Of a DNA stretch of 64,000 bases, positions 1-64,000 are shown piece by piece. The notes below the pieces were generated by a model. It was not told the DNA's origin. It did not search any database and saw only the letters and a list, made by a program, of their open reading frames with translations. The DNA is taken from NCBI RefSeq assembly GCF_000347635.1, contig NC_020514.1, forward strand, positions 1,984,001 to 2,048,000, in the 5' to 3' direction. A program made the translations under genes and the position numbers. Within the stretch, counting starts at the first letter, position 1; each line of letters opens with the position of its first letter. This DNA comes from Paraglaciecola psychrophila 170. Lineage in GTDB: Bacteria; Pseudomonadota; Gammaproteobacteria; Enterobacterales; Alteromonadaceae.

Positions 1-2
1 CA

Positions 3-201
3 CCCTTAATGCCAATAAATTCTTACCTAGCTTACGTTGGTGACTACGGGGATAAAATTTCAGGGCGACGGACAGGTAAATAGTGTCACTTTCACTAGTT
101 TTATTGTTGCGAGCCTTCAATTAGTATTGTTTGATAACCTTTCAATGGTAAAGATGCATTATTGGCTAAAAGAATATGGTACAAATTATCTAGCTGGATA
201 A
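3..201 (+). pseudogene. Remnant of a GPH-family (MelB-like) sugar symporter, 3' part
   Basis: Two overlapping frames read as pieces of one protein. The first (about 3-83) ends in VGDYGDKISGRRTGK, which resembles the signature loop of glycoside-pentoside-hexuronide:cation symporters (usually VADYGE.KTGRR.TG). The second (up to the stop at 199-201) continues with SVTFTSFIVASLQ, as expected for the membrane segment that follows that loop. A frameshift near 75-80 separates them, and the end comes far earlier than in intact family members. The upstream part lies outside the window. Family assignment rests on one motif, so it is tentative. Confidence 0.35.
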
Positions 202-290
202 ATCAGCGCTCTGTGGTTTTACTCAGCCACGATAGGCCAGCTATTAGCAACTTCTACTAGACATTCCCAACGGCGAACAGAATTAAATTT

Positions 291-1144
291 ATGAATAAAA
301 TCGATATCACTGCGTTTTCCATAAAGATAATAATACGATCAGTTACTTAGTGGTCGATGGGGCCACATCTTGTTGTGCCATTATCGTTCCGGTACTGGAT
401 TATGATCTTGCATCAGGGCGCACAAGCACCCTTTCAGCTGACAAAATTGTCAGTTATATTGTCAAAAATGGCTATACGTTAGAATGGATATTAGAAACCC
501 ATGCTCATGCTGACCATTTATCAGCAGCACATTATTTAAAAGGCGTTTTGGGTGCAAGTATTGGTATTGGGGAACACATATGCAGTGTTCAAGAAACGTT
601 TAAACCTCTCTTTAATTTAGAAAAAGAGTTCAAAACCGACGGTAGTTAGTTTGATCATTTGTTTACAGATGAAGAAATCATTAGATTAGGTCACGAGGAT
701 ATTACAGTGATACATACGCCTGCGTGTGTGACCTACCTAGTCGAAGATAATGTATTTTTGGGGGATACTATGTTTATGCCAGATTATGGCACCGTGAGAA
801 CAGATTTCCCCTTATGCAGCGCAAAGCAACTGTATCAGTCAATTCAATGAATACTGTCATTACAACTTTTAACAAGAATGTTTGTGGGTCATGACTATAA
901 AGCGCCTGATAGGGATGTGTTTGCATGGGGGAAATCGGAGCTTGAACAGTAACGTAACAATGTGCACATCAAAGCCGCTATGTCAGTCGATGAGTTTGTC
1001 GAAATGAGAAATACCAGATATGCCACTTTGAATGTGCCACGTCTGTTGTTACCTGCGATCCAAATTAATATCAGGGCAGGGGCAATGCTACCAAAAGAGT
1101 CGAATGGGCATTCCCATTTAAAAATTCCTATAAACACACTGTAG
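291..1144 (+). pseudogene. Broken persulfide-dioxygenase-like (ETHE1/Blh type) metallo-beta-lactamase-fold gene
   Basis: The intact family oxidises glutathione persulfide in sulfide detoxification. An ATG at 291 starts the expected N-terminus. A one-base loss in the T run near 315 shifts the frame. From about 320 one frame runs to 1144 but is cut by three in-frame stops: TAG 647-649, TGA 848-850 and TAA 950-952. The metal-binding HAHADH motif is readable near 500-517, and VGHDYKAP near 885-905. The usual HTPGHTPAC segment reads HTPAC at 715-730, so the GHTP metal-ligand segment has been lost by a small deletion. Three different stops plus loss of a ligand make this a true pseudogene. The downstream TauE and DUF442 genes remain open. 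Confidence 0.8.
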
Positions 1145-1154
1145 AGTCATTGCA

Positions 1155-1931
1155 TTGAATATTTTTATTGTTTTAGGTGCGGTTTTAATAGGGCTGAGTT
1201 TAGGCTTGTTAGGATCGGGTGGTTCAATTATTACCGTGCCGCTGCTCATTTATGTCGCAGATGAACCTGCCAAGCTTGCCATTGCTGAGTCACTTTTTAT
1301 AGTAGGGTGTATATCTGCTTTTGGCAGTCTGTCTTATGTCAAGCGCGGCTTAGTCAACTGGAAGTTTGTGATGTTGTTTGGTTTACCGAGTATGCTCGGT
1401 ACATACTTTGGGGCGTGGACTTCACAGTTTGTTTCTGGCGAAGCTCAGTTACTCACATTTTCTATCGTTATGCTCATTGCAAGTCGGTCAATGTTTGCAC
1501 CGGTCACGTCAACTAACATTGCTGAGCCAGTGCCACGCAATCTGTTGGTGATCATTACCGGTGTTTTGGTGGGGGCCATTGCAGGCTTGGTTGGTGTAGG
1601 TGGCGGATTTTTGATTGTACCTGCCTTATTTTTACTCGGGAAATTGGCCTTTCAACAAGCTATTGGCAGTAGTTTAATCATCATCACGATGCAATCGTTT
1701 ATCGGTTATCTAAAATACCAAGATGTACTTGAACAATTTGCTTTAACGATGAACTGGAAAATCGTTTCGGTGATTATTTTTATGGGGATTTTAGGCTCAA
1801 TTATAGGTGTGCGCATCGCCGATAAAATCCCACAACAACAGATAAAAAAGCTTTTTGCCATAGTATTGGTTGTTCTGGGCATATATATATTTGGCACAAC
1901 AATCTTCGACTATTTTCTAAATAGGAGTTAA
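1155..1931 (+). CDS. TauE/SafE (YfcA-like) family anion/sulfite permease
   Basis: A 258-residue hydrophobic protein with about eight predicted membrane helices. It has the internal duplication typical of the family: a glycine-rich stretch at residues 13-24 (GLSLGLLGSGGS) and a matching one near 143-156 (GLVGVGGGFLIVPA). Family members export sulfite, sulfoacetate or other sulfur-containing anions across the inner membrane. The start is a TTG at 1155, 11 bases after the stop of the broken dioxygenase-like gene, with no strong ribosome binding site. It is followed 2 bases later by the DUF442 gene. The trio MBL hydrolase, TauE permease and DUF442 protein is a recurrent sulfur-detoxification set, so sulfite or thiosulfate export is the likely role; the substrate is inferred. 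Confidence 0.8.
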   Translation: MNIFIVLGAVLIGLSLGLLGSGGSIITVPLLIYVADEPAKLAIAESLFIVGCISAFGSLSYVKRGLVNWKFVMLFGLPSMLGTYFGAWTSQFVSGEAQLLTFSIVMLIASRSMFAPVTSTNIAEPVPRNLLVIITGVLVGAIAGLVGVGGGFLIVPALFLLGKLAFQQAIGSSLIIITMQSFIGYLKYQDVLEQFALTMNWKIVSVIIFMGILGSIIGVRIADKIPQQQIKKLFAIVLVVLGIYIFGTTIFDYFLNRS

Positions 1932-1933
1932 GC

Positions 1934-2377
1934 GTGAAAAAAGTATCAAGTAATTTTTCTATATCTGGCCCCATTGACGATCAGATTTTAGACGCGCTCA
2001 AAGCGCAAGGTGTCACCAAAATTGTCAATGTTAGACTGGATGATGAAGAGCCAGGGCAAGAAAACGCAGAACAGTTGGCTATTAAGCCGCGCTCCCATGG
2101 TATCGAATATGTGCACATACCGGTAAAAGCAAACAGTTATTCACAAAAGGATATAGCGGAATTTTTCAAACAACTGGCCACAGGGGATGACAAAGTACAT
2201 GCGTTTTGTCGCACCGGTAATCGTGCCATTCATCTTTGGGCGTTGGCTAACTCTCATTCTGAAACATTAAAATATATCGAAAACCAGTGTGAAAAAAGTA
2301 ATTGTAGTATCAGCTCTGTCAAAGAGCTAATGCATGACATTGAGCGTGAAGAGGTCTGGCTTGGTGCCAATATTTGA
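1934..2377 (+). CDS. DUF442 (TIGR01244-type) phosphatase/sulfurtransferase-like protein
   Basis: A 147-residue cytoplasmic protein with the dual-specificity-phosphatase fold signature CRTGNR at residues 92-97 (Cys92 nucleophile, Arg97). In sulfide-detoxification operons this domain occurs alone or fused to the persulfide dioxygenase (the Blh arrangement), where it is thought to act on sulfur rather than phosphate. The start is GTG at 1934, translationally coupled to the TauE gene. It ends at 2377 and is the last gene of the operon. The catalytic residues are intact although the partner dioxygenase gene upstream is dead. Confidence 0.75.
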   Translation: MKKVSSNFSISGPIDDQILDALKAQGVTKIVNVRLDDEEPGQENAEQLAIKPRSHGIEYVHIPVKANSYSQKDIAEFFKQLATGDDKVHAFCRTGNRAIHLWALANSHSETLKYIENQCEKSNCSISSVKELMHDIEREEVWLGANI

Positions 2378-2678
2378 TAATAGGTACATCACATATTTTT
2401 ATGATGTTTTGGAATTCGGTTCAGCATAACGTTCAGTCTATTTTAAGAAAATTCCGTTTTGGCTTAGGTAATACTCATCCTAAAATTTAAGGTTAACGCC
2501 TAACTACTGCAGCCATACACATAAGTTTCTATTTTGGATTTGCTTATGTAAGTAACGGATTCAAGGAGCCACTTTTTCTCTCAGTGGGGAGTCAATTTGG
2601 CTTTGAAAGTGTTCGACTGTAGTCCAACAGATCATGTTATGCTCAGGTTCCCTTTATTGTGCATCCAGATTGATATCT

Positions 2679-3899
2679 ATGAACGATAGTCCCAAAGATA
2701 AAAGCCACAAAAGTCCTCAGCAATACTCCAATTTCAAATTACATGGCGTGGGTCGTTTAACTATTGACGCAGTATTAGCCGTTACTGACATAGTTGAATC
2801 ACTCCATAAACGTATAAGTCCGCTTTCTGGACTATATAAAAAGTCTGAAGAAGAACAGCTTTCAGGCATAAGTGGGTTGGTGTATCGCAACATTCGAAGT
2901 GTGACAGAGTTGGTAGGTAAAAGTATTGATGCACCACTGGCGGCGATAAGTAAAACCTTAGCAACTCAACCTGATTCAACCTCAACCCAATCCCTACTTG
3001 CAGCACTAAACGGAGTGTTGGGTGATTATCTAGTTGTTAGTGATAATTCTTTAGCCATCCATATGCACTTTAGAAAAGCTGGGCAAATCCTCACTGATGA
3101 ACAGCTATTGGATGTCATAAATCAAAGTGATGGCAAACTTCTGATCATGCTCCATGGTTTGTGTATGAATGACCTGCAGTGGTGCCGCGAAGGTCATGAT
3201 CATGGCGCTGAGTTGGCAAGAGAATCAGGTATGGGTGCCATCTACCTGCATTATAATTCTGGACAACATATTTCTGATAATGGCAAACAGTTTGCGGCTT
3301 TGCTGGAGTCCTTGGTCGACTTAACAGATAGAAAGTTAGAGATTAATATATTGGCCCACAGTATGGGAGGATTGGTTTCTCGTAGTGCTTTTCATGTGGC
3401 AGAAAACAGTGGCCACAAATGGCCTGATCGACTCCAAAAGTTAGTTTTTTTAGGTACCCCACATCATGGCGCTGCTCTTGAAAAAGCCGGTAACTGGATT
3501 GATTTAATTTTAGGTGCACATTCATACACGGTGCCGTTTGCAAGGCTGGTAAAAGTGCGCAGTTCTGGTATCACAGATTTACGTTATGGCAATGTGCAGG
3601 AATCGGATTGGCATACTACCGAACGGTTTGAGTTTAGTGGTGACCAACGGTTACCCTTACCTTTACCTGATTCAGTGCGCTGTTTTGCAGTTGCAACCAG
3701 TGCTAAAGAAAGTATCAATTATCCTTTAGGGGATGGACTTGTCAGGATAAAAAGTGCGTTGGGCGAACACCAAAATTCAGCGTTCAATTTACAGATCCCT
3801 GATTCTCATAAATGGGTAGGTACTCACATCAATCATATGCAGCTGTTAAACGACCCTGAGATTTATCAAGTACTAAAAAAGTGGTTTGATATAAAGTAA
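2679..3899 (+). CDS. PGAP1-like / esterase-lipase alpha/beta hydrolase
   Basis: The frame is open from 2634, but ATG 2679 (MNDSPKDKSH) gives a more plausible soluble start, leaving 406 residues. The C-terminal two thirds is an alpha/beta hydrolase: the oxyanion strand LLIMLHGLC (about residues 154-162), nucleophile elbow AHSMGG (Ser about 228), then LGTPHHGA, as in PGAP1-like and lipase-type enzymes. Asp in GDGLV and His near the C-terminus (THINHMQLL) could complete the triad. The N-terminal 130 residues show no known domain and may be a helical region. No signal peptide is visible. The substrate is unknown; a lipid or ester is likely. It stands alone, with 68 bases to mntP. Confidence 0.65.
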   Translation: MNDSPKDKSHKSPQQYSNFKLHGVGRLTIDAVLAVTDIVESLHKRISPLSGLYKKSEEEQLSGISGLVYRNIRSVTELVGKSIDAPLAAISKTLATQPDSTSTQSLLAALNGVLGDYLVVSDNSLAIHMHFRKAGQILTDEQLLDVINQSDGKLLIMLHGLCMNDLQWCREGHDHGAELARESGMGAIYLHYNSGQHISDNGKQFAALLESLVDLTDRKLEINILAHSMGGLVSRSAFHVAENSGHKWPDRLQKLVFLGTPHHGAALEKAGNWIDLILGAHSYTVPFARLVKVRSSGITDLRYGNVQESDWHTTERFEFSGDQRLPLPLPDSVRCFAVATSAKESINYPLGDGLVRIKSALGEHQNSAFNLQIPDSHKWVGTHINHMQLLNDPEIYQVLKKWFDIK

Positions 3900-3966
3900 T
3901 CAATGAGTATTTTTTATCATAATTTGATATTTCGATTAAAAAATGTACTGAATAGAGATTTTAAAA

Positions 3967-4521
3967 GTGATTGAAGTTGTAATTCTGGCACTAGCATTAA
4001 GTATGGATGCATTTGCGGTATCTATTGGACTTGGAGCAAAGCGAACACACAATAGAACATCCCTTGCTATTAAGGCGGGATTATACTTTGGTTTTTTCCA
4101 AGGGGTAATGCCGTTAATTGGCTACTTTGGTGGTAAAGAAGTACTTGGTTGGGTTGGAGCCTATGCCCCATGGATAGCCTTTGTTCTTTTGCTCTTAATC
4201 GGTAGCAAAATGCTTTATGAGTCTTTTTCAGGAGATATTGAAAAGAACATTGAAACAGACATTGTAAGAATCACCCATAAAGTTATGTTGGTGCTTGCTA
4301 TAGCCACTAGCATAGATGCGTTAGCCGCAGGTTTTTCACTCACCCTACTGGATGTAAATTCATTTGTTGCCTGTACGTTAATAGGGCTGACAACACTAGT
4401 TTTTAGTGGGATTGGCGTGTTTGTTGGTGCTAGAAGTGGAACCTGGCTTGAAAGCAAAGCTGAGCTATTTGGTGGCATAGTGCTGATATTAATAGGGTTT
4501 AAATTGCTTTTTTTTTATTAA
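3967..4521 (+). CDS. mntP: Manganese efflux pump MntP
   Basis: A 184-residue inner-membrane protein with six predicted helices and the two-repeat MntP (DUF204) architecture. The acidic residues on the transport path are visible in [13 protein letters not shown] (residues 11-23) and in the second repeat [12 protein letters not shown] (about residues 113-124). It exports Mn2+ from the cytoplasm. The start is GTG at 3967. Length matches the family (about 185-190). The 67-base upstream gap is too short for a yybP-ykoY riboswitch and none is recognised. Confidence 0.9.
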
Positions 4522-6103
4522 TTCGACATACCCAACCCTAGAATGAGTAACTGGTTGTGAGCTAGTGATAATTTTTTAAAGACTACCAAATTAATTTTAA
4601 CTGAGGTTAAACCCAAGAAGATAAAAGTCTGTTAGATACACCGGATTCATCGTTTATTTTTTTGTCATATTTCGTCTTATTCAGCGTTAAGACTCTCTCA
4701 TTACGAGAAAATCTCATGCTCGATACACGTAAAAATTGAAAAAGTCACGAATTAAAAATCACCTCGGGAAATCCTGTACATTTAGCTGGTGGCCTTGATG
4801 CTCACTCTTCAAAGCATGCTGTTTCTGGTGAGTTGGGAAATCATTCATTGTTTCAATAGGCACGTGTCAATGCTGCTATAACCTAAGGTAATGCATGCCA
4901 AAGTAATGCGCATTTTCATGCGAAAGTGTTGACGGTAATTGGGTAAAGAAAGATGATGGCACCAACCTGCACTCTAATAGCGTACGTAAAGCAATCTACT
5001 CACTAAGCCAGAATCTAGTCGTCATTCTGCACTGGATGCTGAGCTTATCGCTGCAGCACTGGTCAATGCGCTAAATTGTGATGCTTTGCAAGTCCATCTT
5101 CAGAGGCTAGACTCATGTAATCCGATGAAAGTACATGTCAGTTTCAGTGACTCAATAGGTAAAGGCAACAGTCACTAATCGGGAATGGCCAGTCAAATAG
5201 GCGTTAACTTTACTTCTTTGTTTGTTTACTGTGAGCCAAACTCTAGCAATAGCGACGTACCTACCTTTCAAACGATTGTTCCCAGTAGTCAAAATAAATT
5301 GGACGGTAATAACCCAATCATAATGACGTGAGCATGCTTATTCTGGAGCCTGTAACAGATTCTATGCAACTGTCATTAATATTCATTCTAAAACAAAGTT
5401 TTCTTTAAACGTAAACGGCTTCAGTTATCCCTTTTTTGCTAAAGACACAAAATGTTGATTTTCCAATATAAGATGAAAGATATCACATTTCAAAACTACT
5501 CATTGATGGAGAGTTTGCTACTAGTTCATTTCCTGATGTTGTGTCTGAATATAGTCACCATTATCCAGATTTTTCAGAACAAGCTAACAAGATTGTGTAT
5601 GTGTCTAATGAATCTGAACCTCTAATTAAACTTCCAAAGATACATTTAACTCTCGCTACTCTTAAACATTGAAAGAGACTCTGTTTATTTTCGTAAAAAC
5701 ACACCTCAACATCAGCAATGCTTAAGTTACGAATTTACCTAACAAACTCTCACTGAATTATTACGACTGCCTCCATCAAAACTTAGGGGGTACCAAGAAA
5801 TTTCAGTTAATTTGCAACAAGGAGAATTACTTTTTACGAGTGGTAAATCTGCTCAGTCTGATATTAAGGCGTTAATACATCCTAGGTTGTTGTAATGTCG
5901 TTAATCCTATTTATGTTTAAAGTGTTGATGCTAAAATCGTTAAAATGATGCGTATGCTATCAACGCATATCCAATATTTATTTTTGCGCCGTAAATATTA
6001 GATTCTTGCTTGACCTGTTTAACTGCCCTTTGCTGGTATTTTCTATGCAGAGAAACCAGTTTATGGGACTAATCAATCGTTAATTTTCATCTAGTGATAC
6101 CGA
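4522..6103. other. 1.6 kb without an intact gene; decayed coding remnants
   Basis: No open frame of useful length on either strand. Short stretches on the plus strand read like protein: around 5025-5175 (HSALDAELIAAALVNAL), 5472-5672 (ISKLLIDGEFATSSFPDVVS, ending at a TGA), and 5770-5895 (PPSKLRGYQEISVNLQQG, ending at a TAA). They are separated by stops and frame changes, as expected of one or two long-dead genes. I could not assign a family. The region separates mntP from the RND efflux genes. Confidence 0.4.
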
Positions 6104-6211
6104 TTGTTTAGTTACTGTAACTATAAAGGTATTATCTGGTTATCATTAGAACTAAAAGGCTTACATAGCCGTAACATTAGTTTGAGCTCACTTTTAGTAT
6201 TAGGAACCGTT

Positions 6212-7312
6212 ATGCACTTTTGGCGTTGGATATGGACATTTTTGTTTTGTTTGGTAATAGTGACTGTGTTGGGGTTTGTGAAATTCAACCAAATCAAAGC
6301 GGCCATTGCTTTTGGCGAGTCTTTTCCTGAACCCAGTGAGACAGTGAATATTATCGTAACGGAGCAGAGCCAGTGGCAATCTTCTTTAAGTGTTATGGGA
6401 GAGGTTGTTGCTACTCGAAGCTTAGATCTGCGTAATGAATTAGCAGGTGTTATAACCAATGTTGGATTTATTTCAGGTGGTAAAGTGGCCAAAGGTTCGC
6501 TGTTATTGCAATTCGATGTGGAAAATGAAGAAGCACAATTAGCTGCGTTAACGGCACAAGTCAGTATAGCGCAGTTGGAGGTAAATCGATTTTCCGAGTT
6601 GCTAAAAAGTAACGCCTCTAGCCGCGATCAACTTGACAGAGCTAAGGCACAATTAGCTGTCGCTGAAGCCAATGTGCGTGCTTTGCAGTCTACGATTACC
6701 AAAAAAACACTGCTGGCAACCTTTGATGCAATGGTTGGATTACATCAACTTGAAGTAGGTGGTTATTTGTCTGAGAATACTTTAATCACACGTTTGGTGA
6801 GTGTGAGTGACGCTGTTTGGTTGGACTTTTTAATACCTCAAGAGTACGCAAATTTAGCCGAAGGTGATGTTGTTCAGGTCAGGTCAGCAAGTTTACTCAA
6901 CGATTTGCATACAGCTAAGATTATTGCGCTCAGTCAGGAAATAGACACCGCATCCAGAAATTTGCGTGTTAGGGCTCTGTGGTTGAACTCTCCTAAGCAA
7001 ATTAAGCCTGGCGCTTTAATTGAAGTGCAAGTGTCCCTTGGAAATCGTCTCAATGTAGTCAGGATACCCAGTGTAGCTGTGCGTTATGATTCGTTTGGCT
7101 CTTATGTATTTATTTTGAACAAAGATAACAATCAAGATTGGCGTGCAACACGTCAAAGCATAGAAGTGCAGGCTAAAGATAACAAAACTGCCATTGTGAC
7201 TTCTGGACTTTCGATTGGTCAACACATTGCCTCTATTGGGTCGTCTAAATTGAGAGAAGGCATATTAGTTAATGTGGCTTCTTTTAAGGAAGGAAATACC
7301 TTCAATGAATAA
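6212..7312 (+). CDS. RND efflux periplasmic adaptor (membrane fusion protein)
   Basis: The frame opens at 6104, but ATG 6212, with an AGGAA Shine-Dalgarno 5-10 bases upstream, gives a normal 366-residue adaptor starting MHFWRWIWTF. One N-terminal membrane anchor (residues 4-22) is followed by a lipoyl/barrel-sandwich half, an alpha-helical hairpin (EEAQLAALTAQVSIAQLEVN to LDRAKAQLAVAEANV), the second lipoyl half and a beta-barrel domain. It bridges the inner-membrane pump to an outer-membrane channel. The stop overlaps the start of the RND pump gene (ATGAATAA), so the two are coupled. No outer-membrane factor gene is adjacent, so a shared TolC is likely. Substrate not determinable. Confidence 0.85.
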   Translation: MHFWRWIWTFLFCLVIVTVLGFVKFNQIKAAIAFGESFPEPSETVNIIVTEQSQWQSSLSVMGEVVATRSLDLRNELAGVITNVGFISGGKVAKGSLLLQFDVENEEAQLAALTAQVSIAQLEVNRFSELLKSNASSRDQLDRAKAQLAVAEANVRALQSTITKKTLLATFDAMVGLHQLEVGGYLSENTLITRLVSVSDAVWLDFLIPQEYANLAEGDVVQVRSASLLNDLHTAKIIALSQEIDTASRNLRVRALWLNSPKQIKPGALIEVQVSLGNRLNVVRIPSVAVRYDSFGSYVFILNKDNNQDWRATRQSIEVQAKDNKTAIVTSGLSIGQHIASIGSSKLREGILVNVASFKEGNTFNE

Positions 7313-10300
7313 GTCCAAGGGCGAACTGTTGATTAGTGAGGAAGACACCAAGCCTTCTATTATGGATGTGTTTTGCAGGCGGCCAGTGGTAGCCATTGTT
7401 CTATCTTTGGTGTTGGTGCTGGTGGGTATTCGCGCTTCAATCGACTTACCCGTTTTACAGTTTCCTAAAATCGCGAGTGCCTCGCTACAAATTACCACAC
7501 CTTACATCGGTGCATCCGCAGATGTGGTTCAAGGCTTTATAACCGAACCTATCGAGCGAGCTGCTGCGTCTGTGCCTGGCGTTGATTACATTGATTCGAA
7601 TACCACACTTGGTTTAAGCACCGTTAACGTCTGGTTGAAGTTGAATGAAAACAGCACTGAAGCACTGGCTGAGCTGTCTTCACGACTGACGCAAATTCGT
7701 TTTGAATTGCCAGAGGGGGCGGAAGATCCTTCCGTTCAAGTTGTCAGAGCTGACAGACCTTTTGCAGTGTTTTATCTAAACGTTGAATACGATGAAGAAA
7801 ACGCCGGTATGTCGCGCTTAGAGGTGACAGATTATTTATCTAGACGTGTTGTGCCGAGTTTATCTACTATTCTCGGTGTGCAGAGAGTTGGACTTGAAGG
7901 TAGTCGTTCACCCGCTATGCGAATATGGTTAGATACTCAAAAAATGGCCGCGTTTAATGTTGCTGCTGATGATGTGGCCAATGCACTGCGAAGTAATAAC
8001 CTGATTGCCACCATAGGCGCAAGTGAGAACAATCAACAACGTATCGCCTTAATGACCGACAGCTCTTTGACCAACGTCGAAGCGTTTAAGCAGCTTATCG
8101 TGCGTGAAGTGAATGGCGCGCAAATTCGTATTAGTGATATTGCTAGAGTAGAGATTGGCGAAGTAGAAGGACAAGTTACCGCAAGGTTAGACAAACAGAC
8201 CAACGTTTTTCTTTCTGTTTGGCCATTACCGGGCGCCAACGAGATTGATATCGGCGATAGATTGTATAAAAAGCTTGATAGCATCAATCAAACGTTGCCA
8301 AAAGGACTCACTATTAGCAGTGGTTTTGATGGCACGTTATATATGCGTAACGCCCTCAAAGAAATTTTTATCACCCTTGCTGAAACGATTGTTTTAGTTG
8401 GTATTGTGGTGGTGATAATGATGGGCTCTTTTCGCACAGCCCTTGTACCGCTTATTACTATTCCTATTTCAATTTTGGGCGCGATCGCCGCCATGACTCT
8501 TATGGGGTTTACGCTTAACTTATTAACCGTCTTAGCCATAGTGTTATCAGTGGGGCTGGTGGTAGACGATGCGATTGTGGTAGTCGAAAATGTTGCGCGT
8601 TATATGCGCAGTGGCATGAGCCGGATGCAAGCAGCGCTAATCAGTTCAAGGCAATTATTAGCCCCGATTATTAGTATGACTATCACCTTGGCTGCGGTTT
8701 ATGCACCAATAGGTTTGTTGTCTGGCTTAACGGGGGCGTTGTTCAAAGAGTTTGCATTTACATTAGCTATTGCCGTATTGATTTCTGGTTTTGTTGCGGT
8801 GACTCTGTCCCCCATCATGAGTGCTTATGCTTGCCCTGAAGGGGGAAAAGAGGGCAAGTTCACTCTAAAAATAAATGCTGGTTTTGCACGTTTGCAAGCG
8901 TGGTACGGCAAATTGTTGTTACGTACAATAAATTTTAAAGCACAAGTCTTAACCGGGGCGGTATTTTTGGCTTTGTTAAGTGTGCCTTTTTATTTATTGT
9001 CACTTAAAGAACTTGCACCCACTGAAGACCAGTCAAGTATTACCGTTATTATTGAAGCCGCACCGGAATCATCTTTGCAATACTCCACTCAACATATGGA
9101 CGACGTGGTGGACGTGATGAAACAACTCGATGGTAGTAAGTTTATGTGGCAAATTATTAACCCTGTTGGTGCTTTTGGTGGGGTTGAATTTGTGCCTTTA
9201 AAAGACCGCAGCGAGGGCGTGCAAGATATATTTTGGAAGGCCTTTGGTGCACTATCATCGGTGCCTGGGTTAAAAGCTTTTCCAGTATTGGACTCGGCTT
9301 TACCAACGTCCGGCAATTTCTCGGTTGAAATGGCGGTTTTAAGTACTGACTCATATGAAGAAATGAAGGTTTACGCTGATAAAATGGTGGCGGCAGCCAT
9401 GGCCAGTGGTAAGTTTTTGTTTGCTGAAACAGACTTGAAAATTGACCTGCCTCAAGCCAGATTTTTATTAGACCGTCAACGAATAGCGGATTTAGGCATG
9501 GACTTAGCCAGTGTCAGTCGCCAGTTAGATGTGATGTTATCTGGTAATTTTGTAAATCGTTTCAACAAAGACGGTCGCGCCTATCGCGTTATTCCAATGG
9601 TGGATGAGGACCAAAGAGTTAACCCTGATGCTATATTAGATTTGCAAATTCGTACCCCAAGTGACGCCCTTGTCTCTATTCGTTCTATTGCTAAGCTTGA
9701 AACCGAAGTTGCACCCAGAGTGTTAGTAAAGTTTCAACAGAAAAATGCCTTTCGCATTTATGGCGAAGTTATCCCTGGCACAACCAAAGAACAGGGACTC
9801 ACTGCGTTAGAAGCTGCTGCGGCTGAACTATTACCCACCGATTACAACATTGACTATGCAGGTGAATCTAGGCAAATTCGTTTAGAAGGCAACTCACTTG
9901 AAGGTGTTTTATTGGTGGCGTTAGTGTTTGTGTTTTTAGTCCTAGCGATCCAGTTTAATAGTTTTCGCGACCCTTTGGTGGTGTTGCTTGGCTCAGTGCC
10001 ATTAGCACTTGCAGGAGCGATGATGTTTACGTTTCTGGATTTCACCACTATTAATATTTACTCCCAAGTGGGGTTTATCACACTCGTGGGTTTGATAGCC
10101 AAAAATGGCATTCTTATCGTGGAATTTGCTAATCATATGCAGATGCAAGGGTACGCTAAAATAGAAGCTATTCAGCTTGCAGCACAAACAAGATTACGTC
10201 CGGTACTAATGACAACCGCCGCCACAGTGTTAGGACACTTTCCATTGGTGCTGGTATCAGGGGCAGGAGCTGAAGCCAGAAATAGCATCGGTATAATCTT

Positions 10301-10433
10301 GGTTGCAGGTATGTTAGTTGGCACCATGTTTACCCTTTTAGTACTACCAAGTGTGTATATGGTTTTAGCATCTAATCACTCTAAAGATAAGCACACTGAA
10401 GCCTCTGGTACTGCAGAAGCGAAAAGCACATGA
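7305..10433 (+). CDS. RND family efflux transporter permease (AcrB/MexF-like)
   Basis: A protein of 1042 residues from ATG 7305 (preceded by AAGGAAGGAAA); an upstream start at 7272 would lie deep in the adaptor gene and lacks a good site. The layout is that of a hydrophobic-amphiphilic efflux RND pump: TM1 near residue 25, a large periplasmic domain, TM2-6, a second periplasmic domain, TM8-12. The proton-relay aspartates in TM4 are present in GLVVDDAIVVVEN (around residues 411-423). It uses the proton gradient to export drugs, detergents or similar compounds as a homotrimer with the adaptor encoded just upstream. No local regulator is divergent; the MarR-GNAT gene downstream is convergent. 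Confidence 0.9.
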   Translation: MNKSKGELLISEEDTKPSIMDVFCRRPVVAIVLSLVLVLVGIRASIDLPVLQFPKIASASLQITTPYIGASADVVQGFITEPIERAAASVPGVDYIDSNTTLGLSTVNVWLKLNENSTEALAELSSRLTQIRFELPEGAEDPSVQVVRADRPFAVFYLNVEYDEENAGMSRLEVTDYLSRRVVPSLSTILGVQRVGLEGSRSPAMRIWLDTQKMAAFNVAADDVANALRSNNLIATIGASENNQQRIALMTDSSLTNVEAFKQLIVREVNGAQIRISDIARVEIGEVEGQVTARLDKQTNVFLSVWPLPGANEIDIGDRLYKKLDSINQTLPKGLTISSGFDGTLYMRNALKEIFITLAETIVLVGIVVVIMMGSFRTALVPLITIPISILGAIAAMTLMGFTLNLLTVLAIVLSVGLVVDDAIVVVENVARYMRSGMSRMQAALISSRQLLAPIISMTITLAAVYAPIGLLSGLTGALFKEFAFTLAIAVLISGFVAVTLSPIMSAYACPEGGKEGKFTLKINAGFARLQAWYGKLLLRTINFKAQVLTGAVFLALLSVPFYLLSLKELAPTEDQSSITVIIEAAPESSLQYSTQHMDDVVDVMKQLDGSKFMWQIINPVGAFGGVEFVPLKDRSEGVQDIFWKAFGALSSVPGLKAFPVLDSALPTSGNFSVEMAVLSTDSYEEMKVYADKMVAAAMASGKFLFAETDLKIDLPQARFLLDRQRIADLGMDLASVSRQLDVMLSGNFVNRFNKDGRAYRVIPMVDEDQRVNPDAILDLQIRTPSDALVSIRSIAKLETEVAPRVLVKFQQKNAFRIYGEVIPGTTKEQGLTALEAAAAELLPTDYNIDYAGESRQIRLEGNSLEGVLLVALVFVFLVLAIQFNSFRDPLVVLLGSVPLALAGAMMFTFLDFTTINIYSQVGFITLVGLIAKNGILIVEFANHMQMQGYAKIEAIQLAAQTRLRPVLMTTAATVLGHFPLVLVSGAGAEARNSIGIILVAGMLVGTMFTLLVLPSVYMVLASNHSKDKHTEASGTAEAKST

Positions 10434-10633
10434 TATTGAGTTTGCCAAGCGCTAATTTGCTCGGCCCTGCACTCAAAGGTATCTTTATTCGATATAAGTG
10501 ACAAAAAATATGTGTCGAAGTTAGGATTAGATAAAATATCATCTAGTGTTGGAAATAACTAAAATCATCAAGAGTAGATTAAGTGATACCTGCCTCTTCA
10601 CAGAAGTGCCATCATTTGGATGCTGTAATTTTA

Positions 10634-11656
10634 TCAGAATGATTGCTTGGGTATTGGGTTAGTTTCATCAGTGATGAAAGCTTTAGACAACATAGCTACG
10701 TTACAGCGTGCGTAGTTCTGTCCGTATTCTTGCATAACAGTTTTGTCATGGACAAAGCCATTCTTTTCGTACAGATGGATAGCTGACTCACATTTTGCGT
10801 TGGTGAGTAAAAATAGCTTTTTAATGCTTAATGACTGAGCTTCACTGAGTACATGTTGTAGCAAAATCTCACCTACTTTAAGCCCTCTTGCAGATTTTAA
10901 TACTCCCATTTTTGTCAGCTCAAAGCTGTTATCGCCCTTATTCCAGAACGCACATGTGCCGACAATACCTAGCGTTGGGTGTTCGGCAAACCAAATTTTA
11001 CCGCCTTTATCGATAATATGGCTTTGTGGATCTTCTAATACTTGTTTATCAATCGTTTCTAACACAAACATTTCGTCAATCCATTCTTTGTTAATGGTTT
11101 CAAAATGATGGGCGAGGGCAGGTTCAAACGGCTTAATCACTACTTGAGTTTGCATCGCGGTTTGGTTGATATAACGCCGTGTGCGGATAAGTAACGATTC
11201 ACGAGAAAATGATTTTTCGAGCAAAAGTAAAGACCGATAAAAATCATTATTATGCTCAGTACATAAATCTGTGGCGGCTTGCTGCACCGCTTTCCAGATT
11301 GGCTTCAACTCTTTTACTTGCTCACGGCCTTTAGGCGTTAAGCTCAGTACCCGTTTACGTGAATCAGCAGGGTCTTTAATAATCATAATCAGCTTTTCGT
11401 TTTGTAACTCTTTACAAAACTGACTTAGGGCGGGCTGGGATAAACCCAGAAGGCTCGACGCTTCTACAATGGTCAATGATTGTTTATTACTGTCTTTTAC
11501 GTCTAGCAGCGCCATTAGGGTGAACCATTTAGGGTTAATGTTCATGCCAAATTCTTGGTAAACATCCGACGCGCTGGCTAACATTCGCTCACTTATTCGT
11601 TTTAGCCGGCTGCCAAGGGCTAACTCTGCTAATTCATTTAAGAAATCTTGTTGCAT
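10634..11656 (-). CDS. MarR-family regulator fused to a GNAT acetyltransferase
   Basis: A protein of 340 residues. Residues 1 to about 145 form a MarR winged-helix domain (recognition region VEASSLLGLSQPALSQFCKEL, wing with KDPADSRKRVLSLTPKG). Residues about 155-330 form a GNAT domain with the acetyl-CoA-binding motif ARGLKVGEILLQHVL and a C-terminal ATNAKCESAIHLYEKNGF-type motif (here LTNAKCESAIHLYEKNGF). This fusion is a known architecture (helix-turn-helix/GNAT bifunctional proteins). It may acetylate a small molecule that is also sensed by the DNA-binding domain; that link is inferred. It is monocistronic and convergent with the RND pump. The target is unknown. Confidence 0.85.
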   Translation of the reverse strand: MQQDFLNELAELALGSRLKRISERMLASASDVYQEFGMNINPKWFTLMALLDVKDSNKQSLTIVEASSLLGLSQPALSQFCKELQNEKLIMIIKDPADSRKRVLSLTPKGREQVKELKPIWKAVQQAATDLCTEHNNDFYRSLLLLEKSFSRESLLIRTRRYINQTAMQTQVVIKPFEPALAHHFETINKEWIDEMFVLETIDKQVLEDPQSHIIDKGGKIWFAEHPTLGIVGTCAFWNKGDNSFELTKMGVLKSARGLKVGEILLQHVLSEAQSLSIKKLFLLTNAKCESAIHLYEKNGFVHDKTVMQEYGQNYARCNVAMLSKAFITDETNPIPKQSF

Positions 11657-11766
11657 AGTATGCTTTATTATAAAAATGTATAAATTATTATATAAGTGGT
11701 TATGTAAAATGCAAGAGCACTATTTTATTGTAGTTAACTATTTGTATACCTAAACTCCTGCAACGC

Positions 11767-12591
11767 TTATTTATGTTTTAAGGCGCTGGTCGGGTAACTA
11801 AATAGTACGTTTAGTTTTGCTTTTAGACCTTTTGCATTAAGTGTGGTTTTAGCTAAATAAGCCCATTGATGAAAAGTTATGGTAAGTGGGTTGTTACTGT
11901 TTAACTGACCAATAATCCCATATTTGCAGGGTTTTGATGCTTCTTCCTCAGCGTAAGTACCAAACAATTTATCCCAGATAATAAGTACACCTGCAAAGTT
12001 TTTATCTAAATATCCTTTATTAATTGCATGATGTACTCGGTGGTGGGAAGGGGTATTAAAAACTTTTTCAAACCAACCTAATTTGTTGACTACTTGGGTG
12101 TGTACAAAAAATTGGTATGCCAAATTTAGAGCCACGACTGTAAATACAGTAATGGGGTCAAAGCCGAGTAATATCATAGGCATCCAAAACACCCACATAC
12201 CGGCAATGGGATACATTAAACTTTGCCTAAATGCAGTCGTAAAATTCATTTTGGTCGAGCTATGATGCACGATGTGTGCAGCCCATAACCAATGAATATG
12301 GTGCGACGCTTTATGAAACCAATAATATAAAAAAATCTTGCAATATAAAGGCAACAAAAACACTTATTACTGAAAGTTCTATATCAAATAATCGATACTC
12401 ATAAAGCCAATAAAAAAACGGACATTAACAGCAGTAAAGACAATCGCATCTGCGCCTTGGTGCATTAGTGCTAGCGCAGTATTGGCTAAGCTGTCCTTTA
12501 TATCGTAATAATGTCTATGTTTAATAAACTCATAACTGATAAAAATAATAAACACCGGACTCAGCGCAAGTAATATAATTTCAACGGTCAT
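11767..12591 (-). pseudogene. Sterol desaturase / fatty acid hydroxylase family gene with two compensating frameshifts
   Basis: The N-terminal part (12591 to about 12420) and C-terminal part (about 12340 to 11767) are in the same frame, but the roughly 80 bases between are shifted and contain stops. The shift is a missing T in one T7 run (about 12412-12418) and an extra T in another (about 12328-12334). Correcting both gives an uninterrupted membrane protein of about 275 residues. Histidine motifs of the non-haem di-iron family are intact: HKASHH, HIVHHSS and HRVHH. It would hydroxylate or desaturate a lipid at the inner membrane. Its ATG overlaps the stop of the SRPBCC gene (ATGA), so they form an operon. 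Sequencing error is a real alternative to inactivation. Confidence 0.7.
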
Positions 12592-13046
12592 AGGGCTGCG
12601 CTTTTAAAGTGAGAGGCTAATTTTTTGAGTGCTTGTGTTATGTCTTTTTTTATTAAATATCCTAATATGAATTCGGGCACCCACCATGGCCCTTTGCAGC
12701 TTATATTGTAGGTAATTTCAGTTATCGGCGCAGTTGATGGCTCTGGGCTATTATTATTTGAATGAAAATAGATATCGCCACGATGTTGTGCAACGGGTTT
12801 ATCACCGATTATTTGATAACTAATTTGCTTGTCATCTGCGCTGATAATCCGCTCTTGAAATTTACCGCCGAGCATACTGATTTGCCTTATAGAGCCTGTG
12901 CCACCGCTAATTTGACCTTCATTTTGTGCTTTTATGAGTAAAAACCTAGCATTAAAAAAACGACACAAATGCTCATGTTCGAGCAATATATCTCTCACCT
13001 GTGAAGGTTTTGCAGCAATGTTTTGTTTTACACTTATTGATATCAT
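12588..13046 (-). CDS. SRPBCC (polyketide cyclase/START-like) family protein
   Basis: A 152-residue soluble protein with the SRPBCC pattern: N-terminal ISISVKQNIAAKPSQVRDIL (strand then helix), a central beta-sheet (GGTGSIRQISM, FQERIISADDKQISYQI) and a long C-terminal helix (IKKDITQALKKLASHF). Such proteins bind hydrophobic ligands; many are lipid or polyketide-binding. It is coupled to the sterol-desaturase-family gene by a 4-base overlap, so it may handle that enzyme's lipid. Divergent AraC-type regulator starts 98 bases away. Confidence 0.65.
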   Translation of the reverse strand: MISISVKQNIAAKPSQVRDILLEHEHLCRFFNARFLLIKAQNEGQISGGTGSIRQISMLGGKFQERIISADDKQISYQIIGDKPVAQHRGDIYFHSNNNSPEPSTAPITEITYNISCKGPWWVPEFILGYLIKKDITQALKKLASHFKSAAL

Positions 13047-13143
13047 TTTTACAACAGCAGGTATTTAGCAGTTGAACTAGTATATAAAAATATTCCGTGA
13101 CAGACTTGCTGTTTCGCGACCATATTTTAGCTTTAGGCGACAA

Positions 13144-14139
13144 ATGAACACACTTGCCGATCATTACTTTTCTAGCAGTCTTGACTACCTTGAGACTCTG
13201 GGTCTTAACAGCCAAGTTGTTTTGTCAGCAATTAATTTTAAAGAGTACAATGATAAACAAGCTCAACAGCTAGCGCCTCGTATTAGTTTAAGCAGCTATA
13301 ATGCCCTGCTGGATTATGCGCAACATACTTTAAACGAACCGTTGTTTGGTTTTAAGCTTGGCCAGCAAATTCGGACCGCTGATTTTGGCGTGTTGGGGTA
13401 TCTAATAGAATCGAGTGATAACTTAGCCAGTGCAATTGCAGCGCTTCTTAATTATGACAGTTTGGTGGCAGACATAGGTAAGGCACAATTCGAGCAGCAA
13501 CACGATATTGCTGTTATTCGATGGATACCTCATACAAGTTGTAACTCTCAAGTTATCTTGCGGAATATGACCGCTTGGGTGGGTGTTATTCGTCAATTGC
13601 TTAATTCGCAGTTATCGCCTAGTAGAATTTATTTTACCCAAGCTTGGTCTCACGCTGAAACAAAGATTCTTGCTAGCTGGTTTAACTGCCCTATTGAAAC
13701 TAACGCCGAATATAACCAAATTGAGTTCCCCAGTAGTTATTTGGCGCTGCCTTTTAAAACTGACAACACACAAATAAATCTTGTACTTAAACAAGTATCA
13801 GAGCAACAATTATCGCGCTTTAAAAGTCAGCAATTATTAACTGAAAAAATTAATCATTTGCTGATGGCAAAAAATGATTTGGACGACTGTAATTTAATTC
13901 GCACTTCAAGCGCATTAAACATGACGCCACGCACCGTGCAGCGCCACTTAAGACGAGAAAAAACATCGTTTGCTGAATTACTTGGAAGTGAACGCAAAAG
14001 GCGTCTGCAGCTGTATATTGGAAAATACTCTTTATGTACAATTGCCAATAAGCTTGGATTTAATGACCAAAGTTCGTTTAATCGCGCATTTAAACGTTGG
14101 TATGGATACAGCCCATTATATTATTTAAAGCATAAATGA
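13144..14139 (+). CDS. AraC-family transcriptional regulator
   Basis: A protein of 331 residues. The N-terminal half resembles the OruR/ArgR-like arabinose-binding-type domain (LGQQIRTADFGVLGYLIESSD). The C-terminal approximately 95 residues form the double helix-turn-helix: first helix pair SSALNMTPRTVQRHLRREKTSF, second IANKLGFNDQSSFNRAFKRW and the YGYSP ending that is typical of AraC proteins. It is transcribed divergently from the SRPBCC/sterol-desaturase operon and is the obvious candidate regulator of it, responding to a lipid or related ligand; this is inferred from position. Confidence 0.85.
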   Translation: MNTLADHYFSSSLDYLETLGLNSQVVLSAINFKEYNDKQAQQLAPRISLSSYNALLDYAQHTLNEPLFGFKLGQQIRTADFGVLGYLIESSDNLASAIAALLNYDSLVADIGKAQFEQQHDIAVIRWIPHTSCNSQVILRNMTAWVGVIRQLLNSQLSPSRIYFTQAWSHAETKILASWFNCPIETNAEYNQIEFPSSYLALPFKTDNTQINLVLKQVSEQQLSRFKSQQLLTEKINHLLMAKNDLDDCNLIRTSSALNMTPRTVQRHLRREKTSFAELLGSERKRRLQLYIGKYSLCTIANKLGFNDQSSFNRAFKRWYGYSPLYYLKHK

Positions 14140-14264
14140 ATGCTGTAGAGCTGGTTAATATTGAATAGTGTAGTCAATTTGGCATCTAATATTAAAAATC
14201 TGAACGCTTATTATGTGGCGGTTAATGATTAATCCACATTACATTTTGGTTCAGAAACTCAGCC

Positions 14265-14456
14265 TTATTTTTGTTTTTTATACACACATAAAGCGGATTG
14301 AGGGTAACCAAACAACGAAGAGATACTCTCGCTGACAATATGCCATCCCAACGTAGCCTGAGCATTAATTACAGCATCTAATTCATCTGTATTTAGTTCT
14401 GAGTTCGTCCAAAGCTTTCTGAACTTTAAATTAACTGTTTTATATTCCCAATTCAT
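14265..14456 (-). CDS. Small DUF4177-like protein
   Basis: The frame is open from 14573, but ATG 14456 gives a compact 63-residue protein beginning MNWEYKTVNLKF and ending CVYKKQK. The pattern (W-E-Y-K-T at the start, LN..G.hGW..vs, then a short C-terminal strand) matches the small DUF4177 family, whose role is unknown. It is followed upstream on the same strand by the CDGSH gene after a gap, so co-transcription is possible. Confidence 0.5.
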   Translation of the reverse strand: MNWEYKTVNLKFRKLWTNSELNTDELDAVINAQATLGWHIVSESISSLFGYPQSALCVYKKQK

Positions 14457-14593
14457 ATCTTCATCCCTGTAGGTATCAAAATTATGTCGATAACAGAAGC
14501 GTATAACGAGTTTAAAATTTTGCCTAAACGGGTTGGCGATAATTTCACAATATAATTCTGAAATATATGCCAACGAGTTTGGGCTTTATCGGG

Positions 14594-14833
14594 TTATATT
14601 TTTTTATGACTACCATCACACATTGGCTGTGTCGCCGTCGCTTTACAGCCACAAAAAAATATTTTTTTGGACTCGGTAGCCATGTACTTTACTGGCGTAA
14701 AACCTGTGCCACCATGAGAACCATCACAAAAAGGTTGTTTCCCACTTTTACCACAGGCGCACCAAAAGTAATTTTTACCTGATTCCACGTCTACTGCATA
14801 TGGCGTATTAGATGCTCGAATTGCCTCACTCAT
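14594..14833 (-). CDS. CDGSH iron-sulfur domain protein (two CDGSH motifs)
   Basis: The start at ATG 14833 is preferred over 14863 because a GAGGG ribosome binding site lies just upstream. This gives 79 residues. Two [2Fe-2S] CDGSH motifs are present: CACGKSGKQPFCDGSH (around residues 25-40) and CGCKATATQPMCDGSH (around residues 61-76), each with the 3-Cys-1-His ligand set. Such tandem proteins are small electron-transfer or redox-sensing proteins in the cytoplasm. No partner gene is adjacent that would define the pathway. Confidence 0.85.
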   Translation of the reverse strand: MSEAIRASNTPYAVDVESGKNYFWCACGKSGKQPFCDGSHGGTGFTPVKYMATESKKIFFCGCKATATQPMCDGSHKKI

Positions 14834-14930
14834 AATAGAACCCTCATAATTGTTGAATAACATAACGCCACGAATACTGACATATAATGGGCACTGTTAT
14901 TAGCTACTTTTTAGTCAAACTGAGATAATT

Positions 14931-16031
14931 TTAATTTAATGGCTGCTTTGCATGATTAGCACGACTATTTGAAAATAGCGGCCTTGTCTCACCTATTTTC
15001 ATTGTCCATACATTTTTGTCGAGAAAACCATTATCAGCCCCTGACTTTTTAAATCGTATAGGAGGAGAAAATATTGGTTCATCTGACAAACTGCTGATTG
15101 TTCCCCAATGAGAAGCAATCAAAGTCTTTGCTCGCACATCTATTCCTATGGAAACCGCTTCTTGTGGAGTGGTATGTGACATCCACATCAACTCCCTAGG
15201 TTCGTAAGCCCCTATGGGTAAAATAGCATAATCAAACGAAGCATATTTATCACCGATATGATTGAAGATGGTTTCTGAGTAACCGCTATCGCCAATAAAC
15301 AAAATACGTTTCTGGGTACTTTCAATTACCCAGGTGGCCCATAAGGTTTCATTATGATCGGATATACTGCGTGCTGAGTCATGAACTGCGGGTTCTGCAG
15401 TCAGCTTTATGCCTTTAATCAATTCTGATTGATGCCAATCTAACTCAGTCACTTTAGTATATCCCCGCTCAGTAAAAAAAGACTTAAGCCCCAAAGGCAC
15501 CACCACGTGTATTTCATCTTTAGCGTTTAAGCTTCTAACGGTTTTATCATCTAAGTGGTCATAATGGCTATGTGAAACAATCAGAATATCGATTGATGGC
15601 AATTGATTGATAGGAATGGGCGAAGCAACAAACCTTCTTGGCCCTGCCCACGAAACTGGGCTGGCGTATTCGGATAGAAAAGGGTCGGTTAAGATTGTCA
15701 CATCAGAGGTTTTTATCAGAAAACTGGCATGGCCCAACCAAGTAATACGCTCGTTTTTAATTGAATTTAAAAGTTGAATCGACTCTGACGTTGACAACTG
15801 ATGTCCTTCAGGAATATCAGGAACAAACAATGAGTCCCATGCTCTTCGAATATAGAACGATAGGCCTTTGGGGGCGACAGTTTCTACAAACGGATCGTTT
15901 TGATATCCACTATGTGTATGGTGTTTGGGTTTATTGTCTAATGCTGGTTTCTCAGAATATTTAGACGACGATGAGGTACAGCCAAATAATAAAGCGAGTG
16001 CTAAAAGGGTACTCATTATCACCCTCATCAT
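14931..16031 (-). CDS. NAPE-PLD-like metallo-beta-lactamase-fold hydrolase, lipoprotein
   Basis: A protein of 366 residues. The N-terminal segment ALALLFGC with Cys18 is a lipobox, so it is probably anchored in the outer or inner membrane facing the periplasm. The MBL fold is clear: GHASFLI (residues 100-106), DPFLSEYASPVSWAGPRR (about 116-133) and the metal-binding HSHYDHLD with His154, His156, Asp158 and His159. These features match the N-acylphosphatidylethanolamine phospholipase D / UlaG-like group. Later ligands include GDSGYS and the HWGT near residue 308. The substrate may be a phospholipid or N-acyl lipid; not shown by the sequence. Monocistronic, with a long free region upstream. Confidence 0.8.
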   Translation of the reverse strand: MMRVIMSTLLALALLFGCTSSSSKYSEKPALDNKPKHHTHSGYQNDPFVETVAPKGLSFYIRRAWDSLFVPDIPEGHQLSTSESIQLLNSIKNERITWLGHASFLIKTSDVTILTDPFLSEYASPVSWAGPRRFVASPIPINQLPSIDILIVSHSHYDHLDDKTVRSLNAKDEIHVVVPLGLKSFFTERGYTKVTELDWHQSELIKGIKLTAEPAVHDSARSISDHNETLWATWVIESTQKRILFIGDSGYSETIFNHIGDKYASFDYAILPIGAYEPRELMWMSHTTPQEAVSIGIDVRAKTLIASHWGTISSLSDEPIFSPPIRFKKSGADNGFLDKNVWTMKIGETRPLFSNSRANHAKQPLN

Positions 16032-17220
16032 TTTTTGTTTCTCATTATTTGCCTCTTATGATCTAAAATATTCATAACCGAAAACCCATAACTAATATGT
16101 CATCACCTTCAAGCACGCAAATAAGACAGTCAATGTTAAAATGATACAAATAGACACGTTTGCGCATTTCATTATCTCTCTCTAAAAATGCATTCATATT
16201 ACTATTTGGAAACGTCATGCGTTTAAATTTCCAGCTGTCATTATTTCATAATGGGTATTTCGTCGCACACATTATAAATATAAATATGAATCTTAAATGT
16301 AAATGATATTTTTATTAGGGGATCACTCCAATCCTTAACCCCTATTTTATAAATGAGTCAAAACTGCGCTGAGTAACTAAGTCTTGTAGTTTAAAGCAAC
16401 TAAGCATTTATCTCACTAACATAAAGCCGGTGTTTAATGTCACTGAGTAAAAATTCTATATTATGATTCAGCTTACATATAACGGGGTCTATTTAATTTA
16501 TGGGCTCGACATTATCTGTTTGAATAAGCTTGTGTTCTCTTATGCTTTAAACAACGGCGTGGGAGGAAGGCATCAAATCTAAGTGATCTTATTGTGTCTT
16601 CGTTACAGAGAACACGATATTTGTTGGGTGATCTTCTGTTTGGCTGATTATTTTGTAGCGGACGGTGTGACTCAGGTGACCTGAGTATGATGGCCTCTAG
16701 CTCTGCGTTTATTGTTTTGAACTAAGGCACTCAAGCTGGTTAAAAATAAAGCACTCATTCGGCCAAGTAATTGAATCGATTTATGATAAAAACAAGCACT
16801 GAATGCTGTGTTTTTGTTGTGTGAGCAGATTAATGTTTGAAACTCAGACTTGCCTAATAAAATGATTGGCTCCAATGAGCGATCGCCAGACAGCCAGGTT
16901 TCTTTGCACATATTGTCGCTTTACTGAAAAATCAGACGTTCTAATCCTTGATAATTAACCAAAAAATTGTGCCAAATTCGAACATTAAAGCCCATTTATA
17001 TATGTCATTATTGAATGACACGGGTATATAAGTTTGTTTCATCAAAGAGCTATTCTTTAAGTGCTCTGTTCTTAATTATTGTTTACTCTGACTAATTTTT
17101 CTTATTATAATTAAGCCCTAATCCGCCGTTAATATGTGTAGGTATATCAAAGGTAAATTAGTTCATTTTTTAATTTTTCCTATCATTTTATGAGATATAC
17201 CTACATTAGGATTTATCAAA
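16032..17220. other. 1.2 kb intergenic stretch, no supported gene
   Basis: Only an unassigned 79-codon minus-strand frame (16672-16911) is present; its translation matches nothing I recognise and the frame has no good ribosome binding site. A weak hairpin (TAGGGG ... CCCCTA followed by TTTT) lies near 16315-16350. The promoter of the antiporter gene should lie in the last 150 bases, where an inverted repeat is listed separately. Confidence 0.4.
17138..17204. promoter_or_regulatory. 11-bp inverted repeat upstream of the antiporter gene
   Basis: GTAGGTATATC at 17138-17148 and its exact reverse complement GATATACCTAC at 17194-17204 flank a 45-base A+T-rich segment. The right arm ends 16 bases before the ATG at 17221, so a stem here would sit close to the ribosome binding region. 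It could be a pair of operator half-sites or an mRNA structure. No protein is known to bind it. Confidence 0.35.
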
Positions 17221-18191
17221 ATGCTTCTAGCAATATTATCGTTAATATCAGGGTTGATTTTGTTGCTATGGAGTGCAGATCGTTTTGTCGACGGTGCCGC
17301 AGCGACATCTAAATACGCAGGTATGCCTCCGCTATTAGTAGGTATGCTAGTAGTTGGTTTGGTACTTCAGCGCCAGAGATGGTGGTATCTGCTATGGCAG
17401 CCATAGATGGTAATCCAAGCTTGGCACTAGGTAATGCTTATGGTTCTAACATTACTAATATTGCTCTCATTTTAGGTCTCGTTGCACTAATTAGTCCGAT
17501 TAAAGTAAATCCACAAGTACTGCGTAAAGAACTCCCTATTTTATTAGTGATTACTTTAATTGCGGGCTGGCAGTTGTTTGATCTTAATTTAAGTACCGTC
17601 GATGCGTGGTGTTTAATAGGTATATTTTTACTGTTTGTTTTTTGGACAGTGTGGCAAGGAATGCATAATTCAGGTGATGCCTTAGCAGTTGAAGTAATCA
17701 CAGAATTAGCAAGTACTCCGACTATGTCATTAAAAGCATCAATACTCTGGTTGGCCTTAGGGTTGTTATTGTTAGTTTTCGCTTCGCGTTTATTAGTTTA
17801 CGGAGCAGTTTTTATTGCTCATTCTTTAGGGATTAGCGATCTGATTATTGGTTTAACTGTGGTGGCAATAGGCACCTCATTACCAGAGTAAGCCTCTTCG
17901 TTGATAGCGATTAAAAAGGGCGAACATGATATTGCACTGGGTAATATTATAGGTTCAAATTTGTTTAACACTTTAGCTGTTGTCGGTATTGCAGCTTTAA
18001 TTCAACCAATGAGCTTGGAAGTCGCCGTTCTGAGCCGCGACTGGACTCTAATGGCCGTGCTAACGTTTGCTTTATTGTTAATGGGTCTTGGCCATAAACA
18101 GCATGCTGGTAGAATTAATCGAATTGAGGGAGCATTATTATTGACAGTATTCTTTGGGTATACGGGGTATCTTTTCAGTACTATATTGTAG
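17221..18191 (+). pseudogene. Broken CaxA/YrbG-type Ca2+/Na+ antiporter
   Basis: The intact family is an inner-membrane cation/Ca2+ exchanger with two inverted repeats of five helices. The start MLLAILSLISGLILLLWSAD is intact. A single G is missing near 17365, in the codons for GLGTSAPE, which shifts the frame; the correct frame resumes as TSAPEMVVSAMAA. The second copy of the signature, GTSLPE, is followed by an in-frame TAA (17889-17891) where Leu is expected (TTA to TAA), after which ASSLIAIKKGEHDIALGN continues to the true stop at 18191. Frameshift plus nonsense makes this a genuine pseudogene, though otherwise well preserved and so recent. Confidence 0.85.
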
Positions 18192-18405
18192 TTTGACCTA
18201 AAACGACCATTTATCGCTCATATTTTCTCCTGAACAAACAACCCCTGAATGTCTGATTCTGCTAATTGGGATCGTTCCCTGAACTAAACATATATGTCTG
18301 CAAATGGCACAAACTTCCCAGTCAGTGAACTTACGATGTGATTCGTTTTGGCAAACGGCAAAAAAGAGCTAAAGCGGAATACCAAAGCTGCATACTAATG
18401 ACATT

Positions 18406-18783
18406 TTAGTCTACGTTTGCCAATATTATCTTTAAATCCGCTGCATTGACGAGCGCAAATTTGCGCTTGAAAAGTTCACCGCTTTCATCGAAGAACAAGA
18501 GTTCTGCACTTTTTGCCTTGTATTTTTGCATAATTTTATCTGTTGCTGGATAACCTGTGCGTGATACTAAATAGTTTACGGTATCACCAAGCTCCCTCTT
18601 AGCATTATTAATTTCAATTGTCTGTTGATTACTCACTATTAGATTGAGATCGTAAATAAAAACCACCGACTTTTTGCCATTGCCAACCTGATTCAAATCG
18701 TCATCGATTGACGCCGGTAATGACCATATAAATGCAGCAACGAAAACTGCAATGAGTCCAGTTATCAGGAGGGTCTTTTTCAT
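18406..18783 (-). CDS. Small exported or membrane-anchored protein of unknown function
   Basis: A protein of 125 residues. Residues 3-23 form one hydrophobic segment (LLITGLIAVFVAAFIWSLPA) that could be a signal peptide or an anchor. The rest is soluble and reminiscent of a small thioredoxin-like or TrbI/YceI-sized periplasmic domain (VVFIYDLNLIVSNQQ, ELLFFDESGELFKRKFALV) but lacks Cys residues, so it is not a thiol oxidoreductase. Ribosome binding site AGGAGG lies 10 bases before the ATG. I do not recognise a family. Confidence 0.55.
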   Translation of the reverse strand: MKKTLLITGLIAVFVAAFIWSLPASIDDDLNQVGNGKKSVVFIYDLNLIVSNQQTIEINNAKRELGDTVNYLVSRTGYPATDKIMQKYKAKSAELLFFDESGELFKRKFALVNAADLKIILANVD

Positions 18784-18977
18784 AGCGTTTAACTTCTCAT
18801 TATACTCTACTTAGCATCATACCAAATTCGAGCTATACCTTAGGAAAATAGAATATCACTTCTGCTGCAAGCAATTATGGTAGTGACGTGCTTTTGATGT
18901 TTGTCGATTGTATAGTAAAACGAAATAGCCGTTTAAAACTAGCCAAGACTTACTTCGACCCCTTCTTGACCAATGCG

Positions 18978-19172
18978 CTAAATTACAATTTGCCCTAGTT
19001 CAGTATCTTCGAGTTTATGAAGAAAGTCCGCATAGGCGTCTGCTGGAATACAATATAACTCTAGCTTATTTGTATTCGATACAGCCAAAAAACCACCAGT
19101 CTGCTTAACAACTGCCATAAAGTTTTTTTAAACTCTGAAATACTTATTGTTTTGTCAGCAAGTATTGGCCTA
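18978..19172 (-). pseudogene. Remnant of a StbD/RelB-type antitoxin
   Basis: Reading from 19172 downward gives RPILADKTISISEFKK, the characteristic start of StbD-type antitoxins (ILADKTVSISELKK). A base is missing in the A7 run (19123-19129), after which MAVVKQTGGFLAVSNTNKLE and YCIPADAYADFLHKLED continue to a TAG at 18978-18980 within ELGQIVI. The start codon is gone: the sequence after the AAGGAG ribosome binding site reads AGTCTTAGG with no ATG. The cognate StbE/RelE toxin gene is not recognisable downstream. Such modules stabilise plasmids or mobile DNA, so this may mark an old insertion. Confidence 0.6.
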
Positions 19173-19271
19173 AGACTCTCCTTATGCTCGACTGTCAAAA
19201 CTGCTAAAAAGCTTGATAATATATCTAATCAATAAGGTAAACAAATAAAATGAGCTTGTAAAAATTCTGAA

Positions 19272-19574
19272 TCACCATTGGGTGTAATTTCGCTGAGAAA
19301 TTTGTGAATTTTTCGCAATGTCTCCTAGTGGCACATGGCTAAATGATAGAGGGTGTTGGTGTTGAAGAGTTTTAGCAGCAAAATAAAGCAATATAATTCT
19401 TTGTTCGTATTTCTGCTGTGAAGGATCTGCTGTCATTAGAATACCAACCATGAATAGAATTAACAAGACACCCATAATAGTGAGCAACCCCAAAAAATAG
19501 TTTTTGGATTTATTACGATGGGTGTCTTTATAATTTCTTTTATGGGTGTCTTTATAATTTCGTATAAACTGCAA
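19272..19574 (-). CDS. Possible small membrane protein with a duplicated octapeptide
   Basis: A frame of 100 codons starting at TTG 19574, 12 bases after the sensor-kinase stop. The N-terminus carries a perfect internal duplication, RNYKDTHK then RNYKDTHR, coded by a 24-base tandem repeat. One hydrophobic helix follows (about residues 27-48, YFLGLLTIMGVLLILFMVGIL). The remainder is polar. There is no strong ribosome binding site for the TTG; the internal ATG (MGVLLILF) is another possible start. Coding status is uncertain and no family is recognised. Confidence 0.3.
   Translation of the reverse strand: MQFIRNYKDTHKRNYKDTHRNKSKNYFLGLLTIMGVLLILFMVGILMTADPSQQKYEQRIILLYFAAKTLQHQHPLSFSHVPLGDIAKNSQISQRNYTQW
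19511..19558. repeat. 24-bp direct tandem duplication
   Basis: ATGGGTGTCTTTATAATTTC occurs twice with a period of 24 bases. The copy boundary is in frame with the minus-strand small membrane ORF and encodes the repeated octapeptide RNYKDTHK/R. This kind of duplication is typical of replication slippage. Confidence 0.7.
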
Positions 19575-19586
19575 AAGATTCGCTAC

Positions 19587-20870
19587 CTAATGATTTGAAG
19601 GAAGCGTAATAGTGAATTTACTACCTGACAACTCAGTGGCATTAGAAATCACTAATTTTCCAATATGCCAATCTAATATTCTGGTTACGATAGCTAATCC
19701 AATTCCGTGTCCCTTTATGTTATTCATTCTATTTTCTGCTCTAAAGAAAGGTTTGATCACTTCCTTTCTGAGCGCTAATGGGATGCCGTCACCGTTATCT
19801 GAAATGTGAATGTTGGCGGTATTATTATGATAATCAAGCTCGATTAAGACCTTACCTCGTCCATAGTTAATCGCATTTTGTATAAGATTATTGACGACCA
19901 TCTCGATATATTTTGAGTCAGCTAAAATACTGTTGTTATCATGCTTGTTCAAAAACTGTAGTGTTAAGTTATCGGATTGTTTACGGCTTATGCACTTGTG
20001 AATAAGTATCGCAAGATCTACTGGCTCTTTTTTGATTTTCAACATGTTTTGATCTAGACGAGCATAACGTAATAGTGTTTCAACCAAAGATGTCATTTCA
20101 TCTACGTCGTCACTCAGTTGTTGTTCTAATTCGTTTCGTAAGGTTTTATCATGCACTTCTTGTATGGTGTCAATACCAAACCTTATTCTTGCTAATGGTG
20201 TGCGTAAGTCATGGGAAACAGCAGTGCTGAGCATTTTCACATCACTCACTAGACTATCTATTCTCTTAGCCATTTGATTAAACTCAAGCTCAATATCACG
20301 AATATAAGATATCGAACTCGGCGATATACGTTCATCTAACTTTCCCTCGCCAAATGATTTAGCGGCGAACCTAAGTGCCATAAGTTGTTTAACAAGTGGG
20401 TAAGCCCAAAGGAGAAAAATAGATATTAATATTAGATAAAATGCAGCCGTCCAAATGTATTGAGTTACAGAGTAGCTGTTTTTAGGGTTTAACATTGGGG
20501 TGCGTAAAATAAGTATTTGTTCTTTAGCGGGCAATAAATAATGGTAAGCCATATTGTCAATGGTCTCTAAAACTACAGGCTCTGCATTGTTCATTTGTTT
20601 AATTAAAGCGCGAGGTAAAGGTGAGTCTTTTACATCTTGCAATACCACTGAGTATTGCTTTGTATTCGGCCAATGTGACAAAAAAGCATTTCCATCGCTC
20701 GATTCATTCGCTGCCCGTGCTAAATCACTGCCCAGTTGTTTGGCTACATTAGCTGTGTTTGGATTTAATTCAGGAGAGGAAAACTGTTGATAAATGTTAT
20801 CAAATAACCAGCCCAATCCGAGTGTTGATATTATGACAACGAGAATAAGTGAAAAGCTCAGTGTACGCAT
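19587..20870 (-). CDS. Sensor histidine kinase (HAMP, HisKA, HATPase)
   Basis: A protein of 427 residues. TM1 at residues 5-24 and TM2 near 137-160 (IWTAAFYLILISIFLLWAYPLV) bracket a periplasmic domain of about 110 residues. A HAMP linker follows, then the phospho-accepting H-box AVSHDLRTPLARIRF (His near residue 220), N-box NNLIQNAINYG, G1 box DNGDGIP and G2 box GHGIGLAIVTRIL. The layout resembles RstB-type kinases. The gene lies 3 bases after its response regulator and is the last recognised member of the minus-strand block with MipA and DUF3019. The signal is unknown. Confidence 0.9.
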   Translation of the reverse strand: MRTLSFSLILVVIISTLGLGWLFDNIYQQFSSPELNPNTANVAKQLGSDLARAANESSDGNAFLSHWPNTKQYSVVLQDVKDSPLPRALIKQMNNAEPVVLETIDNMAYHYLLPAKEQILILRTPMLNPKNSYSVTQYIWTAAFYLILISIFLLWAYPLVKQLMALRFAAKSFGEGKLDERISPSSISYIRDIELEFNQMAKRIDSLVSDVKMLSTAVSHDLRTPLARIRFGIDTIQEVHDKTLRNELEQQLSDDVDEMTSLVETLLRYARLDQNMLKIKKEPVDLAILIHKCISRKQSDNLTLQFLNKHDNNSILADSKYIEMVVNNLIQNAINYGRGKVLIELDYHNNTANIHISDNGDGIPLALRKEVIKPFFRAENRMNNIKGHGIGLAIVTRILDWHIGKLVISNATELSGSKFTITLPSNH

Positions 20871-20873
20871 ATT

Positions 20874-21632
20874 TTACCAAGCGTCCTTTACAAATAAATA
20901 GCCTTTTCCCCAAACCGTTTTAATTCGATAGGGCTGGTTGGGATTATCATTTAATTTTTTACGTAATTTTGAGACGCGTAAATCGACCGAGCGATCAAAA
21001 CCATCGTATTCAAACCCCCTCAGTAAGATCATCAGCTCATCACGGGTGACCGTTTTACCGGCATGTTGCGCCAGTATCCACAGTAAATCGAATTCATTGG
21101 TAGATATATTCACTGTTTTGTCATCAAGAATGACCGAGCGTGCTTGAGAGTCAATAATAAAACTGCCAAGGGTTAGTTTGATACTATCGTCATTATTAAC
21201 GTTATCTTCTAATATAGACTCTTGAAGCGTATCGGGTGATTGACGTTTTAAACATTTGTCTATCCTGGCTAAAAGTGCTCTTGCTCGCAAAGGTTTGGTT
21301 AAATAATCATCGGCGCCAGCATCTAAACCTAATACTTCATCTATTTCTTCATCTCTTGCCGTTACCATGATTATTGAGTTGGTAAAGTCAGGCCTTACGG
21401 CTTTGCATACATCGAAGCCATCTAAGCCTGGCAACATGCCATCTAGAACCACGATGTCGGGATTATGTTGCTTGATAAAATCAACCGCTAAATCGCCACG
21501 GGTTATTACCGAAACAGTAAAGCCTTTTAACGCTAAGTATTTTTCCATCCATCGAGCTAAACTTATGTCATCTTCAACAATCAAAATATGTGCGATAGTT
21601 TTATTAAGCTGGTCGCTGTGTTTTTCTGTCAT
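20874..21632 (-). CDS. OmpR-family response regulator
   Basis: A protein of 252 residues. The N-terminal receiver domain has the acidic pair (VEDD, residues about 19-22), phospho-acceptor Asp in DIVVLDGMLPG, and conserved Lys in TKPLRARALLARI. The C-terminal winged helix has the recognition segment RSVDLRVSKLRKKLN and ends TVWGKGYLF. It is the partner of the kinase whose gene starts 3 bases downstream. Probable targets are the co-oriented MipA/DUF3019 genes upstream, as such modules recur in Alteromonadales; this is inferred. Confidence 0.9.
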   Translation of the reverse strand: MTEKHSDQLNKTIAHILIVEDDISLARWMEKYLALKGFTVSVITRGDLAVDFIKQHNPDIVVLDGMLPGLDGFDVCKAVRPDFTNSIIMVTARDEEIDEVLGLDAGADDYLTKPLRARALLARIDKCLKRQSPDTLQESILEDNVNNDDSIKLTLGSFIIDSQARSVILDDKTVNISTNEFDLLWILAQHAGKTVTRDELMILLRGFEYDGFDRSVDLRVSKLRKKLNDNPNQPYRIKTVWGKGYLFVKDAW

Positions 21633-21862
21633 TTTTTATTAGCCAAGTGAATTCGCTTTAAAGTGCGATCAATACAATGGTATAAATAAGTTTATCAGAT
21701 TCATTTTCGCATTATTCAGAACCTTAGAAAATAACCTAATCAGTTATGTTTTTTTGGCAATCAATAATATGTATCGATTACCACATAATCCCTTTCTAGC
21801 TGACTCTGGTTACTTAACGCAGTTAGTCAGCCAGTATAAAAATGTCATAGGTATTTATCTAT

Positions 21863-22300
21863 TTATTCCGCATTACGCTTAATGCGTGCAATTGTAGTAA
21901 TTGTTTTTTTCTCAGCTATAAAATCAACTTGCTCATTTAAAGAAAAATAGTCTATTGGCACGAATGTTTTGTAACGTTGACCTACTGTCGATTGTACTTC
22001 TATTAAATCTACAAACTTACCATATTCTTTATTGGCAATAGCACTTCCGACGACTGCGCTTGCGAATTTTAAGCCACTATTAGCGCCTAGGCCTTGAGCA
22101 ATAAAATGCCCTATTAAAGAGCCTGTTGCACGTTTAGAAAAACTGGCATCTACTTGTTTTCTCTCAATGCTGACAATTTGGCCGGTATTTATCATTCCGT
22201 TTTTACCCGTCATCTCTGCCACTTTCGCTGAATTAATACTCGAACATGCTGACAGTGCTAAAAAGCAGGTTACTATCGTTAATTTCTTAATTAAAATCAT
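21863..22300 (-). CDS. SlyB-like small lipoprotein
   Basis: A protein of 145 residues. The N-terminal lipobox FLALSAC (Cys about residue 19) indicates a lipoprotein, probably of the outer membrane. The middle has the glycine-rich hydrophobic segment SLIGHFIAQGLGANSGLKFASAVVG, resembling the glycine-zipper of SlyB/17-kDa-antigen proteins. The C-terminal part (GQIVSIERKQVD, EVQSTVGQRYKTF) resembles the OB-like domain of that family. It is placed between the serine hydrolase and the two-component genes, on the same strand, with 230 bases to the response regulator. Confidence 0.6.
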   Translation of the reverse strand: MILIKKLTIVTCFLALSACSSINSAKVAEMTGKNGMINTGQIVSIERKQVDASFSKRATGSLIGHFIAQGLGANSGLKFASAVVGSAIANKEYGKFVDLIEVQSTVGQRYKTFVPIDYFSLNEQVDFIAEKKTITTIARIKRNAE

Positions 22301-22462
22301 TTTTTTCTCTCTTTATATTAAAATTATTCTGCCTTTTAGTGACACAATAGATAAAATTTTCTAAGTCTCGCAGCTGACTGAGGCTATAAATATCGAGCTT
22401 AGTCTTGCTAAAATATATATTACTCAGGGCCTGAACTGAGAGCCCGAGTGATTGAATGGTGA

Positions 22463-23629
22463 CTAAAGTTCGTTTGTCAGCACTGTCTTAATCAAACCAT
22501 CAAAAGTTGTTGAACAAGTGTTTACGCCACCGTTACCACAATTAAAAAGCAGGACGATACTTGTATTTGTATCTTCGATGTATACGTTTTGCGCCATGTA
22601 CCCAAACGTTAATCCAGCATGGGCGTAAACTCGATGACCATCGATTGTGGCTATATCAATACCCAGTCCTGATTTTTCATTAGCACCTTGTGTAATGAGG
22701 TTATCTTCGCCAAACAGAGTGCTTTTCACCGTTTCATTGGCAAAACTGTTATCTGTTATTAGCGCTTTAAGAAAGGTAGCCATGTCTTCAACACTTGAAA
22801 CAACAGGTGAATCGGCCTGACTGGTATTAATTAACATCGGTCTTGTATCAATGACATCACCGTCATCAGTGGTCAAATAACCAGATATAAAATCACCTAC
22901 GAAAGCTTCACTGCCTTTATAATAGGTGGCTGTCATACCTAGCGGGTTAAAAAAACGATTTCGCATGGCGACAGAATGATGTTCACCCAACACTTCATCC
23001 ATAATAAGCCCTGCCAACGAATAACCCGAATTCGAATATTGATAACCTTCGCCAGGTAAAAAATAGCCAGGGTGGTCAAATATTAATTCGATAAAGTCGA
23101 TATCAGTTTTAAGCACTTCAGGCGCATCAAGTAATAAGTCGATATATGCATCACCATCGTCAATTTCGTCGTAATTAAATACGCCGCTAGTATGGTTTAA
23201 TAGTTGACGAAAGGTCATCTGATGACTGTTAGCAATGCGCGACAATATACTTTCGCTGAGCCAGGTATCCAATGTGTCATCCAGATTGAGTTGCCCTTCA
23301 TCGGCTAACTGTGCAGCGAGCAGGGCGATCATTTTTTTACCGACACTGGCTGTGGGGATAATATCGCCAACTTGCATGGCCTGCTGTGTTTGCAAATTTG
23401 AAACGCCCGCGCTGCCTATAAATCGAGTTTGTGGTGTTTCTACCAGCAGGATAATGCCCGGTATATCGGTCGATATATGATCGTCGATCACATCCTGATA
23501 ATTAACAACTACTGGTGGTGGTATGGGTGGCAGTGGGTCAGGTATGACCTTTGAGCTTTTTCCGCAAGCCGTTAGTTGCAATATCATTACGCAGGTTAAT
23601 AATAATTTGAATGAGTGAGTTATAGCCAT
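22463..23629 (-). CDS. Serine hydrolase of the class C beta-lactamase family, lipoprotein
   Basis: A protein of 388 residues. Lipobox LQLTAC near residue 22 places it on a membrane in the periplasm. Catalytic motifs are SVGKK (SxxK; Ser near 95) and YSNSGY (YxN). The third motif is HAG near residue 340 (RVYAHAGLTFGY), as in peptidase/esterase members rather than true AmpC (KTG). These proteins are D-alanyl-D-alanine carboxypeptidases, aminopeptidases or esterases. Proline-rich linker PDPLPPIPPPVV follows the lipid anchor. It sits between DUF3019 and the lipoprotein gene. Its substrate cannot be read from sequence. Confidence 0.8.
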   Translation of the reverse strand: MAITHSFKLLLTCVMILQLTACGKSSKVIPDPLPPIPPPVVVNYQDVIDDHISTDIPGIILLVETPQTRFIGSAGVSNLQTQQAMQVGDIIPTASVGKKMIALLAAQLADEGQLNLDDTLDTWLSESILSRIANSHQMTFRQLLNHTSGVFNYDEIDDGDAYIDLLLDAPEVLKTDIDFIELIFDHPGYFLPGEGYQYSNSGYSLAGLIMDEVLGEHHSVAMRNRFFNPLGMTATYYKGSEAFVGDFISGYLTTDDGDVIDTRPMLINTSQADSPVVSSVEDMATFLKALITDNSFANETVKSTLFGEDNLITQGANEKSGLGIDIATIDGHRVYAHAGLTFGYMAQNVYIEDTNTSIVLLFNCGNGGVNTCSTTFDGLIKTVLTNEL

Positions 23630-23777
23630 GTGTTAATGCCTTTATGTATGTATATCTAAAAATCTACATACATAATAAAGAACTGAAGAAAACAATTGCG
23701 TACAAAATTATTTAAAAGTGTAGCGTTTTGTAGCTTGGTTATTTGCAGCTTAAAAACCGATGTGTGAAAGGTGTTTT

Positions 23778-24200
23778 CTAGAACACACGCCACGATGAGT
23801 GAGACAAACGTTGCGTTGTGTGTACCCAAGCCAATTCCAATACTGAACTAATAATATATACATTATTATTTTGTGACTTTAAGGTAAAAGTCACATTTTG
23901 AGTGACGAAAATATCTGCTTGAAAATTTCCTATATGGCTATTTGACCAACATTTAAGTGGGGTACTTACTTGTGTTGAGTAAAGGCAATAGTCACTTTTT
24001 TTGACAACCTGCCAACTAACATCGACATTAACAAAACAATCTTGCCCTTGACGCATTGAAACACATTGTGTGGGTTGTATGGCTAATTTAGGTAAAGTAG
24101 TTACCTCATCAGCAGATGTGCTGATGCTGATAAGTAGTAATGATAGTAAAAAGGTGCCGCTATTTAGGTTGCTCGTATTTGAGGTTTGCTTAGAATACAT
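23778..24200 (-). CDS. DUF3019 family protein
   Basis: A 140-residue exported protein. The N-terminal segment (about residues 16-30, TFLLSLLLISISTSADE) is a signal peptide. The mature part has four Cys residues (CVSMRQGQDC, DYCLYS, LKCWS) that can form two disulfides, and a pattern of alternating strands, matching DUF3019. Function unknown. Its ATG lies within the 3' end of the MipA gene (11-base overlap), so the two are translated together. The pairing of MipA, DUF3019 and a two-component system is recurrent in Alteromonadales. Confidence 0.7.
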   Translation of the reverse strand: MYSKQTSNTSNLNSGTFLLSLLLISISTSADEVTTLPKLAIQPTQCVSMRQGQDCFVNVDVSWQVVKKSDYCLYSTQVSTPLKCWSNSHIGNFQADIFVTQNVTFTLKSQNNNVYIISSVLELAWVHTTQRLSHSSWRVF

Positions 24201-25005
24201 ATTTCACCAATATTCCTGCTTCAATAATAGAATTTTCATCAACTAGCGGACTATCTGAAATTCCCCTTGGCAAAAGTGTGCCTCTCATAAAACCCTCAAA
24301 CACCCAGTCTTTACTTATTGGATAATCAAAGCCGACCTGACCAGTATATTCATAGCCTGATTTACCCTTGTATAAAGGTAAACCCCCAACTTCGTTTATC
24401 GAATAAAAGAAATTAACCACATCTTCGTTACGATACTCGATACCTGCACTGGTATAAAAATTCCAGTTGTAGAATTGGTAGTTTTGACTTAGCCAAGCTG
24501 ATGCATAAAGTCCATCACCTCCGCTAGCAGCAGCAGCAATAAATTTAAGATGAGTGTTATTAAAATCACCTAAAACACGTAGGCCTAATTTTGAATGACT
24601 TATTCTTGTACTTACATCTTGGGATATTGGTAGTTGGTGCTCTAATTGAGGATGATTCATCGCAACCTGAAGATCATATGACCAGTTCTGAGTATTAAGA
24701 AAGTTATACCCAAATGATATGATTGTTGATTGTTGTTTAGATGTGCCACGCGGGAGTTCTATAAATAATCCATATTTTTGATATCTACCATTAGCGAATA
24801 AAGCTAAACCAGAGCCATTTGAATCATCATCAAATAAAAACGGATCTGATTTATAACGATAACCTAAGCCGATATCAAAGTATGCGCCGTCTCTAATATT
24901 CCCTGTATTACTGCTATTAGCTTCTCCACCTGCGACTGAATGAGAAGCATTGAATATACTGATAACAAACAGTGACACTAATAATAATCTAATAAAGACT
25001 TTCAC
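24190..25005 (-). CDS. MipA/OmpV family outer-membrane protein
   Basis: A protein of 271 residues with signal peptide at 1-26 (LLLVSLFVISIFNASHSVAGG) and amphipathic beta strands throughout, ending in IEAGILVKYVF with a C-terminal aromatic residue as required for outer-membrane insertion. It resembles MipA/OmpV (MltA-interacting protein), a 12-strand barrel scaffold between murein hydrolases and synthases or a stress-induced porin. It is first in the minus-strand block. About 680 bases separate it from the divergent DUF418-type gene, so both promoters lie there. Confidence 0.75.
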   Translation of the reverse strand: MKVFIRLLLVSLFVISIFNASHSVAGGEANSSNTGNIRDGAYFDIGLGYRYKSDPFLFDDDSNGSGLALFANGRYQKYGLFIELPRGTSKQQSTIISFGYNFLNTQNWSYDLQVAMNHPQLEHQLPISQDVSTRISHSKLGLRVLGDFNNTHLKFIAAAASGGDGLYASAWLSQNYQFYNWNFYTSAGIEYRNEDVVNFFYSINEVGGLPLYKGKSGYEYTGQVGFDYPISKDWVFEGFMRGTLLPRGISDSPLVDENSIIEAGILVKYVF

Positions 25006-25688
25006 AAATTTTTTTCCAATAATATTTTTAAAGTGAAACGAGAATATAGTAACAGAATAAAAATGACGTATATCAGTGTACTAAAGTGTAGGTAAATGTA
25101 CGCCTGTCATTAATGTATAAACTATTTTCATTATGCCACTTAAGACCAATAATAAGCATAGCCTTACTCTTTCATATCGAATATCAATCAGCGACAAGGT
25201 AATAAAGTTTTGTTGTTTTAAATAGCGTTTATAGGTCACACAGAAGATTATTAATAACGGGTCTACGTTAAATAGCTGTTTGCCAGAGTCTCGGAAGTGA
25301 CTATTGTTATGCTTATATACATTGTTTTACCTATAGCTCATGGAGTGCTGCTTTAACTAAGATTAACATGGCTAAATGCCAGACTGATATAATTCCAATT
25401 TCAGATTACTAACAGTCATTAGCTATCTCACACCAAAGACCTAAATTTCTCGTTACAGGTGAAACTGTAAACCCAATTAACCGCCTGTTAACTTAACTCG
25501 ATGTAGCATGTTTGTATTGACGTTATCTCTTACCGGGTAATTTCAATCTGCCCATAAATTATGGTTGACGGTTATCCGAGCGTAAGTCGAGAAGAATGAA
25601 AAATACAGTTGGCGATTCTTTATCTTCTCACAAGGTCATTCGGTTTTTATTACCCTGTTAGTAGGGCTCATGTTTAAGAGGTATTTAG
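25006..25688. other. 680-bp divergent intergenic region, no supported gene
   Basis: No plausible gene longer than about 22 codons. A short frame MKNTVGDSLSSHKVIRFLL begins at about 25597 with a weak GAGAAG upstream and ends at a TAG; too little to call. The region must hold promoters for mipA (minus) and for the DUF418-type gene (plus). No recognisable operator was seen. Confidence 0.4.
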
Positions 25689-26768
25689 ATGAAGCAAAGG
25701 GTTACAGGATATGATCTCGCAAGAGCTTTAGCGCTATTCGGCATGGTTATTGTTAACTTTAAAGTCGCAATGAGTGCTGAAACGGGTCATCCATTTCTAA
25801 TGAATTTTGCAACGCTGCTTGAAGGGCGTGCATCTGCTTTGTTTGTGATGCTAGCTGGTGTGGGTATAACCTTTTTAACCGCTAAAGCAATAAATTCTGC
25901 TGATAATACGTTGGTATTAAAAACCCGAATTTCCGTGATAAAACGTGGTTTATTACTGGTGGTCATTGGCCTTCTATTTACGCCAATTTGGGAAGCCGAC
26001 ATTCTTCATTTCTATGGTTTCTATTTCTTATTTGCCGCTGCTATATTTATGTTTCAAGAGAAGTCCTTATTGTGGATAACGATGATCATCGTGATGATTT
26101 TTCCAGTGTTGATGCTGCTGTTTAATTTCGAACAGAACTGGGATTGGGAAACATTAACGTATAATAATTTTTGGTCGGTTGATGGAATGATACGGCATAT
26201 ATTTTTTAACGGTTTTCATCCAGTCTTTCCATGGGCCGCTTTTTTGACTTTTGGTATGTGGCTGGGCAGGCAAGACCTTTCCGTAAAGTTAGCAAGAAAA
26301 AAATTGTTTGTAGGGGCTCTGATGACTTTAGTTATCACTGAATGTAGTTTTTATTATTTAAGAAACATGCTCAACGACGCAGGCGGATCAGCAATGACGT
26401 CTGAAGAAATCATATTCCTGTTTTCCACGTCTATTATTCCTCCCTTACCCCAGTACATAGTGTCTGCGGGCAGTTCTGCCGTTTTAGTGTTAATAGCGTG
26501 TCTATATTTATCAGAGCGATTCTCTGAAACAAAGATCACCCAGTATCTTTATCAAACAGGGCAACTATCTCTTACCTTATATATTGCGCATATCATTGTA
26601 GGCATGGGTTTCCTTGAGTCTATTGGACGATTAGAAAACCAAAGTATAGATTTCTCCTTACTTAGCGCGTTGATATTTTGTGCAAGTGGTGTCGCTTTCA
26701 GTGTTGTTTGGCTTAAATTTTTTGACGTTGGCCCATTGGAATGGGTCTTTCGAGAAGTGGCGAAATAA
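25689..26768 (+). CDS. DUF418 / YeiB-type multi-spanning membrane protein
   Basis: A protein of 359 residues with about 9-10 predicted membrane segments. It starts with the signature of the family, GYDLARALALFGMVIVNFK, and contains GRASALFVMLAGVGITF and the C-terminal DUF418-like stretch QYLYQTGQLSLTLYIAHIIVG. These proteins belong to the acyltransferase/heparan-alpha-glucosaminide acetyltransferase superfamily and may transfer an acyl group onto an envelope glycan, though no substrate is established. GAGG ribosome binding site 8 bases upstream. The following exported protein gene is 90 bases downstream and may be in the same operon. Confidence 0.75.
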   Translation: MKQRVTGYDLARALALFGMVIVNFKVAMSAETGHPFLMNFATLLEGRASALFVMLAGVGITFLTAKAINSADNTLVLKTRISVIKRGLLLVVIGLLFTPIWEADILHFYGFYFLFAAAIFMFQEKSLLWITMIIVMIFPVLMLLFNFEQNWDWETLTYNNFWSVDGMIRHIFFNGFHPVFPWAAFLTFGMWLGRQDLSVKLARKKLFVGALMTLVITECSFYYLRNMLNDAGGSAMTSEEIIFLFSTSIIPPLPQYIVSAGSSAVLVLIACLYLSERFSETKITQYLYQTGQLSLTLYIAHIIVGMGFLESIGRLENQSIDFSLLSALIFCASGVAFSVVWLKFFDVGPLEWVFREVAK

Positions 26769-26858
26769 CAGCGCCAGCCAGCTTAATCAGCAATGTAATC
26801 GCAACAACAAAAAAAATTATAATTTAACCAGTACCTATTCTGCGTGAGTAGGAGCACT

Positions 26859-27704
26859 ATGATAAAACCGGAAGACATCATGTTTAGGCCATCTATTTTT
26901 GCTGCAATACTTATTGCCGCCACACCAATCCAAGCACTAGCAGCAGCGGGTAAAGTACACCCAACATTTAATTATGATATTTTTTTGCAAGGCGAAGATG
27001 TCGGAGACATGCTGCTTCAGATCATAAAAAAACCACAAGGTGGATATCAAATTTTAGAGAGCACCACGATCCAAAAAAGCAGTGACTGGGATGAAATAAA
27101 CCTCCGCTCAACAACAAATGAAATGTATTCCCTTGAAAATAATCTTATTAGCGCAGATAAAAAGACCTTCGATCAAACAAAAGCCTATTGGTCAAAAATC
27201 GATAGCTTGGGTGCCGATCTTTGGATGAGTTTTTCAGAAATAAAAGATTTAGCGCAACAAGAGGAGAGCGATCTAATTGGTTTTTCCATTGCAGTGTTAG
27301 ATGATTTCATTCCCAAGGCAAGCGAAGTCCTCGGACTTTCACAACTTCTGCTCGCGGATACAAAAGCTCGACCAACAAGTATACGTGTCCCTAAAAATTT
27401 ACATCACACCACAATAGCCAACCTGCCAAAGTACTGGTCAATTCATCAACAAACGTTACCCGCCAAAATACAGTTATTAGACATTGAAACAACCTCAATT
27501 ACACAAATGAAAACTGAATACAGAGGACTTGATGTGAAAACTTTGGGCGGGGATGAAGTACCTACCCATCACTACACTCTTACTTCAGAAAACAGCGCAC
27601 CTCTTAATATTTGGCTTGCGGTCAATGAAAACCACATCCCCTATTTTTTTGAGCTCAAAACAAACAGCAACAGTGGGGACTTTATTATAAAACGTAAACC
27701 ATGA
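26859..27704 (+). CDS. Exported protein of unknown function (DUF6134/DUF3108-like)
   Basis: The start is taken at ATG 26859 because AGGAGC lies 6 bases upstream; GTG 26844 and ATG 26880 are alternatives. About 281 residues. A signal peptide (FRPSIFAAILIAATPIQALA, cut near AAAGK) exports it. The mature part has the pattern of DUF3108/DUF6134 proteins: FNYDIFLQGEDVGDMLLQI early, a repeated beta-strand framework, YRGLDVKTLGGDEVPTHHYT late, and a C-terminal IPYFFEL segment. Its role is unknown. The assignment is by pattern only. Confidence 0.45.
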   Translation: MIKPEDIMFRPSIFAAILIAATPIQALAAAGKVHPTFNYDIFLQGEDVGDMLLQIIKKPQGGYQILESTTIQKSSDWDEINLRSTTNEMYSLENNLISADKKTFDQTKAYWSKIDSLGADLWMSFSEIKDLAQQEESDLIGFSIAVLDDFIPKASEVLGLSQLLLADTKARPTSIRVPKNLHHTTIANLPKYWSIHQQTLPAKIQLLDIETTSITQMKTEYRGLDVKTLGGDEVPTHHYTLTSENSAPLNIWLAVNENHIPYFFELKTNSNSGDFIIKRKP

Positions 27705-27815
27705 TGGGGAGCATGGTTATGGAATACCTATATACAAGGTTCATGATTATTCACTTTAATGTTGCACTTACTACCACAGCAGAATGCATTGGTCGGATTT
27801 CCTCAGTCTTACATA

Positions 27816-29111
27816 CTACTTAAACAATATTTTAACTTCCCTGCCGCCAACAATGTTACTTGTTGAGTATTTCCAATGTCCTTTATTGCAAATCTTTTCA
27901 ACCAGTATTAACCCTAAGCCATAACCATAGTCGGAATTATCCGTACTATCCGGATTAACCGCATTAACAAAAGTTTCGTTTCTATCTACATTTTTTATCA
28001 GAGCCATTCGTTCATCTAGATCGATCTCAATTCTACCGCTAATTGTGTACTGCATGGCATTTCTTACTATGTTGCCCAACACTATTTTGAACGAGGGAAA
28101 GTTACAACAGATATTGCTATTTTCACAATTGATCACAACATCCACATTTTTGTTTTTCAAAAGATAACGGCTATCAGCAACAATGGAGTGGATGGTTGAG
28201 CGTAAATCAAACTGCGTTGATTCAATAGATGAGCCTCCATCGTGATCTAACCAAAGCAGTGTTTCTGAAAGCTGCTGCATGTCCTTCACTGCATTTTCTA
28301 TTCTTAATAATGGTACCGTGAGTTTTGGAGAAACATGTTGGATTTCTGAATACATATTCATAAGCTCAATATTTACTGAAGAAACAGCTATTGGCGTTCT
28401 TAATTCGTGACTAGCCGCTCTGATAAAAAACGTATCTTTCTCAATCAAACGTAAATTTTCATTTAATGATTCTGCCAAAGTGTTAGCAAGTCCATTAAGT
28501 TCTTCAAATGTAAAATTGGGTACATTGGTAATTTTATTGCTTTTGTTTAATTGTGATGTCCAATCTTTTAGCTCTCTAAGTGGACGAATAAATTTTAACG
28601 TCATATACACAATCATGAAAATAGATAGAATAAACGTGACAAGCACAGCCCATAAAATAGGTTCAAAAGCCTCATTTAAATAAGTGTTGATTGATATTGA
28701 AAGTTCTGAATTTTCGGTTTTATGATAAACAATCGTCAGAAATTCATCTGCATTTAGCTTTGTCCGTCCAATTAAGTAGTCACGATTGGATAGCTCAATA
28801 GACCTAAAACCAACCCATGAAGCATTGTTGTTAATATACAAAGCCAAGTATTGTGGCATTTGTTCGGTTTCAACATAAAATACAAAGTCTTCATCTTTGG
28901 GTATTGGAGTAGAGCGGTCTAACTGATATTCAGCAATATAGTTTTCAGACATTGAGTCCATCATAAAGATGATTGGAATGTCGGTGCCTTTATCAAAAAT
29001 CGTCGTCCCTTTCCAAATAAAAAATACCAATAAAGTCGAGACGATTATTATGCTTACGGATAAAACGTAGTTTTTAACACTCCAGTTACTGTTCTCTAAT
29101 AGCAAAACCAT
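27816..29111 (-). CDS. Sensor histidine kinase, second two-component system
   Basis: A protein of 431 residues. TM1 at about 14-33 and TM2 at about 148-170 (ILWAVLVTFILSIFMIVYMTL) surround a periplasmic sensor of about 115 residues. The H-box is AASHELRTPIAVSSV (His about 237), N-box GNIVRNAMQYT, and the G2 box YGYGLGLILVEKIC. The G1 box is poorly conserved: the region around NVDRNETFVNAVNP lacks a clear DxGxG, so ATP binding may be atypical. The start lies within the response-regulator gene (26-base overlap). It sits downstream of the acyl ligase/decarboxylase genes on the same strand and is a candidate sensor for that pathway. Confidence 0.85.
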   Translation of the reverse strand: MVLLLENSNWSVKNYVLSVSIIIVSTLLVFFIWKGTTIFDKGTDIPIIFMMDSMSENYIAEYQLDRSTPIPKDEDFVFYVETEQMPQYLALYINNNASWVGFRSIELSNRDYLIGRTKLNADEFLTIVYHKTENSELSISINTYLNEAFEPILWAVLVTFILSIFMIVYMTLKFIRPLRELKDWTSQLNKSNKITNVPNFTFEELNGLANTLAESLNENLRLIEKDTFFIRAASHELRTPIAVSSVNIELMNMYSEIQHVSPKLTVPLLRIENAVKDMQQLSETLLWLDHDGGSSIESTQFDLRSTIHSIVADSRYLLKNKNVDVVINCENSNICCNFPSFKIVLGNIVRNAMQYTISGRIEIDLDERMALIKNVDRNETFVNAVNPDSTDNSDYGYGLGLILVEKICNKGHWKYSTSNIVGGREVKILFK

Positions 29112-29751
29112 GCCCTCGTATTGTGTGAATAAGCGTTGGCCCTTGCCCTAAAACCTGTCGAAGTTTGTGAATGTGTACTTTCAAGTTATCACTATCTGGC
29201 TGTTCTTCCCCCCAGATAGCAACAAGCAATGCTTCTTTCGGCACAAGGTTGGGTGAATGACGCATTAATACTTCTAAAATCGTCCAACAAATAGGCGTTA
29301 GTTCCAACTTTATACCTCCCCGAGTAACGGACTTTGTTTGAATATTCATCTCGAGGTCATCCACTTTGAAAAACTTACTGAGCCCACTTTTTCGTTTTGA
29401 TAACGCGTATATTCTGGCTAATAATTCGCTTAAGGCGAAGGGTTTGACTAAGTAATCATCAGCGCCAGAATCAAAACCTTCCAGCTTGTCAGACAGACTA
29501 TCTCTTGCTGTTAACATCAGCACCGGAACATCATTACCCTTGAGTCTTAATTGTGAGCAAACCTTTAAGCCATTGATACCAGGTAAATTCACATCCAACA
29601 CCAAAACGTCATAAACGTTGCTGCTTGCTAAAGAAAGCCCAGTATTACCATTGCCAGCGAAGTCATGTATGATATTTTCGAGTGCAAAAAAATCCAAAAT
29701 ACTATTGGCTAAATCAATATTGTCTTCAACTAAAAGCACTCTTAAATTCAT
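29086..29751 (-). CDS. OmpR/QseB-type response regulator
   Basis: A protein of 221 residues. Receiver: VEDNID near the start, phospho-acceptor in VLVLDVNLPGING (Asp about residue 51), and conserved Lys in LVKPFALSELLARI. The C-terminal winged helix has NLKVHIHKLRQVLGQG and ends HTIRGHGFAI. It is paired with the overlapping kinase gene. It starts 151 bases downstream of the PLP-decarboxylase gene, on the same strand, so it may be either a separate unit or the tail of that cluster. Confidence 0.88.
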   Translation of the reverse strand: MNLRVLLVEDNIDLANSILDFFALENIIHDFAGNGNTGLSLASSNVYDVLVLDVNLPGINGLKVCSQLRLKGNDVPVLMLTARDSLSDKLEGFDSGADDYLVKPFALSELLARIYALSKRKSGLSKFFKVDDLEMNIQTKSVTRGGIKLELTPICWTILEVLMRHSPNLVPKEALLVAIWGEEQPDSDNLKVHIHKLRQVLGQGPTLIHTIRGHGFAIREQ

Positions 29752-29902
29752 ATTATCACCATTATTTTATATTAATGTTTCATGCTTTATATTGGCAAGA
29801 GTCACAGAAAGCTTGTCACATTTATGTGTTGTACTTGTTCTGACTATTGCCACCGACAGATAAAACGTAACCTACTTGCAACTAATATAACTAATATGCA
29901 CT

Positions 29903-31108
29903 TTAGATAAGCATTTCCAAAGCTTCACCTTGGCTTAAGAACCCTTGAGGACTGGCTGACGCGCCATATGCCCCTGATAACATAACTGCAACGTAACCTC
30001 CTATTTCACTCATTGGGAGGGATATGTTGGATGCAATAATATCTAGTGGAGTGCATAAAGGACCTACAATATCGACATGTTGGGTTAGTGTCGAATCTAT
30101 GCAATTTGCCAGAAAAACGGGATGATTTTTTCTAAATACCTGCCCTAAATTACCAGAGTTGGCCAGATGATGATGCATCCCCCCATCACATACCCAAAAG
30201 GTTTTGCCTCTTGACTCTTTAATGTCAACTATTTTACATAAATACATACCCGCATTTGCGACTAAAAACCGACCTAATTCTAAATGGACCTCTGTATCGA
30301 CCAACTTGGTAGCCAATTCATCTAATAATTCATGTAACCCCAAGCACAAACGCTTAATATCTACCGGTACTTGATCACTATGATAGCTAACACCAATCCC
30401 ACCGCCAATATTAATTTGCTTGGGCAAAACATTGATTTGCTCAGATAATACAAAAGCTAATTCCAATGCTTTTCGGTAAGACTCCAACAGTGCGTCAACT
30501 GATAAATTTTGGGAACCACTAAAAATATGAAATCCAACGAAATTTATTGATTGCTCATTCACCATCGAAAAAGTTTCAGCAAATACCTCCGCATCGATAC
30601 CAAACTGTTTAGGACCTCCAGACATTTTCATGGCGGCTCCCTTAAGTTCAAAATCAGGATTGATTCGAAATGCAACGTTAGCCTGTTTTTTATGTAAACT
30701 TGCTATTTTTTGAATTCGAATCAATTCTGTTTTTGATTCTACATTGATGACAACACCCGAAATAATCGCCGCCAGTAGACTTTTTTCGGTTTTTCCTGGT
30801 CCTGCGATACTGACCTTGCCGGGCTCTATGCCGGTACTTAATGCGGTTAACAACTCTTGATGAGAGGCTACATCTAAGCCATCAAGATAATTAGCAGCAT
30901 GTGCAACCAAGTTAGGCATCGGATTGGCTTTGATTGCATAATGTAGCTTTATCTTTTTCGGTAGTAAGGTTTTCAACGCTATGATGTTGTTTTTAATTTG
31001 ATTGCGATCATATATATAACAGGGTGTACCCCCGGCTATATGCTCCAAGTCACTGGGCGTTTTACCTGCAAAAACAAGTTGATTGTCTTTTTTATTGATT
31101 GATAACAT
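29903..31108 (-). CDS. PLP-dependent decarboxylase, exosortase-A-associated type (TIGR03099-like)
   Basis: A protein of 401 residues of the alanine-racemase-fold (type III) decarboxylase superfamily, like diaminopimelate or ornithine decarboxylase. The PLP lysine lies in YAIKANPMPN (Lys about residue 61). Other motifs are the phosphate-binding GGGIGVSY (about 231-238), the catalytic-cysteine-like GPLCTPLDI (about 345) and SGAYGASASP near the C-terminus. It would decarboxylate a basic or other amino acid to give an amine; which one is not readable. Its start overlaps the ligase gene by 17 bases, so they are co-translated. The family is usually found with exosortase A exopolysaccharide loci, but no exosortase is in this window. 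Confidence 0.85.
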   Translation of the reverse strand: MLSINKKDNQLVFAGKTPSDLEHIAGGTPCYIYDRNQIKNNIIALKTLLPKKIKLHYAIKANPMPNLVAHAANYLDGLDVASHQELLTALSTGIEPGKVSIAGPGKTEKSLLAAIISGVVINVESKTELIRIQKIASLHKKQANVAFRINPDFELKGAAMKMSGGPKQFGIDAEVFAETFSMVNEQSINFVGFHIFSGSQNLSVDALLESYRKALELAFVLSEQINVLPKQINIGGGIGVSYHSDQVPVDIKRLCLGLHELLDELATKLVDTEVHLELGRFLVANAGMYLCKIVDIKESRGKTFWVCDGGMHHHLANSGNLGQVFRKNHPVFLANCIDSTLTQHVDIVGPLCTPLDIIASNISLPMSEIGGYVAVMLSGAYGASASPQGFLSQGEALEMLI

Positions 31109-32759
31109 TTACGGTCACTCCCTTTTTAGCAGACATCCCTTGTTTAGACTCACGCATGTTTAGGCCCCCATGTTTAGAAAATATCTCCTGAAAAACATTT
31201 TGATACTGTTTCTTAAGTAGAGTCTTATTATGTTTCCCATTGGGGTTTCTGGGTATTTCTAAACAAAAATCTATGTGATGTGGGGTCATATAATTAGGCA
31301 GGTGTAAGCCGCAAAAACGTTTAATAGATAGAAGTAAATCGCTAGTCTGCACATCAGGTTTGACTGTTATTAGGGTAACAATACCTTGGCCTAATTGTTT
31401 GTGTGGTACGCCAAATACAACAATATCTGCTACAGAATTATGTTTACAGATCACACTTTCAATTTCGTTTGGGCTCACTCTATATCCAGACGTTTTGATC
31501 ATGTCGTCATTACGTCCAACAAAATATATGAAACCTTCTTCGTCTTTGGTAACAATATCACCTGACCACACTGCCAACTGTTCGCTAGGTAATTCTTTAA
31601 GTCTATTTGGCGTTGCTTTAAATCTGCGTTCAGTCATTTCTTTGTTTCCCCAATACCCTTGGGCTACAAGTGGTCCAGCATGAACCAATTCTCCTTGCTC
31701 ATGTGGTTCACATTCTTCACCATTTACATTTATAATAAAAATTTTCGCATTGGGTATAGCCTTACCGATAGAAGTAGGGCGCTTCAAAGCTTGTTCTGGC
31801 GGAAGAAAACAAGAACGAAAAGATTCTGTCAGCCCATACATTAAGAAAGGCTTAACGTTTGGCATTTGTTTTAGAAGTTTTTTTAAAATGTCTTCTAGTA
31901 AGGCGCCTCCAGAATTCGTTATGTATCGCAGATTTTGAGAGGCTGCTTTTGGCCACTCCAGATTGGCAAGTTGATTCCATGCTGTAGGGACTAAAGCAAG
32001 CCCTGTAATAGACTGTTGTTGCACAACTTTTATCAACTCTTTTGCAAACAAGTATTCAAATAAATAACAGCTACCGCCTGATAAAAACGAAACAGTTAAT
32101 TGACTAAAGCCGTAGTCAAAACTGATGGGCAATGCAAGTAACAAGCGATCAGATGAAGAATTATCTAGGTACTGAGCAACACTTTGTGCACCAAGAATTA
32201 AATTACGCTGAGTTAATGTGACACCCTTCGCTGGGCCTGAACTTCCTGATGTATAGAATATTGCAGCGGTGTCACTTTCCAGGATGTCTGGAAGAGAGGG
32301 ATTACGCAGCGAAAGTGTGTGTAGTTGAAACCACGATAAAACTGATGAGGAACTTGGGTATTCGTTGCTATCATCTGTTATCACAATACCTTTTATGGAC
32401 TTGGGTAAAACCGACTTTAAGGTGTCATATCGTGACTTGTTTGTTATAAGAATGGTTGCTGAACAGTCGGACAGAATATGCCCTACTTGCAATGGTTTAA
32501 GTATCGGGTTGATTGGAACAAATATCCCTCCAGCAGCGCTTGTAGCAAAAATACTAATGACGCTTTCAAAGCATTTTGGTAAGAAAACAGCCACTCTTTC
32601 GGACTTATTCAGACCTAACGATAAGAAAGAACGCGCGAGAGTTTCTATTTCCTCGTTTAAATGTGTGTATGTTAACCATCGTTTCTTCTCGCCTATAGCA
32701 GGGCAATCGGGCCGTATCTGTGCCTGCACTTTTACCAGCTGATGAATTGTTTTTATCAT
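31092..32759 (-). CDS. AMP-forming acyl-CoA/acyl-ACP ligase (TIGR03098-like)
   Basis: A 555-residue member of the ANL superfamily. Motifs in order: P-loop FYTSGSSGPAKGVTLTQ (about residues 170-186), YGLTES (about 306), hinge and adenylate-binding SGDIVTKDEEGFIYFVGRND with the following MIKTSGYRVSP (about 405-435), and the catalytic Lys region NPNGKHNKTLLKK near 520. It adenylates a carboxylic acid and loads it onto CoA or onto an acyl carrier protein; an ACP is encoded two genes upstream. The gene follows the frameshifted acyltransferase by 81 bases. The loaded acid is unknown. Confidence 0.88.
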   Translation of the reverse strand: MIKTIHQLVKVQAQIRPDCPAIGEKKRWLTYTHLNEEIETLARSFLSLGLNKSERVAVFLPKCFESVISIFATSAAGGIFVPINPILKPLQVGHILSDCSATILITNKSRYDTLKSVLPKSIKGIVITDDSNEYPSSSSVLSWFQLHTLSLRNPSLPDILESDTAAIFYTSGSSGPAKGVTLTQRNLILGAQSVAQYLDNSSSDRLLLALPISFDYGFSQLTVSFLSGGSCYLFEYLFAKELIKVVQQQSITGLALVPTAWNQLANLEWPKAASQNLRYITNSGGALLEDILKKLLKQMPNVKPFLMYGLTESFRSCFLPPEQALKRPTSIGKAIPNAKIFIINVNGEECEPHEQGELVHAGPLVAQGYWGNKEMTERRFKATPNRLKELPSEQLAVWSGDIVTKDEEGFIYFVGRNDDMIKTSGYRVSPNEIESVICKHNSVADIVVFGVPHKQLGQGIVTLITVKPDVQTSDLLLSIKRFCGLHLPNYMTPHHIDFCLEIPRNPNGKHNKTLLKKQYQNVFQEIFSKHGGLNMRESKQGMSAKKGVTVNVINQ

Positions 32760-32840
32760 TGAAAACCTAATATACTAATAACGTTGTAAGTGTGTAATTA
32801 AATACGTTTGAGTTGGCGTTACATCAAAAGATATGCGGCT

Positions 32841-33688
32841 CTATCGCCATCTTTTGTAAAACCAGCACCACTGCTCTGGGTATGTGAGAATGATGGTTTC
32901 GAACTGTCGATATATTGTTTGCATTGCGAATTGAAACGCTTTGGGTGATTGTCCTATGGGAAATTCAGAAACCGTTTCAAGATGGATTGTATAAGTGTTA
33001 TTTTTTCTAATACGGCGTAAGCAACAAGCAATGGCGTTTTTGCATAGGCTGAAAGCATAACTGGGCCTGCGGGAGCGCCGGTTTTTTTCTGAAAAAATTC
33101 AACGTCTGTATCACTTCCAAAGTGGTCCGAATGCAAACAAACCACACCATTTGAGCTAATTTTTCTTAGCAAAGAAAAGAATGCGCCCGCTTGAGATTTA
33201 TCCACACAACAAACACCGTTTTTCGCATAGAGACTAAATAAGCCAGCAGCGAATTTAGGCACCTTCGAAAGTGTAGTTACTCTTCCTGTTAGCTTTTGCA
33301 ATGCAAATGGAACGGCTTCATAACAACTAAGATGCATGGTCGCAATGCTAAGAGGAACACCTGATGCAATTATCGCCTTGGTTTCTTTATCCATCTCAAA
33401 AGTATATTCAAGGTCTTCAAACCAAAAAATTTCTAAAACTCCAAAAACGATATGCTGATAAGCGGTAATTGCCAAATATTGTATTCTGTCTTCACTGCTT
33501 TGATCAGTCATCGCCACGCGTAGATTATTGATAGAACGTTTTCTTGTTTTTGGTGATAGAGCAAATATTATTCGGGCAATTCCAAACGCAATTTTTTTTC
33601 TGGTCTGTCTATTTCCTAACTTAAATAAGAAAATGATCATGACTATCGTTTTAGCTGCGATTTTTTGAGATAGGGTTAGGTTGTTCAT
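32841..33688 (-). pseudogene. LpxL/HtrB-like acyltransferase with a single-base frameshift near the 3' end
   Basis: Uncorrected, the frame stops after 244 residues at 32954. Beyond the A6 run (about 33003-33008) another frame carries the expected ending: TYTIHLETVSEFPIGQSPKA, then TYPEQWCWFYKRWR to a TAG at 32841-32843. One extra A restores a protein of about 282 residues. The catalytic HX4E motif HLSCYE is intact (about residue 119). The family transfers acyl groups from ACP to lipids at the inner-membrane face. Its ATG overlaps the ACP stop (ATGA). Single-base homopolymer loss may be a sequencing error; if real, the active site survives but the ending is lost. Confidence 0.75.
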
Positions 33689-33930
33689 ATAGCTGGTGGA
33701 TTTTTAATCAACGATGTTAAGCTACCGAACGTTTCAAAGTGCTGAGCTTCTAGATGTTCGATATCAACTTTTAATACAAAACGTTTTTCTATTTCTATCA
33801 AGAGTAAAACAATAGACATCGAGTCAAGCTCACTAATTTCACCCAATAACTTTGTACTACTTATAAATTTTGACGTGTCTATATTTAAAATTTCTGACAA
33901 CACACCTTTTAACTGTTGAATATATTCCAC
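33685..33930 (-). CDS. Acyl carrier protein
   Basis: An 81-residue acidic helical protein with the 4'-phosphopantetheine attachment site ELDSMSIV (Ser about residue 37). The preceding helix and the following LLLIEIEKRF match a carrier-protein fold. It is the first gene of the acyl cluster and overlaps the acyltransferase gene by 4 bases. It would carry the acyl group activated by the downstream ligase. It is unlike the housekeeping AcpP and fits the specialised carriers seen with exosortase-A-type ligases. Confidence 0.8.
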   Translation of the reverse strand: MEYIQQLKGVLSEILNIDTSKFISSTKLLGEISELDSMSIVLLLIEIEKRFVLKVDIEHLEAQHFETFGSLTSLIKNPPAI

Positions 33931-34364
33931 TGAGTACTCCTTATTTGATTAATAGCATTCTATAAATGATTGAGTTAATGAATGGTTAATAGGTCAGTAA
34001 AAGATAAATCTAGTGGTTTTATTTAGAAATAATTGAGTGAGCGGTCAATACTTAAATATAATTATGTGAAAAGCTTAACCACCTATTAATCTAATGCAAA
34101 GTATGGTTTTTCAAAGTGATTGTTATATAAATTTACTTTTAGAATAAAGCAGTCTTTTTAAGTCAAAGATTCTCGGTTGATGAGTCCAACACTTCAAGTC
34201 GATGTTAGGCAACAATGGATCCTATAATTATAATTGCGCAACTAATACTTCACAACCAGCGAAATACGCCCAAACATGCAGCTAACAGGCAATGGTCTGG
34301 ACAACTAAAGCACTCTTTGACCTTTGGTTTACTGTCTATTTCTGTGGGACTTGGGGCGACTAAC
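33931..34364. other. 430-bp gap holding the promoter of the acyl cluster
   Basis: No gene supported. The sequence just before the ACP start contains AGTACTCC, read on the minus strand as GGAGTACT, a good ribosome binding site. The segment to about 34130 is A+T rich, suitable for a promoter, but I see no clear operator. Further away lies A+T-balanced DNA with no readable coding remnant. Confidence 0.35.
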
Positions 34365-35341
34365 TTAGTTGGATAACAACCTGTTCTGACGACTTAACCA
34401 TTCATCTAAGACATGATTGAATTCTGGCGCTACGGCTTTGTCTCCCTTCCAAATTAGTTTAAATAAAAAGGCAAGACCGGGTCATTGTTGATTAAAATGT
34501 TTAGCATCAAGCATGCCGTGAGTTGCATTGTTAATGATAGTAATTTGTATGTTATGTTGCTCATCAACTAACTTTTCGACCACTGATTTTGTATTGTCAA
34601 TATCCACGTTTAGGTCTTTATCCCAAAGTAACAATAACATGGGTTGTTTTAGTCCGACGTAATCTTGTGTCGCATTAACACTTGAGTTTTTTAATATAAA
34701 TCCATATCTAGACTTGGTCATTTGCTTGGCCTTAAGTCCATATTGCTTGAGATATAAGTCGTAGCTGGGTTTTTGCTCTAAGAACTCAATCTCTTGGATA
34801 TGTGATGCATAGGCAGCATTAATGACTGTTTCATTCGCGCCTTCTTGCATTAGCCGCACGCGAGTAAGGTACCAGCTTTGTTCTAGCCAATCCCTATCAT
34901 AAATCCCACATCTGGGTTGTTTTTAGCTAAAGCTGGCACGACCCAACCGGCTTGACTAAAACCAATAAGTCCAACTTGAGTGCCTGAATAGCCGTAACGC
35001 TTTTGAATAACGTTAATCGCCGACTGAACTTCCCGTTGCCGGTCTTGCATCGATTGTGTTAACCAGTTCCCAGTTGAACTGCCAACACCGGGCTTATCCC
35101 AGCTAAAAATAGCAAACCCCTGTTTTAAGAGTCGTTTCCATATAAGTGGATAATAGCCATGAGCTTCATAATCTAGGGGCCCATCTCCATGCACAAAAAG
35201 AATGACGGCCTTTGGTTTACCGTTGTCAGGTTGTAAATAGTGCCCTAAAAGTGAATCCTCACCATTTTGAAATTCGACTGATTCGGCCTTAGCGAAAGAC
35301 ATCGATATGCAGGCCATAAGTACCACCACTAAACGATTCAT
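34365..35341 (-). pseudogene. Broken alpha/beta hydrolase, exported
   Basis: Starts at ATG 35341 with a signal peptide (VVVLMACISMSFAKAE); the in-frame ATG 35377 would remove it. Oxyanion motif LFVHGDGPLDYEAHGYYP and nucleophile elbow GFSQAG are intact. After FMIGIG a deletion near 34888 changes frame; the rest runs as WLEQSWYLTRVRLMQEGANE through LLLLWDKDLNVD to HGMLDAKHFNQQ, where an in-frame TGA at about 34480 interrupts before the final segment ending DEWLSRQN and a TAA at 34365-34367. Frameshift outside any long homopolymer plus nonsense makes this a true pseudogene. It is in the same orientation as the hydroxylase and ABC exporter genes upstream. Confidence 0.8.
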
Positions 35342-35345
35342 GCGT

Positions 35346-36224
35346 CTATTCACCCTCAGTCTTTTGCAAAAGCTCATTTGGTTTCCAACCCGTGCGTCCT
35401 AATGCATAACTGACTTTATGCGATGCACTCTCGGCGCGAATTACTTCCTTATATATTGTACGGAATTCTCTGAAATTGATAGTGAAAGGGTTAGAGGATT
35501 TAAGTTGAGTGGTGAGGCCATAAACTGGTTTTTCATTTTCAAATTGATACGTTCCGAACAGCCTGTCCCAGAGTATTAAAATACCTCCATAATTCTTATC
35601 AATATAATGTGCATTTGTGGCGTGGTGAACCCGATGCACTGATGGTGTGTTAAGAACGCCGTCGAGCCATCCGAGTTTGTCTACCTTTTCTGTATGGATC
35701 CATGTTTGATAGAGCACTACAGCAAATAATGACGCTAAAACCTGTATTGCATCGAACCCTATGAGAAGCAAGGGAACAAAAAATATCCATTCGTATAAAC
35801 TTTCAAGCCAAGATAGACGAAGTGCGGTGGTTAAATTGTACTCTTGTGAAGAATGGTGAACGCTATGTACAGCCCAGAGGATACGTCGTTCATGTTCAAT
35901 TCTATGCATCCAGTAATACGTGAAATCGACAGCGATAATTGCGAGTAACCAACTCCACCAGGTCACTGGAATGGTTGAGAATGCGAACTGCTCAGTAGTG
36001 ATAAATCCAATGATGAAAATTGCGCTTATTACCGTGTTATCTAGAATACGATTACCGATTTCGATGGTCACATTCGCCATCGTTTGCTTCCACTCTAGCC
36101 GTCGCTTGGTTGCAACGTCGAAGATTGATTCAATAACCGTAAGTACATAAAAGATAAAACCGATTATGGCTACTGCTGTGAAAAAATCATTAAATTCTAA
36201 TAGGCGAGTGTCAATTTCGTTCAT
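35346..36224 (-). CDS. Sterol desaturase / fatty acid hydroxylase family membrane protein
   Basis: A 292-residue membrane protein with four or so helices. Histidine clusters for the di-iron centre are complete: HRIEHERRILWAVHSVHHSS (HxxxH and HxxHH, about residues 105-125) and later HRVHH (about 196-200). It would hydroxylate or desaturate a membrane lipid acyl chain. The stop lies a few bases from the start of the broken hydrolase gene, and it is about 70 bases downstream of the MsbA-like gene. A second, frameshifted homologue sits at 11767-12591. Confidence 0.85.
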   Translation of the reverse strand: MNEIDTRLLEFNDFFTAVAIIGFIFYVLTVIESIFDVATKRRLEWKQTMANVTIEIGNRILDNTVISAIFIIGFITTEQFAFSTIPVTWWSWLLAIIAVDFTYYWMHRIEHERRILWAVHSVHHSSQEYNLTTALRLSWLESLYEWIFFVPLLLIGFDAIQVLASLFAVVLYQTWIHTEKVDKLGWLDGVLNTPSVHRVHHATNAHYIDKNYGGILILWDRLFGTYQFENEKPVYGLTTQLKSSNPFTINFREFRTIYKEVIRAESASHKVSYALGRTGWKPNELLQKTEGE

Positions 36225-36295
36225 AAGTAGTTCCGATCCTCTGTCTTAAAAAATGGTTAAAGGTGTGAAGAGTAAGCTAATAGCTTTAGTGCTTT

Positions 36296-38053
36296 CTAAC
36301 TCGTTAAGTCATGAAACTGTTGCTGATAAAGATGATAATAAGCGCCCTTTATTAACAATAATTCTTGATGAGTTCCTTGTTCACAAACACTGCCATTTTC
36401 CATTACCAGTATTTGATCAGCATTCTGTATCGTGCTTAGCCGGTGAGCAATCACGATTGTGGTTTTGTGTTGCTGTAATGTAGACAGTGTTTGTTGGATC
36501 CTGTTTTCTGATTTAGTGTCGAGTGCTGAAGTGGCCTCGTCCAGAATAAGTATTGGAGCATCCCTAAGGATCGCTCTGGCAATCGCAATCCGTTGCCTTT
36601 GTCCTCCAGATAATAGGCCGCCATTTTCTCCGATGTAGGTGTCTAATCCTTCAGGTAACTTTTCAGCAAAACCCCATACATCTGAGACTCTTGCTGCCTC
36701 TTCAATCTCGCCAGTTGTGACAGATTGATGACATCCATATGCAATATTCGCAGCGATGCTGTCGTTAAACAAAACAACTTGCTGAGAGACCAGCGAAAAC
36801 TGTTGTCTTAGATTATTTAATGACAATTGATTTAAGGGAATATCGTCAATGCTAATATGTGGCTCTTGCGTAATATAAAATCTCATCAGTAGGTTTGCTA
36901 TGCTCGATTTGCCGCTGCCAGACTCTCCAACTAATGCGATTGTTTGACCTTTATTTAAAGTGAAACTCACATTCTTTAGGACCAGCTGGCTATTACCCGA
37001 ATAGGAAAAATTGAGATTGCGCACTTTTATATGTTTGCTAAAAGACCTAATCTGTTGCTTTGCAGAATCAGTTTCAACAGGCTCATCAAGCACACTAAAA
37101 AGGCTGCTAGCGGCGACTAAACCTCTTTGTAAAGATTGATTAATATTGGTCAGTTGCTTTAACGGTCTAAGCAAAGAGCCCATGGCGACTAATGTTGTGG
37201 TAAACGCCCCTGCACTGGTCTGGCCTATTACAGCGTCAAGACTTGCTAACCAAAGCACACCGGCTATTGCTAAAGACGCAATGAGTTGAATAGTTGGATT
37301 GCTTATTGCTGACGTTGTTGCGAGCTTCATATATTGCCGGCGATTATTATTATTAGCTTCACTAAATCGTGAACTTTCAAGGCTCTGCGTGGCAAATGCT
37401 AAGACTTCTCTATGGCTACTTATGGAGCGTTCCGTATGCCGTGTTACTTCCCCCATTGCATTTTGCATATTTAAACTGATGTGTTTAAAACGTTTAGATA
37501 CATAATTGATGGCTAATCCTATGACAGGACCAACAATCAAAAATATCAATGATAATTGCCAGCTTGAGTGGAACATTATGCCCAGTAAAACCAAAACGAT
37601 TAGACTCTCTCTAATGCAGACAATGAAGACTTCTGACGTGGCTTTGGAAATTTGCTCAGCGTCGTAGGTTATTTTTGATATCAATTTCCCGGCATTATGC
37701 TTTTGGAAAAAATCCAAAGGTAAATATTGCAAGTGGCTAAACGCCTGGCGCCTGACAGTAAACGTTATCTTACTGCCGATATAAGCCATACAGTAGTTAG
37801 ATATAAAGCTAGCAGCACCTCGAAGCATAAAAATGACGATGACTAATAACGCGCCTAACTTAAGTACATTCCCATCAGACTTAGCCAATCCCTCGTCTAT
37901 TAGCGGTTGAATAAAATAAATCATTCCAGCATCAACAATGCTAAACCCGACAAGACCAACAATAGCAATCAATAGCATGACCTTATGCGGTGCAAAATAT
38001 TTCACTAGCCTGAGCAAGGTTTGTTTGTCACTAGATGAGTTTTCAATAAACAT
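36296..38053 (-). CDS. MsbA-like lipid ABC exporter (permease-ATPase)
   Basis: The frame opens at 38173, but ATG 38053 with an AGGGA site upstream gives 585 residues, matching MsbA (about 582). Six membrane helices occupy roughly residues 20-320. The ATPase domain has Walker A GESGSGKS (about 377), Q-loop LVSQQVVLFN, signature LSGGQRQR, Walker B ILILDEATSALD and the H-loop IAHRLST. It flips lipid A-type or other lipids across the inner membrane at the cost of ATP. Placed before the fatty acid hydroxylase and the acyl-transfer cluster, it could export a lipid made there, though a housekeeping role cannot be excluded. Confidence 0.85.
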   Translation of the reverse strand: MFIENSSSDKQTLLRLVKYFAPHKVMLLIAIVGLVGFSIVDAGMIYFIQPLIDEGLAKSDGNVLKLGALLVIVIFMLRGAASFISNYCMAYIGSKITFTVRRQAFSHLQYLPLDFFQKHNAGKLISKITYDAEQISKATSEVFIVCIRESLIVLVLLGIMFHSSWQLSLIFLIVGPVIGLAINYVSKRFKHISLNMQNAMGEVTRHTERSISSHREVLAFATQSLESSRFSEANNNNRRQYMKLATTSAISNPTIQLIASLAIAGVLWLASLDAVIGQTSAGAFTTTLVAMGSLLRPLKQLTNINQSLQRGLVAASSLFSVLDEPVETDSAKQQIRSFSKHIKVRNLNFSYSGNSQLVLKNVSFTLNKGQTIALVGESGSGKSSIANLLMRFYITQEPHISIDDIPLNQLSLNNLRQQFSLVSQQVVLFNDSIAANIAYGCHQSVTTGEIEEAARVSDVWGFAEKLPEGLDTYIGENGGLLSGGQRQRIAIARAILRDAPILILDEATSALDTKSENRIQQTLSTLQQHKTTIVIAHRLSTIQNADQILVMENGSVCEQGTHQELLLIKGAYYHLYQQQFHDLTS

Positions 38054-38173
38054 AATTTCCCTGATTCGAAGCTGCGTATGGTAGTTAACATTTAAGGTGA
38101 CATGTGCTGGTTCAAAGCTATTATCAAGTGTCATTGCACAACGTGCATGCAAACTGTTGTCCGATAAAGCCAT

Positions 38174-38750
38174 TCAAAAAGGCCATCGCAAGCTTTATTA
38201 ATCAATTGCAGTCAAGTTCTGAGCGTATGATATACAGACGAAAGTTAATAATGAGTTAATGCTTCAAAATGAGATGAATTCGCTCGGCGGTGAAAATGTT
38301 AAGTAGACTAAAGGAATAACTAGTGCTGATATTATTCTTCGCAGACGTTGGATTTTTTGTTGGGCAGGATGTTCACACTGGGCACAATGTTCCGCTTTGC
38401 TGTCTATAACTATTTATCTAAGAAGCACATATCGACGAGTTGCGCGTTATTGAAGAAGAAGTAAATGAGCATCCAGTCAAGCAAGCATCGAAGAACGGCC
38501 CTGATGCAAGTTTGTAAGCGCCACTTTGAGGTGTTTGGGTATCGTTATGCAATCAAACTAATAGCCCTAAGTTACCGATAATCACTGGACTCAGATTGAG
38601 GTTTAGCTTGGAAAGTTATGAGTTAATTGTGTAAATTTAAATGATTGTATTTAGTGTGATGCTTTATCAGGATAAGCAGTCGGTGATTGCGTGAACCTCT
38701 CTCAAATGATACAAATCAATTCCCATTCATTACAACGACAATACTAAGAC
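38174..38750. other. Intergenic region between divergent msbA-like and moeB genes
   Basis: No intact gene. A 31-codon plus-strand stretch at 38422-38517 (EAHIDELRVIEEEVNEHPVK, ending at a TAA) reads like the C-terminal tail of a decayed protein but is too short to name. Promoters for both flanking genes are expected here; none is clear. Confidence 0.3.
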
Positions 38751-39506
38751 GTGCCCAAAAAACATCTCACCACCGAACAAGCCATGCGTTACAACCGGCA
38801 AATTGTGTTGCCTAACTTCGATTTAGATAAACAAGAAGTCCTACTTAACGCCAAAATACTTATTGTTGGGGTAGGGGGCTTAGGTTGCGCCGCTGCGCAG
38901 TATTTGGTAGCCGCCGGTGTTGGCGAAGTAACATTAATCGATAATGATAACGTTGAAAAAACCAACCTACAGCGTCAAGTGTTGCATGGTGAAACTGATG
39001 TAGGCGTAAATAAGTGTGTGTCGGCTAAGGCATCATTAGAACAACTCAACAGTGATGTTAAAATCAACGTTATACAAAAACGTCTTGATTTAGATGACTA
39101 TCTTAACCTTATAAAATCACTCGATTTGGTATTAGATTGTACTGATAATTTGACCAGCAGAAACATCCTCAATCAAGCGTGTTATCAGTCAGGTACACCT
39201 CTGATTTCAGGTGCAGCTATTCGCATGGAAGGACAGCTAATGAGCATAGTGCCGCAACAGCGTTCTGCCTGTTATGCTTGCATCAGTGCTTATTTTGGCG
39301 AACAGAATTTAAGTTGTATTGAGTCAGGTGTCATGTCCCCCGTAGTGGGGATAATTGGTGCTATGCAAGCGTTAGAAGCTATTAAAGTGTTGTGTCACTA
39401 TGGGCAAAGTAATATCAATAAATTGATGATGTTTGATGGCATGACAGCTACTTGGCAAACATTTAAAGTGCCTAAAAAGGCAAGCTGTGAAGTGTGTAGT
39501 AGTTAG
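38751..39506 (+). CDS. moeB: MoeB/ThiF-family adenylyltransferase
   Basis: A protein of 251 residues starting at GTG 38751. The Rossmann ATP-binding motif is GVGGLGCAAA (about residues 40-49), followed by the catalytic RYNRQ-type N-terminus, D-N-D-N in LIDNDNVEKTNLQRQ, and the DCTDN motif (about 127). Zinc cysteines are CYAC (about 173-176) and CEVC (about 245-248). It adenylates the C-terminal glycine of MoaD during molybdopterin synthesis, or ThiS in thiamine synthesis; the family features do not separate these, but length and zinc site favour MoeB. A decayed copy of its 3' end lies 600 bases downstream. Confidence 0.8.
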   Translation: MPKKHLTTEQAMRYNRQIVLPNFDLDKQEVLLNAKILIVGVGGLGCAAAQYLVAAGVGEVTLIDNDNVEKTNLQRQVLHGETDVGVNKCVSAKASLEQLNSDVKINVIQKRLDLDDYLNLIKSLDLVLDCTDNLTSRNILNQACYQSGTPLISGAAIRMEGQLMSIVPQQRSACYACISAYFGEQNLSCIESGVMSPVVGIIGAMQALEAIKVLCHYGQSNINKLMMFDGMTATWQTFKVPKKASCEVCSS

Positions 39507-39552
39507 TTAAATTATTCACACACTCATTTGCTTAGAAATCATCAAGCGAGAT

Positions 39553-39738
39553 AATAATTTTTAGGACATACCAGAGGTAATGATTAGCACATCAAGCGCA
39601 GCACCAGAGATAAAGGAATGTTATCGATTAGGCGCTAGTGGGTATATCTCTAAGCCATTACAGTTCGATAATTTCTCGAAAAAAATGAAGGAGTTTAATT
39701 ATTATTGGGTGATAACATCAGAGTTACCTGCTGAGTAA
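39553..39738 (+). pseudogene. Remnant of a CheY-like receiver domain
   Basis: Reading one frame gives DIPEVMISTSSAAPEIKECY then RLGASGYISKPLQFDNF, which is the beta4 to alpha5 part of a receiver domain: the Thr/Ser (STSS) and the Lys in SKPLQF are the conserved functional residues. An in-frame TAG (39562-39564) lies just upstream and the N-terminal half with the phospho-acceptor Asp is missing. It ends at TAA 39736-39738. A small stand-alone receiver of the type LGLYWLLLN-ended is the likely ancestor (here NYYWVITSE). Confidence 0.55.
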
Positions 39739-39991
39739 ATCTATTCTTTTTAGGTATTTATCTGACATTGAGCAGACAGCTATTGAAATTTTGATTTAGC
39801 TGTAGCTCAATAAAAACCGGTACAGATAATTAAAACGTATCGTAAATAAGAAAAAAATGATTTTTATTTTTTGTTGTTTTCTTATCCGTGGAATTTCAGC
39901 CACCTAAAATAAAGGAATACAGAGGAATTAAATAGAAATTTTTCTATTTGCTCTGAGCAATGTCAGATTTATCGTTACCGCGTATTTTTCG

Positions 39992-40020
39992 AACTCTCAA
40001 ACTCTCAAACTCTCAAACTC
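39992..40020. repeat. 8-bp tandem repeat, about 3.6 copies of AACTCTCA
   Basis: The unit AACTCTCA is repeated with no mismatch from 39992 to 40020, in an area without a gene. It lies between the receiver remnant and the moeB-like remnant and may have arisen by slippage during decay of this segment. Confidence 0.75.
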
Positions 40021-40108
40021 ATAGCATGACTTTGCATTGATTTATCTGGTGATAAGCTTTCTTCATTGCTTGAGATATTAAGTTCTTGGAGGACAACGAC
40101 TTGAACCT

Positions 40109-40267
40109 CTCATTGATTTCTGTGTTGTGCTAGCTTTAAGTCAAGCCCTAGAAGCAATAAAAATATTGTGGCACTACAGACAAAATAACACCAATAAATT
40201 GCTAAAGTCTGATGGTACGACATTCACTTGGCATACTTTTAAAGTGCCTTATTTGTATTGTGATTAA
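40109..40267 (+). pseudogene. Decayed duplicate of the 3' end of moeB
   Basis: The frame reads SQALEAIKILWHYRQNNTNK, then SDGTTFTWHTFKVPYLYCD, and stops at TAA 40265-40267. This aligns residue by residue with the C-terminus of the intact moeB protein upstream (MQALEAIKVLCHYGQSNINK, then FDGMTATWQTFKVPKK). The zinc CxxC at the extreme end has become YLYC. The rest of the gene is not present. It is therefore a partial, diverged copy rather than a separate gene. Confidence 0.7.
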
Positions 40268-40296
40268 TATTCACTCCTCTTTTAGTCATTCAGACG

Positions 40297-41082
40297 TTAC
40301 AAATTCATATAACGGTCGTATATCTTCTGAAATTCCCCACTTTCTTTTAATTTTTTTAATCCTAAATTAAAATCGTTTCGTGTTATTTCATCCCTGAATA
40401 TTGGACGATAATCTGCTGGCTCCACATCGCTGAAGGAATATTCAACCACTTCTTTCGCTTCAAAATTTTCTCTTAATTTCAGTTGATCAACGAAGTACTG
40501 AAAAATATAACGATCACTTAGCACTACATCATACCGTCTTAAATACAGTAACATTACTTGCGTAAATTGATCGCTGACGCCAAAAAACCTTTTTTCTTGA
40601 ACTACTTTCTGTAACCAATCAGGGTATCTGATTTCAGCTCCTTGAAAGGAAGCGATCAATAGGGAGTCCAAATCACTAGGATTTTTTATAGAAATATCTC
40701 TGCTTTTAAGGGTAATAAAGACGTTGTCATAAATAACTGCAGGATCTGCATAAAATCCTCCTTTTAGGGCAAGATTAACCCCCATATCCCCCATCGCGGC
40801 ATCTACTTGACGATTGCTAAAAGCTATTGGAACGCGACCTAAGGGGAAATACAAAGGTTTTAGTGTATGCCCCTTGTATGCCAAAGCAGAAGAAATGATA
40901 TCAATTTCAATTCCCTTATTATTTTTTTCATAAATGTAGGGTGGGATTTCTTGACTAAACGCCATTACCACAACTTTGCCGCTAGTAATGGTCGATATTA
41001 ACGTACTGAAAATAAACACATAATATTTAAACAATTCAATTCTCGTTAGCAAATTAAAATATAGTATATAAAATACATCCAT
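40297..41082 (-). CDS. Periplasmic substrate-binding protein (SBP_bac_3-like)
   Basis: A protein of 261 residues. N-terminal hydrophobic segment (about residues 18-36, FKYYVFIFSTLISTITSG) acts as signal peptide. The body matches amino-acid-type periplasmic binding proteins: VVMAFSQEIPPYIYE (first strand), IEIDIISSALAYKGH, VDAAMGDMGVN (central), and the ending LKKLKESGEFQKIYDRYM. It has no ABC permease genes beside it, so it may be a solitary sensor-type binding protein, as is common in this order. Single gene, with a divergent phoD. Confidence 0.75.
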   Translation of the reverse strand: MDVFYILYFNLLTRIELFKYYVFIFSTLISTITSGKVVVMAFSQEIPPYIYEKNNKGIEIDIISSALAYKGHTLKPLYFPLGRVPIAFSNRQVDAAMGDMGVNLALKGGFYADPAVIYDNVFITLKSRDISIKNPSDLDSLLIASFQGAEIRYPDWLQKVVQEKRFFGVSDQFTQVMLLYLRRYDVVLSDRYIFQYFVDQLKLRENFEAKEVVEYSFSDVEPADYRPIFRDEITRNDFNLGLKKLKESGEFQKIYDRYMNL

Positions 41083-41466
41083 CCTATTGCGAATATAAAC
41101 ATGCCAGATTTATTGGGGTTAGGTGGTTGTTAGTGCCAAGCGACTAGTAACACTCTATTGGAACGATTAGACTAAATCTAGTGTATATTCTTGCTTCTCA
41201 ATAGATATTAGGTGGCTTAATGAAATAACGTTACTTGTTGTGGCGCTATTCTACTTATTATCTATCTCATAAAAGGCCACTACTAAAACATACATTAAGT
41301 TGTATTGAACTATTAGACAGGTCAAAGTGATGTTAACGTCTTAAAATTGATTAAGTGGCCAATCTATTTGAAGAGGCAATAAATTATCAATCATCACCCG
41401 TTGCAGTCCTAAATTTGTCACATTATTGATTTATAATGATGTTACTTACTATTTCGGAATCGAACA
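41083..41466. other. Divergent intergenic region between binding protein and phoD
   Basis: No gene seen. It must contain both promoters. I looked for a PhoB box (two CTGTCAT-like half-sites 11 bases apart) before phoD and did not find a convincing one. Confidence 0.3.
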
Positions 41467-43158
41467 ATGACCCAACTTTCTCGCCGTCACTTCCTCAAAT
41501 CGTCAGGTCTTGCAGCTAGCTGTATTGCTATTTCTACCGCTATTACTGGATGTGTAACTGACACCATTCACACAAAACTTTCTAATGTTAAATTTGAACA
41601 CGGTGTAGCGAGTGGAGACCCCAGTAGTAGCGCTGTCATTATTTGGACGCGTGTTCAGCCTTCAGAAAAAGACAATACCGCTCAAATAATGTGGGAACTT
41701 GCCAGTGATCGTGATTTCACTCAAGTGTTTCGCACAGGCATTGTCACCACACAACGTAATCAGGACTTTACCGTCAAAATTGATGTGCAACAGTTAAAGC
41801 CTGCAACCGAATATTACTATCGTTTTATCAGCGCAAATAACACCAGTCAAACCGGTCGCACACTCACGTTACCCATTAACAATGTAGACAAAATTAAACT
41901 GGTTGTAGTGTCATGTTCTAATTATCCTGCTGGATACTTTAACGCTTACGACCATGCGGCACAGTTAGAAGAGATTGATGCTGTACTGCATTTAGGCGAT
42001 TATATTTATGAATATCCTATGGGGGGGTACGCCACCGAAAAAGCTGCTGAAATTGGACGCGCTTTAGCAGCAGATAACGATAAAGAAATTATCAGTCTAG
42101 ACGATTACCGAAAGCGTTATGCCATTTATCGTACTGATAAAGGATTACAAGCTTTACACGCTGCAGCGCCGTTTATTGTGGTGTGGGATGATCATGAGGT
42201 TTGCAACGACACATATAAAAACGGAGCCCAAAATCATAATGAGGGTGAAGGAGATTTTTTTGTAAGACGTGCTGCTGCTATTCAAGCTTATTATGAGTGG
42301 TTACCTATTCGTCCTCCATATGGTGAACAAAAACCCGAAATATACCGCAGTTTCGACTTTGGAAACTTGCTCAGCTTGCACATGTTAGACACCCGCGTTA
42401 TTGGCCGTGATAAACAATTAAGTTACAACGACTATAGAGACCCCGTAACCAAAGAGTTAGACATAAAACAATTTTCACAAGATTTATACCAGTCAGATAG
42501 AACGCTTCTGGGGAAAGAACAAATGACTTGGTTGCAAAAAAACGTGAGTCAATCAAGCAGCCAATGGCAAATGCTTGGTCAACAAGTATTGATGGCCAAA
42601 ATGCTGATTCCGGTAGAAGTATTTGCAGGTGGTGAAATTGCCAATACCCCGGCGCGCCTTGCTGCCTTAAAAACCCTCAAAAACACCCTTGACGCGGGGG
42701 CTACACTTACTTCAGAACAACAACAACGATTAGCGTCTGTGATGCCATATAATCTTGACGCATGGGATGGTTATCCTAAAGAGCGAGAAGATCTTTACGA
42801 TTTATTTAGCGCTCAAAACAAACGATTAGTGGTCGTTGCTGGCGATACTCATAATGCTTGGCACAGTGAGTTGAAAGATAAAGCAGGAAACGTTGTAGGT
42901 GTAGAATTTGCCACTCCAGGTATCACTTCACCTGGTATGGAAAAATACCTAAAACTGACTAATGACAATGCGCAAGTAGTCGCTGAAAATCTTAGCAGCC
43001 TAATTGCTGAACTTGAATATTGTAACTTACATCAGCGAGGCTATATGGTTGTGACTATTACGCCTGAGAGCGCTAGTGCTAAATGGAATTTCGTGGACAA
43101 TATATTGTCTGACGAATACCGTGTGATAGATACGCATCAAGCCAGTTATCAGGCTTAG
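41467..43158 (+). CDS. phoD: Alkaline phosphatase D (PhoD-like), Tat-exported
   Basis: A protein of 563 residues. The N-terminus TQLSRRHFLKSSGLAASC has the twin-arginine motif and a possible lipobox. The N-terminal beta-sandwich domain carries FEHGVASGDPSSSAVIIWTR. The catalytic domain has metal-site motifs: LHLGDYIYEYP (about residues 175-186), WDDHEVCND (about 240) and VVAGDTHNAW (about 458-467). The enzyme is a Ca2+/Fe3+-type phosphodiesterase/phosphomonoesterase in the periplasm, releasing phosphate from organic esters. No phosphate-regulon genes are adjacent. A strong hairpin follows the gene. Confidence 0.9.
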   Translation: MTQLSRRHFLKSSGLAASCIAISTAITGCVTDTIHTKLSNVKFEHGVASGDPSSSAVIIWTRVQPSEKDNTAQIMWELASDRDFTQVFRTGIVTTQRNQDFTVKIDVQQLKPATEYYYRFISANNTSQTGRTLTLPINNVDKIKLVVVSCSNYPAGYFNAYDHAAQLEEIDAVLHLGDYIYEYPMGGYATEKAAEIGRALAADNDKEIISLDDYRKRYAIYRTDKGLQALHAAAPFIVVWDDHEVCNDTYKNGAQNHNEGEGDFFVRRAAAIQAYYEWLPIRPPYGEQKPEIYRSFDFGNLLSLHMLDTRVIGRDKQLSYNDYRDPVTKELDIKQFSQDLYQSDRTLLGKEQMTWLQKNVSQSSSQWQMLGQQVLMAKMLIPVEVFAGGEIANTPARLAALKTLKNTLDAGATLTSEQQQRLASVMPYNLDAWDGYPKEREDLYDLFSAQNKRLVVVAGDTHNAWHSELKDKAGNVVGVEFATPGITSPGMEKYLKLTNDNAQVVAENLSSLIAELEYCNLHQRGYMVVTITPESASAKWNFVDNILSDEYRVIDTHQASYQA

Positions 43159-43215
43159 ATGACTTAATAAACTCGTTCCACTTTTACGCAATCGCTTGTT
43201 GTAAAATTGAATCAG

Positions 43216-43250
43216 CCGCTTAGTTTTTGTCCCGATTTAAAACTAAGCGG
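43216..43250 (+). terminator. phoD: Perfect 12-bp stem hairpin after phoD
   Basis: CCGCTTAGTTTT (43216-43227) pairs exactly with AAAACTAAGCGG (43239-43250) around an 11-base loop, 58 bases after the phoD stop. There is no T-run after the stem, so it may be a transcript-stabilising or Rho-assisted structure and not a classical intrinsic terminator. Confidence 0.55.
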
Positions 43251-43621
43251 TTCACATCAAATATTAACAAAATATTATATATGCTGCAGTGGCAAACACA
43301 CGCACATCCTATCTTTCAAAAATCCCATTCGACTCAAAGGCATGGGTGTTTATTATTCATTTAAGTTAGGCGATATCTAACATTTCTTGCTGCTGGACTA
43401 AACAACATCCAAGTTTTGGTTTTGAGCCAGATTGTTAATCTTGTACTGATTTTCCTAAAATGACGGGGTATTATTTTTCTTCTTTTCTCGCCTTGTTAGG
43501 ACACCCCGTTAATTGAAGATCTAGGTGAGTGATGCTAAGTTATTGAAATAAAAATAGCTTCAGATACCTTCGATATTGCTGAACGCATATTTAGGCTAGA
43601 TAGAGACGTCAGAATAGTACA
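43251..43621. other. 370-bp intergenic gap, no gene seen
   Basis: Nothing coding recognised. Promoter for the esterase gene at 43622 is expected here. Confidence 0.3.
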
Positions 43622-44533
43622 TTGTTTTATTCTTCAAGGATGGTTGGCGTGAAATTATTAAGTCAGAAAAGTGTTGTAGCGATTATTTGTGTCGCCTTAT
43701 TGATTTACGCGGGGGTCATGTCTAAATCGTATATTGATGAATACACCTCAAACTTTATTGACCATACAATTTACTCTTCTACGCTTAAAGAAAATCGAAA
43801 GATATTCATTCGGCTGTCCGAAGGTTACGATAATAATAAACGTTATCCTCTTATTATTAAATCCGATGGTAACTTTAACTTAAAGCGTTGGGATGAATCC
43901 ATTTCTAAGCTTTCAGAGCAAGGTAGTATCAACGATTCTATCGTTGTGGCTATCCCTAATTTATTTTGGATTGACTCTCGAAACAGAGATTTAGTGCCTC
44001 CTTATGCCAGACAGGATGTTCAGATTGAAGCGCGACCACATGAAATGGACGACCCGGAAATATTTGGTGAAGCAGATTTGTTTTTAGGCTTTATCGAAAA
44101 CGAAGTGCTGCCTTTTATTGAAAAAGAATATTCCATCAACGATAACAGAGTACTGAGTGGATTCTCTGCGGGAGGAAGTTTTGTTTTATATACAATAACA
44201 ACTAATCCAGGATTATTTACTGGCTATTTTGCTTTTAGCCCAGCAGCTTGGTATGACGACTCTGTCGTTGTTAAAGAGTTTTCTAAAGGTTTGAAGAGTA
44301 TTAGCGGGACGCCATTATTTCTGTATCTAAGTTTGGGTGGTGCAGAAAATGAAATCATTACGGGATCCTTCAAAGGGCTATTGTCAGCCATTGACCTCGA
44401 TGCACCTGAAAATTTTAAGTCTGACTATAGTTACAGCGAAGGCGCTGGTCATACAGAAAATCCCTATGTATCAGTACCCAAAGCACTCAAAGTATATTAT
44501 AAATTTAGAGCAGAAAATAATAAGACATTCTAA
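43622..44533 (+). CDS. Esterase (IroE/Fes-like alpha/beta hydrolase)
   Basis: A protein of 303 residues. A TTG (43622) begins the frame; ATG 43640 is a better start (MVGVKLLSQKSVVAIICVALLIYAG), giving a membrane-anchor or signal segment. The hydrolase body has the nucleophile elbow GFSAGG (Ser near residue 183), LPFIEKEYSINDNR before it, and a His near the C-terminus (GAGHTENPYVSVPKA). The family is the putative esterase group that includes trilactone siderophore esterases (IroE) and S-formylglutathione hydrolase relatives. The substrate is not evident. It is not next to siderophore genes. Confidence 0.65.
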   Translation: MFYSSRMVGVKLLSQKSVVAIICVALLIYAGVMSKSYIDEYTSNFIDHTIYSSTLKENRKIFIRLSEGYDNNKRYPLIIKSDGNFNLKRWDESISKLSEQGSINDSIVVAIPNLFWIDSRNRDLVPPYARQDVQIEARPHEMDDPEIFGEADLFLGFIENEVLPFIEKEYSINDNRVLSGFSAGGSFVLYTITTNPGLFTGYFAFSPAAWYDDSVVVKEFSKGLKSISGTPLFLYLSLGGAENEIITGSFKGLLSAIDLDAPENFKSDYSYSEGAGHTENPYVSVPKALKVYYKFRAENNKTF

Positions 44534-44757
44534 AGACCATAATACACATCGCTGTTCGCTTCTATCAATTTTAGCCACCAAAATTCACAATATAAATTTA
44601 CAAGTATACCCATCGCAAATATTCGCAAACGGCTGTAAATAATGAATTAGGTGGTGCACTTCCAATTAGAATTTAAGCAGGTGTTTTGCTATTTTTTTAA
44701 AATGGGTATCTGCTTTATCTCTTCCTTTAGATAGTACAGAAACAACATCTAATTTGC

Positions 44758-45526
44758 TTCAACTACTCTTTTACTGTTCATTTTACGGCATTTTTTCTGT
44801 GTGTTAGTTATTGCGCCCATACTGCTGAATTAACAATTGGCGTAGAAGATATTGCCTATTTTCCCTATTATAATTTCAATACTCAGGATCCTTCATTTAG
44901 TAAAGACTTGCTTGATAAATTTGCTGAAGACAGCGGCCATAAAATCACTTATCTGCCGTTGCCCATCAATCAGTTTCCCAAATGGTTTTTCGAAGAAGAT
45001 ATCGACTTTAAATTTCCTGATAACCGGCGCTGGTAAGAGGCTTGGAATACCCGTCAATTAGACATGCATTATAGTGATGACGTATTAATTATGACCGCTG
45101 GCACTGTGGTTTTTTGAGCAAAAACCAGTATGAAAAACAAGATTTGTTTAAAAATATTGGCATTATTACGAGCCTTCTTCCAACACAATGGCTGGAGCAA
45201 TTAAAGAAACGTCATGTGGAAATTATTGACGATTCAAGCCCAAAAGTTTTAGTGAATTAGTTGGTGCATAATATTGTTGATGGTTTAGATATTGATCTTG
45301 CTGTGGCAGATTCTCATCTAAATGAATTGAAGCTACAGGAAGAGTTGATTGTCAGTCAAAATACCAGTGGCAAATTTTTTCATACCAATTATCTTCTCTA
45401 AAATATCCACTTATTATTGAGCAATTTAATCGTTGGTTAGCACAAAACCATTCATTTACCGATAAACTAAAGCAACAATACGGCATCCAAAACGTTGAAA
45501 CTGACCTAGTTGATATCAATAATTAG
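44758..45526 (+). pseudogene. Remnant of a periplasmic substrate-binding protein
   Basis: A signal-peptide-like segment (about 44762-44825) runs into ELTIGVEDIAYFPYYNFNT and then KDLLDKFAEDSGHKITYLPL and DIDFKFPDNRRW, where a TAA ends the frame (about 45034-45036). Further pieces in other frames include the ending YPLIIEQFNRWLAQNHSFTD followed by KLKQQYGIQN and TAG 45524-45526. This is the amino-acid-type binding-protein group common in Alteromonadales. Multiple stops and frame changes; the start codon is not visible. True pseudogene. Confidence 0.65.
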
Positions 45527-45605
45527 CGCAGTATAGGTAAACTAAACGTCATTTCTCATAAAATCAAAATATATGAATAAAGAAAATAGCCATTATTAAA
45601 GACAG

Positions 45606-45950
45606 TTATACAGCTTTAAAAAAATGAAATAATCCACTTGCTCGTTGTGCTGAAAGATATGTTCCTTGGAGCACCTCAGTAAGTTTTTTACGACTGATAT
45701 ACGAATATAACTCCGTTGTTAGTATGCTGGTATGTCCCAGCATTTCTTGGGTATGGCGCAAGGTCAGTGCCATTATCTAGCATAGTGGTAGCGGTGTTAT
45801 GTCGGTATAAATGAAAAGCGTCTGTGTGGTCAAAGCCAGCCAATTTACGTAACGTGATGCCATGTCGGACTTCTTACCTGGTATATAGCGTTTGCCACTA
45901 GTAGCCGAGAACAATGCTTTACCAGAGCTAGTAAATGCGAACATTAAGCG
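45606..45950 (-). pseudogene. Remnant of a tyrosine recombinase (integrase), C-terminal part
   Basis: On the minus strand one frame gives SGKALFSATSGKRYIPGKKS then, shifted, LRKLAGFDHTDAFHLYRHNT, and, after a further one-base shift, HTQEMLGHTSILTTELYSYI ending at TAA 45606-45608. The HxxR box (HLYRH), the H in EMLGHT and the catalytic Tyr in ELYSYI are the signature residues of the catalytic domain. At least two frameshifts are needed to join the parts, and the N-terminal DNA-binding half is absent. It marks an old mobile element or integron-like insertion next to other decayed genes. Confidence 0.65.
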
Positions 45951-46054
45951 AAATTTTTCAAGTTAAAATACAAGCCATTCACATCCTAGCTAAAAAAATC
46001 TTACCTTATTGGATGCTAATGACTTCTGTAATAATCACTAGCACCCGTGGAGTT

Positions 46055-47137
46055 TTATGCATCCAGCTTTTTGGGTGAAGAAGGGAAAGAGTGGCGAATG
46101 ATGCGCCATACAACTTGTCCAAACTGTTTGTAAAGGTAGTCGCTGTTGTAGTTTTGACCAAACTTTTCGCAGACCTTTTGTACTTTGACACTCATTACAG
46201 CGTAACGTCTTGCTGGGACGGTTGGAAACAGGTGGTGTTCAATCTGATGACTAAGGTTGCCTGAAAGAATATGAAACAGTTTGCCGCCCTTTAAGTTTGA
46301 AGATCCACGTAGTTGACGAAGATACCAATGGCCCGGCAATTCGTTATCAAGTACCGACTTGTGAAACACTTCAGCATCAGCTGTAAAATGGCCGCAGAAA
46401 ATAATCATAAAAGTCCAAAGGTTACGCAGTATGTTGGCGACAAAATTACCCGCTAGCACACTCAAAAACATCGGGCCTGCTAACAATGGAAAGATCACAT
46501 AGTCTTTGATCAACTGACGGTTGATTTTACGCATTACAGGTTTTAATTCTTCACGCAATTCAGCCCATGTTTTACTGCCCTTGACCAACTTCCCTAGCTG
46601 CAATTCTTGGATAGCAATACCCCATTGAAATAACAGAGCTAACAGAGTCGCATAAAATGTCTGAAATAGTGCCATAGGCGCCCAGCGCTGTTCTGGAAAC
46701 AAACGTAACATGCCATAACCTACATCATCGTCCATGCCTTTAATGTTTGTGTAGGTATGATGCTTGTAGTTATGACTTTCACGCCAGTTGTCAGAGGTGC
46801 CAGCAATATCCCATTCATAGGTGCTGCCTTTGAGCGAAGGTTCGTTCATAAAATCATACTGTCCGTGCATAACGTTATGTCCAAGCTCCATATTCTCTAA
46901 TATCTTTGAGAGGGCTAATATGAAAACACCCAGAAGCCAAAACGGGGGGAAGAAACTCAGAAACAAGAAGCCTCTGCCAATCACTTCGGTATAACGAACT
47001 GCAGCGACAATGCGACGAATATAGCGTGCATCAACATCTCCCACATCTGCTATCTGCTCTTGTTTTATGGCTTCTAACTCCGCGCCAAATTGAGCCAGTT
47101 CTTCGGTGCTCATCTCGCGGTTTTTTGAATAGTTCAT
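46055..47137 (-). CDS. Membrane fatty acid desaturase
   Basis: A protein of 360 residues of the membrane di-iron acyl desaturase family. The three histidine boxes are intact: HNVMH (residues 87-91), HNYKHH (122-127) and HQIEHH (about 300-305). Four membrane helices are predicted. It inserts a double bond into phospholipid acyl chains or acyl-CoA, taking electrons from the ferredoxin-reductase encoded 11 bases upstream. It is controlled together with that gene by the divergent FabR/DesT-like repressor, by analogy with the Pseudomonas DesT-DesCB system. Regioselectivity (delta-9 or delta-6) cannot be told from the sequence alone. Confidence 0.88.
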   Translation of the reverse strand: MNYSKNREMSTEELAQFGAELEAIKQEQIADVGDVDARYIRRIVAAVRYTEVIGRGFLFLSFFPPFWLLGVFILALSKILENMELGHNVMHGQYDFMNEPSLKGSTYEWDIAGTSDNWRESHNYKHHTYTNIKGMDDDVGYGMLRLFPEQRWAPMALFQTFYATLLALLFQWGIAIQELQLGKLVKGSKTWAELREELKPVMRKINRQLIKDYVIFPLLAGPMFLSVLAGNFVANILRNLWTFMIIFCGHFTADAEVFHKSVLDNELPGHWYLRQLRGSSNLKGGKLFHILSGNLSHQIEHHLFPTVPARRYAVMSVKVQKVCEKFGQNYNSDYLYKQFGQVVWRIIRHSFPSSPKKLDA

Positions 47138-47148
47138 ATCAACGACTC

Positions 47149-48234
47149 CTATAAGTCCAGTTCAATATTTGTGGCAGCACGGCTGACGCACAGTTTAATA
47201 ATTTGTGAGGGTTCGTTGTCAACAGCACCACTAAATTCATCTGTAGTGGTTCCTAAATTTCGCACGCAGGTGCAAGTATTACAGATACCTTGACGACAGC
47301 CAGAAGGCACCGAAATACCGGCATTCTCGAGTTGTTCGAGCAATGGTTTTTGGTTACTTAAGCTAAGGTGAAGGTTACTGCGGCGTAAATACACATCATG
47401 GTGTGCAATCTCAGTATTTGATGCTTGCACCTGCGATGGCGTGAATGCTTCACTTATTAACGGCAGTTTTCGAAATTCACACAGACTAGATGCAGCTTGG
47501 ACAAAGCCACTCGAACCGCAGACAAAAACTTGATCAACCGCATCTACATTAGCAACCTGAGACAATAATTCATGACTAACTCTTCCTGATAAAGGTCGTT
47601 CACTTTGGTCTCGAGTAGTAATCATCTGGAGTGTAAAGTTTTGGTGTCTCTGTGCTATTAGCTGCAACTCTTGGGCAAAATTAAAATCGGCATGGGTTTT
47701 TTCCCAATACATTAAAGTGACCGACGTTGGCATGCCTTTTCTCGCCATGGTGCGAATTTGACTCATCATGGGTGTAATGCCACTGCCTGCAGCCAGAAGC
47801 AGCAAGTGAGCAGGCATAGGCGTGGGTAACAACATATTACCAAAAGGGTTGCCTAGTTCTAAGCGGTCACCCAACCCAATGTCGTTACACAAATATTCGC
47901 TCATTAAACCGCCAGATTCGCGGCGTACAGTAATTTGAATGCGGCGACCATCAATCGGGTCGCTACTGATGCTATAGCTGCGAATAATATTTCGTCCCGC
48001 AATCGTTGCTGTAATATTGCAATGCTGGCCAGCGATAAAATCCGGCCAATTACGATTGGCTTTTAGTGTAAGCGTTTTGGTATCTGGGCTCTCAGACATG
48101 ACTGAAATAACCCGTGCAAAACATCTACTCCAAGCGCGAGTGGATCCCAATTGCTGTGCCCAAAAGTCAAATTGTGCTGGGTTAATCAGCGGCGATATCA
48201 AATTCTCGCCCCATGTTTTAAAAGCTTGCATCAC
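47149..48234 (-). CDS. Ferredoxin reductase with C-terminal 2Fe-2S domain (desaturase electron donor)
   Basis: A protein of 361 residues. An FAD-binding domain (RSYSISSDP near residue 90, typical RxYS) is followed by an NAD(P)H domain (LLAAGSGITPMMSQIR and VFVCGSSGFVQAA). The C-terminal plant-type 2Fe-2S domain has CRQGICNTCTC (about residues 310-320) and the fourth Cys in IKLCVS. It delivers electrons from NAD(P)H to the desaturase, whose gene starts 11 bases downstream. The start ATG is at 48234, about 40 bases from the palindromic operator. Confidence 0.88.
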   Translation of the reverse strand: MMQAFKTWGENLISPLINPAQFDFWAQQLGSTRAWSRCFARVISVMSESPDTKTLTLKANRNWPDFIAGQHCNITATIAGRNIIRSYSISSDPIDGRRIQITVRRESGGLMSEYLCNDIGLGDRLELGNPFGNMLLPTPMPAHLLLLAAGSGITPMMSQIRTMARKGMPTSVTLMYWEKTHADFNFAQELQLIAQRHQNFTLQMITTRDQSERPLSGRVSHELLSQVANVDAVDQVFVCGSSGFVQAASSLCEFRKLPLISEAFTPSQVQASNTEIAHHDVYLRRSNLHLSLSNQKPLLEQLENAGISVPSGCRQGICNTCTCVRNLGTTTDEFSGAVDNEPSQIIKLCVSRAATNIELDL

Positions 48235-48274
48235 TTTATCTCTTTAGATAGCACTTAATTCCAGCTCATAATAT

Positions 48275-48294
48275 ACAAGTGTATATACACTTGT
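48275..48294. promoter_or_regulatory. Perfect 20-bp palindrome in the desaturase/FabR-like intergenic region
   Basis: ACAAGTGTATATACACTTGT at 48275-48294 equals its own reverse complement. Two further ACAAGTGT half-sites occur at 48311-48318 and 48323-48330. The palindrome lies between the divergent desaturase operon (start 48234) and the TetR-type gene (48341), which is where a FabR/DesT operator is expected. Binding by the adjacent repressor is inferred, not shown. Confidence 0.75.
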
Positions 48295-48340
48295 CAATAC
48301 GTATGTATATACAAGTGTCATCACAAGTGTATATGTATAC

Positions 48341-49048
48341 ATGTTTACAACGGTATATCAATGGGTTAACGTGCTGTTTTTAGCCTGTGAAACTCATCAT
48401 GCGCCTTACCAGAAAAAAAATACTGACTTAGAGCAGGACAAACCTAAACGCAAACCCGCTATTTCAGAGCAGGAGCTGATGGAAGCTGCTGTGCGGCTAG
48501 TGGACTCCAAGCGAAGCGTGTCGAGCCTTAGTCTTAGAGAAATTGCACGGGAAGCCGGTATTGCGCCGAATAGCTTTTACCGTCATTTTAGGGACGTTGA
48601 TGAACTTGCTGTGGCATTAATTGATCGGGCAGGGCGCGGTCTTCGAGGCACAATACGCGAAGCACGCAAGCGACTTGAAAACGACCGAGGCGGAGTACGT
48701 AGTTCGGTGGAAGTGTTTATGGAAGCACTGGATGATGAGCAGAAATATCTAAAAATTTTGCTTCGTGAGATTTCAATCGGATCAGATGCCTTTCGCAATG
48801 CAGTTGATCGTGAACTCAACTATTTCGAAGAGGAGCTAAATGATGAATTGCTGCGCATCGCAAAGGCTAGTGGTAAAGAAATTCACGAACCACGCCTGGT
48901 CGCCAAGGCAATAACTCGACTGGTATTTACCCTTGGCGCCTCTGCCGCGAATATGAATATTGAACAGCGCAACGATTTAACCCAAGAAACAGTAACGATG
49001 GTGCGGATGATTATTGTTGGTGCTAACGCGATGGTTAAGCGAAAATAA
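48341..49048 (+). CDS. TetR-type repressor of the FabR/DesT group
   Basis: A protein of 235 residues from ATG 48341; a later start within the next 40 codons is possible because the first 35 residues are unlike TetR proteins. The helix-turn-helix is SLREIAREAGIAPNSFYRHF (about residues 67-86), which is near-identical in pattern to FabR. The C-terminal part (FMEALDDEQKYLKILLREIS) also fits this group. FabR and DesT sense the saturated/unsaturated acyl-CoA ratio and control desaturase or fabA/fabB genes. The gene is divergent from the desaturase operon with a perfect palindrome between, so it probably represses both. Confidence 0.85.
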   Translation: MFTTVYQWVNVLFLACETHHAPYQKKNTDLEQDKPKRKPAISEQELMEAAVRLVDSKRSVSSLSLREIAREAGIAPNSFYRHFRDVDELAVALIDRAGRGLRGTIREARKRLENDRGGVRSSVEVFMEALDDEQKYLKILLREISIGSDAFRNAVDRELNYFEEELNDELLRIAKASGKEIHEPRLVAKAITRLVFTLGASAANMNIEQRNDLTQETVTMVRMIIVGANAMVKRK

Positions 49049-49098
49049 TTCAGAAATAAAAAATAGTGCTCATTAGCATTTAACTATGGTTAAGCAAC

Positions 49099-49133
49099 AC
49101 ACATCACATTCGTTGTGATGTGTTGTAGTTTTT
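49099..49133 (+). terminator. Intrinsic terminator after the FabR/DesT-like gene
   Basis: ACACATCACA (49099-49108) pairs with TGTGATGTGT (49114-49123) around a 5-base loop, followed within 5 bases by TTTTT (49129-49133). It lies 51 bases after the repressor stop. Confidence 0.75.
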
Positions 49134-49347
49134 AGTCAATCGCTTCTAAGGAAAGAAATAGCGCTGCGCATTGCCACCTGAACAACCCAAATGCTTAACT
49201 TATAATCTGTGTCATAAATGTCAAACTACCTCTAAATTGTAATGTGTTACTGTGATCCCAAAGATTCATAAAAACGTGTTTGTTGTTCAGGATCGCATTA
49301 TCAAAGTCTGTAAAGTAAAACGTTATGTGCGAACTAATTCAAATTGA

Positions 49348-49958
49348 TCAATCTAGATTCATTTTTTGCATGTAGCTGGAAAGCATTAAATCATTTAAAT
49401 TATTCGAGTTATTAAGCGCATTTAAAACCCCAGTTTGGTCATCTTTATTTTGTTTTGCCCCAACTTTAATTGACCTTCTAATCTTGTTAACACGATTTTA
49501 AATCCTACTATGCCTGCTAACATTTTGTGTTTGATTTGGTCGGTGACTACATCCCGCTGAACCAATAGTTGCGGTTCATATTTTTCAACGACTTTCTCGA
49601 CTGCTTCTAATGTTTGATGCGGGTCAAGCAAAGAGGCAACGCCATAGGCATGCACCGCCGTATAGTTCCAGGTTGGCACTGCGGGTTTTGAGGTATACCA
49701 ACTAGGAGAGATATAACCATGTGGTCCAGTAAAGATGACCAGTACATTCTGACCTTCTAAGTCTTTCCAATGAGGATTAGCTTTAGCACAATGAGCATAT
49801 AACGCACCTTTTTCACCTTCATCTGCATGTAAAACAAAGGGCAGATGTGTGCCTGAAAGTCCGTCTGCAGAGGATATCACTACTCCAAAACCAAACTCAT
49901 CGATAAACTGATGTTTATGGTTTATCTCTATTATTTTAAATATATTTGGAATATACAT
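49348..49958 (-). pseudogene. PaiB-type FMN-binding regulator with a 3' frameshift
   Basis: The uncorrected frame ends after 178 residues at 49422. Adding one A in the short A run of AACAAAATAAAG (about 49445) gives the ordinary ending DDQTGVLNALNNSNNLNDLM and a TGA at 49348-49350, a total of 203 residues as usual for PaiB. The FMN-binding core is intact: FGVVISSADGLSGTHLPFVL, then GPHGYISPSWYTSK (about residues 75-90) and VPTWNYTAVHAYG. PaiB proteins pair with a GNAT acetyltransferase (PaiA). Here the GNAT gene directly upstream and the divergent MocR gene are broken as well, so the whole locus may be inactive. Confidence 0.75.
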
Positions 49959-49971
49959 AATCTGGCTACTC

Positions 49972-50579
49972 CTATATTTTTTCGATTGTTGGCTGGGTTA
50001 ATTTGGCTAATAATTTGCAATTAACTTGTGACCATTCTTGCTTGATGATGCTGTAAACGGCACTGCTACGGATACTGCCGTCTTCTTGAATACGACAATC
50101 ACGGTGAATACCTTCAAAGGTTGCACCTATTGCTGAAATAGCTGTTCTTGAGTGTTGGTTTTTTTGATGTGTTTGAAATGCCACTCTGTTGAGCACAAGT
50201 GTTTCAAATGCATGGGTTAACAATAAAAGTTTACAGCGGCGATTAACGAAACTTCTTTGAGCAGTGGGGTTTAAAAAGGTAAACCAATTTCAATGGATTT
50301 GTGCTTTACAGAAATATTAAGGTAGCTAGTTGAACCCACAATTTCATTTTGTGTTTTATCGACGATAACAAAAGGTTGCTGAAGATTTAAACGGGCGTTT
50401 TCAATACAAGACTCAACCCACTGTTTGGTGATATCTAGGGTTTGACAATAGTTAGTTGTGGTCCATTGCCAAATTGCCAGATCTTTGCCGGCGCGATACA
50501 AGTTTTTTATATGACTAGCGTGCATTGGTTTAAGTGCCACATATTCGTCTTCCAGTATCATCAATTCTTGAGTCATCAT
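49972..50579 (-). pseudogene. GNAT-family N-acetyltransferase with a frameshift
   Basis: The N-terminal half (50579-50271) reads LEDEYVALKPMHASHIKNLY through PFVIVDKTQNEIVGSTSYL and is stopped by TAA after EIGLPF. One missing T in the T5 run at about 50275 separates it from the other half, NPTAQRSFVNRRCKLLLLTH then FETLVLNRVAFQTHQKNQHS to the stop at 49972. The corrected protein (about 200 residues) has the conserved GNAT hydrogen-bonding and acetyl-CoA regions of the RimJ/RimL-type group. It is transcribed with the PaiB-like gene. Single-base loss could be sequencing error. Confidence 0.7.
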
Positions 50580-50671
50580 TTATCTTCTCTTCTTTTGATT
50601 TGTTAGATTCGCTATTATTACTGTATTTTGGTCTAATTAAATCAACCAAAATTAAGATTTAATCTAGACCA

Positions 50672-52146
50672 ATGAAAGTGTTTAAATTGCAGAATATAAA
50701 CAGCTCCCAAGCTAAGTATTTGCAGCTTGCAGAAACGGTTAGGTGTGCTATTTAGCAAGGACAGTTGGCTGCGGGTGATAAGTTGCCATCGGTTAAATCT
50801 ATAAGTGAAGATGTAGGCTATAACCGGCATACGGTGATGAAGTCTTTAGCTGAGCTGGTTGCTGAAGGTTGGATTGAGTCAATCCAAAGAGTTGGCTACA
50901 AAGTGGTGTCTCATTTGCCAATCGAGAATAGCAAGCGCCAAGCATTGTCTAGGGTGGCAGGTATTAGCAGTCATATCGACTACCGCTTTGTGCGTTCGGG
51001 TAGCGCATTACCTTCTTATCCAGCCAATCGTTTTGAGTACAACTTTTCTGGTGGTCAACCAGATTTAAATTTGTTTCCTTTTGATGAGTTTAAGCGTTGT
51101 ATGTCTGAAGTACTGTCTCGGCCTAACCCGGCTCAATTGAGCTATGGGCAAAGTGCTGGCACACCTGAACTCATAGACCAAGTTAAGACCTATCCGCGTA
51201 AGTCTAGAGCGATTACCGAACGTGAAATTGTGATCACCAATGGTTCACAAGAAGCACTGTTTATTGTGTCACAATTACTACTGCAGTCAGGTGATAAAGT
51301 GGCCGTTGAAGAGTTGGGTTATCCCCCTGCTATGTCGGCGTTTAGCAATACGGGTGCTGAGTTGGTGGGGGTTAAGCAAGATGCACAGGGGATGTGCCCT
51401 GATAACTTAGAAGTACAAATACTAAAAGGTAACATTAGGTTGATATACCTGACACCTTTGCACCAATACCCTACGACGGTCACGTTAACGGTGAGTCGAA
51501 GAATGGCTATTTATCGGCTTGCTGCACAGCACAAAATCCCTATAGTAGAAGATGATTACGATCATGAATTCCATTACCGTTGTCAACCCCTTCCGCCCAT
51601 GGCAACCGAAGATCCAGCGCAACTGATTATCTACCTTTCGACCTTTTCAAAAATAATGTTTCCAGGTGCCAGAATTGGCATCATGGCTGTCAGCAAAGCT
51701 ATGGCAAAGGCCGTAACTGAATATCGATTAATGATTTGCCATAAAAGCAATGTGTTGATGCAAGCTGCATTAGCTAAATGGATGGCGGACGGTGGTTTTG
51801 AAAGGCACTTAAGGCGAACCACTCGGGTCAATCTGCAGCGCAGAGACCATGCTGTTTTGGTACTAAAAAAAACCCCTGTTTTGAATTTGTTATTCCTGAT
51901 GGCGGTATGGCTCTTTGGGTGAAGTTGAAACATAGCACGGACATTATTCAAGTTATCCCCAGCGCTGAGCGGTTAGCCAATAAGTGTCAAGCACTGGGTA
52001 TCTATATCCAACACGAAAAGCAGTTCTGCTTCGATAAGAATAACGACCGAGATGGTTTTATACGTTTGGGATTTGCAGGAATGAATGAAAATAAGTTTGC
52101 TGAAGGAATAGAATTGTTAGTCAATAGTTTAAACATTAAACATTAA
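50672..52146 (+). pseudogene. MocR/PdxR-type regulator (GntR HTH plus aminotransferase domain), broken
   Basis: ATG 50672 starts MKVFKLQNINSSQAKYLQLA; an in-frame TAG at 50753-50755 interrupts before QGQLAAGDKLPSVKSISEDV, the GntR winged-helix core. The type I aminotransferase domain follows, with the PLP-lysine region STFSKIMFPGARIG (about 51640-51680). At about 51871 one A is missing from an A8 run, so the natural ending (FEFVIPDGGMALWVKLKHST to NSLNIKH) is in another frame. Nonsense plus frameshift indicates loss. It is divergent from the GNAT-PaiB genes and was presumably their regulator. Six copies of a 7-base repeat mark its end. Confidence 0.8.
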
Positions 52147-52172
52147 ACATTAAACATTAAACATTAAACATT
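52131..52172. repeat. Six tandem copies of a 7-bp repeat (AAACATT)
   Basis: AAACATT is repeated six times without mismatch from 52131 to 52172. It overlaps the last codons of the MocR-type pseudogene and extends past its stop. Seven is not a multiple of three, so changes in copy number would shift a reading frame if it were internal to one. Confidence 0.85.
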
Positions 52173-52396
52173 AGTTATCTAAGCCTGCGCATTGTTGTAG
52201 GAAAACATAGAGATGTTCAGGAAATATCTAAGGTATTTGTAGTTATGATGGTTTTGTTTGTGGGTTTGATAATTGTTTTGTCTACATGGCCGCGTCGAAC
52301 GTCACTCAGTAAATTATATTTTTAATATAGATAATCGTGCACAAGCAAAGCTAGTGAGACTGAGAAGCAGCCAACTGCTTAATTAACGGACTTGAA

Positions 52397-52891
52397 GTGT
52401 TTTATCATAGCAATGCCATGCACTTCGGTAATGATAAGCATGTGCTGGTATTTTTATACGGCTTCAGTACTGACAAATATGTTTGGAGCCGTCTTACCAA
52501 GAGGTTTTCTGAGCAATACCACTTGCTTATTCCTGATCTCAAAGATCATGGTCAAACTGCTTATGACCAAAGAGATGACTACTCTGTACCCAGTCATTGC
52601 CAGATGTTATTGCTACTATTTGAGCAATTGAAGATTGAACGTTTCAGCATTGTGGGCAACTCTATGGGCGCCATGATGCCAGCTAAACGACTAGATGATA
52701 TGCCTGAACGAATTTAAAAATCTTTATTGATTGCTCCCGGTTGAGTCAAATTACAATTTTCTCAACACATGATAGACAATCAAATAAACCCATTTGAACA
52801 CCAAGTTGAACAGGACTTTGCTAATGGTTTGCTAATCTGTAGCGTGAAAGAGACGCGGCAGAGTATTAATGTGTTACTTCATATTATTTAA
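52397..52891 (+). pseudogene. Fragmented alpha/beta hydrolase
   Basis: A frame of 106 codons (52397-52717) reads LVFLYGFSTDKYVWSRLTK, then LLIPDLKDHGQT, and GNSMGAMM (nucleophile elbow), ending at TAA. The next stretch, FSQHMIDNQINPFE and EQDFANGLLICSV, continues as a hydrolase lid in a different frame or after a stop up to about 52891. The cap domain and the catalytic Asp and His are lost. The start ATG has a weak ribosome binding site. True decay. Confidence 0.6.
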
Positions 52892-53309
52892 AATTTTCAG
52901 TGCAACCGTCTTTACATTCTCCGTATAAATACAGGCTATGATTAGTCAGTGTCATATCATGATTGGCAGCGACATCCTTTTGGCACTGCTCTATAACATT
53001 ATCCTCAAATTCAACGACTTTCCCGCATTTTAAACAAACTAGATGATCATGGTGGAGTTCGCCACTTAGCTCAAACACAGATTTACCGCCTTCAAAATAA
53101 TGTCTGTCAATAATGCCTGCATCATCAAATTAATTCAGTACCCTGTATACCGTAGCAAGACCAATTTCTTCACCACTTTCAAGCAATAATCTGTAAATAT
53201 CCTCTGCGCTTACGTGTTGGGAGCCTATTTTTTTGAGGATATTTAATATTGTTACTCTCGGATGGGTTACTTTTAAACCTGATTTTTTTAGCTCTTTGTT
53301 TTGCTGCAT
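52884..53309 (-). pseudogene. fur: Ferric uptake regulator gene interrupted by one in-frame stop
   Basis: From ATG 53309 the frame reads MQQNKELKKSGLKVTHPRVT, SAEDIYRLLLESGEEIG, LATVYRVLN, then TAA (53130-53132) where Gln is normal, and continues FDDAGIIDRHYFEGGKSV, HHDHLVCLKCGKVVEF (metal ligands) to the stop at 52884: 141 residues, the family's usual length. The second Cys pair is CKDGC. Apart from one CAA-to-TAA change nothing is wrong. Fur represses iron-uptake genes when loaded with Fe2+. With fur dead the neighbouring Fur-box genes would be constitutive, unless another fur copy exists or the stop is a base-call error. Confidence 0.85.
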
Positions 53310-53696
53310 CGTAATATTTCCTAACTATCCTTGGTTGAATTCGTGATTAAATTCTCTAGTGGTTATTTGGGACATTAACTGCTGCGCATGCCATGCTTGT
53401 CAGTGTGACCTAAAGGTAAATAAGTCGTTATGCTAGGGATCATCAGTATGGCGCAACTAGCGCGATTAAACCCGCTGTGAACTTTCGACTTTTGGTTGAC
53501 GTAAAAAGTGCGTCTGCTTGTCATGTTTGTTGTTTGATCTCTACACTAGAAAAGTAAATGAATCTTAAAAAATGCCAATACGTCATTGGATATTGACGAT
53601 AAAACGATGCGGACACATTTAACTGTATCCGTATCGGGCATAAGGTTAAGCCAGGACCAGTGAAACGTAACTCAAGAGCACAGGCATGTTAATCTA
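53310..53696. other. Upstream region of fur, no gene seen
   Basis: About 390 bases between the fur start and the Fur-box-like site at 53697. No coding frame supported. The fur promoter is expected in the first 100 bases upstream of 53309; no clear sequence motif was identified. Confidence 0.3.
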
Positions 53697-53712
53697 AATG
53701 CAAATCATTATC
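53697..53712. promoter_or_regulatory. Fur box (14 of 16 to the core consensus)
   Basis: AATGCAAATCATTATC matches the core of the Fur consensus (AATGATAATCATTATC) at 14 of 16 positions. No protein gene starts nearby: fur is 388 bases away and fpr is convergent. On the plus strand it is followed after about 90 bases by an intrinsic-terminator-like hairpin, so it may control a small RNA. Confidence 0.6.
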
Positions 53713-53718
53713 AATGGC

Positions 53719-53832
53719 GTTTGTGTGAATTATTTAGAAATTATTATAACAAATGCAAAAGAGCAGGGTATCTAATGCACAATGTATTCAAGCCGTGTTA
53801 GACAAAGCCAGCAATATTAGTGCTGGCTTTCT
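53719..53832 (+). ncRNA. Candidate Fur-controlled small RNA (RyhB-like position and terminator)
   Basis: Downstream of the Fur box lies a possible promoter (TTGTGT at 53721-53726 and TTATAA at 53744-53749, 17 bases apart), about 60-110 bases of A+T-rich sequence without an open frame, and a hairpin (53804-53830) ending in CTTTCT. In enterobacteria the Fur-repressed RNA RyhB has the same order of Fur box, approximately 90-base RNA, and a terminator stem containing GCCAGC and GCTGGC, as here. Primary sequence of the body is not clearly similar. The start could be near 53719 or 53757 depending on the promoter used. The hairpin may instead serve the convergent fpr gene. Confidence 0.35.
53804..53830. 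terminator. Bidirectional terminator-like hairpin
   Basis: AAAGCCAGCA (53804-53813) pairs with TGCTGGCTTT (53821-53830) around a 7-base loop. It lies 124 bases after the fpr stop on the minus strand and ends a possible small RNA on the plus strand. The stem ends in AAA/TTT on both sides, allowing function in both directions. Confidence 0.65.
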
Positions 53833-53953
53833 AACTATCTTTAGTCAACACATAACTGACCTTAGAAGGTTATAAATATTAACTGAGAGTATTAGCCAAC
53901 TTCAAAATATGTTGTGGATATATGCTGTCTAATCTAACTCCGACCTCTATTGA

Positions 53954-54763
53954 TTATTTTTCAATAAAAGCCTGTTCAATAACATAGTGCCCTTGGCTGC
54001 GAGATGTGGCTTTAGAGAAACCTTTCTCATCCAAAATAGTCATGAGGTCTTGCAACATCCCATCATTTCCGCAGATCATAAAACGATCGTGCTGTGGATC
54101 AATATTGGCTAATCCTAAGTGATTACTAAGTTGATTACTTTCGAGTAAATCAGTTATACGTCCTTGATGAGGGCGCAAACCATCAATGGTTTTTAGACTA
54201 TTGTATTCGTAGGTTTCGCGGGTCACTGTTGGATAGTAGAGAAGTTTTTGAGTGATCAAATCTCCAAAATATGGATTGTTGGGCAGAGTATGCTCTATCT
54301 CTTGCTGGTAAGTAAGTTCTGAAGCAATTCGCACACCATGGACCAAGATGATTTTATCAAATTGTTCATACATATTAGGATCTCTAATAATACTCATGAA
54401 AGGCGCAAGTCCGGTGCCAGTGCTCAGTAAGTACAGGTTTTTACCGGGGATCAAATACCCAGGCACTAAAGTGCCAGCAGGTCTGGTGGTTAATATAAGT
54501 TCATCCCCCGTCTGAATTTTTTGTAAGCGAGAGGTGAGCGCACCATCTGCTACTTTGATACTAAAAAACTCTAATTCATCTTCGTAATTTGCGCTGGCAA
54601 TACTGTAAGCACGCATCAAAGGTTTGCCTGCTACTTCAATGCCAATCATAACAAATTGACCATTTTCAAAAGTAAAAGACTTTTGTCGAGTTGTTTTAAA
54701 ACTAAATAATGTTTCATTCCAATGATGGACATCGGTAACTTGTTCAATAACTGTGTTTCTCAT
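53954..54763 (-). CDS. fpr: Ferredoxin/flavodoxin-NADP+ reductase
   Basis: A protein of 269 residues. The FAD-binding domain has MRAYSIASANYEDELEFF (RAYS-type motif, about residues 50-67), and the NADP-binding domain has LLSTGTGLAPFMSIIRD and FMICGNDGMLQDL. The C-terminus VIEQAFIEK is as in the bacterial subclass I Fpr proteins. It transfers electrons between NADPH and ferredoxin or flavodoxin in the cytoplasm, supporting iron-sulfur and iron metabolism. Divergent from the DUF4198 gene with a Fur-box-like site between, so both may be iron-repressed. Confidence 0.88.
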   Translation of the reverse strand: MRNTVIEQVTDVHHWNETLFSFKTTRQKSFTFENGQFVMIGIEVAGKPLMRAYSIASANYEDELEFFSIKVADGALTSRLQKIQTGDELILTTRPAGTLVPGYLIPGKNLYLLSTGTGLAPFMSIIRDPNMYEQFDKIILVHGVRIASELTYQQEIEHTLPNNPYFGDLITQKLLYYPTVTRETYEYNSLKTIDGLRPHQGRITDLLESNQLSNHLGLANIDPQHDRFMICGNDGMLQDLMTILDEKGFSKATSRSQGHYVIEQAFIEK

Positions 54764-54819
54764 CGTTTTATAGACCCCTTAAAAATAAATATATTATGCC
54801 ATAACACCCCTTCAAATGC

Positions 54820-54840
54820 TATTGCGAATTATTCTCATTC
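54820..54840. promoter_or_regulatory. Fur-box-like site between fpr and the DUF4198 gene
   Basis: On the minus strand AATGAGAATAATTCGC matches 12 of 16 positions of the Fur core. It sits 57 bases upstream of fpr and 55 bases upstream of the DUF4198 gene start, the only non-coding space between them. Confidence 0.55.
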
Positions 54841-54894
54841 GTATATAGTGGTGTGCGAAATAAAACACAAATACAATTATGGGGTAACACGAAT

Positions 54895-55680
54895 ATGTTT
54901 AAACATGGAATTTTACTAGGGAGTATTTTCCTAAGTACTGCTTGTTTAGGGCACACACCATATCTAAAACCTCTGTCATTTGAGCCCTCTCGTGATGGGA
55001 TGATGACTTTGGACGCATCATTTGCAGAGAAGTTTTTTGTTCCGGAAGTGGCCTTTGCGAACAGCATATATTTGGTTAGCCAGCCTGATGGAAAAACCAC
55101 TACTCCTGATTTTATGAGTCAATTAAAGACCCGAGTTGTCATTGAACATAAGTTGGAAGAGGATGGTACGTATCGCTTTAGCACCGGAAAAAGATTAGGC
55201 CGAGTATTTAAAACCTATGAATTAGATGGCAAGCGCCATTCCATGGAAAACCCTGCGGAGTCTATTCCTAAGGGAGCCAAATTATTGTCATTTTTCCAAT
55301 CACTTACAATAGCTGAAACCTATGCCAGCAAGGGGGCGCCAAATGATGTTGCCTTTTCTGCTTATAACACGGGCCTAGAATTTGTTCCTGTGACCCATCC
55401 AAATGATCTTTTTGTTTATGAGCCTTTTGAGTTTACGAGTTTGTTTGATGGTAAGCCAATTGAAGGTTTAAAAGTACAGGTGTTTTTGGCCAAAGATCAA
55501 TTTACAGATGAGAAGCCGACACTCGAATTGATATCAAATGCCAAAGGTGGTTTGTCGTTTACACCTAAAGAAGCCGGAACATATTTACTGTTAGCCAGGC
55601 ATCGAAGTGATGCGCCTGCTACTTCTATTGCTCCTCAAATAAGTAACACCTATACCTTGGTTATTGAAGCTGTTGAATAA
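54895..55680 (+). CDS. DUF4198 family exported protein
   Basis: The start is ATG 54895 (the frame is open from 54853, but this ATG follows GGGGT and gives a normal signal peptide LLGSIFLSTACLGHTPYLKP). A protein of 261 residues. The mature part starts HTPYLKPLSFEPSRDGMM, as in DUF4198 proteins (often periplasmic, related to cobalt/nickel- or iron-linked proteins), and ends in an immunoglobulin-like domain (PIEGLKVQVFLAKDQ, EAGTYLLLARH). First gene of the run with the EF-hand, ApbE-DUF2271 and TonB-receptor genes. DUF4198 and DUF2271 genes recur near ApbE flavin transferases. Function unknown. Confidence 0.75.
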   Translation: MFKHGILLGSIFLSTACLGHTPYLKPLSFEPSRDGMMTLDASFAEKFFVPEVAFANSIYLVSQPDGKTTTPDFMSQLKTRVVIEHKLEEDGTYRFSTGKRLGRVFKTYELDGKRHSMENPAESIPKGAKLLSFFQSLTIAETYASKGAPNDVAFSAYNTGLEFVPVTHPNDLFVYEPFEFTSLFDGKPIEGLKVQVFLAKDQFTDEKPTLELISNAKGGLSFTPKEAGTYLLLARHRSDAPATSIAPQISNTYTLVIEAVE

Positions 55681-55705
55681 TCATATACAAATCGGAGATA
55701 AATTT

Positions 55706-56644
55706 ATGAACGTTAGATTGATTTTAATGACCGCTTTTTTTTATTACCAAGCTTGGCCATAGATGCGGCATCACATCGTAAAATGGTTTTTGTTAATCAG
55801 TATGATTTAGACGGCGATTGGTTGCTGTATGCGGGGGAGTTTGAGCATGCCAGAAAAAGGCGTTTTAACAACACCGACGAAAATCAAGACGGTGTCGTTA
55901 ATGAAGAAGAGTATGTATTTGAATATCAAAATAAATTGGACACACAATTAGTAATAGACCGCAAAGGGCAGGTCCAACAGACAATAGTGCGGTTTAATGC
56001 CTTAGATAAAAATGAAAACGACATGATGGAGTGGCAAGAATATGAAGCATCAGGGTTACGCAGTTTTACGCGTTATGACGTAAATGAAGATGGCAATATT
56101 GATACTCAAGATCTTGCCCCGGTAAATAAATGGAAACGTAAAGATACCGCTAAAATGACTAAGCAACAGCAAGAAAATTTAAGGGATCGTCAACTGGCAT
56201 TAGCCAAACGCTCTCTTAGTATGCCTTCAACACATGATAAAAAGGGCATGTTTAGCAAGTATGACAACAACCAAAATGGCGTTATTACTAAAGCAGAACA
56301 CCAGCTACGTCGCCGTGCTGATTTTGATTTAACCGATGAAGATAACAATGGCTGGGTGAGTCAAGACGAATACTTGTTCGAGTATCAAAACCGCATGGAT
56401 AAGCAGATTGCTAAAACACGTTTGGCTGCCATTAAACAAACCTATGTGCGCTTTGGTGTGTTGGATAAAAAATGAAGATGGTCAAATGACGATAGAGGAG
56501 TATCAGTTTTCTGGGCAGCGTAGTTTTAATCGTTGGGACAGCGATAAAAATGATCTTGTGAGCATGAGTGAAGCGTTACCAGAGGCTCGTAAAAATCCAG
56601 AATTACAATCTTCAAGTGCACAAGTTGTGGCTGTTAATGAGTAA
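55706..56644 (+). pseudogene. Exported EF-hand protein with two compensating homopolymer shifts
   Basis: The ATG at 55706 begins a signal peptide (VRLILMTAFF), then one T is missing in the T8 run around 55735-55742, so the frame moves to LLPSLAIDAASHRKMVFVNQ. It shifts back after one extra A in the A6 run near 56468, ending at TAA 56642. Corrected length about 312 residues. It contains eight EF-hand-like loops, including DENQDGVVNEEEY, DKNENDMMEWQEY, DVNEDGNIDTQDL, DNNQNGVITKAEH, DEDNNGWVSQDEY and DKNEDGQMTIEEY, so it probably binds Ca2+ in the periplasm or at the surface. As everything else in the operon is intact, sequencing error seems more likely than loss. Confidence 0.75.
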
Positions 56645-58172
56645 TCAGCAATATAAACCGAAAAAATATCAGTGGCTGCAAATTGCATATTTGCTGGTCA
56701 TTGGTTTGAGCTCAAAACTTTGTTTTGCTCAACAGAATATTCACTTAGAAGGAGTGTTAGGTACATCCCTTGATCTGACAATATATGGCGTAGACGCAAA
56801 GCAGTCGCAAGCAGCAGTTAATACCCTGTCAAAAGAAGCGGCACGTTTAGAAAGTATCTTATCCACATGGCAAGATAATAGCAGTATTACTTTTCTAAAT
56901 CGCAGCGGAAAGTTGAAACAGGCACCTGCAGAATTACATGGAGTAATTGAATTATGTAAGCAATGGTATGACAACACAAATGGCATATTCAGTTGTCGTA
57001 TGGGCAAACTTGAACAGCTTTGGCAACAAGCTCAAACGGGGCAAATTGTGCCTGACAAGGTAGAGATGCGCCGCATCGCTAGAGACATTCAGCAACTTCC
57101 CTGGTCGACTAATAAACAAGATCAGGACGTCACGTTAGCTGAAAATGTATTACTAGACCCAGCAGGCGTAGCCAAAGGATATATTATCGATTTACTGATG
57201 CTTGAGCTGCGCGCTGCGTTACCTCAAGCGACAGGCATTAAGCTAGATATTGGCGGCGATATGTTGTTTTGGGGCAAACCCGAAAACAGTGATAAGTGGT
57301 TGGTTGGCTTATTGAATGATGACCATACAGTGATGGATCTGAATGATTCACTCTCTATTTTAGTGCCGGCAGTAGCCGTGGCTTCCAGTGGTCATCAGCA
57401 TAGGTATGTCGAAATTGAACGCAGAAAATTCAGCCATATCTTACAGCCTGATGACGGCTGGCCAATGGATAACGCACCATCCGCGGTGGTCGTCGCGCCT
57501 GACGCAGCCACTGCAGATGCCATCGCTACTGCGTTAAGCACTCAACCTGCTAGTCAAGGGATTGATTGGATTAACACCTTGGACGGAGTTGAAGCCGCAG
57601 TAACAAGTGCAGGCATTCAAGTGACTTCAAAAGGATGGCATAACTACATGTTAAACAATAGTCGGTTACCTCATCAGCCAGAAAAAAATCTAAGTATTGA
57701 ATATCAAATACCGCAAATTAACGAGGGAAAATACCATCGTCCCTATCTGGCACTTTGGATAACTGACACTCGTAATAAAAGTGTTCGGCATTTAATGTTA
57801 CTTGGAGAAAGCGAACGCTGGGCTAGAGAAAATACTCGGTGGTGGCGTAGGGTAGGTCGTAAAATACCGGGTGTACTTGAAGCTGTTGCCCGGCCAACTA
57901 GATTACCCGGAAAGTATCATTTAATTTGGAATTACCTGAATGATCAGGGCCAACCTGTGAAGCCAGGGAAATACTGGTTACATATGGAAGCTGCAAGAGA
58001 AGGAGGAGGCCATGATTACCAAAAGGTTGCGATTGATACCGAGACTGACTCGCTGGAACATACATTACCAGCTAAAGGTGAGCTTGGTACAGTGGCGATA
58101 AGTAAGGGTCTGACTTCGTCATTACCCTTGCCGATAAATAATCCAATCATATTGGTTGATGTAAGACCTTAA
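56637..58172 (+). CDS. ApbE-family FAD:protein FMN transferase fused to a DUF2271 domain
   Basis: The start is ATG 56637, overlapping the stop of the EF-hand gene (ATGAGTAA); the frame is open from 56568. A protein of 511 residues. Signal/anchor segment YLLVIGLSSKLCFAQ. The ApbE domain (about 30-345) has the metal and FAD motifs: DPAGVAKGYIIDLL, LDIGGDM, SGHQHRYVEIERRKFSHILQP and TADAIATALS. The C-terminal part (about 350-511, LSIEYQIPQINEGKYHRPYL to NNPIILVDVRP) is DUF2271. ApbE attaches FMN covalently to a Thr/Ser in a target protein. No target with the usual S/T-G-A-T/S motif is seen in this window. A fused DUF2271 is uncommon; it might position the target. Confidence 0.82.
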   Translation: MSNQQYKPKKYQWLQIAYLLVIGLSSKLCFAQQNIHLEGVLGTSLDLTIYGVDAKQSQAAVNTLSKEAARLESILSTWQDNSSITFLNRSGKLKQAPAELHGVIELCKQWYDNTNGIFSCRMGKLEQLWQQAQTGQIVPDKVEMRRIARDIQQLPWSTNKQDQDVTLAENVLLDPAGVAKGYIIDLLMLELRAALPQATGIKLDIGGDMLFWGKPENSDKWLVGLLNDDHTVMDLNDSLSILVPAVAVASSGHQHRYVEIERRKFSHILQPDDGWPMDNAPSAVVVAPDAATADAIATALSTQPASQGIDWINTLDGVEAAVTSAGIQVTSKGWHNYMLNNSRLPHQPEKNLSIEYQIPQINEGKYHRPYLALWITDTRNKSVRHLMLLGESERWARENTRWWRRVGRKIPGVLEAVARPTRLPGKYHLIWNYLNDQGQPVKPGKYWLHMEAAREGGGHDYQKVAIDTETDSLEHTLPAKGELGTVAISKGLTSSLPLPINNPIILVDVRP

Positions 58173-58252
58173 CCCGCCCGGCTTTGTTTGCTGACAAACC
58201 ACCAATACTTAACTAAACCAATCACAAATAAACATAACTTCAATGTTAACGT

Positions 58253-58268
58253 AATAAAAATCATTTGC
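58253..58268. promoter_or_regulatory. Weak Fur-box-like site before the TonB-dependent receptor
   Basis: AATAAAAATCATTTGC matches 12 of 16 positions of the Fur core and lies 28 bases before the ATG at 58296. Confidence 0.4.
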
Positions 58269-58295
58269 GTTATTAATTGTATTAAAGGAGGAAAC

Positions 58296-60698
58296 ATGAG
58301 ATCTAATCGAAAAATTCTAAGTTTAGCTATCGCAGTCGCTTTGACTTCTATGGCTAATGCACAAGAAACCCTTGAAAAAACCACTATCACAAGTGAATCA
58401 ACACCAACCGAGAGTGCAGTGATCACGGTTATTAATGCAAACAAAATTGACGCTGAATTGATCACCGATATTTATGACACTGTTCGTTATATTCCAGGTG
58501 TGACTGTTAATAGTACTGGTAATCGATTTGGTGATGATGGTTTTAATATACGTGGCTTAGAAGGGGATGCAGTGGCGATCACTGTCGATGGTTTATCGCA
58601 AGGTGAAAGTCTTAATCCCATTACCTTTAGTCGTTATGGAATGTATAGCTCTACACGAAATGCTATAGAGATTGAAAGTGTTAAAACTGTCGAAATCCTG
58701 AAAGGTGCTAATTCTGTTATCGCTGGTAGTGGTGCCTTAGGTGGTGCCGTTATGTATACCACCAAAGACGCAGATGATTATCTCATCGCCAGTGGTGATG
58801 ATTTCGCTGGTAGTGTTAAAGCGGGTTACGATGGCCGTAACGAAGAGACCTTAATAAATGTTGGATTAGCAGGGCGTATTGGGCAAGTCGAAGGCTTAGT
58901 TATCCTCACTAAACGTGATGGCAGTGAAACTAAAGCCCACAGTAATGGTGAAAATATAGAAGGCCCAGAACGTGGTCAAGCTAACCCTTACGATAGCGAT
59001 AAGCTTAACGTTTTAGCGAAATTAAATTATGCGTTTGGTGATAATCATGAGCTTGGTTTAGTGTTTGAAAATTTTGATAATGAATCTCAAGGCACACCTC
59101 TTTCGCGTCAATCAGCGAGTTATTACGATTTCTATACCTTAGATGAATCAAACAGAGAACGTATTGGTATCACTTATCAATGGCAAGGCCAGAGTCTCTT
59201 ATTTGACTCAATAGATGCTGCCATTAATAGTCAGGAAATCTATACTCGTGGTTCGACGTTTTTCTCATTTTCTAGTGGCGGCTCCTCATACTTACGTAAT
59301 GAAGATCGTAATTATACCCAAAACCTAATCAGCTTTGATGTCGATTTTAGTAAGGATTTACTGCTATCAGACGTTAAACATTCGATTGTTTATGGGTTGG
59401 CTATTGAACAAGCTGATGTTGATAATGAATTGCAGGACATCCGTTACAACGGTTTAACAACTGCTAGTGGCTTGCGTGACGGTTACCCTATTGTTGATCC
59501 TTCTTGGGTGCCTAAAACTCAGAGCGATATATTGACTTTTTATGTGACCGACACAGTAGAAGTGTCTGAGCGGTTAACTTTTCAAGGTGGATTACGTTAC
59601 GACAAAAAGAGCTATTCTCCTGAAGTGAATGACACTTTTGTTGATCAGTCAGGAGAGAGTGTCAGTGACGCAGAGTTTACTGCGATGACATGGTCAGCTA
59701 ATTTACGTTATGAATTTTTGCCGCAGCACAGTATCACAGGCGGTATTTCTTCAGGATTTAAAGCACCTACTACCCAACAGCTATACTTAAACACCAATGG
59801 AACCAGCAATTTTGAAGACACTGATAGAGTAGAAAATCCCGATACTGGTAATGTGAGCTATGTTGGCAATGGTCGTACAGAAACTAATTTAAACACAATA
59901 ACCAACCCAAATTTAGATGCTGAAGAAGGTATTAATTACGAACTTGAGTATCAGTATCAGGGAGAGTCTGGTTATGTCAATGTTGCATTGTTTCAGTCGG
60001 ATTACGATAACTTCATTATTAACTTAACTCAGTCCAGAGCCTTTGACGAGCCGATTACTCAGGGAAGCTTAAATTGGTGGTTGCCACAATGCTCAGCTGC
60101 AGTAATAGATGATAGCTGCTGGACAGTAGAACAAATTACAGAAGATGAATGGGGGATGCCGACAAATGTCGGGAAAGTCACTATATCTGGATATGAAATC
60201 GAAGCCGGTTTGGAGTTGTCCAAAGGGTTACTAGCGACAATTTCACATTCTCATAATCAAGGTGAATATAGTAATTCTGTTGATGGTTCTGTGGATACCA
60301 GCGCAGAGGGGAGTTTTGTCAAAGGTGATAAATTGGAGAGCATCAGCCCCGATACTACTGTTTTAGGACTTGATTACCTTGGTACCGATGCGAGTTGGGG
60401 CGCTTCTGTAAGAGCTAGCTTTTACGATGGTAAAGATCCACAAGATTCCTTTTCAGCCGCTTTTTATACCGACAGTGCCACTGTTATTGACCTAACTGCG
60501 TTTTACCAAGTATCTGAAAACCTCGTTGTACGTGGTGGGATCACCAACTTATCTGATGAAGAATATTCATTGTGGCAATCGGTGCGCTTAGTGCGTGAAG
60601 GAAATGGCGGATTTTTTGGAGGGGTAAGTGAAGACGGGATCAAGCGTTTTAGTGAGCCAGGCCGTGAAGTATCTTTGAGTGTTAATTATACCTTTTAA
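58296..60698 (+). CDS. TonB-dependent outer-membrane receptor (haem/haemoprotein-receptor type)
   Basis: The start is ATG 58296 after a perfect AAGGAGGA site (the frame is open from 58188). A protein of 800 residues. Signal peptide ILSLAIAVALTSMANA, then a TonB-box-like TTITS, and the plug domain (VRYIPGVTVNSTGNRFGDDG, FNIRGLEGD, and ILKGANSVIAGSGALGG). The barrel ends in REVSLSVNYTF with a C-terminal Phe. The receptor motifs FKAP (FRAP-like) and NPNL are present, placing it in the TonB-haemoglobin/transferrin-type group, but no His lies between them, where haem-binding members have one. It follows ApbE-DUF2271 by 124 bases and depends on the TonB system just downstream. Confidence 0.85.
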   Translation: MRSNRKILSLAIAVALTSMANAQETLEKTTITSESTPTESAVITVINANKIDAELITDIYDTVRYIPGVTVNSTGNRFGDDGFNIRGLEGDAVAITVDGLSQGESLNPITFSRYGMYSSTRNAIEIESVKTVEILKGANSVIAGSGALGGAVMYTTKDADDYLIASGDDFAGSVKAGYDGRNEETLINVGLAGRIGQVEGLVILTKRDGSETKAHSNGENIEGPERGQANPYDSDKLNVLAKLNYAFGDNHELGLVFENFDNESQGTPLSRQSASYYDFYTLDESNRERIGITYQWQGQSLLFDSIDAAINSQEIYTRGSTFFSFSSGGSSYLRNEDRNYTQNLISFDVDFSKDLLLSDVKHSIVYGLAIEQADVDNELQDIRYNGLTTASGLRDGYPIVDPSWVPKTQSDILTFYVTDTVEVSERLTFQGGLRYDKKSYSPEVNDTFVDQSGESVSDAEFTAMTWSANLRYEFLPQHSITGGISSGFKAPTTQQLYLNTNGTSNFEDTDRVENPDTGNVSYVGNGRTETNLNTITNPNLDAEEGINYELEYQYQGESGYVNVALFQSDYDNFIINLTQSRAFDEPITQGSLNWWLPQCSAAVIDDSCWTVEQITEDEWGMPTNVGKVTISGYEIEAGLELSKGLLATISHSHNQGEYSNSVDGSVDTSAEGSFVKGDKLESISPDTTVLGLDYLGTDASWGASVRASFYDGKDPQDSFSAAFYTDSATVIDLTAFYQVSENLVVRGGITNLSDEEYSLWQSVRLVREGNGGFFGGVSEDGIKRFSEPGREVSLSVNYTF

Positions 60699-60713
60699 AC
60701 CCTATATATTTGA

Positions 60714-60749
60714 GCACATATAACGGGCAAGGATGCCCATTATATGTGC
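60714..60749 (+). terminator. 15-bp hairpin after the TonB-dependent receptor
   Basis: GCACATATAACGGGC (60714-60728) pairs with GCCCATTATATGTGC (60735-60749) with one mismatch, around a 6-base loop, starting 16 bases after the receptor stop. There is no T-run afterwards, so it may act as an RNA-stabilising or attenuating structure. Confidence 0.5.
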
Positions 60750-60790
60750 AATTGGTCAGAATAATATTTCCAGACACCTCATTAAATCTA

Positions 60791-60806
60791 AATGGTAATC
60801 ATTACC
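60791..60806. promoter_or_regulatory. Fur box before the DUF3450-TtpC-ExbB-ExbD-TonB operon
   Basis: AATGGTAATCATTACC matches 14 of 16 positions of the Fur core, and the inner GGTAATCATTACC is a 6-1-6 inverted repeat. It lies 65 bases before the ATG at 60872. Confidence 0.7.
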
Positions 60807-60871
60807 GTTTGCATGTATGGTTGTTGTTGATGGAACATAATGATTTAGCATATTTTGGGATGATTTAATTA

Positions 60872-61615
60872 ATGCGAGTATTGATCTTTATTTGTTACCT
60901 GTGTTTACCGTTGATGGCTAAAAGTAATGGGCTTGAAATCGGTAAATTGGCTAAGCAATGGGTGCAACTAGCACAGCAAAACAACCAAGTTAAGCAACAG
61001 TGGCGTTTGCGAAAACCGATATTGCAGCAACAACTACAATTACTTAAAGCCGAAAAAAACAGGTTAACTGCGCTGCTTAACCAAGATGATGATGTCAGTG
61101 ACGAAATGCAGCAGCAAAGGTTCTCATTACTGAAGCAACAAACGCAGTTTGAAGCAACACAAGATAGCCTGAGCGTTATATTAGATAAAACACAGCAACG
61201 TCTTATTACCTTATACCCCCAATTACCACCGCCATTAAAAACACGTTGGGATACTGAGATAGCACTACTAAAAACGTTCAAAGACAATAGTGAGCGTTTA
61301 GAAAAACAATTATTTCTACTGGATAGTGTAGCGGGTTATAACCAGAGGATAGCCGTGCATCAGGCTAATATGACCTTTGATGATGGACAAGAAGTACAAG
61401 TTAAACAAATCTACCTAGGAGCCTATTTAGGTTGGTATGTTAGTCAAAATGGCCAGTATTGGGGAAGTGGAAAAAGTACCCCCAATGGTTGGCAATGGCA
61501 GCATCAAAGCAAACAAATCACCCCACAAAAATTACTGGACTTAATGGCAGCAACGCAAGACTTTAGTCACGCTGAACTTATTCGTTTGCCTATCAATATT
61601 ATGGGCTCTCTATGA
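60872..61615 (+). CDS. DUF3450 family protein of a TonB energising operon
   Basis: A protein of 247 residues. A short signal peptide (VLIFICYLCLPLMAKSNG) is followed by a long coiled-coil region (about residues 30-140, with QQWRLRKPILQQQLQLLKAE and many Leu/Gln heptads). The C-terminal part has the DUF3450 pattern GQEVQVKQIYLGAYLGWYVS and QNGQYWGSGKSTPNGW. DUF3450 proteins are periplasmic, associated with TtpC/ExbB TonB2-like systems. Its stop overlaps the next start (ATGA). The operon is preceded by a Fur box. Confidence 0.8.
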   Translation: MRVLIFICYLCLPLMAKSNGLEIGKLAKQWVQLAQQNNQVKQQWRLRKPILQQQLQLLKAEKNRLTALLNQDDDVSDEMQQQRFSLLKQQTQFEATQDSLSVILDKTQQRLITLYPQLPPPLKTRWDTEIALLKTFKDNSERLEKQLFLLDSVAGYNQRIAVHQANMTFDDGQEVQVKQIYLGAYLGWYVSQNGQYWGSGKSTPNGWQWQHQSKQITPQKLLDLMAATQDFSHAELIRLPINIMGSL

Positions 61616-62958
61616 ATAATCGACTGTTATTGAAGTGCATGTTTTTATGCGGACTGCTGTGCCAGATTAGCCTACCGATATTCGCCCAAGAGGTGGTTAC
61701 TACCGGCCTTCTTAAAGAGATAAAACAAGCGCAAACAGAATTATCTGATTCCCAAGAAAATATAGCTTCACAAGCCGAAGTTTTAGCTAAAAAAATTCGT
61801 CAATACCAAAGCGAAGTGGTTGCGTTAAGGGAAAAAGCAACAGTGAAGCGACGTGTTGTTGACGAGCAAACCCTCGCCTTATCTAAAATCCAATCTCGTT
61901 TAGCCCAATGGCTGCAACAAGAACGCTACCAACGAAATTTATTGAGTGATGCGGCTGAGCAGTCATTACTATCTCAAGAACAAAAGTTGCTGTTTAGCTC
62001 AAGTTTGGCCAATGGCATCCCCTTGATGCTTGAACTGGCGAAAAGACAACAAGAAAGTGTGTTACCGATTTGGAAAACTGAACGAATTATGTCATCTGAT
62101 GGGGAATATCAAATGGCTGACGTTCTGCAACTTGGTCCAGTCATCTGGTTTTTACAAGTAGATAAACAGCAAGCGGGTTTATTGAGTCAAGAAAGGTCCG
62201 TGTTGTTGTATTTTGATGAACCCCAGCGCCAGCAGTTACAAACTCTGCGTGAGTCTGGTCAAGGAAATGTGGTCTTCGATCCAACTTTGGGTACGGCATC
62301 AAAATTAAAGCAACAACAAGAGAGCCCATGGCAGCATTTACTACGAGGTGGTGTATGGGTCATCCCCATTATTGCATTTGGGGTGTTTGCGTTGCTCATT
62401 GGTTTATTAAAAACCATACAGTTACAGCGGTTGCCTAAGTTATTTCCCATGTTAGCTGAGAAGGTTGAACTGGTGTTGGTTGGCGATAATGCGACTGAAC
62501 AATTAGAAAAGTTGCGTCCGCAATTACGGGGCGCGCAACAGTGTTTGCTCGATATTACCCTGTCTACTGAATATGGAGAGAAACGCGATGATAAACTGCT
62601 GGCTTTTTTACTGGAATACCGACAAAAACTACAAGCCAATCTAGGGGCGATTGCGATTACTGCGTCCATATCTCCTTTATTAGGATTACTGGGCACGGTG
62701 TCGGGAATGATTGAAACATTCAATATGATGAGTCTTTTTGGGGCAGGCGATCCGGCGGTTGTTTCTGGTGGTATTTCAAAGGCATTGATCACCACTGAGC
62801 TGGGCTTGGTCGTGGCTATTCCTGCGTTAATTATCCATGCATTGTTGAATCGTTTTATCCGAAACCATAATACCCAATTGGACACAACGGCAATACGATT
62901 AGCTAAATTGGTTGCGCATACTCACACACTTCAACAAGTTGAAGGGCAAGCTGCATGA
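61612..62958 (+). CDS. TtpC-type MotA/TolQ/ExbB proton-channel protein
   Basis: A protein of 448 residues. Signal peptide at 5-27, a long periplasmic coiled-coil domain to about 230, TM near 245-265 (GGVWVIPIIAFGVFALLIGLL), then the conserved proton-channel part with two helices: GAIAITASISPLLGLLGTVSGMI (about 345-367) and ITTELGLVVAIPALIIHALL (about 395-414). The domain order, N-terminal extension then ExbB-like core, is that of TtpC in Vibrio-type TonB2 systems. It helps couple the proton gradient to TonB. Start and stop both overlap neighbours by 4 bases. Confidence 0.85.
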   Translation: MNNRLLLKCMFLCGLLCQISLPIFAQEVVTTGLLKEIKQAQTELSDSQENIASQAEVLAKKIRQYQSEVVALREKATVKRRVVDEQTLALSKIQSRLAQWLQQERYQRNLLSDAAEQSLLSQEQKLLFSSSLANGIPLMLELAKRQQESVLPIWKTERIMSSDGEYQMADVLQLGPVIWFLQVDKQQAGLLSQERSVLLYFDEPQRQQLQTLRESGQGNVVFDPTLGTASKLKQQQESPWQHLLRGGVWVIPIIAFGVFALLIGLLKTIQLQRLPKLFPMLAEKVELVLVGDNATEQLEKLRPQLRGAQQCLLDITLSTEYGEKRDDKLLAFLLEYRQKLQANLGAIAITASISPLLGLLGTVSGMIETFNMMSLFGAGDPAVVSGGISKALITTELGLVVAIPALIIHALLNRFIRNHNTQLDTTAIRLAKLVAHTHTLQQVEGQAA

Positions 62959-63374
62959 GTGTAATGCAACAGTTAACTGAAAGTGTACTGATATGGATAA
63001 TATTGCTATTGGCATTAGTCTGTTATTCCATATTAATTCACATGTTTTTGAGTGATAAACAAACAATCAGCTGGTCCAGTAAAACCTTAAGTTGGTTGCA
63101 GACTTTGCCTACCTTACTGGGTGCACTGCCGTTACTAGGGCTACTAGGTACAATTATTGGTTTACTAACCTGTTTTAGCCAAATGGCAAAAGGCAGTATG
63201 GACATACAACAGTTGTTAAGTAGCGGCATTGCTGAAGCGTTATTAACCACTGAATTGGGGCTACTTATGGTGGTGCCTGGTTGGCTGATGTTATCTCTAT
63301 TACAACGTAAATTACGCCTAGTAGAGGGTACAAGTGCAGATGGCGCAGATTCAAGTACAAGAGGTACAAACTAA
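62955..63374 (+). CDS. exbB: ExbB proton-channel protein
   Basis: A protein of 139 residues with three membrane helices: ILLLALVCYSILIHMFL (about 15-31), LPLLGLLGTIIGLLTCFSQMA (about 57-77) and LLTTELGLLMVVPGWLMLSLL (about 96-116). The sequence shows the ExbB/TolQ signature in the second and third helices. It forms the inner-membrane motor with ExbD. Coupled to TtpC by an ATGA overlap and to exbD by TAATG. Confidence 0.85.
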   Translation: MSVMQQLTESVLIWIILLLALVCYSILIHMFLSDKQTISWSSKTLSWLQTLPTLLGALPLLGLLGTIIGLLTCFSQMAKGSMDIQQLLSSGIAEALLTTELGLLMVVPGWLMLSLLQRKLRLVEGTSADGADSSTRGTN

Positions 63375-63778
63375 TGCGCAGCAAACTTGAACAGCAGTTA
63401 GAGCTTCCCCAGCACACAATTGATTTATCACCGCTTTTGGACGTGGTGTTTATTCTGCTTATCTTTTTTATTGTCACCACTGTCTTTGTGCGTGAAACGG
63501 GCATTGAAGTGGATAAACCCCAAGCTGTTTCGTCTGAGCAACTTAAAAGCAACGTGATCCTATTGGCGATAAGTGCCCAAGGTGACGTGGTTTACGACAA
63601 TACTCGAATAGGGGTCAGTGGTGTTCGAGCAACGATTTTACAATTATTAAGAAAGAAACAACAAATTGTTGTGGTGCAGGCTGATAAACGCGTATCTGCT
63701 GAATTGTTAGTGAAGGTGATTGATCAGGCTAAGTTGGCCGGAGCTGCACAAGTTAACATTGCAACTGAGGGATATTAA
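63374..63778 (+). CDS. exbD: ExbD biopolymer transport protein
   Basis: A protein of 134 residues. One N-terminal membrane helix contains the essential proton-carrying Asp: SPLLDVVFILLIFFIVTTVFV (Asp about residue 22). The periplasmic domain follows (ETGIEVDKPQA, VQADKRVSAELLVKVIDQAK). It partners ExbB and TonB. The start shares its A with the exbB stop. Confidence 0.9.
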   Translation: MRSKLEQQLELPQHTIDLSPLLDVVFILLIFFIVTTVFVRETGIEVDKPQAVSSEQLKSNVILLAISAQGDVVYDNTRIGVSGVRATILQLLRKKQQIVVVQADKRVSAELLVKVIDQAKLAGAAQVNIATEGY

Positions 63779-63779
63779 G

Positions 63780-64000
63780 GTGCACATAGTTCGTAATTTT
63801 CAAGTGTTATTAGCCCCATTATTTGCATTGGGTTTGATTACTTTATTAATTGTGCTGGCTGACAGCGTGTTCGATTCCAAGATAGACTCTCATACTGAGC
63901 TGACAATCAGAGAGGTCACATTAGCTGCTGCTCCACCGCCACCACCGCCACAGATTCAACGCTCTCATGTTAAACAAATTCAGTCACCTAATTTACAACT
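63780..64000 (+). CDS. tonB: TonB-type energy transducer, 5' part (cut by window end)
   Basis: From GTG 63780 the first 73 residues are visible: an N-terminal helix (FQVLLAPLFALGLITLLIVL), then a short linker and AAAPPPPPP with the proline-rich stretch typical of TonB. The gene runs off the end of the window, so the C-terminal receptor-binding domain is not seen. It follows exbD by one base. Confidence 0.75.
   Translation, partial: MHIVRNFQVLLAPLFALGLITLLIVLADSVFDSKIDSHTELTIREVTLAAAPPPPPPQIQRSHVKQIQSPNLQ

Follow-up and report, generated by a model that had tools for sequence, protein, structure and literature searches.

Gene content of the locus

The window analysed, a 64,000-nucleotide stretch of the Paraglaciecola psychrophila 170 genome, contains an operon on the minus strand headed by a gene for an acyl carrier protein (ACP; 33685..33930). 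The protein carries an LDSM phosphopantetheine site and scored 20.8 bits against PF00550 in the profile scan, exactly the cut-off. Its gene overlaps by 4 bases (33685-33688) with the open reading frame (ORF) of an LpxL/LpxM-like acyltransferase (AT; 32954..33688, minus strand), which has the HX4E motif in the form HLSCYE and is truncated by a frame break. An ANL ligase (31092..32759) and a PLP decarboxylase (29903..31108) follow on the same strand with an overlap of 17 bases (31092-31108). The ligase reached 646.1 bits against TIGR03098 (cut-off 592.35) and the decarboxylase 515.9 bits against TIGR03099 (cut-off 478.45); each was the sole member of its family over the cut-off in the genome. 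Also on the minus strand are genes for an OmpR-family response regulator (29086..29751) and a sensor histidine kinase (27816..29111). The best curated models for the regulator were PmrA with 171.2 bits, under its cut-off of 330, and a heavy-metal regulator with 170.9 bits.

A sequence-only reading of this DNA had described four same-strand genes with overlaps of 4 and 17 bases, encoding a carrier protein with a DSM site, an HX4E acyltransferase, an ANL ligase and a PLP decarboxylase, near a two-component system. The arrangement and the two-component system were recovered when the coordinates were re-derived, and PF00550, TIGR03098 and TIGR03099 agreed with the families of the carrier, ligase and decarboxylase. 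For the acyltransferase the motif held and the intact gene did not, the ORF being a truncated frame.

Several features were found beyond that reading, among them three shared promoters and four genes. An MsbA-like lipid flippase (36296..38173, minus strand) scored 662.9 bits against TIGR02203, above the cut-off of 602. Downstream of it lies a fatty acid hydroxylase-family membrane enzyme (35346..36224, minus strand) with a weak likeness to OlsE (74.6 bits, cut-off 475). The two genes at 25689-27704 are on the plus strand and encode a DUF418/HGSNAT-like membrane protein (25689..26768), the gene of which carries the shared promoter, and a DUF6134-like protein (26844..27704; 26.7 bits, cut-off 27.9), whose place is kept in both Glaciecola genomes.

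The acyltransferase and its broken frame

What the AT ORF lacks of its conserved C-terminal region is encoded in a different frame within 32841..33098 (minus strand), and intact copies are present in relatives. Against PF03279 (cut-off 22.3 bits) the window ORF scored only 20.4 bits because it is truncated, the other-frame piece 25.3 bits and the Glaciecola pallidula relative 53.7 bits. Compared with G. pallidula, both AT pieces are under purifying selection, with pN/pS values of 0.23 (223 codons) and 0.18 (50 codons), as are eight other compared genes of the locus. A second msbA-like gene of the same assembly, at 3.06 Mb, is also frame-broken, in a homopolymer-containing stretch; an assembly error and a fresh mutation are therefore indistinguishable here for the AT.

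The intact G. pallidula relative gave a predicted model with a pLDDT of 91.8 and a fold like that of LpxM (5kn7) and PatA, and all 14 matches of this model in a structure search at E 0.001 were LpxM or PatA. The AT shares the predicted fold and the HX4E motif with these enzymes but only 17-20% identity, and differs from them in having its own upstream ACP gene. The Glu of HX4E is absent in one AT relative (L075). PF03279 enzymes usually transfer fatty acyl chains, with fatty acyl-ACP as donor. The genome yielded a single further PF03279 gene. The AT was found in only 4 of 394 genomes of the order and is thus not a housekeeping enzyme.

Families and chemistry of the ligase and decarboxylase

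For PLP decarboxylases with this fold, the substrate must carry an alpha-amino acid group. The closest solved relative of the decarboxylase was BtrK (9.1e-63), ahead of the best diaminopimelate (DAP) decarboxylase (3.1e-44). Unlike DAP decarboxylase, it has the BtrK-type GGMHHH stretch and the CTPxD loop, of which CTPxD, but not GGMHHH, also occurs in 6knh. In the family, CTPLD and GG[LM]HHH were each found in 43/43 decarboxylases. BtrK converts BtrI-S-glutamate to BtrI-S-GABA (PMC7857480). The likeness to BtrK suggests that ligase and decarboxylase may act in turn on one carrier-bound amino acid and not supply two separate partners for joining; it is no proof of an ACP-bound substrate for the decarboxylase. 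The earlier proposal that the decarboxylase makes a free amine was not supported in detail, as its closest solved relative takes an ACP-bound amino acid.

Asp215 and Arg315 of the ligase were invariant (43/43) at pocket positions placed by eye from a pairwise alignment; their reading as part of the A4-region pocket code is our assumption. The 43-member ligase and decarboxylase sets differ by two rows: L047, whose ligase is under the TIGR03098 cut-off, was omitted from the ligase tree and pocket counts, and L025 lacks a full decarboxylase. Solved relatives of the ligase were level per domain, with 162.4 bits for FadD5, 159.3 bits for the ApnA adenylation domain and 141 and 126 bits for gramicidin synthase domains. 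The top structure matches rank by two summed domains, so the structure search does not favour an amino acid substrate. Among models, the fatty-acid ligase PRK06187 (313 bits) scored above the amino-acid adenylation model (245 bits).

A promoter element shared by three genes

A direct repeat TTAAC-N6-TTAAC, followed after N9 by a -10-like box, precedes the ACP operon (33957..33989, minus strand). Motif matches to the same element were found before the MsbA gene (38227..38259, minus strand) and the DUF418 gene (25477..25509, plus strand). The element pattern was written down after the sites had been seen; in the 5.41 Mb genome it occurs exactly three times, all at this locus. In G. pallidula it stands before the same three genes. 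Genome G088 has three elements, all at the locus, and G140 has two, of which one belongs to the locus and the other precedes MsbA on another contig. No element was found in five congeners without the ligase. It was likewise absent from AT genomes without the adjacent two-component system, both in whole-genome searches (G143, G082 and G020) and in the locus stretches searched (L062, L064, L074 and L075). The adjacent two-component system probably runs a private regulon of three promoters, in which the regulator would contact the repeat. The Vibrio vulnificus CarR site, GACAN6TACA, was considered as a match to the element and rejected, since the sequence differs.

Conservation of gene linkage

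In G. pallidula all ten compared window genes recur in the same order. The ACP gene lies directly before the AT gene in 10/10 genomes seen, and the two-component system is adjacent in 3/10 AT genomes. ACP, AT, MsbA, ligase and decarboxylase are contiguous in four genomes, namely G143, G082, G020 and Pseudoalteromonas denitrificans. The seven AT-linked ligases form one branch of the ligase tree (91/79), and the values are 97/95 when two cases with the ligase in trans are included. In G508, G452 and G392 the ligase is apart from ACP and AT, with one TIGR03098 ligase elsewhere in each genome. In Thalassotalea marina (G508) this only ligase has a TIGR03694 acyltransferase as its neighbour, lies apart from the AT and falls outside the AT-linked branch, so the trio of ACP, ligase and decarboxylase may serve something else there.

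Before counting, the duplicates L060, L061, L063 and L065 (identical to L044, L043, L048 and L042, respectively) were dropped. Three loci with weak AT matches, from two Geomonas and one deltaproteobacterium (L066-L068), were omitted from the AT counts, as the stretches examined contained no match to ACP, ligase or decarboxylase. In the Geomonas loci an ABC gene distantly similar to MsbA lies close by.

Relation to exosortase loci

A Pfam scan took in 44 of the 45 ORFs in the window with 140 or more amino acids plus two shorter ones, with end-running ORFs outside its scope, and detected no exosortase or glycosyltransferase domain; within this set, the earlier statement that the window lacks both was borne out. 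The only exosortase of the genome lies 2.06 Mb from the gene set, and an XrtA/PEP-CTERM polysaccharide locus is present at 4.08 Mb. The same reading had regarded an exosortase locus elsewhere in the genome that uses these genes as evidence against its proposal: an exosortase locus is present, and no tie between it and the gene set was found.

Across 40 genomes with the ligase, an exosortase was seen within 50 kb of it in 0/6 AT-linked genomes versus 18/34 others, in agreement with a gene set standing outside exosortase loci; three of the six AT-linked genomes are drafts with ligase and exosortase on different contigs, where closeness is possible. No PF09721 match was found in the genomes of G020 and G082, which have the linked set, or in G392, where ACP and AT are together and the ligase is elsewhere. 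At E 1e-140, no ligase match turned up in any of the five congeners tested, each of which carries an exosortase; the ligase is therefore dispensable for an exosortase locus in this genus.

The XrtA-associated trio of ACP, TIGR03098 and TIGR03099 shares its ligase and decarboxylase families with the set described here. The ACP gene adjoins the ligase in 21/34 of the other family loci, many of them available with only 1.5 kb of flank. A TIGR03694-like acyltransferase was present in 10/18 stretches of about 20 kb (XrtA-type plus three loci with the AT elsewhere) versus 0/7 AT-linked loci; three of the ten calls were checked against the model.

Comparison with known systems

Among the matches listed, judged by title or the start of the abstract, no description of this gene set was found in the open-access literature. 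The precedent is glycine modification of lipid A by AlmE/AlmF/AlmG with CarRS (VprAB) in Vibrio cholerae. Compared by gene set, an adenylating ligase, a carrier protein and an LpxL-family transferase are encoded together in both systems, whereas the decarboxylase and the dedicated MsbA are additional here. AlmE activates glycine, for which no decarboxylation is needed. As to CarRS/VprAB, the element is unlike the V. vulnificus CarR site, and the best curated model of the regulator, under cut-off, is PmrA. The butirosin proteins BtrI, BtrJ and BtrK likewise combine a carrier protein, an activating enzyme and an alanine-racemase-fold decarboxylase. To our knowledge, BtrJ is not an ANL enzyme, and we know of no lipid transfer or flippase in that system.

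Proposed pathway and alternatives

The gene set, the protein families, the conserved linkage, the predicted AT fold and the three-site motif form the basis for a proposed inducible lipid-aminoacylation pathway, similar to AlmEFG with an added decarboxylation step. We hold this reading tentatively, at slightly below an even chance, and infer from that basis the substrate, acceptor, order of steps, regulator-motif contact and phenotype. Against it speak the undecided likeness of the ligase, the fatty acyl donors usual for PF03279 enzymes, the ligase of T. marina beside another acyltransferase, the restriction of the adjacent two-component system and its motif to a minority of AT genomes, the relative without the Glu of HX4E and the frame-broken AT of this assembly. 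The ligase would adenylate an amino acid, in all likelihood acidic (glutamate or aspartate), and load it onto the dedicated ACP. Once the amino acid is on the carrier, the BtrK-like decarboxylase would strip off its free carboxylate, so that GABA, beta-alanine or another omega-amino acyl group is left. The LpxL/LpxM-like AT may take this group from the ACP and attach it, at the inner leaflet, to a hydroxyl on lipid A or on a related lipid, and the MsbA of the cluster may flip the product. The common direct-repeat promoter would allow the two-component system to induce the DUF418 gene together with the ACP and MsbA operons. A likely use would be protection from cationic peptides or from scarcity of divalent cations by more positive charge on the outer surface. 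An amino-acid-derived lipid, one of the products suggested earlier, is the most likely product, and the set stands outside exosortase loci.

The ligase could instead load a fatty acid onto the ACP while the decarboxylase makes a free amine, the AT joins the two and MsbA exports the product. This would suit the usual PF03279 donor, the fatty-acyl models and structures among the best ligase matches and the hydroxylase-family gene after MsbA, but it appears unlikely, as the best match of the decarboxylase acts on carrier-bound glutamate and the invariant A4-region Asp and Arg would suit an amino acid better. A variant of late lipid A acylation, in which the AT draws on its dedicated ACP as donor of an unusual fatty acyl chain and ligase and decarboxylase supply or trim the precursor, is in keeping with the LpxM-type predicted fold and made plausible by the finding of a single other PF03279 gene, which leaves room for a second late acyltransferase. 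We consider it very unlikely in view of the alpha-amino acid group required by the decarboxylase fold and the rarity of the AT in the order.

Two further explanations concern the role of the locus. The frame breaks in the AT and in a neighbouring hydrolase could mark the cluster of this strain as a decaying relic; purifying selection on both AT pieces and the eight other genes, the similarly broken msbA-like gene near homopolymers and the intact promoters make this quite unlikely. It is highly improbable that the trio serves the XrtA polysaccharide locus in trans and that its linkage with AT and MsbA is accidental. The shared ligase and decarboxylase families, the proximity of ligase and exosortase in 18/40 family genomes and the presence of the XrtA locus speak for such a role, but the linked set occurs in G020 and G082 without an exosortase, the five congeners keep the exosortase without such a ligase, and the linkage is conserved and the promoter shared. 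Nothing was found that ties the XrtA locus to these genes.

Under the aminoacylation reading, ACP, TIGR03098 and TIGR03099 might be a general maker of GABA- or beta-alanyl-ACP for different transferases. The TIGR03694 type would act near exosortase polysaccharides, and the LpxL-like type here would yield an undescribed omega-aminoacyl lipid A with its own MsbA and private regulon. We regard this extension as possible but doubtful. If true, two hypothetical-equivalog families known from exosortase loci would gain a chemistry that can be tested, and carrier-protein lipid aminoacylation in bacteria would gain a second route besides glycine; a mass shift would then be expected in the lipid A, or in some other lipid, of marine bacteria.

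Gene Cluster and Acyltransferase

The acyl carrier protein (ACP) gene (33685-33930), the LpxL/LpxM-like acyltransferase (AT) gene (32954-33688), the ligase gene (31092-32759) and the decarboxylase gene (29903-31108) are all located on the reverse strand. The sequence-only reading had described four genes with overlaps of 4 and 17 bases, and this arrangement was borne out in the window sequence. The ligase scored above the curated cut-off of TIGR03098, and the decarboxylase above that of TIGR03099. The AT was frame-broken, with its conserved C-terminal part in another frame. Nine relatives held an intact protein of 277-297 amino acids, and both pieces in the window were under constraint comparable to that of neighbouring genes. 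An msbA-like gene elsewhere in the genome (within 3055000-3059000), probably the housekeeping copy, was frame-broken close to homopolymer runs. Other frame breaks of the same assembly are therefore doubtful, and the AT break may be either an assembly error or a recent mutation. The confidently predicted structure of an intact AT relative (pLDDT 91.8) matched only two LpxM chains and 12 PatA chains at E < 0.001. One AT relative (locus L075, 9749-10582) lacked the glutamate of the HX4E motif, reading HMGCSG.

The window contained two fatty acid hydroxylase-family genes, 11767-12363 and 35346-36224 (reverse strand), the latter with weak resemblance to the ornithine lipid hydroxylase OlsE. An alpha/beta hydrolase gene (34482-35377), split between two frames, was located between the ACP operon and this second hydroxylase gene; the corresponding place in Glaciecola pallidula held a different ORF on the opposite strand.

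Distribution of the Unit

The AT subfamily was seen in ten genomes. The window's own genome, Glaciecola sp. 33A, G. pallidula DSM 14239, G143, G082 and G020 were reached via the ligase; the others were Pseudoalteromonas denitrificans, Thalassotalea marina and, from the order sample, G392 and G452. In that sample, 4 of 394 genomes carried the AT, the latter two being new. A search of 5.8 billion clustered proteins, with scoring confined to the 7996 candidates sharing most words, yielded 54 clusters better than 1e-60, including the window's own; named members belonged to Glaciecola/Brumicola, Paraneptunicella, Pseudoalteromonas, Thalassotalea and Colwellia.

The ACP gene directly preceded the AT in all ten genomes, and four had an uninterrupted ACP-AT-MsbA-ligase-decarboxylase order. 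In the window and in G. pallidula, MsbA (36296-38173 in the window, reverse strand) was found 2.1-2.4 kb upstream with the fatty acid hydroxylase gene in between, and in Glaciecola sp. 33A it was on a separate contig. Three genomes had no adjoining ligase, two showing ACP-AT-MsbA and one ACP-AT alone. Since these three (T. marina, G452 and G392) carried a TIGR03098 ligase elsewhere, the ligase was present in 10/10 AT genomes versus 40/147 sampled family genomes, a co-occurrence for which independent evidence comes from these three cases only. The seven AT-linked ligases formed one branch of the ligase tree (support 91/79; 97/95 with two of the unlinked cases included). The ligase of T. marina grouped with other ligases and adjoined a TIGR03694 acyltransferase.

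Exosortase Linkage and Alternative Acyltransferases

Among the 40 ligase-bearing family genomes, an exosortase was located within 50 kb in 18, farther on the same contig in ten, on another contig in ten and nowhere in two. For the six AT-linked genomes among them, the respective numbers were 0, 1, 3 and 2, and the three on another contig may still be close. The genome search found no exosortase in G392 and a weak match on another contig in G452. In the window's own genome, a single contig of 5,413,691 bases in which the window covers 1984001-2048000, an XrtA locus lies at 4.08 Mb; it includes members of TIGR03013, TIGR03006, TIGR03007 and TIGR03027 that exceed the cut-offs. The only ligase and decarboxylase of this genome above the TIGR03098 and TIGR03099 cut-offs were those of the window.

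Of 18 ligase stretches (approximately 20 kb) without the AT, including three whose genomes encode an AT at another place, 10 contained a TIGR03694 acyltransferase relative, versus none of seven AT-linked loci; three of the ten relatives were checked against the model. From these sequences, this suggests a common carrier-bound product that is passed to differing transferases. Ligase and decarboxylase adjoined a TIGR03694-type acyltransferase at loci L085, L090 and L049 (identified with the model) and L087 (with BLAST). For L087, L090 and L049, the exosortase of the respective genome was hundreds of kb or more distant.

Predicted Chemistry

In comparisons with structures, the decarboxylase matched BtrK (2j66) at 9.1e-63, much better than the best diaminopimelate decarboxylase (3.1e-44). 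A GGMHHH stretch and a CTPxD loop were common to both the window enzyme and BtrK, and CTPLD was invariant in 43/43 decarboxylases of the set. BtrK is described as converting BtrI-S-glutamate to BtrI-S-GABA (PMC7857480).

The top structure matches of the ligase were peptide synthetases, with scores summed over two domains; per domain, FadD5 (162.4 bits) and the ApnA adenylation domain (159.3 bits) scored about equally. The fatty-acid ligase model scored above the amino-acid adenylation model, and the evidence on substrate class is mixed. When the ligase was aligned to a gramicidin synthase adenylation domain, Asp215 coincided with the Asp of that domain, at what we take to be the site of the amino-group-binding Asp, and Arg315 fell in a stretch presumably lining the substrate pocket. 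Because both residues were invariant (43/43) at these expected pocket positions, we infer that the substrate may be an acidic amino acid.

A Shared Promoter Element

Reading of upstream sequence revealed one element common to the ACP gene, MsbA and the DUF418 gene (25689-26768, forward strand). The pattern TTAAC-N6-TTAAC-N(9-14)-TRTANNAT was fitted to these three sites, so that its test concerns rarity only: it had three matches in the whole genome, each at the cluster locus and with N9, versus one for the reversed control, and none of 100 window shuffles reached three. G. pallidula had three matches, all at the locus. Glaciecola sp. 33A, whose locus contig stops at the ACP gene, had two, before DUF418 and before MsbA. 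In G109, one match (N13) was near genes unlike those of the cluster. No match was present in 11 of the 14 further genomes searched, including five ligase-less congeners, and the reversed control matched once each in two of the 14. Common descent partly explains the sites shared with Glaciecola; it does not account for the likeness of three separate promoters inside one genome. The three promoters represent a putative private regulon. An 11-base direct repeat immediately preceding a -10-like box is the kind of site expected for an OmpR-family activator, and the response regulator of the adjacent two-component system (27816-29751, reverse strand) is the natural candidate for acting at the three repeats.

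A second two-component system (19587-21632) was located in a stretch (19587-25005) with genes for a beta-lactamase-family, a DUF3019 and a MipA-family protein, the last transcribed away from the DUF418 promoter.

Proposed Mechanism

In the AlmE-AlmF-AlmG system, as described, AlmF is charged with glycine, which AlmG transfers to lipid A, under the control of CarRS (PMC4790380, PMC10433830, PMC9178039, PMC12930378). Likened by gene roles, the ligase, carrier and LpxL-like transferase of the cluster repeat this logic, and the cluster adds a decarboxylase, whose step glycine would not require. The ligase would charge the carrier, decarboxylation would follow as an extra step, the transferase would move the group on and the MsbA of the cluster would flip the product. 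By analogy, lipid A may be the acceptor and peptide resistance the role of the cluster.
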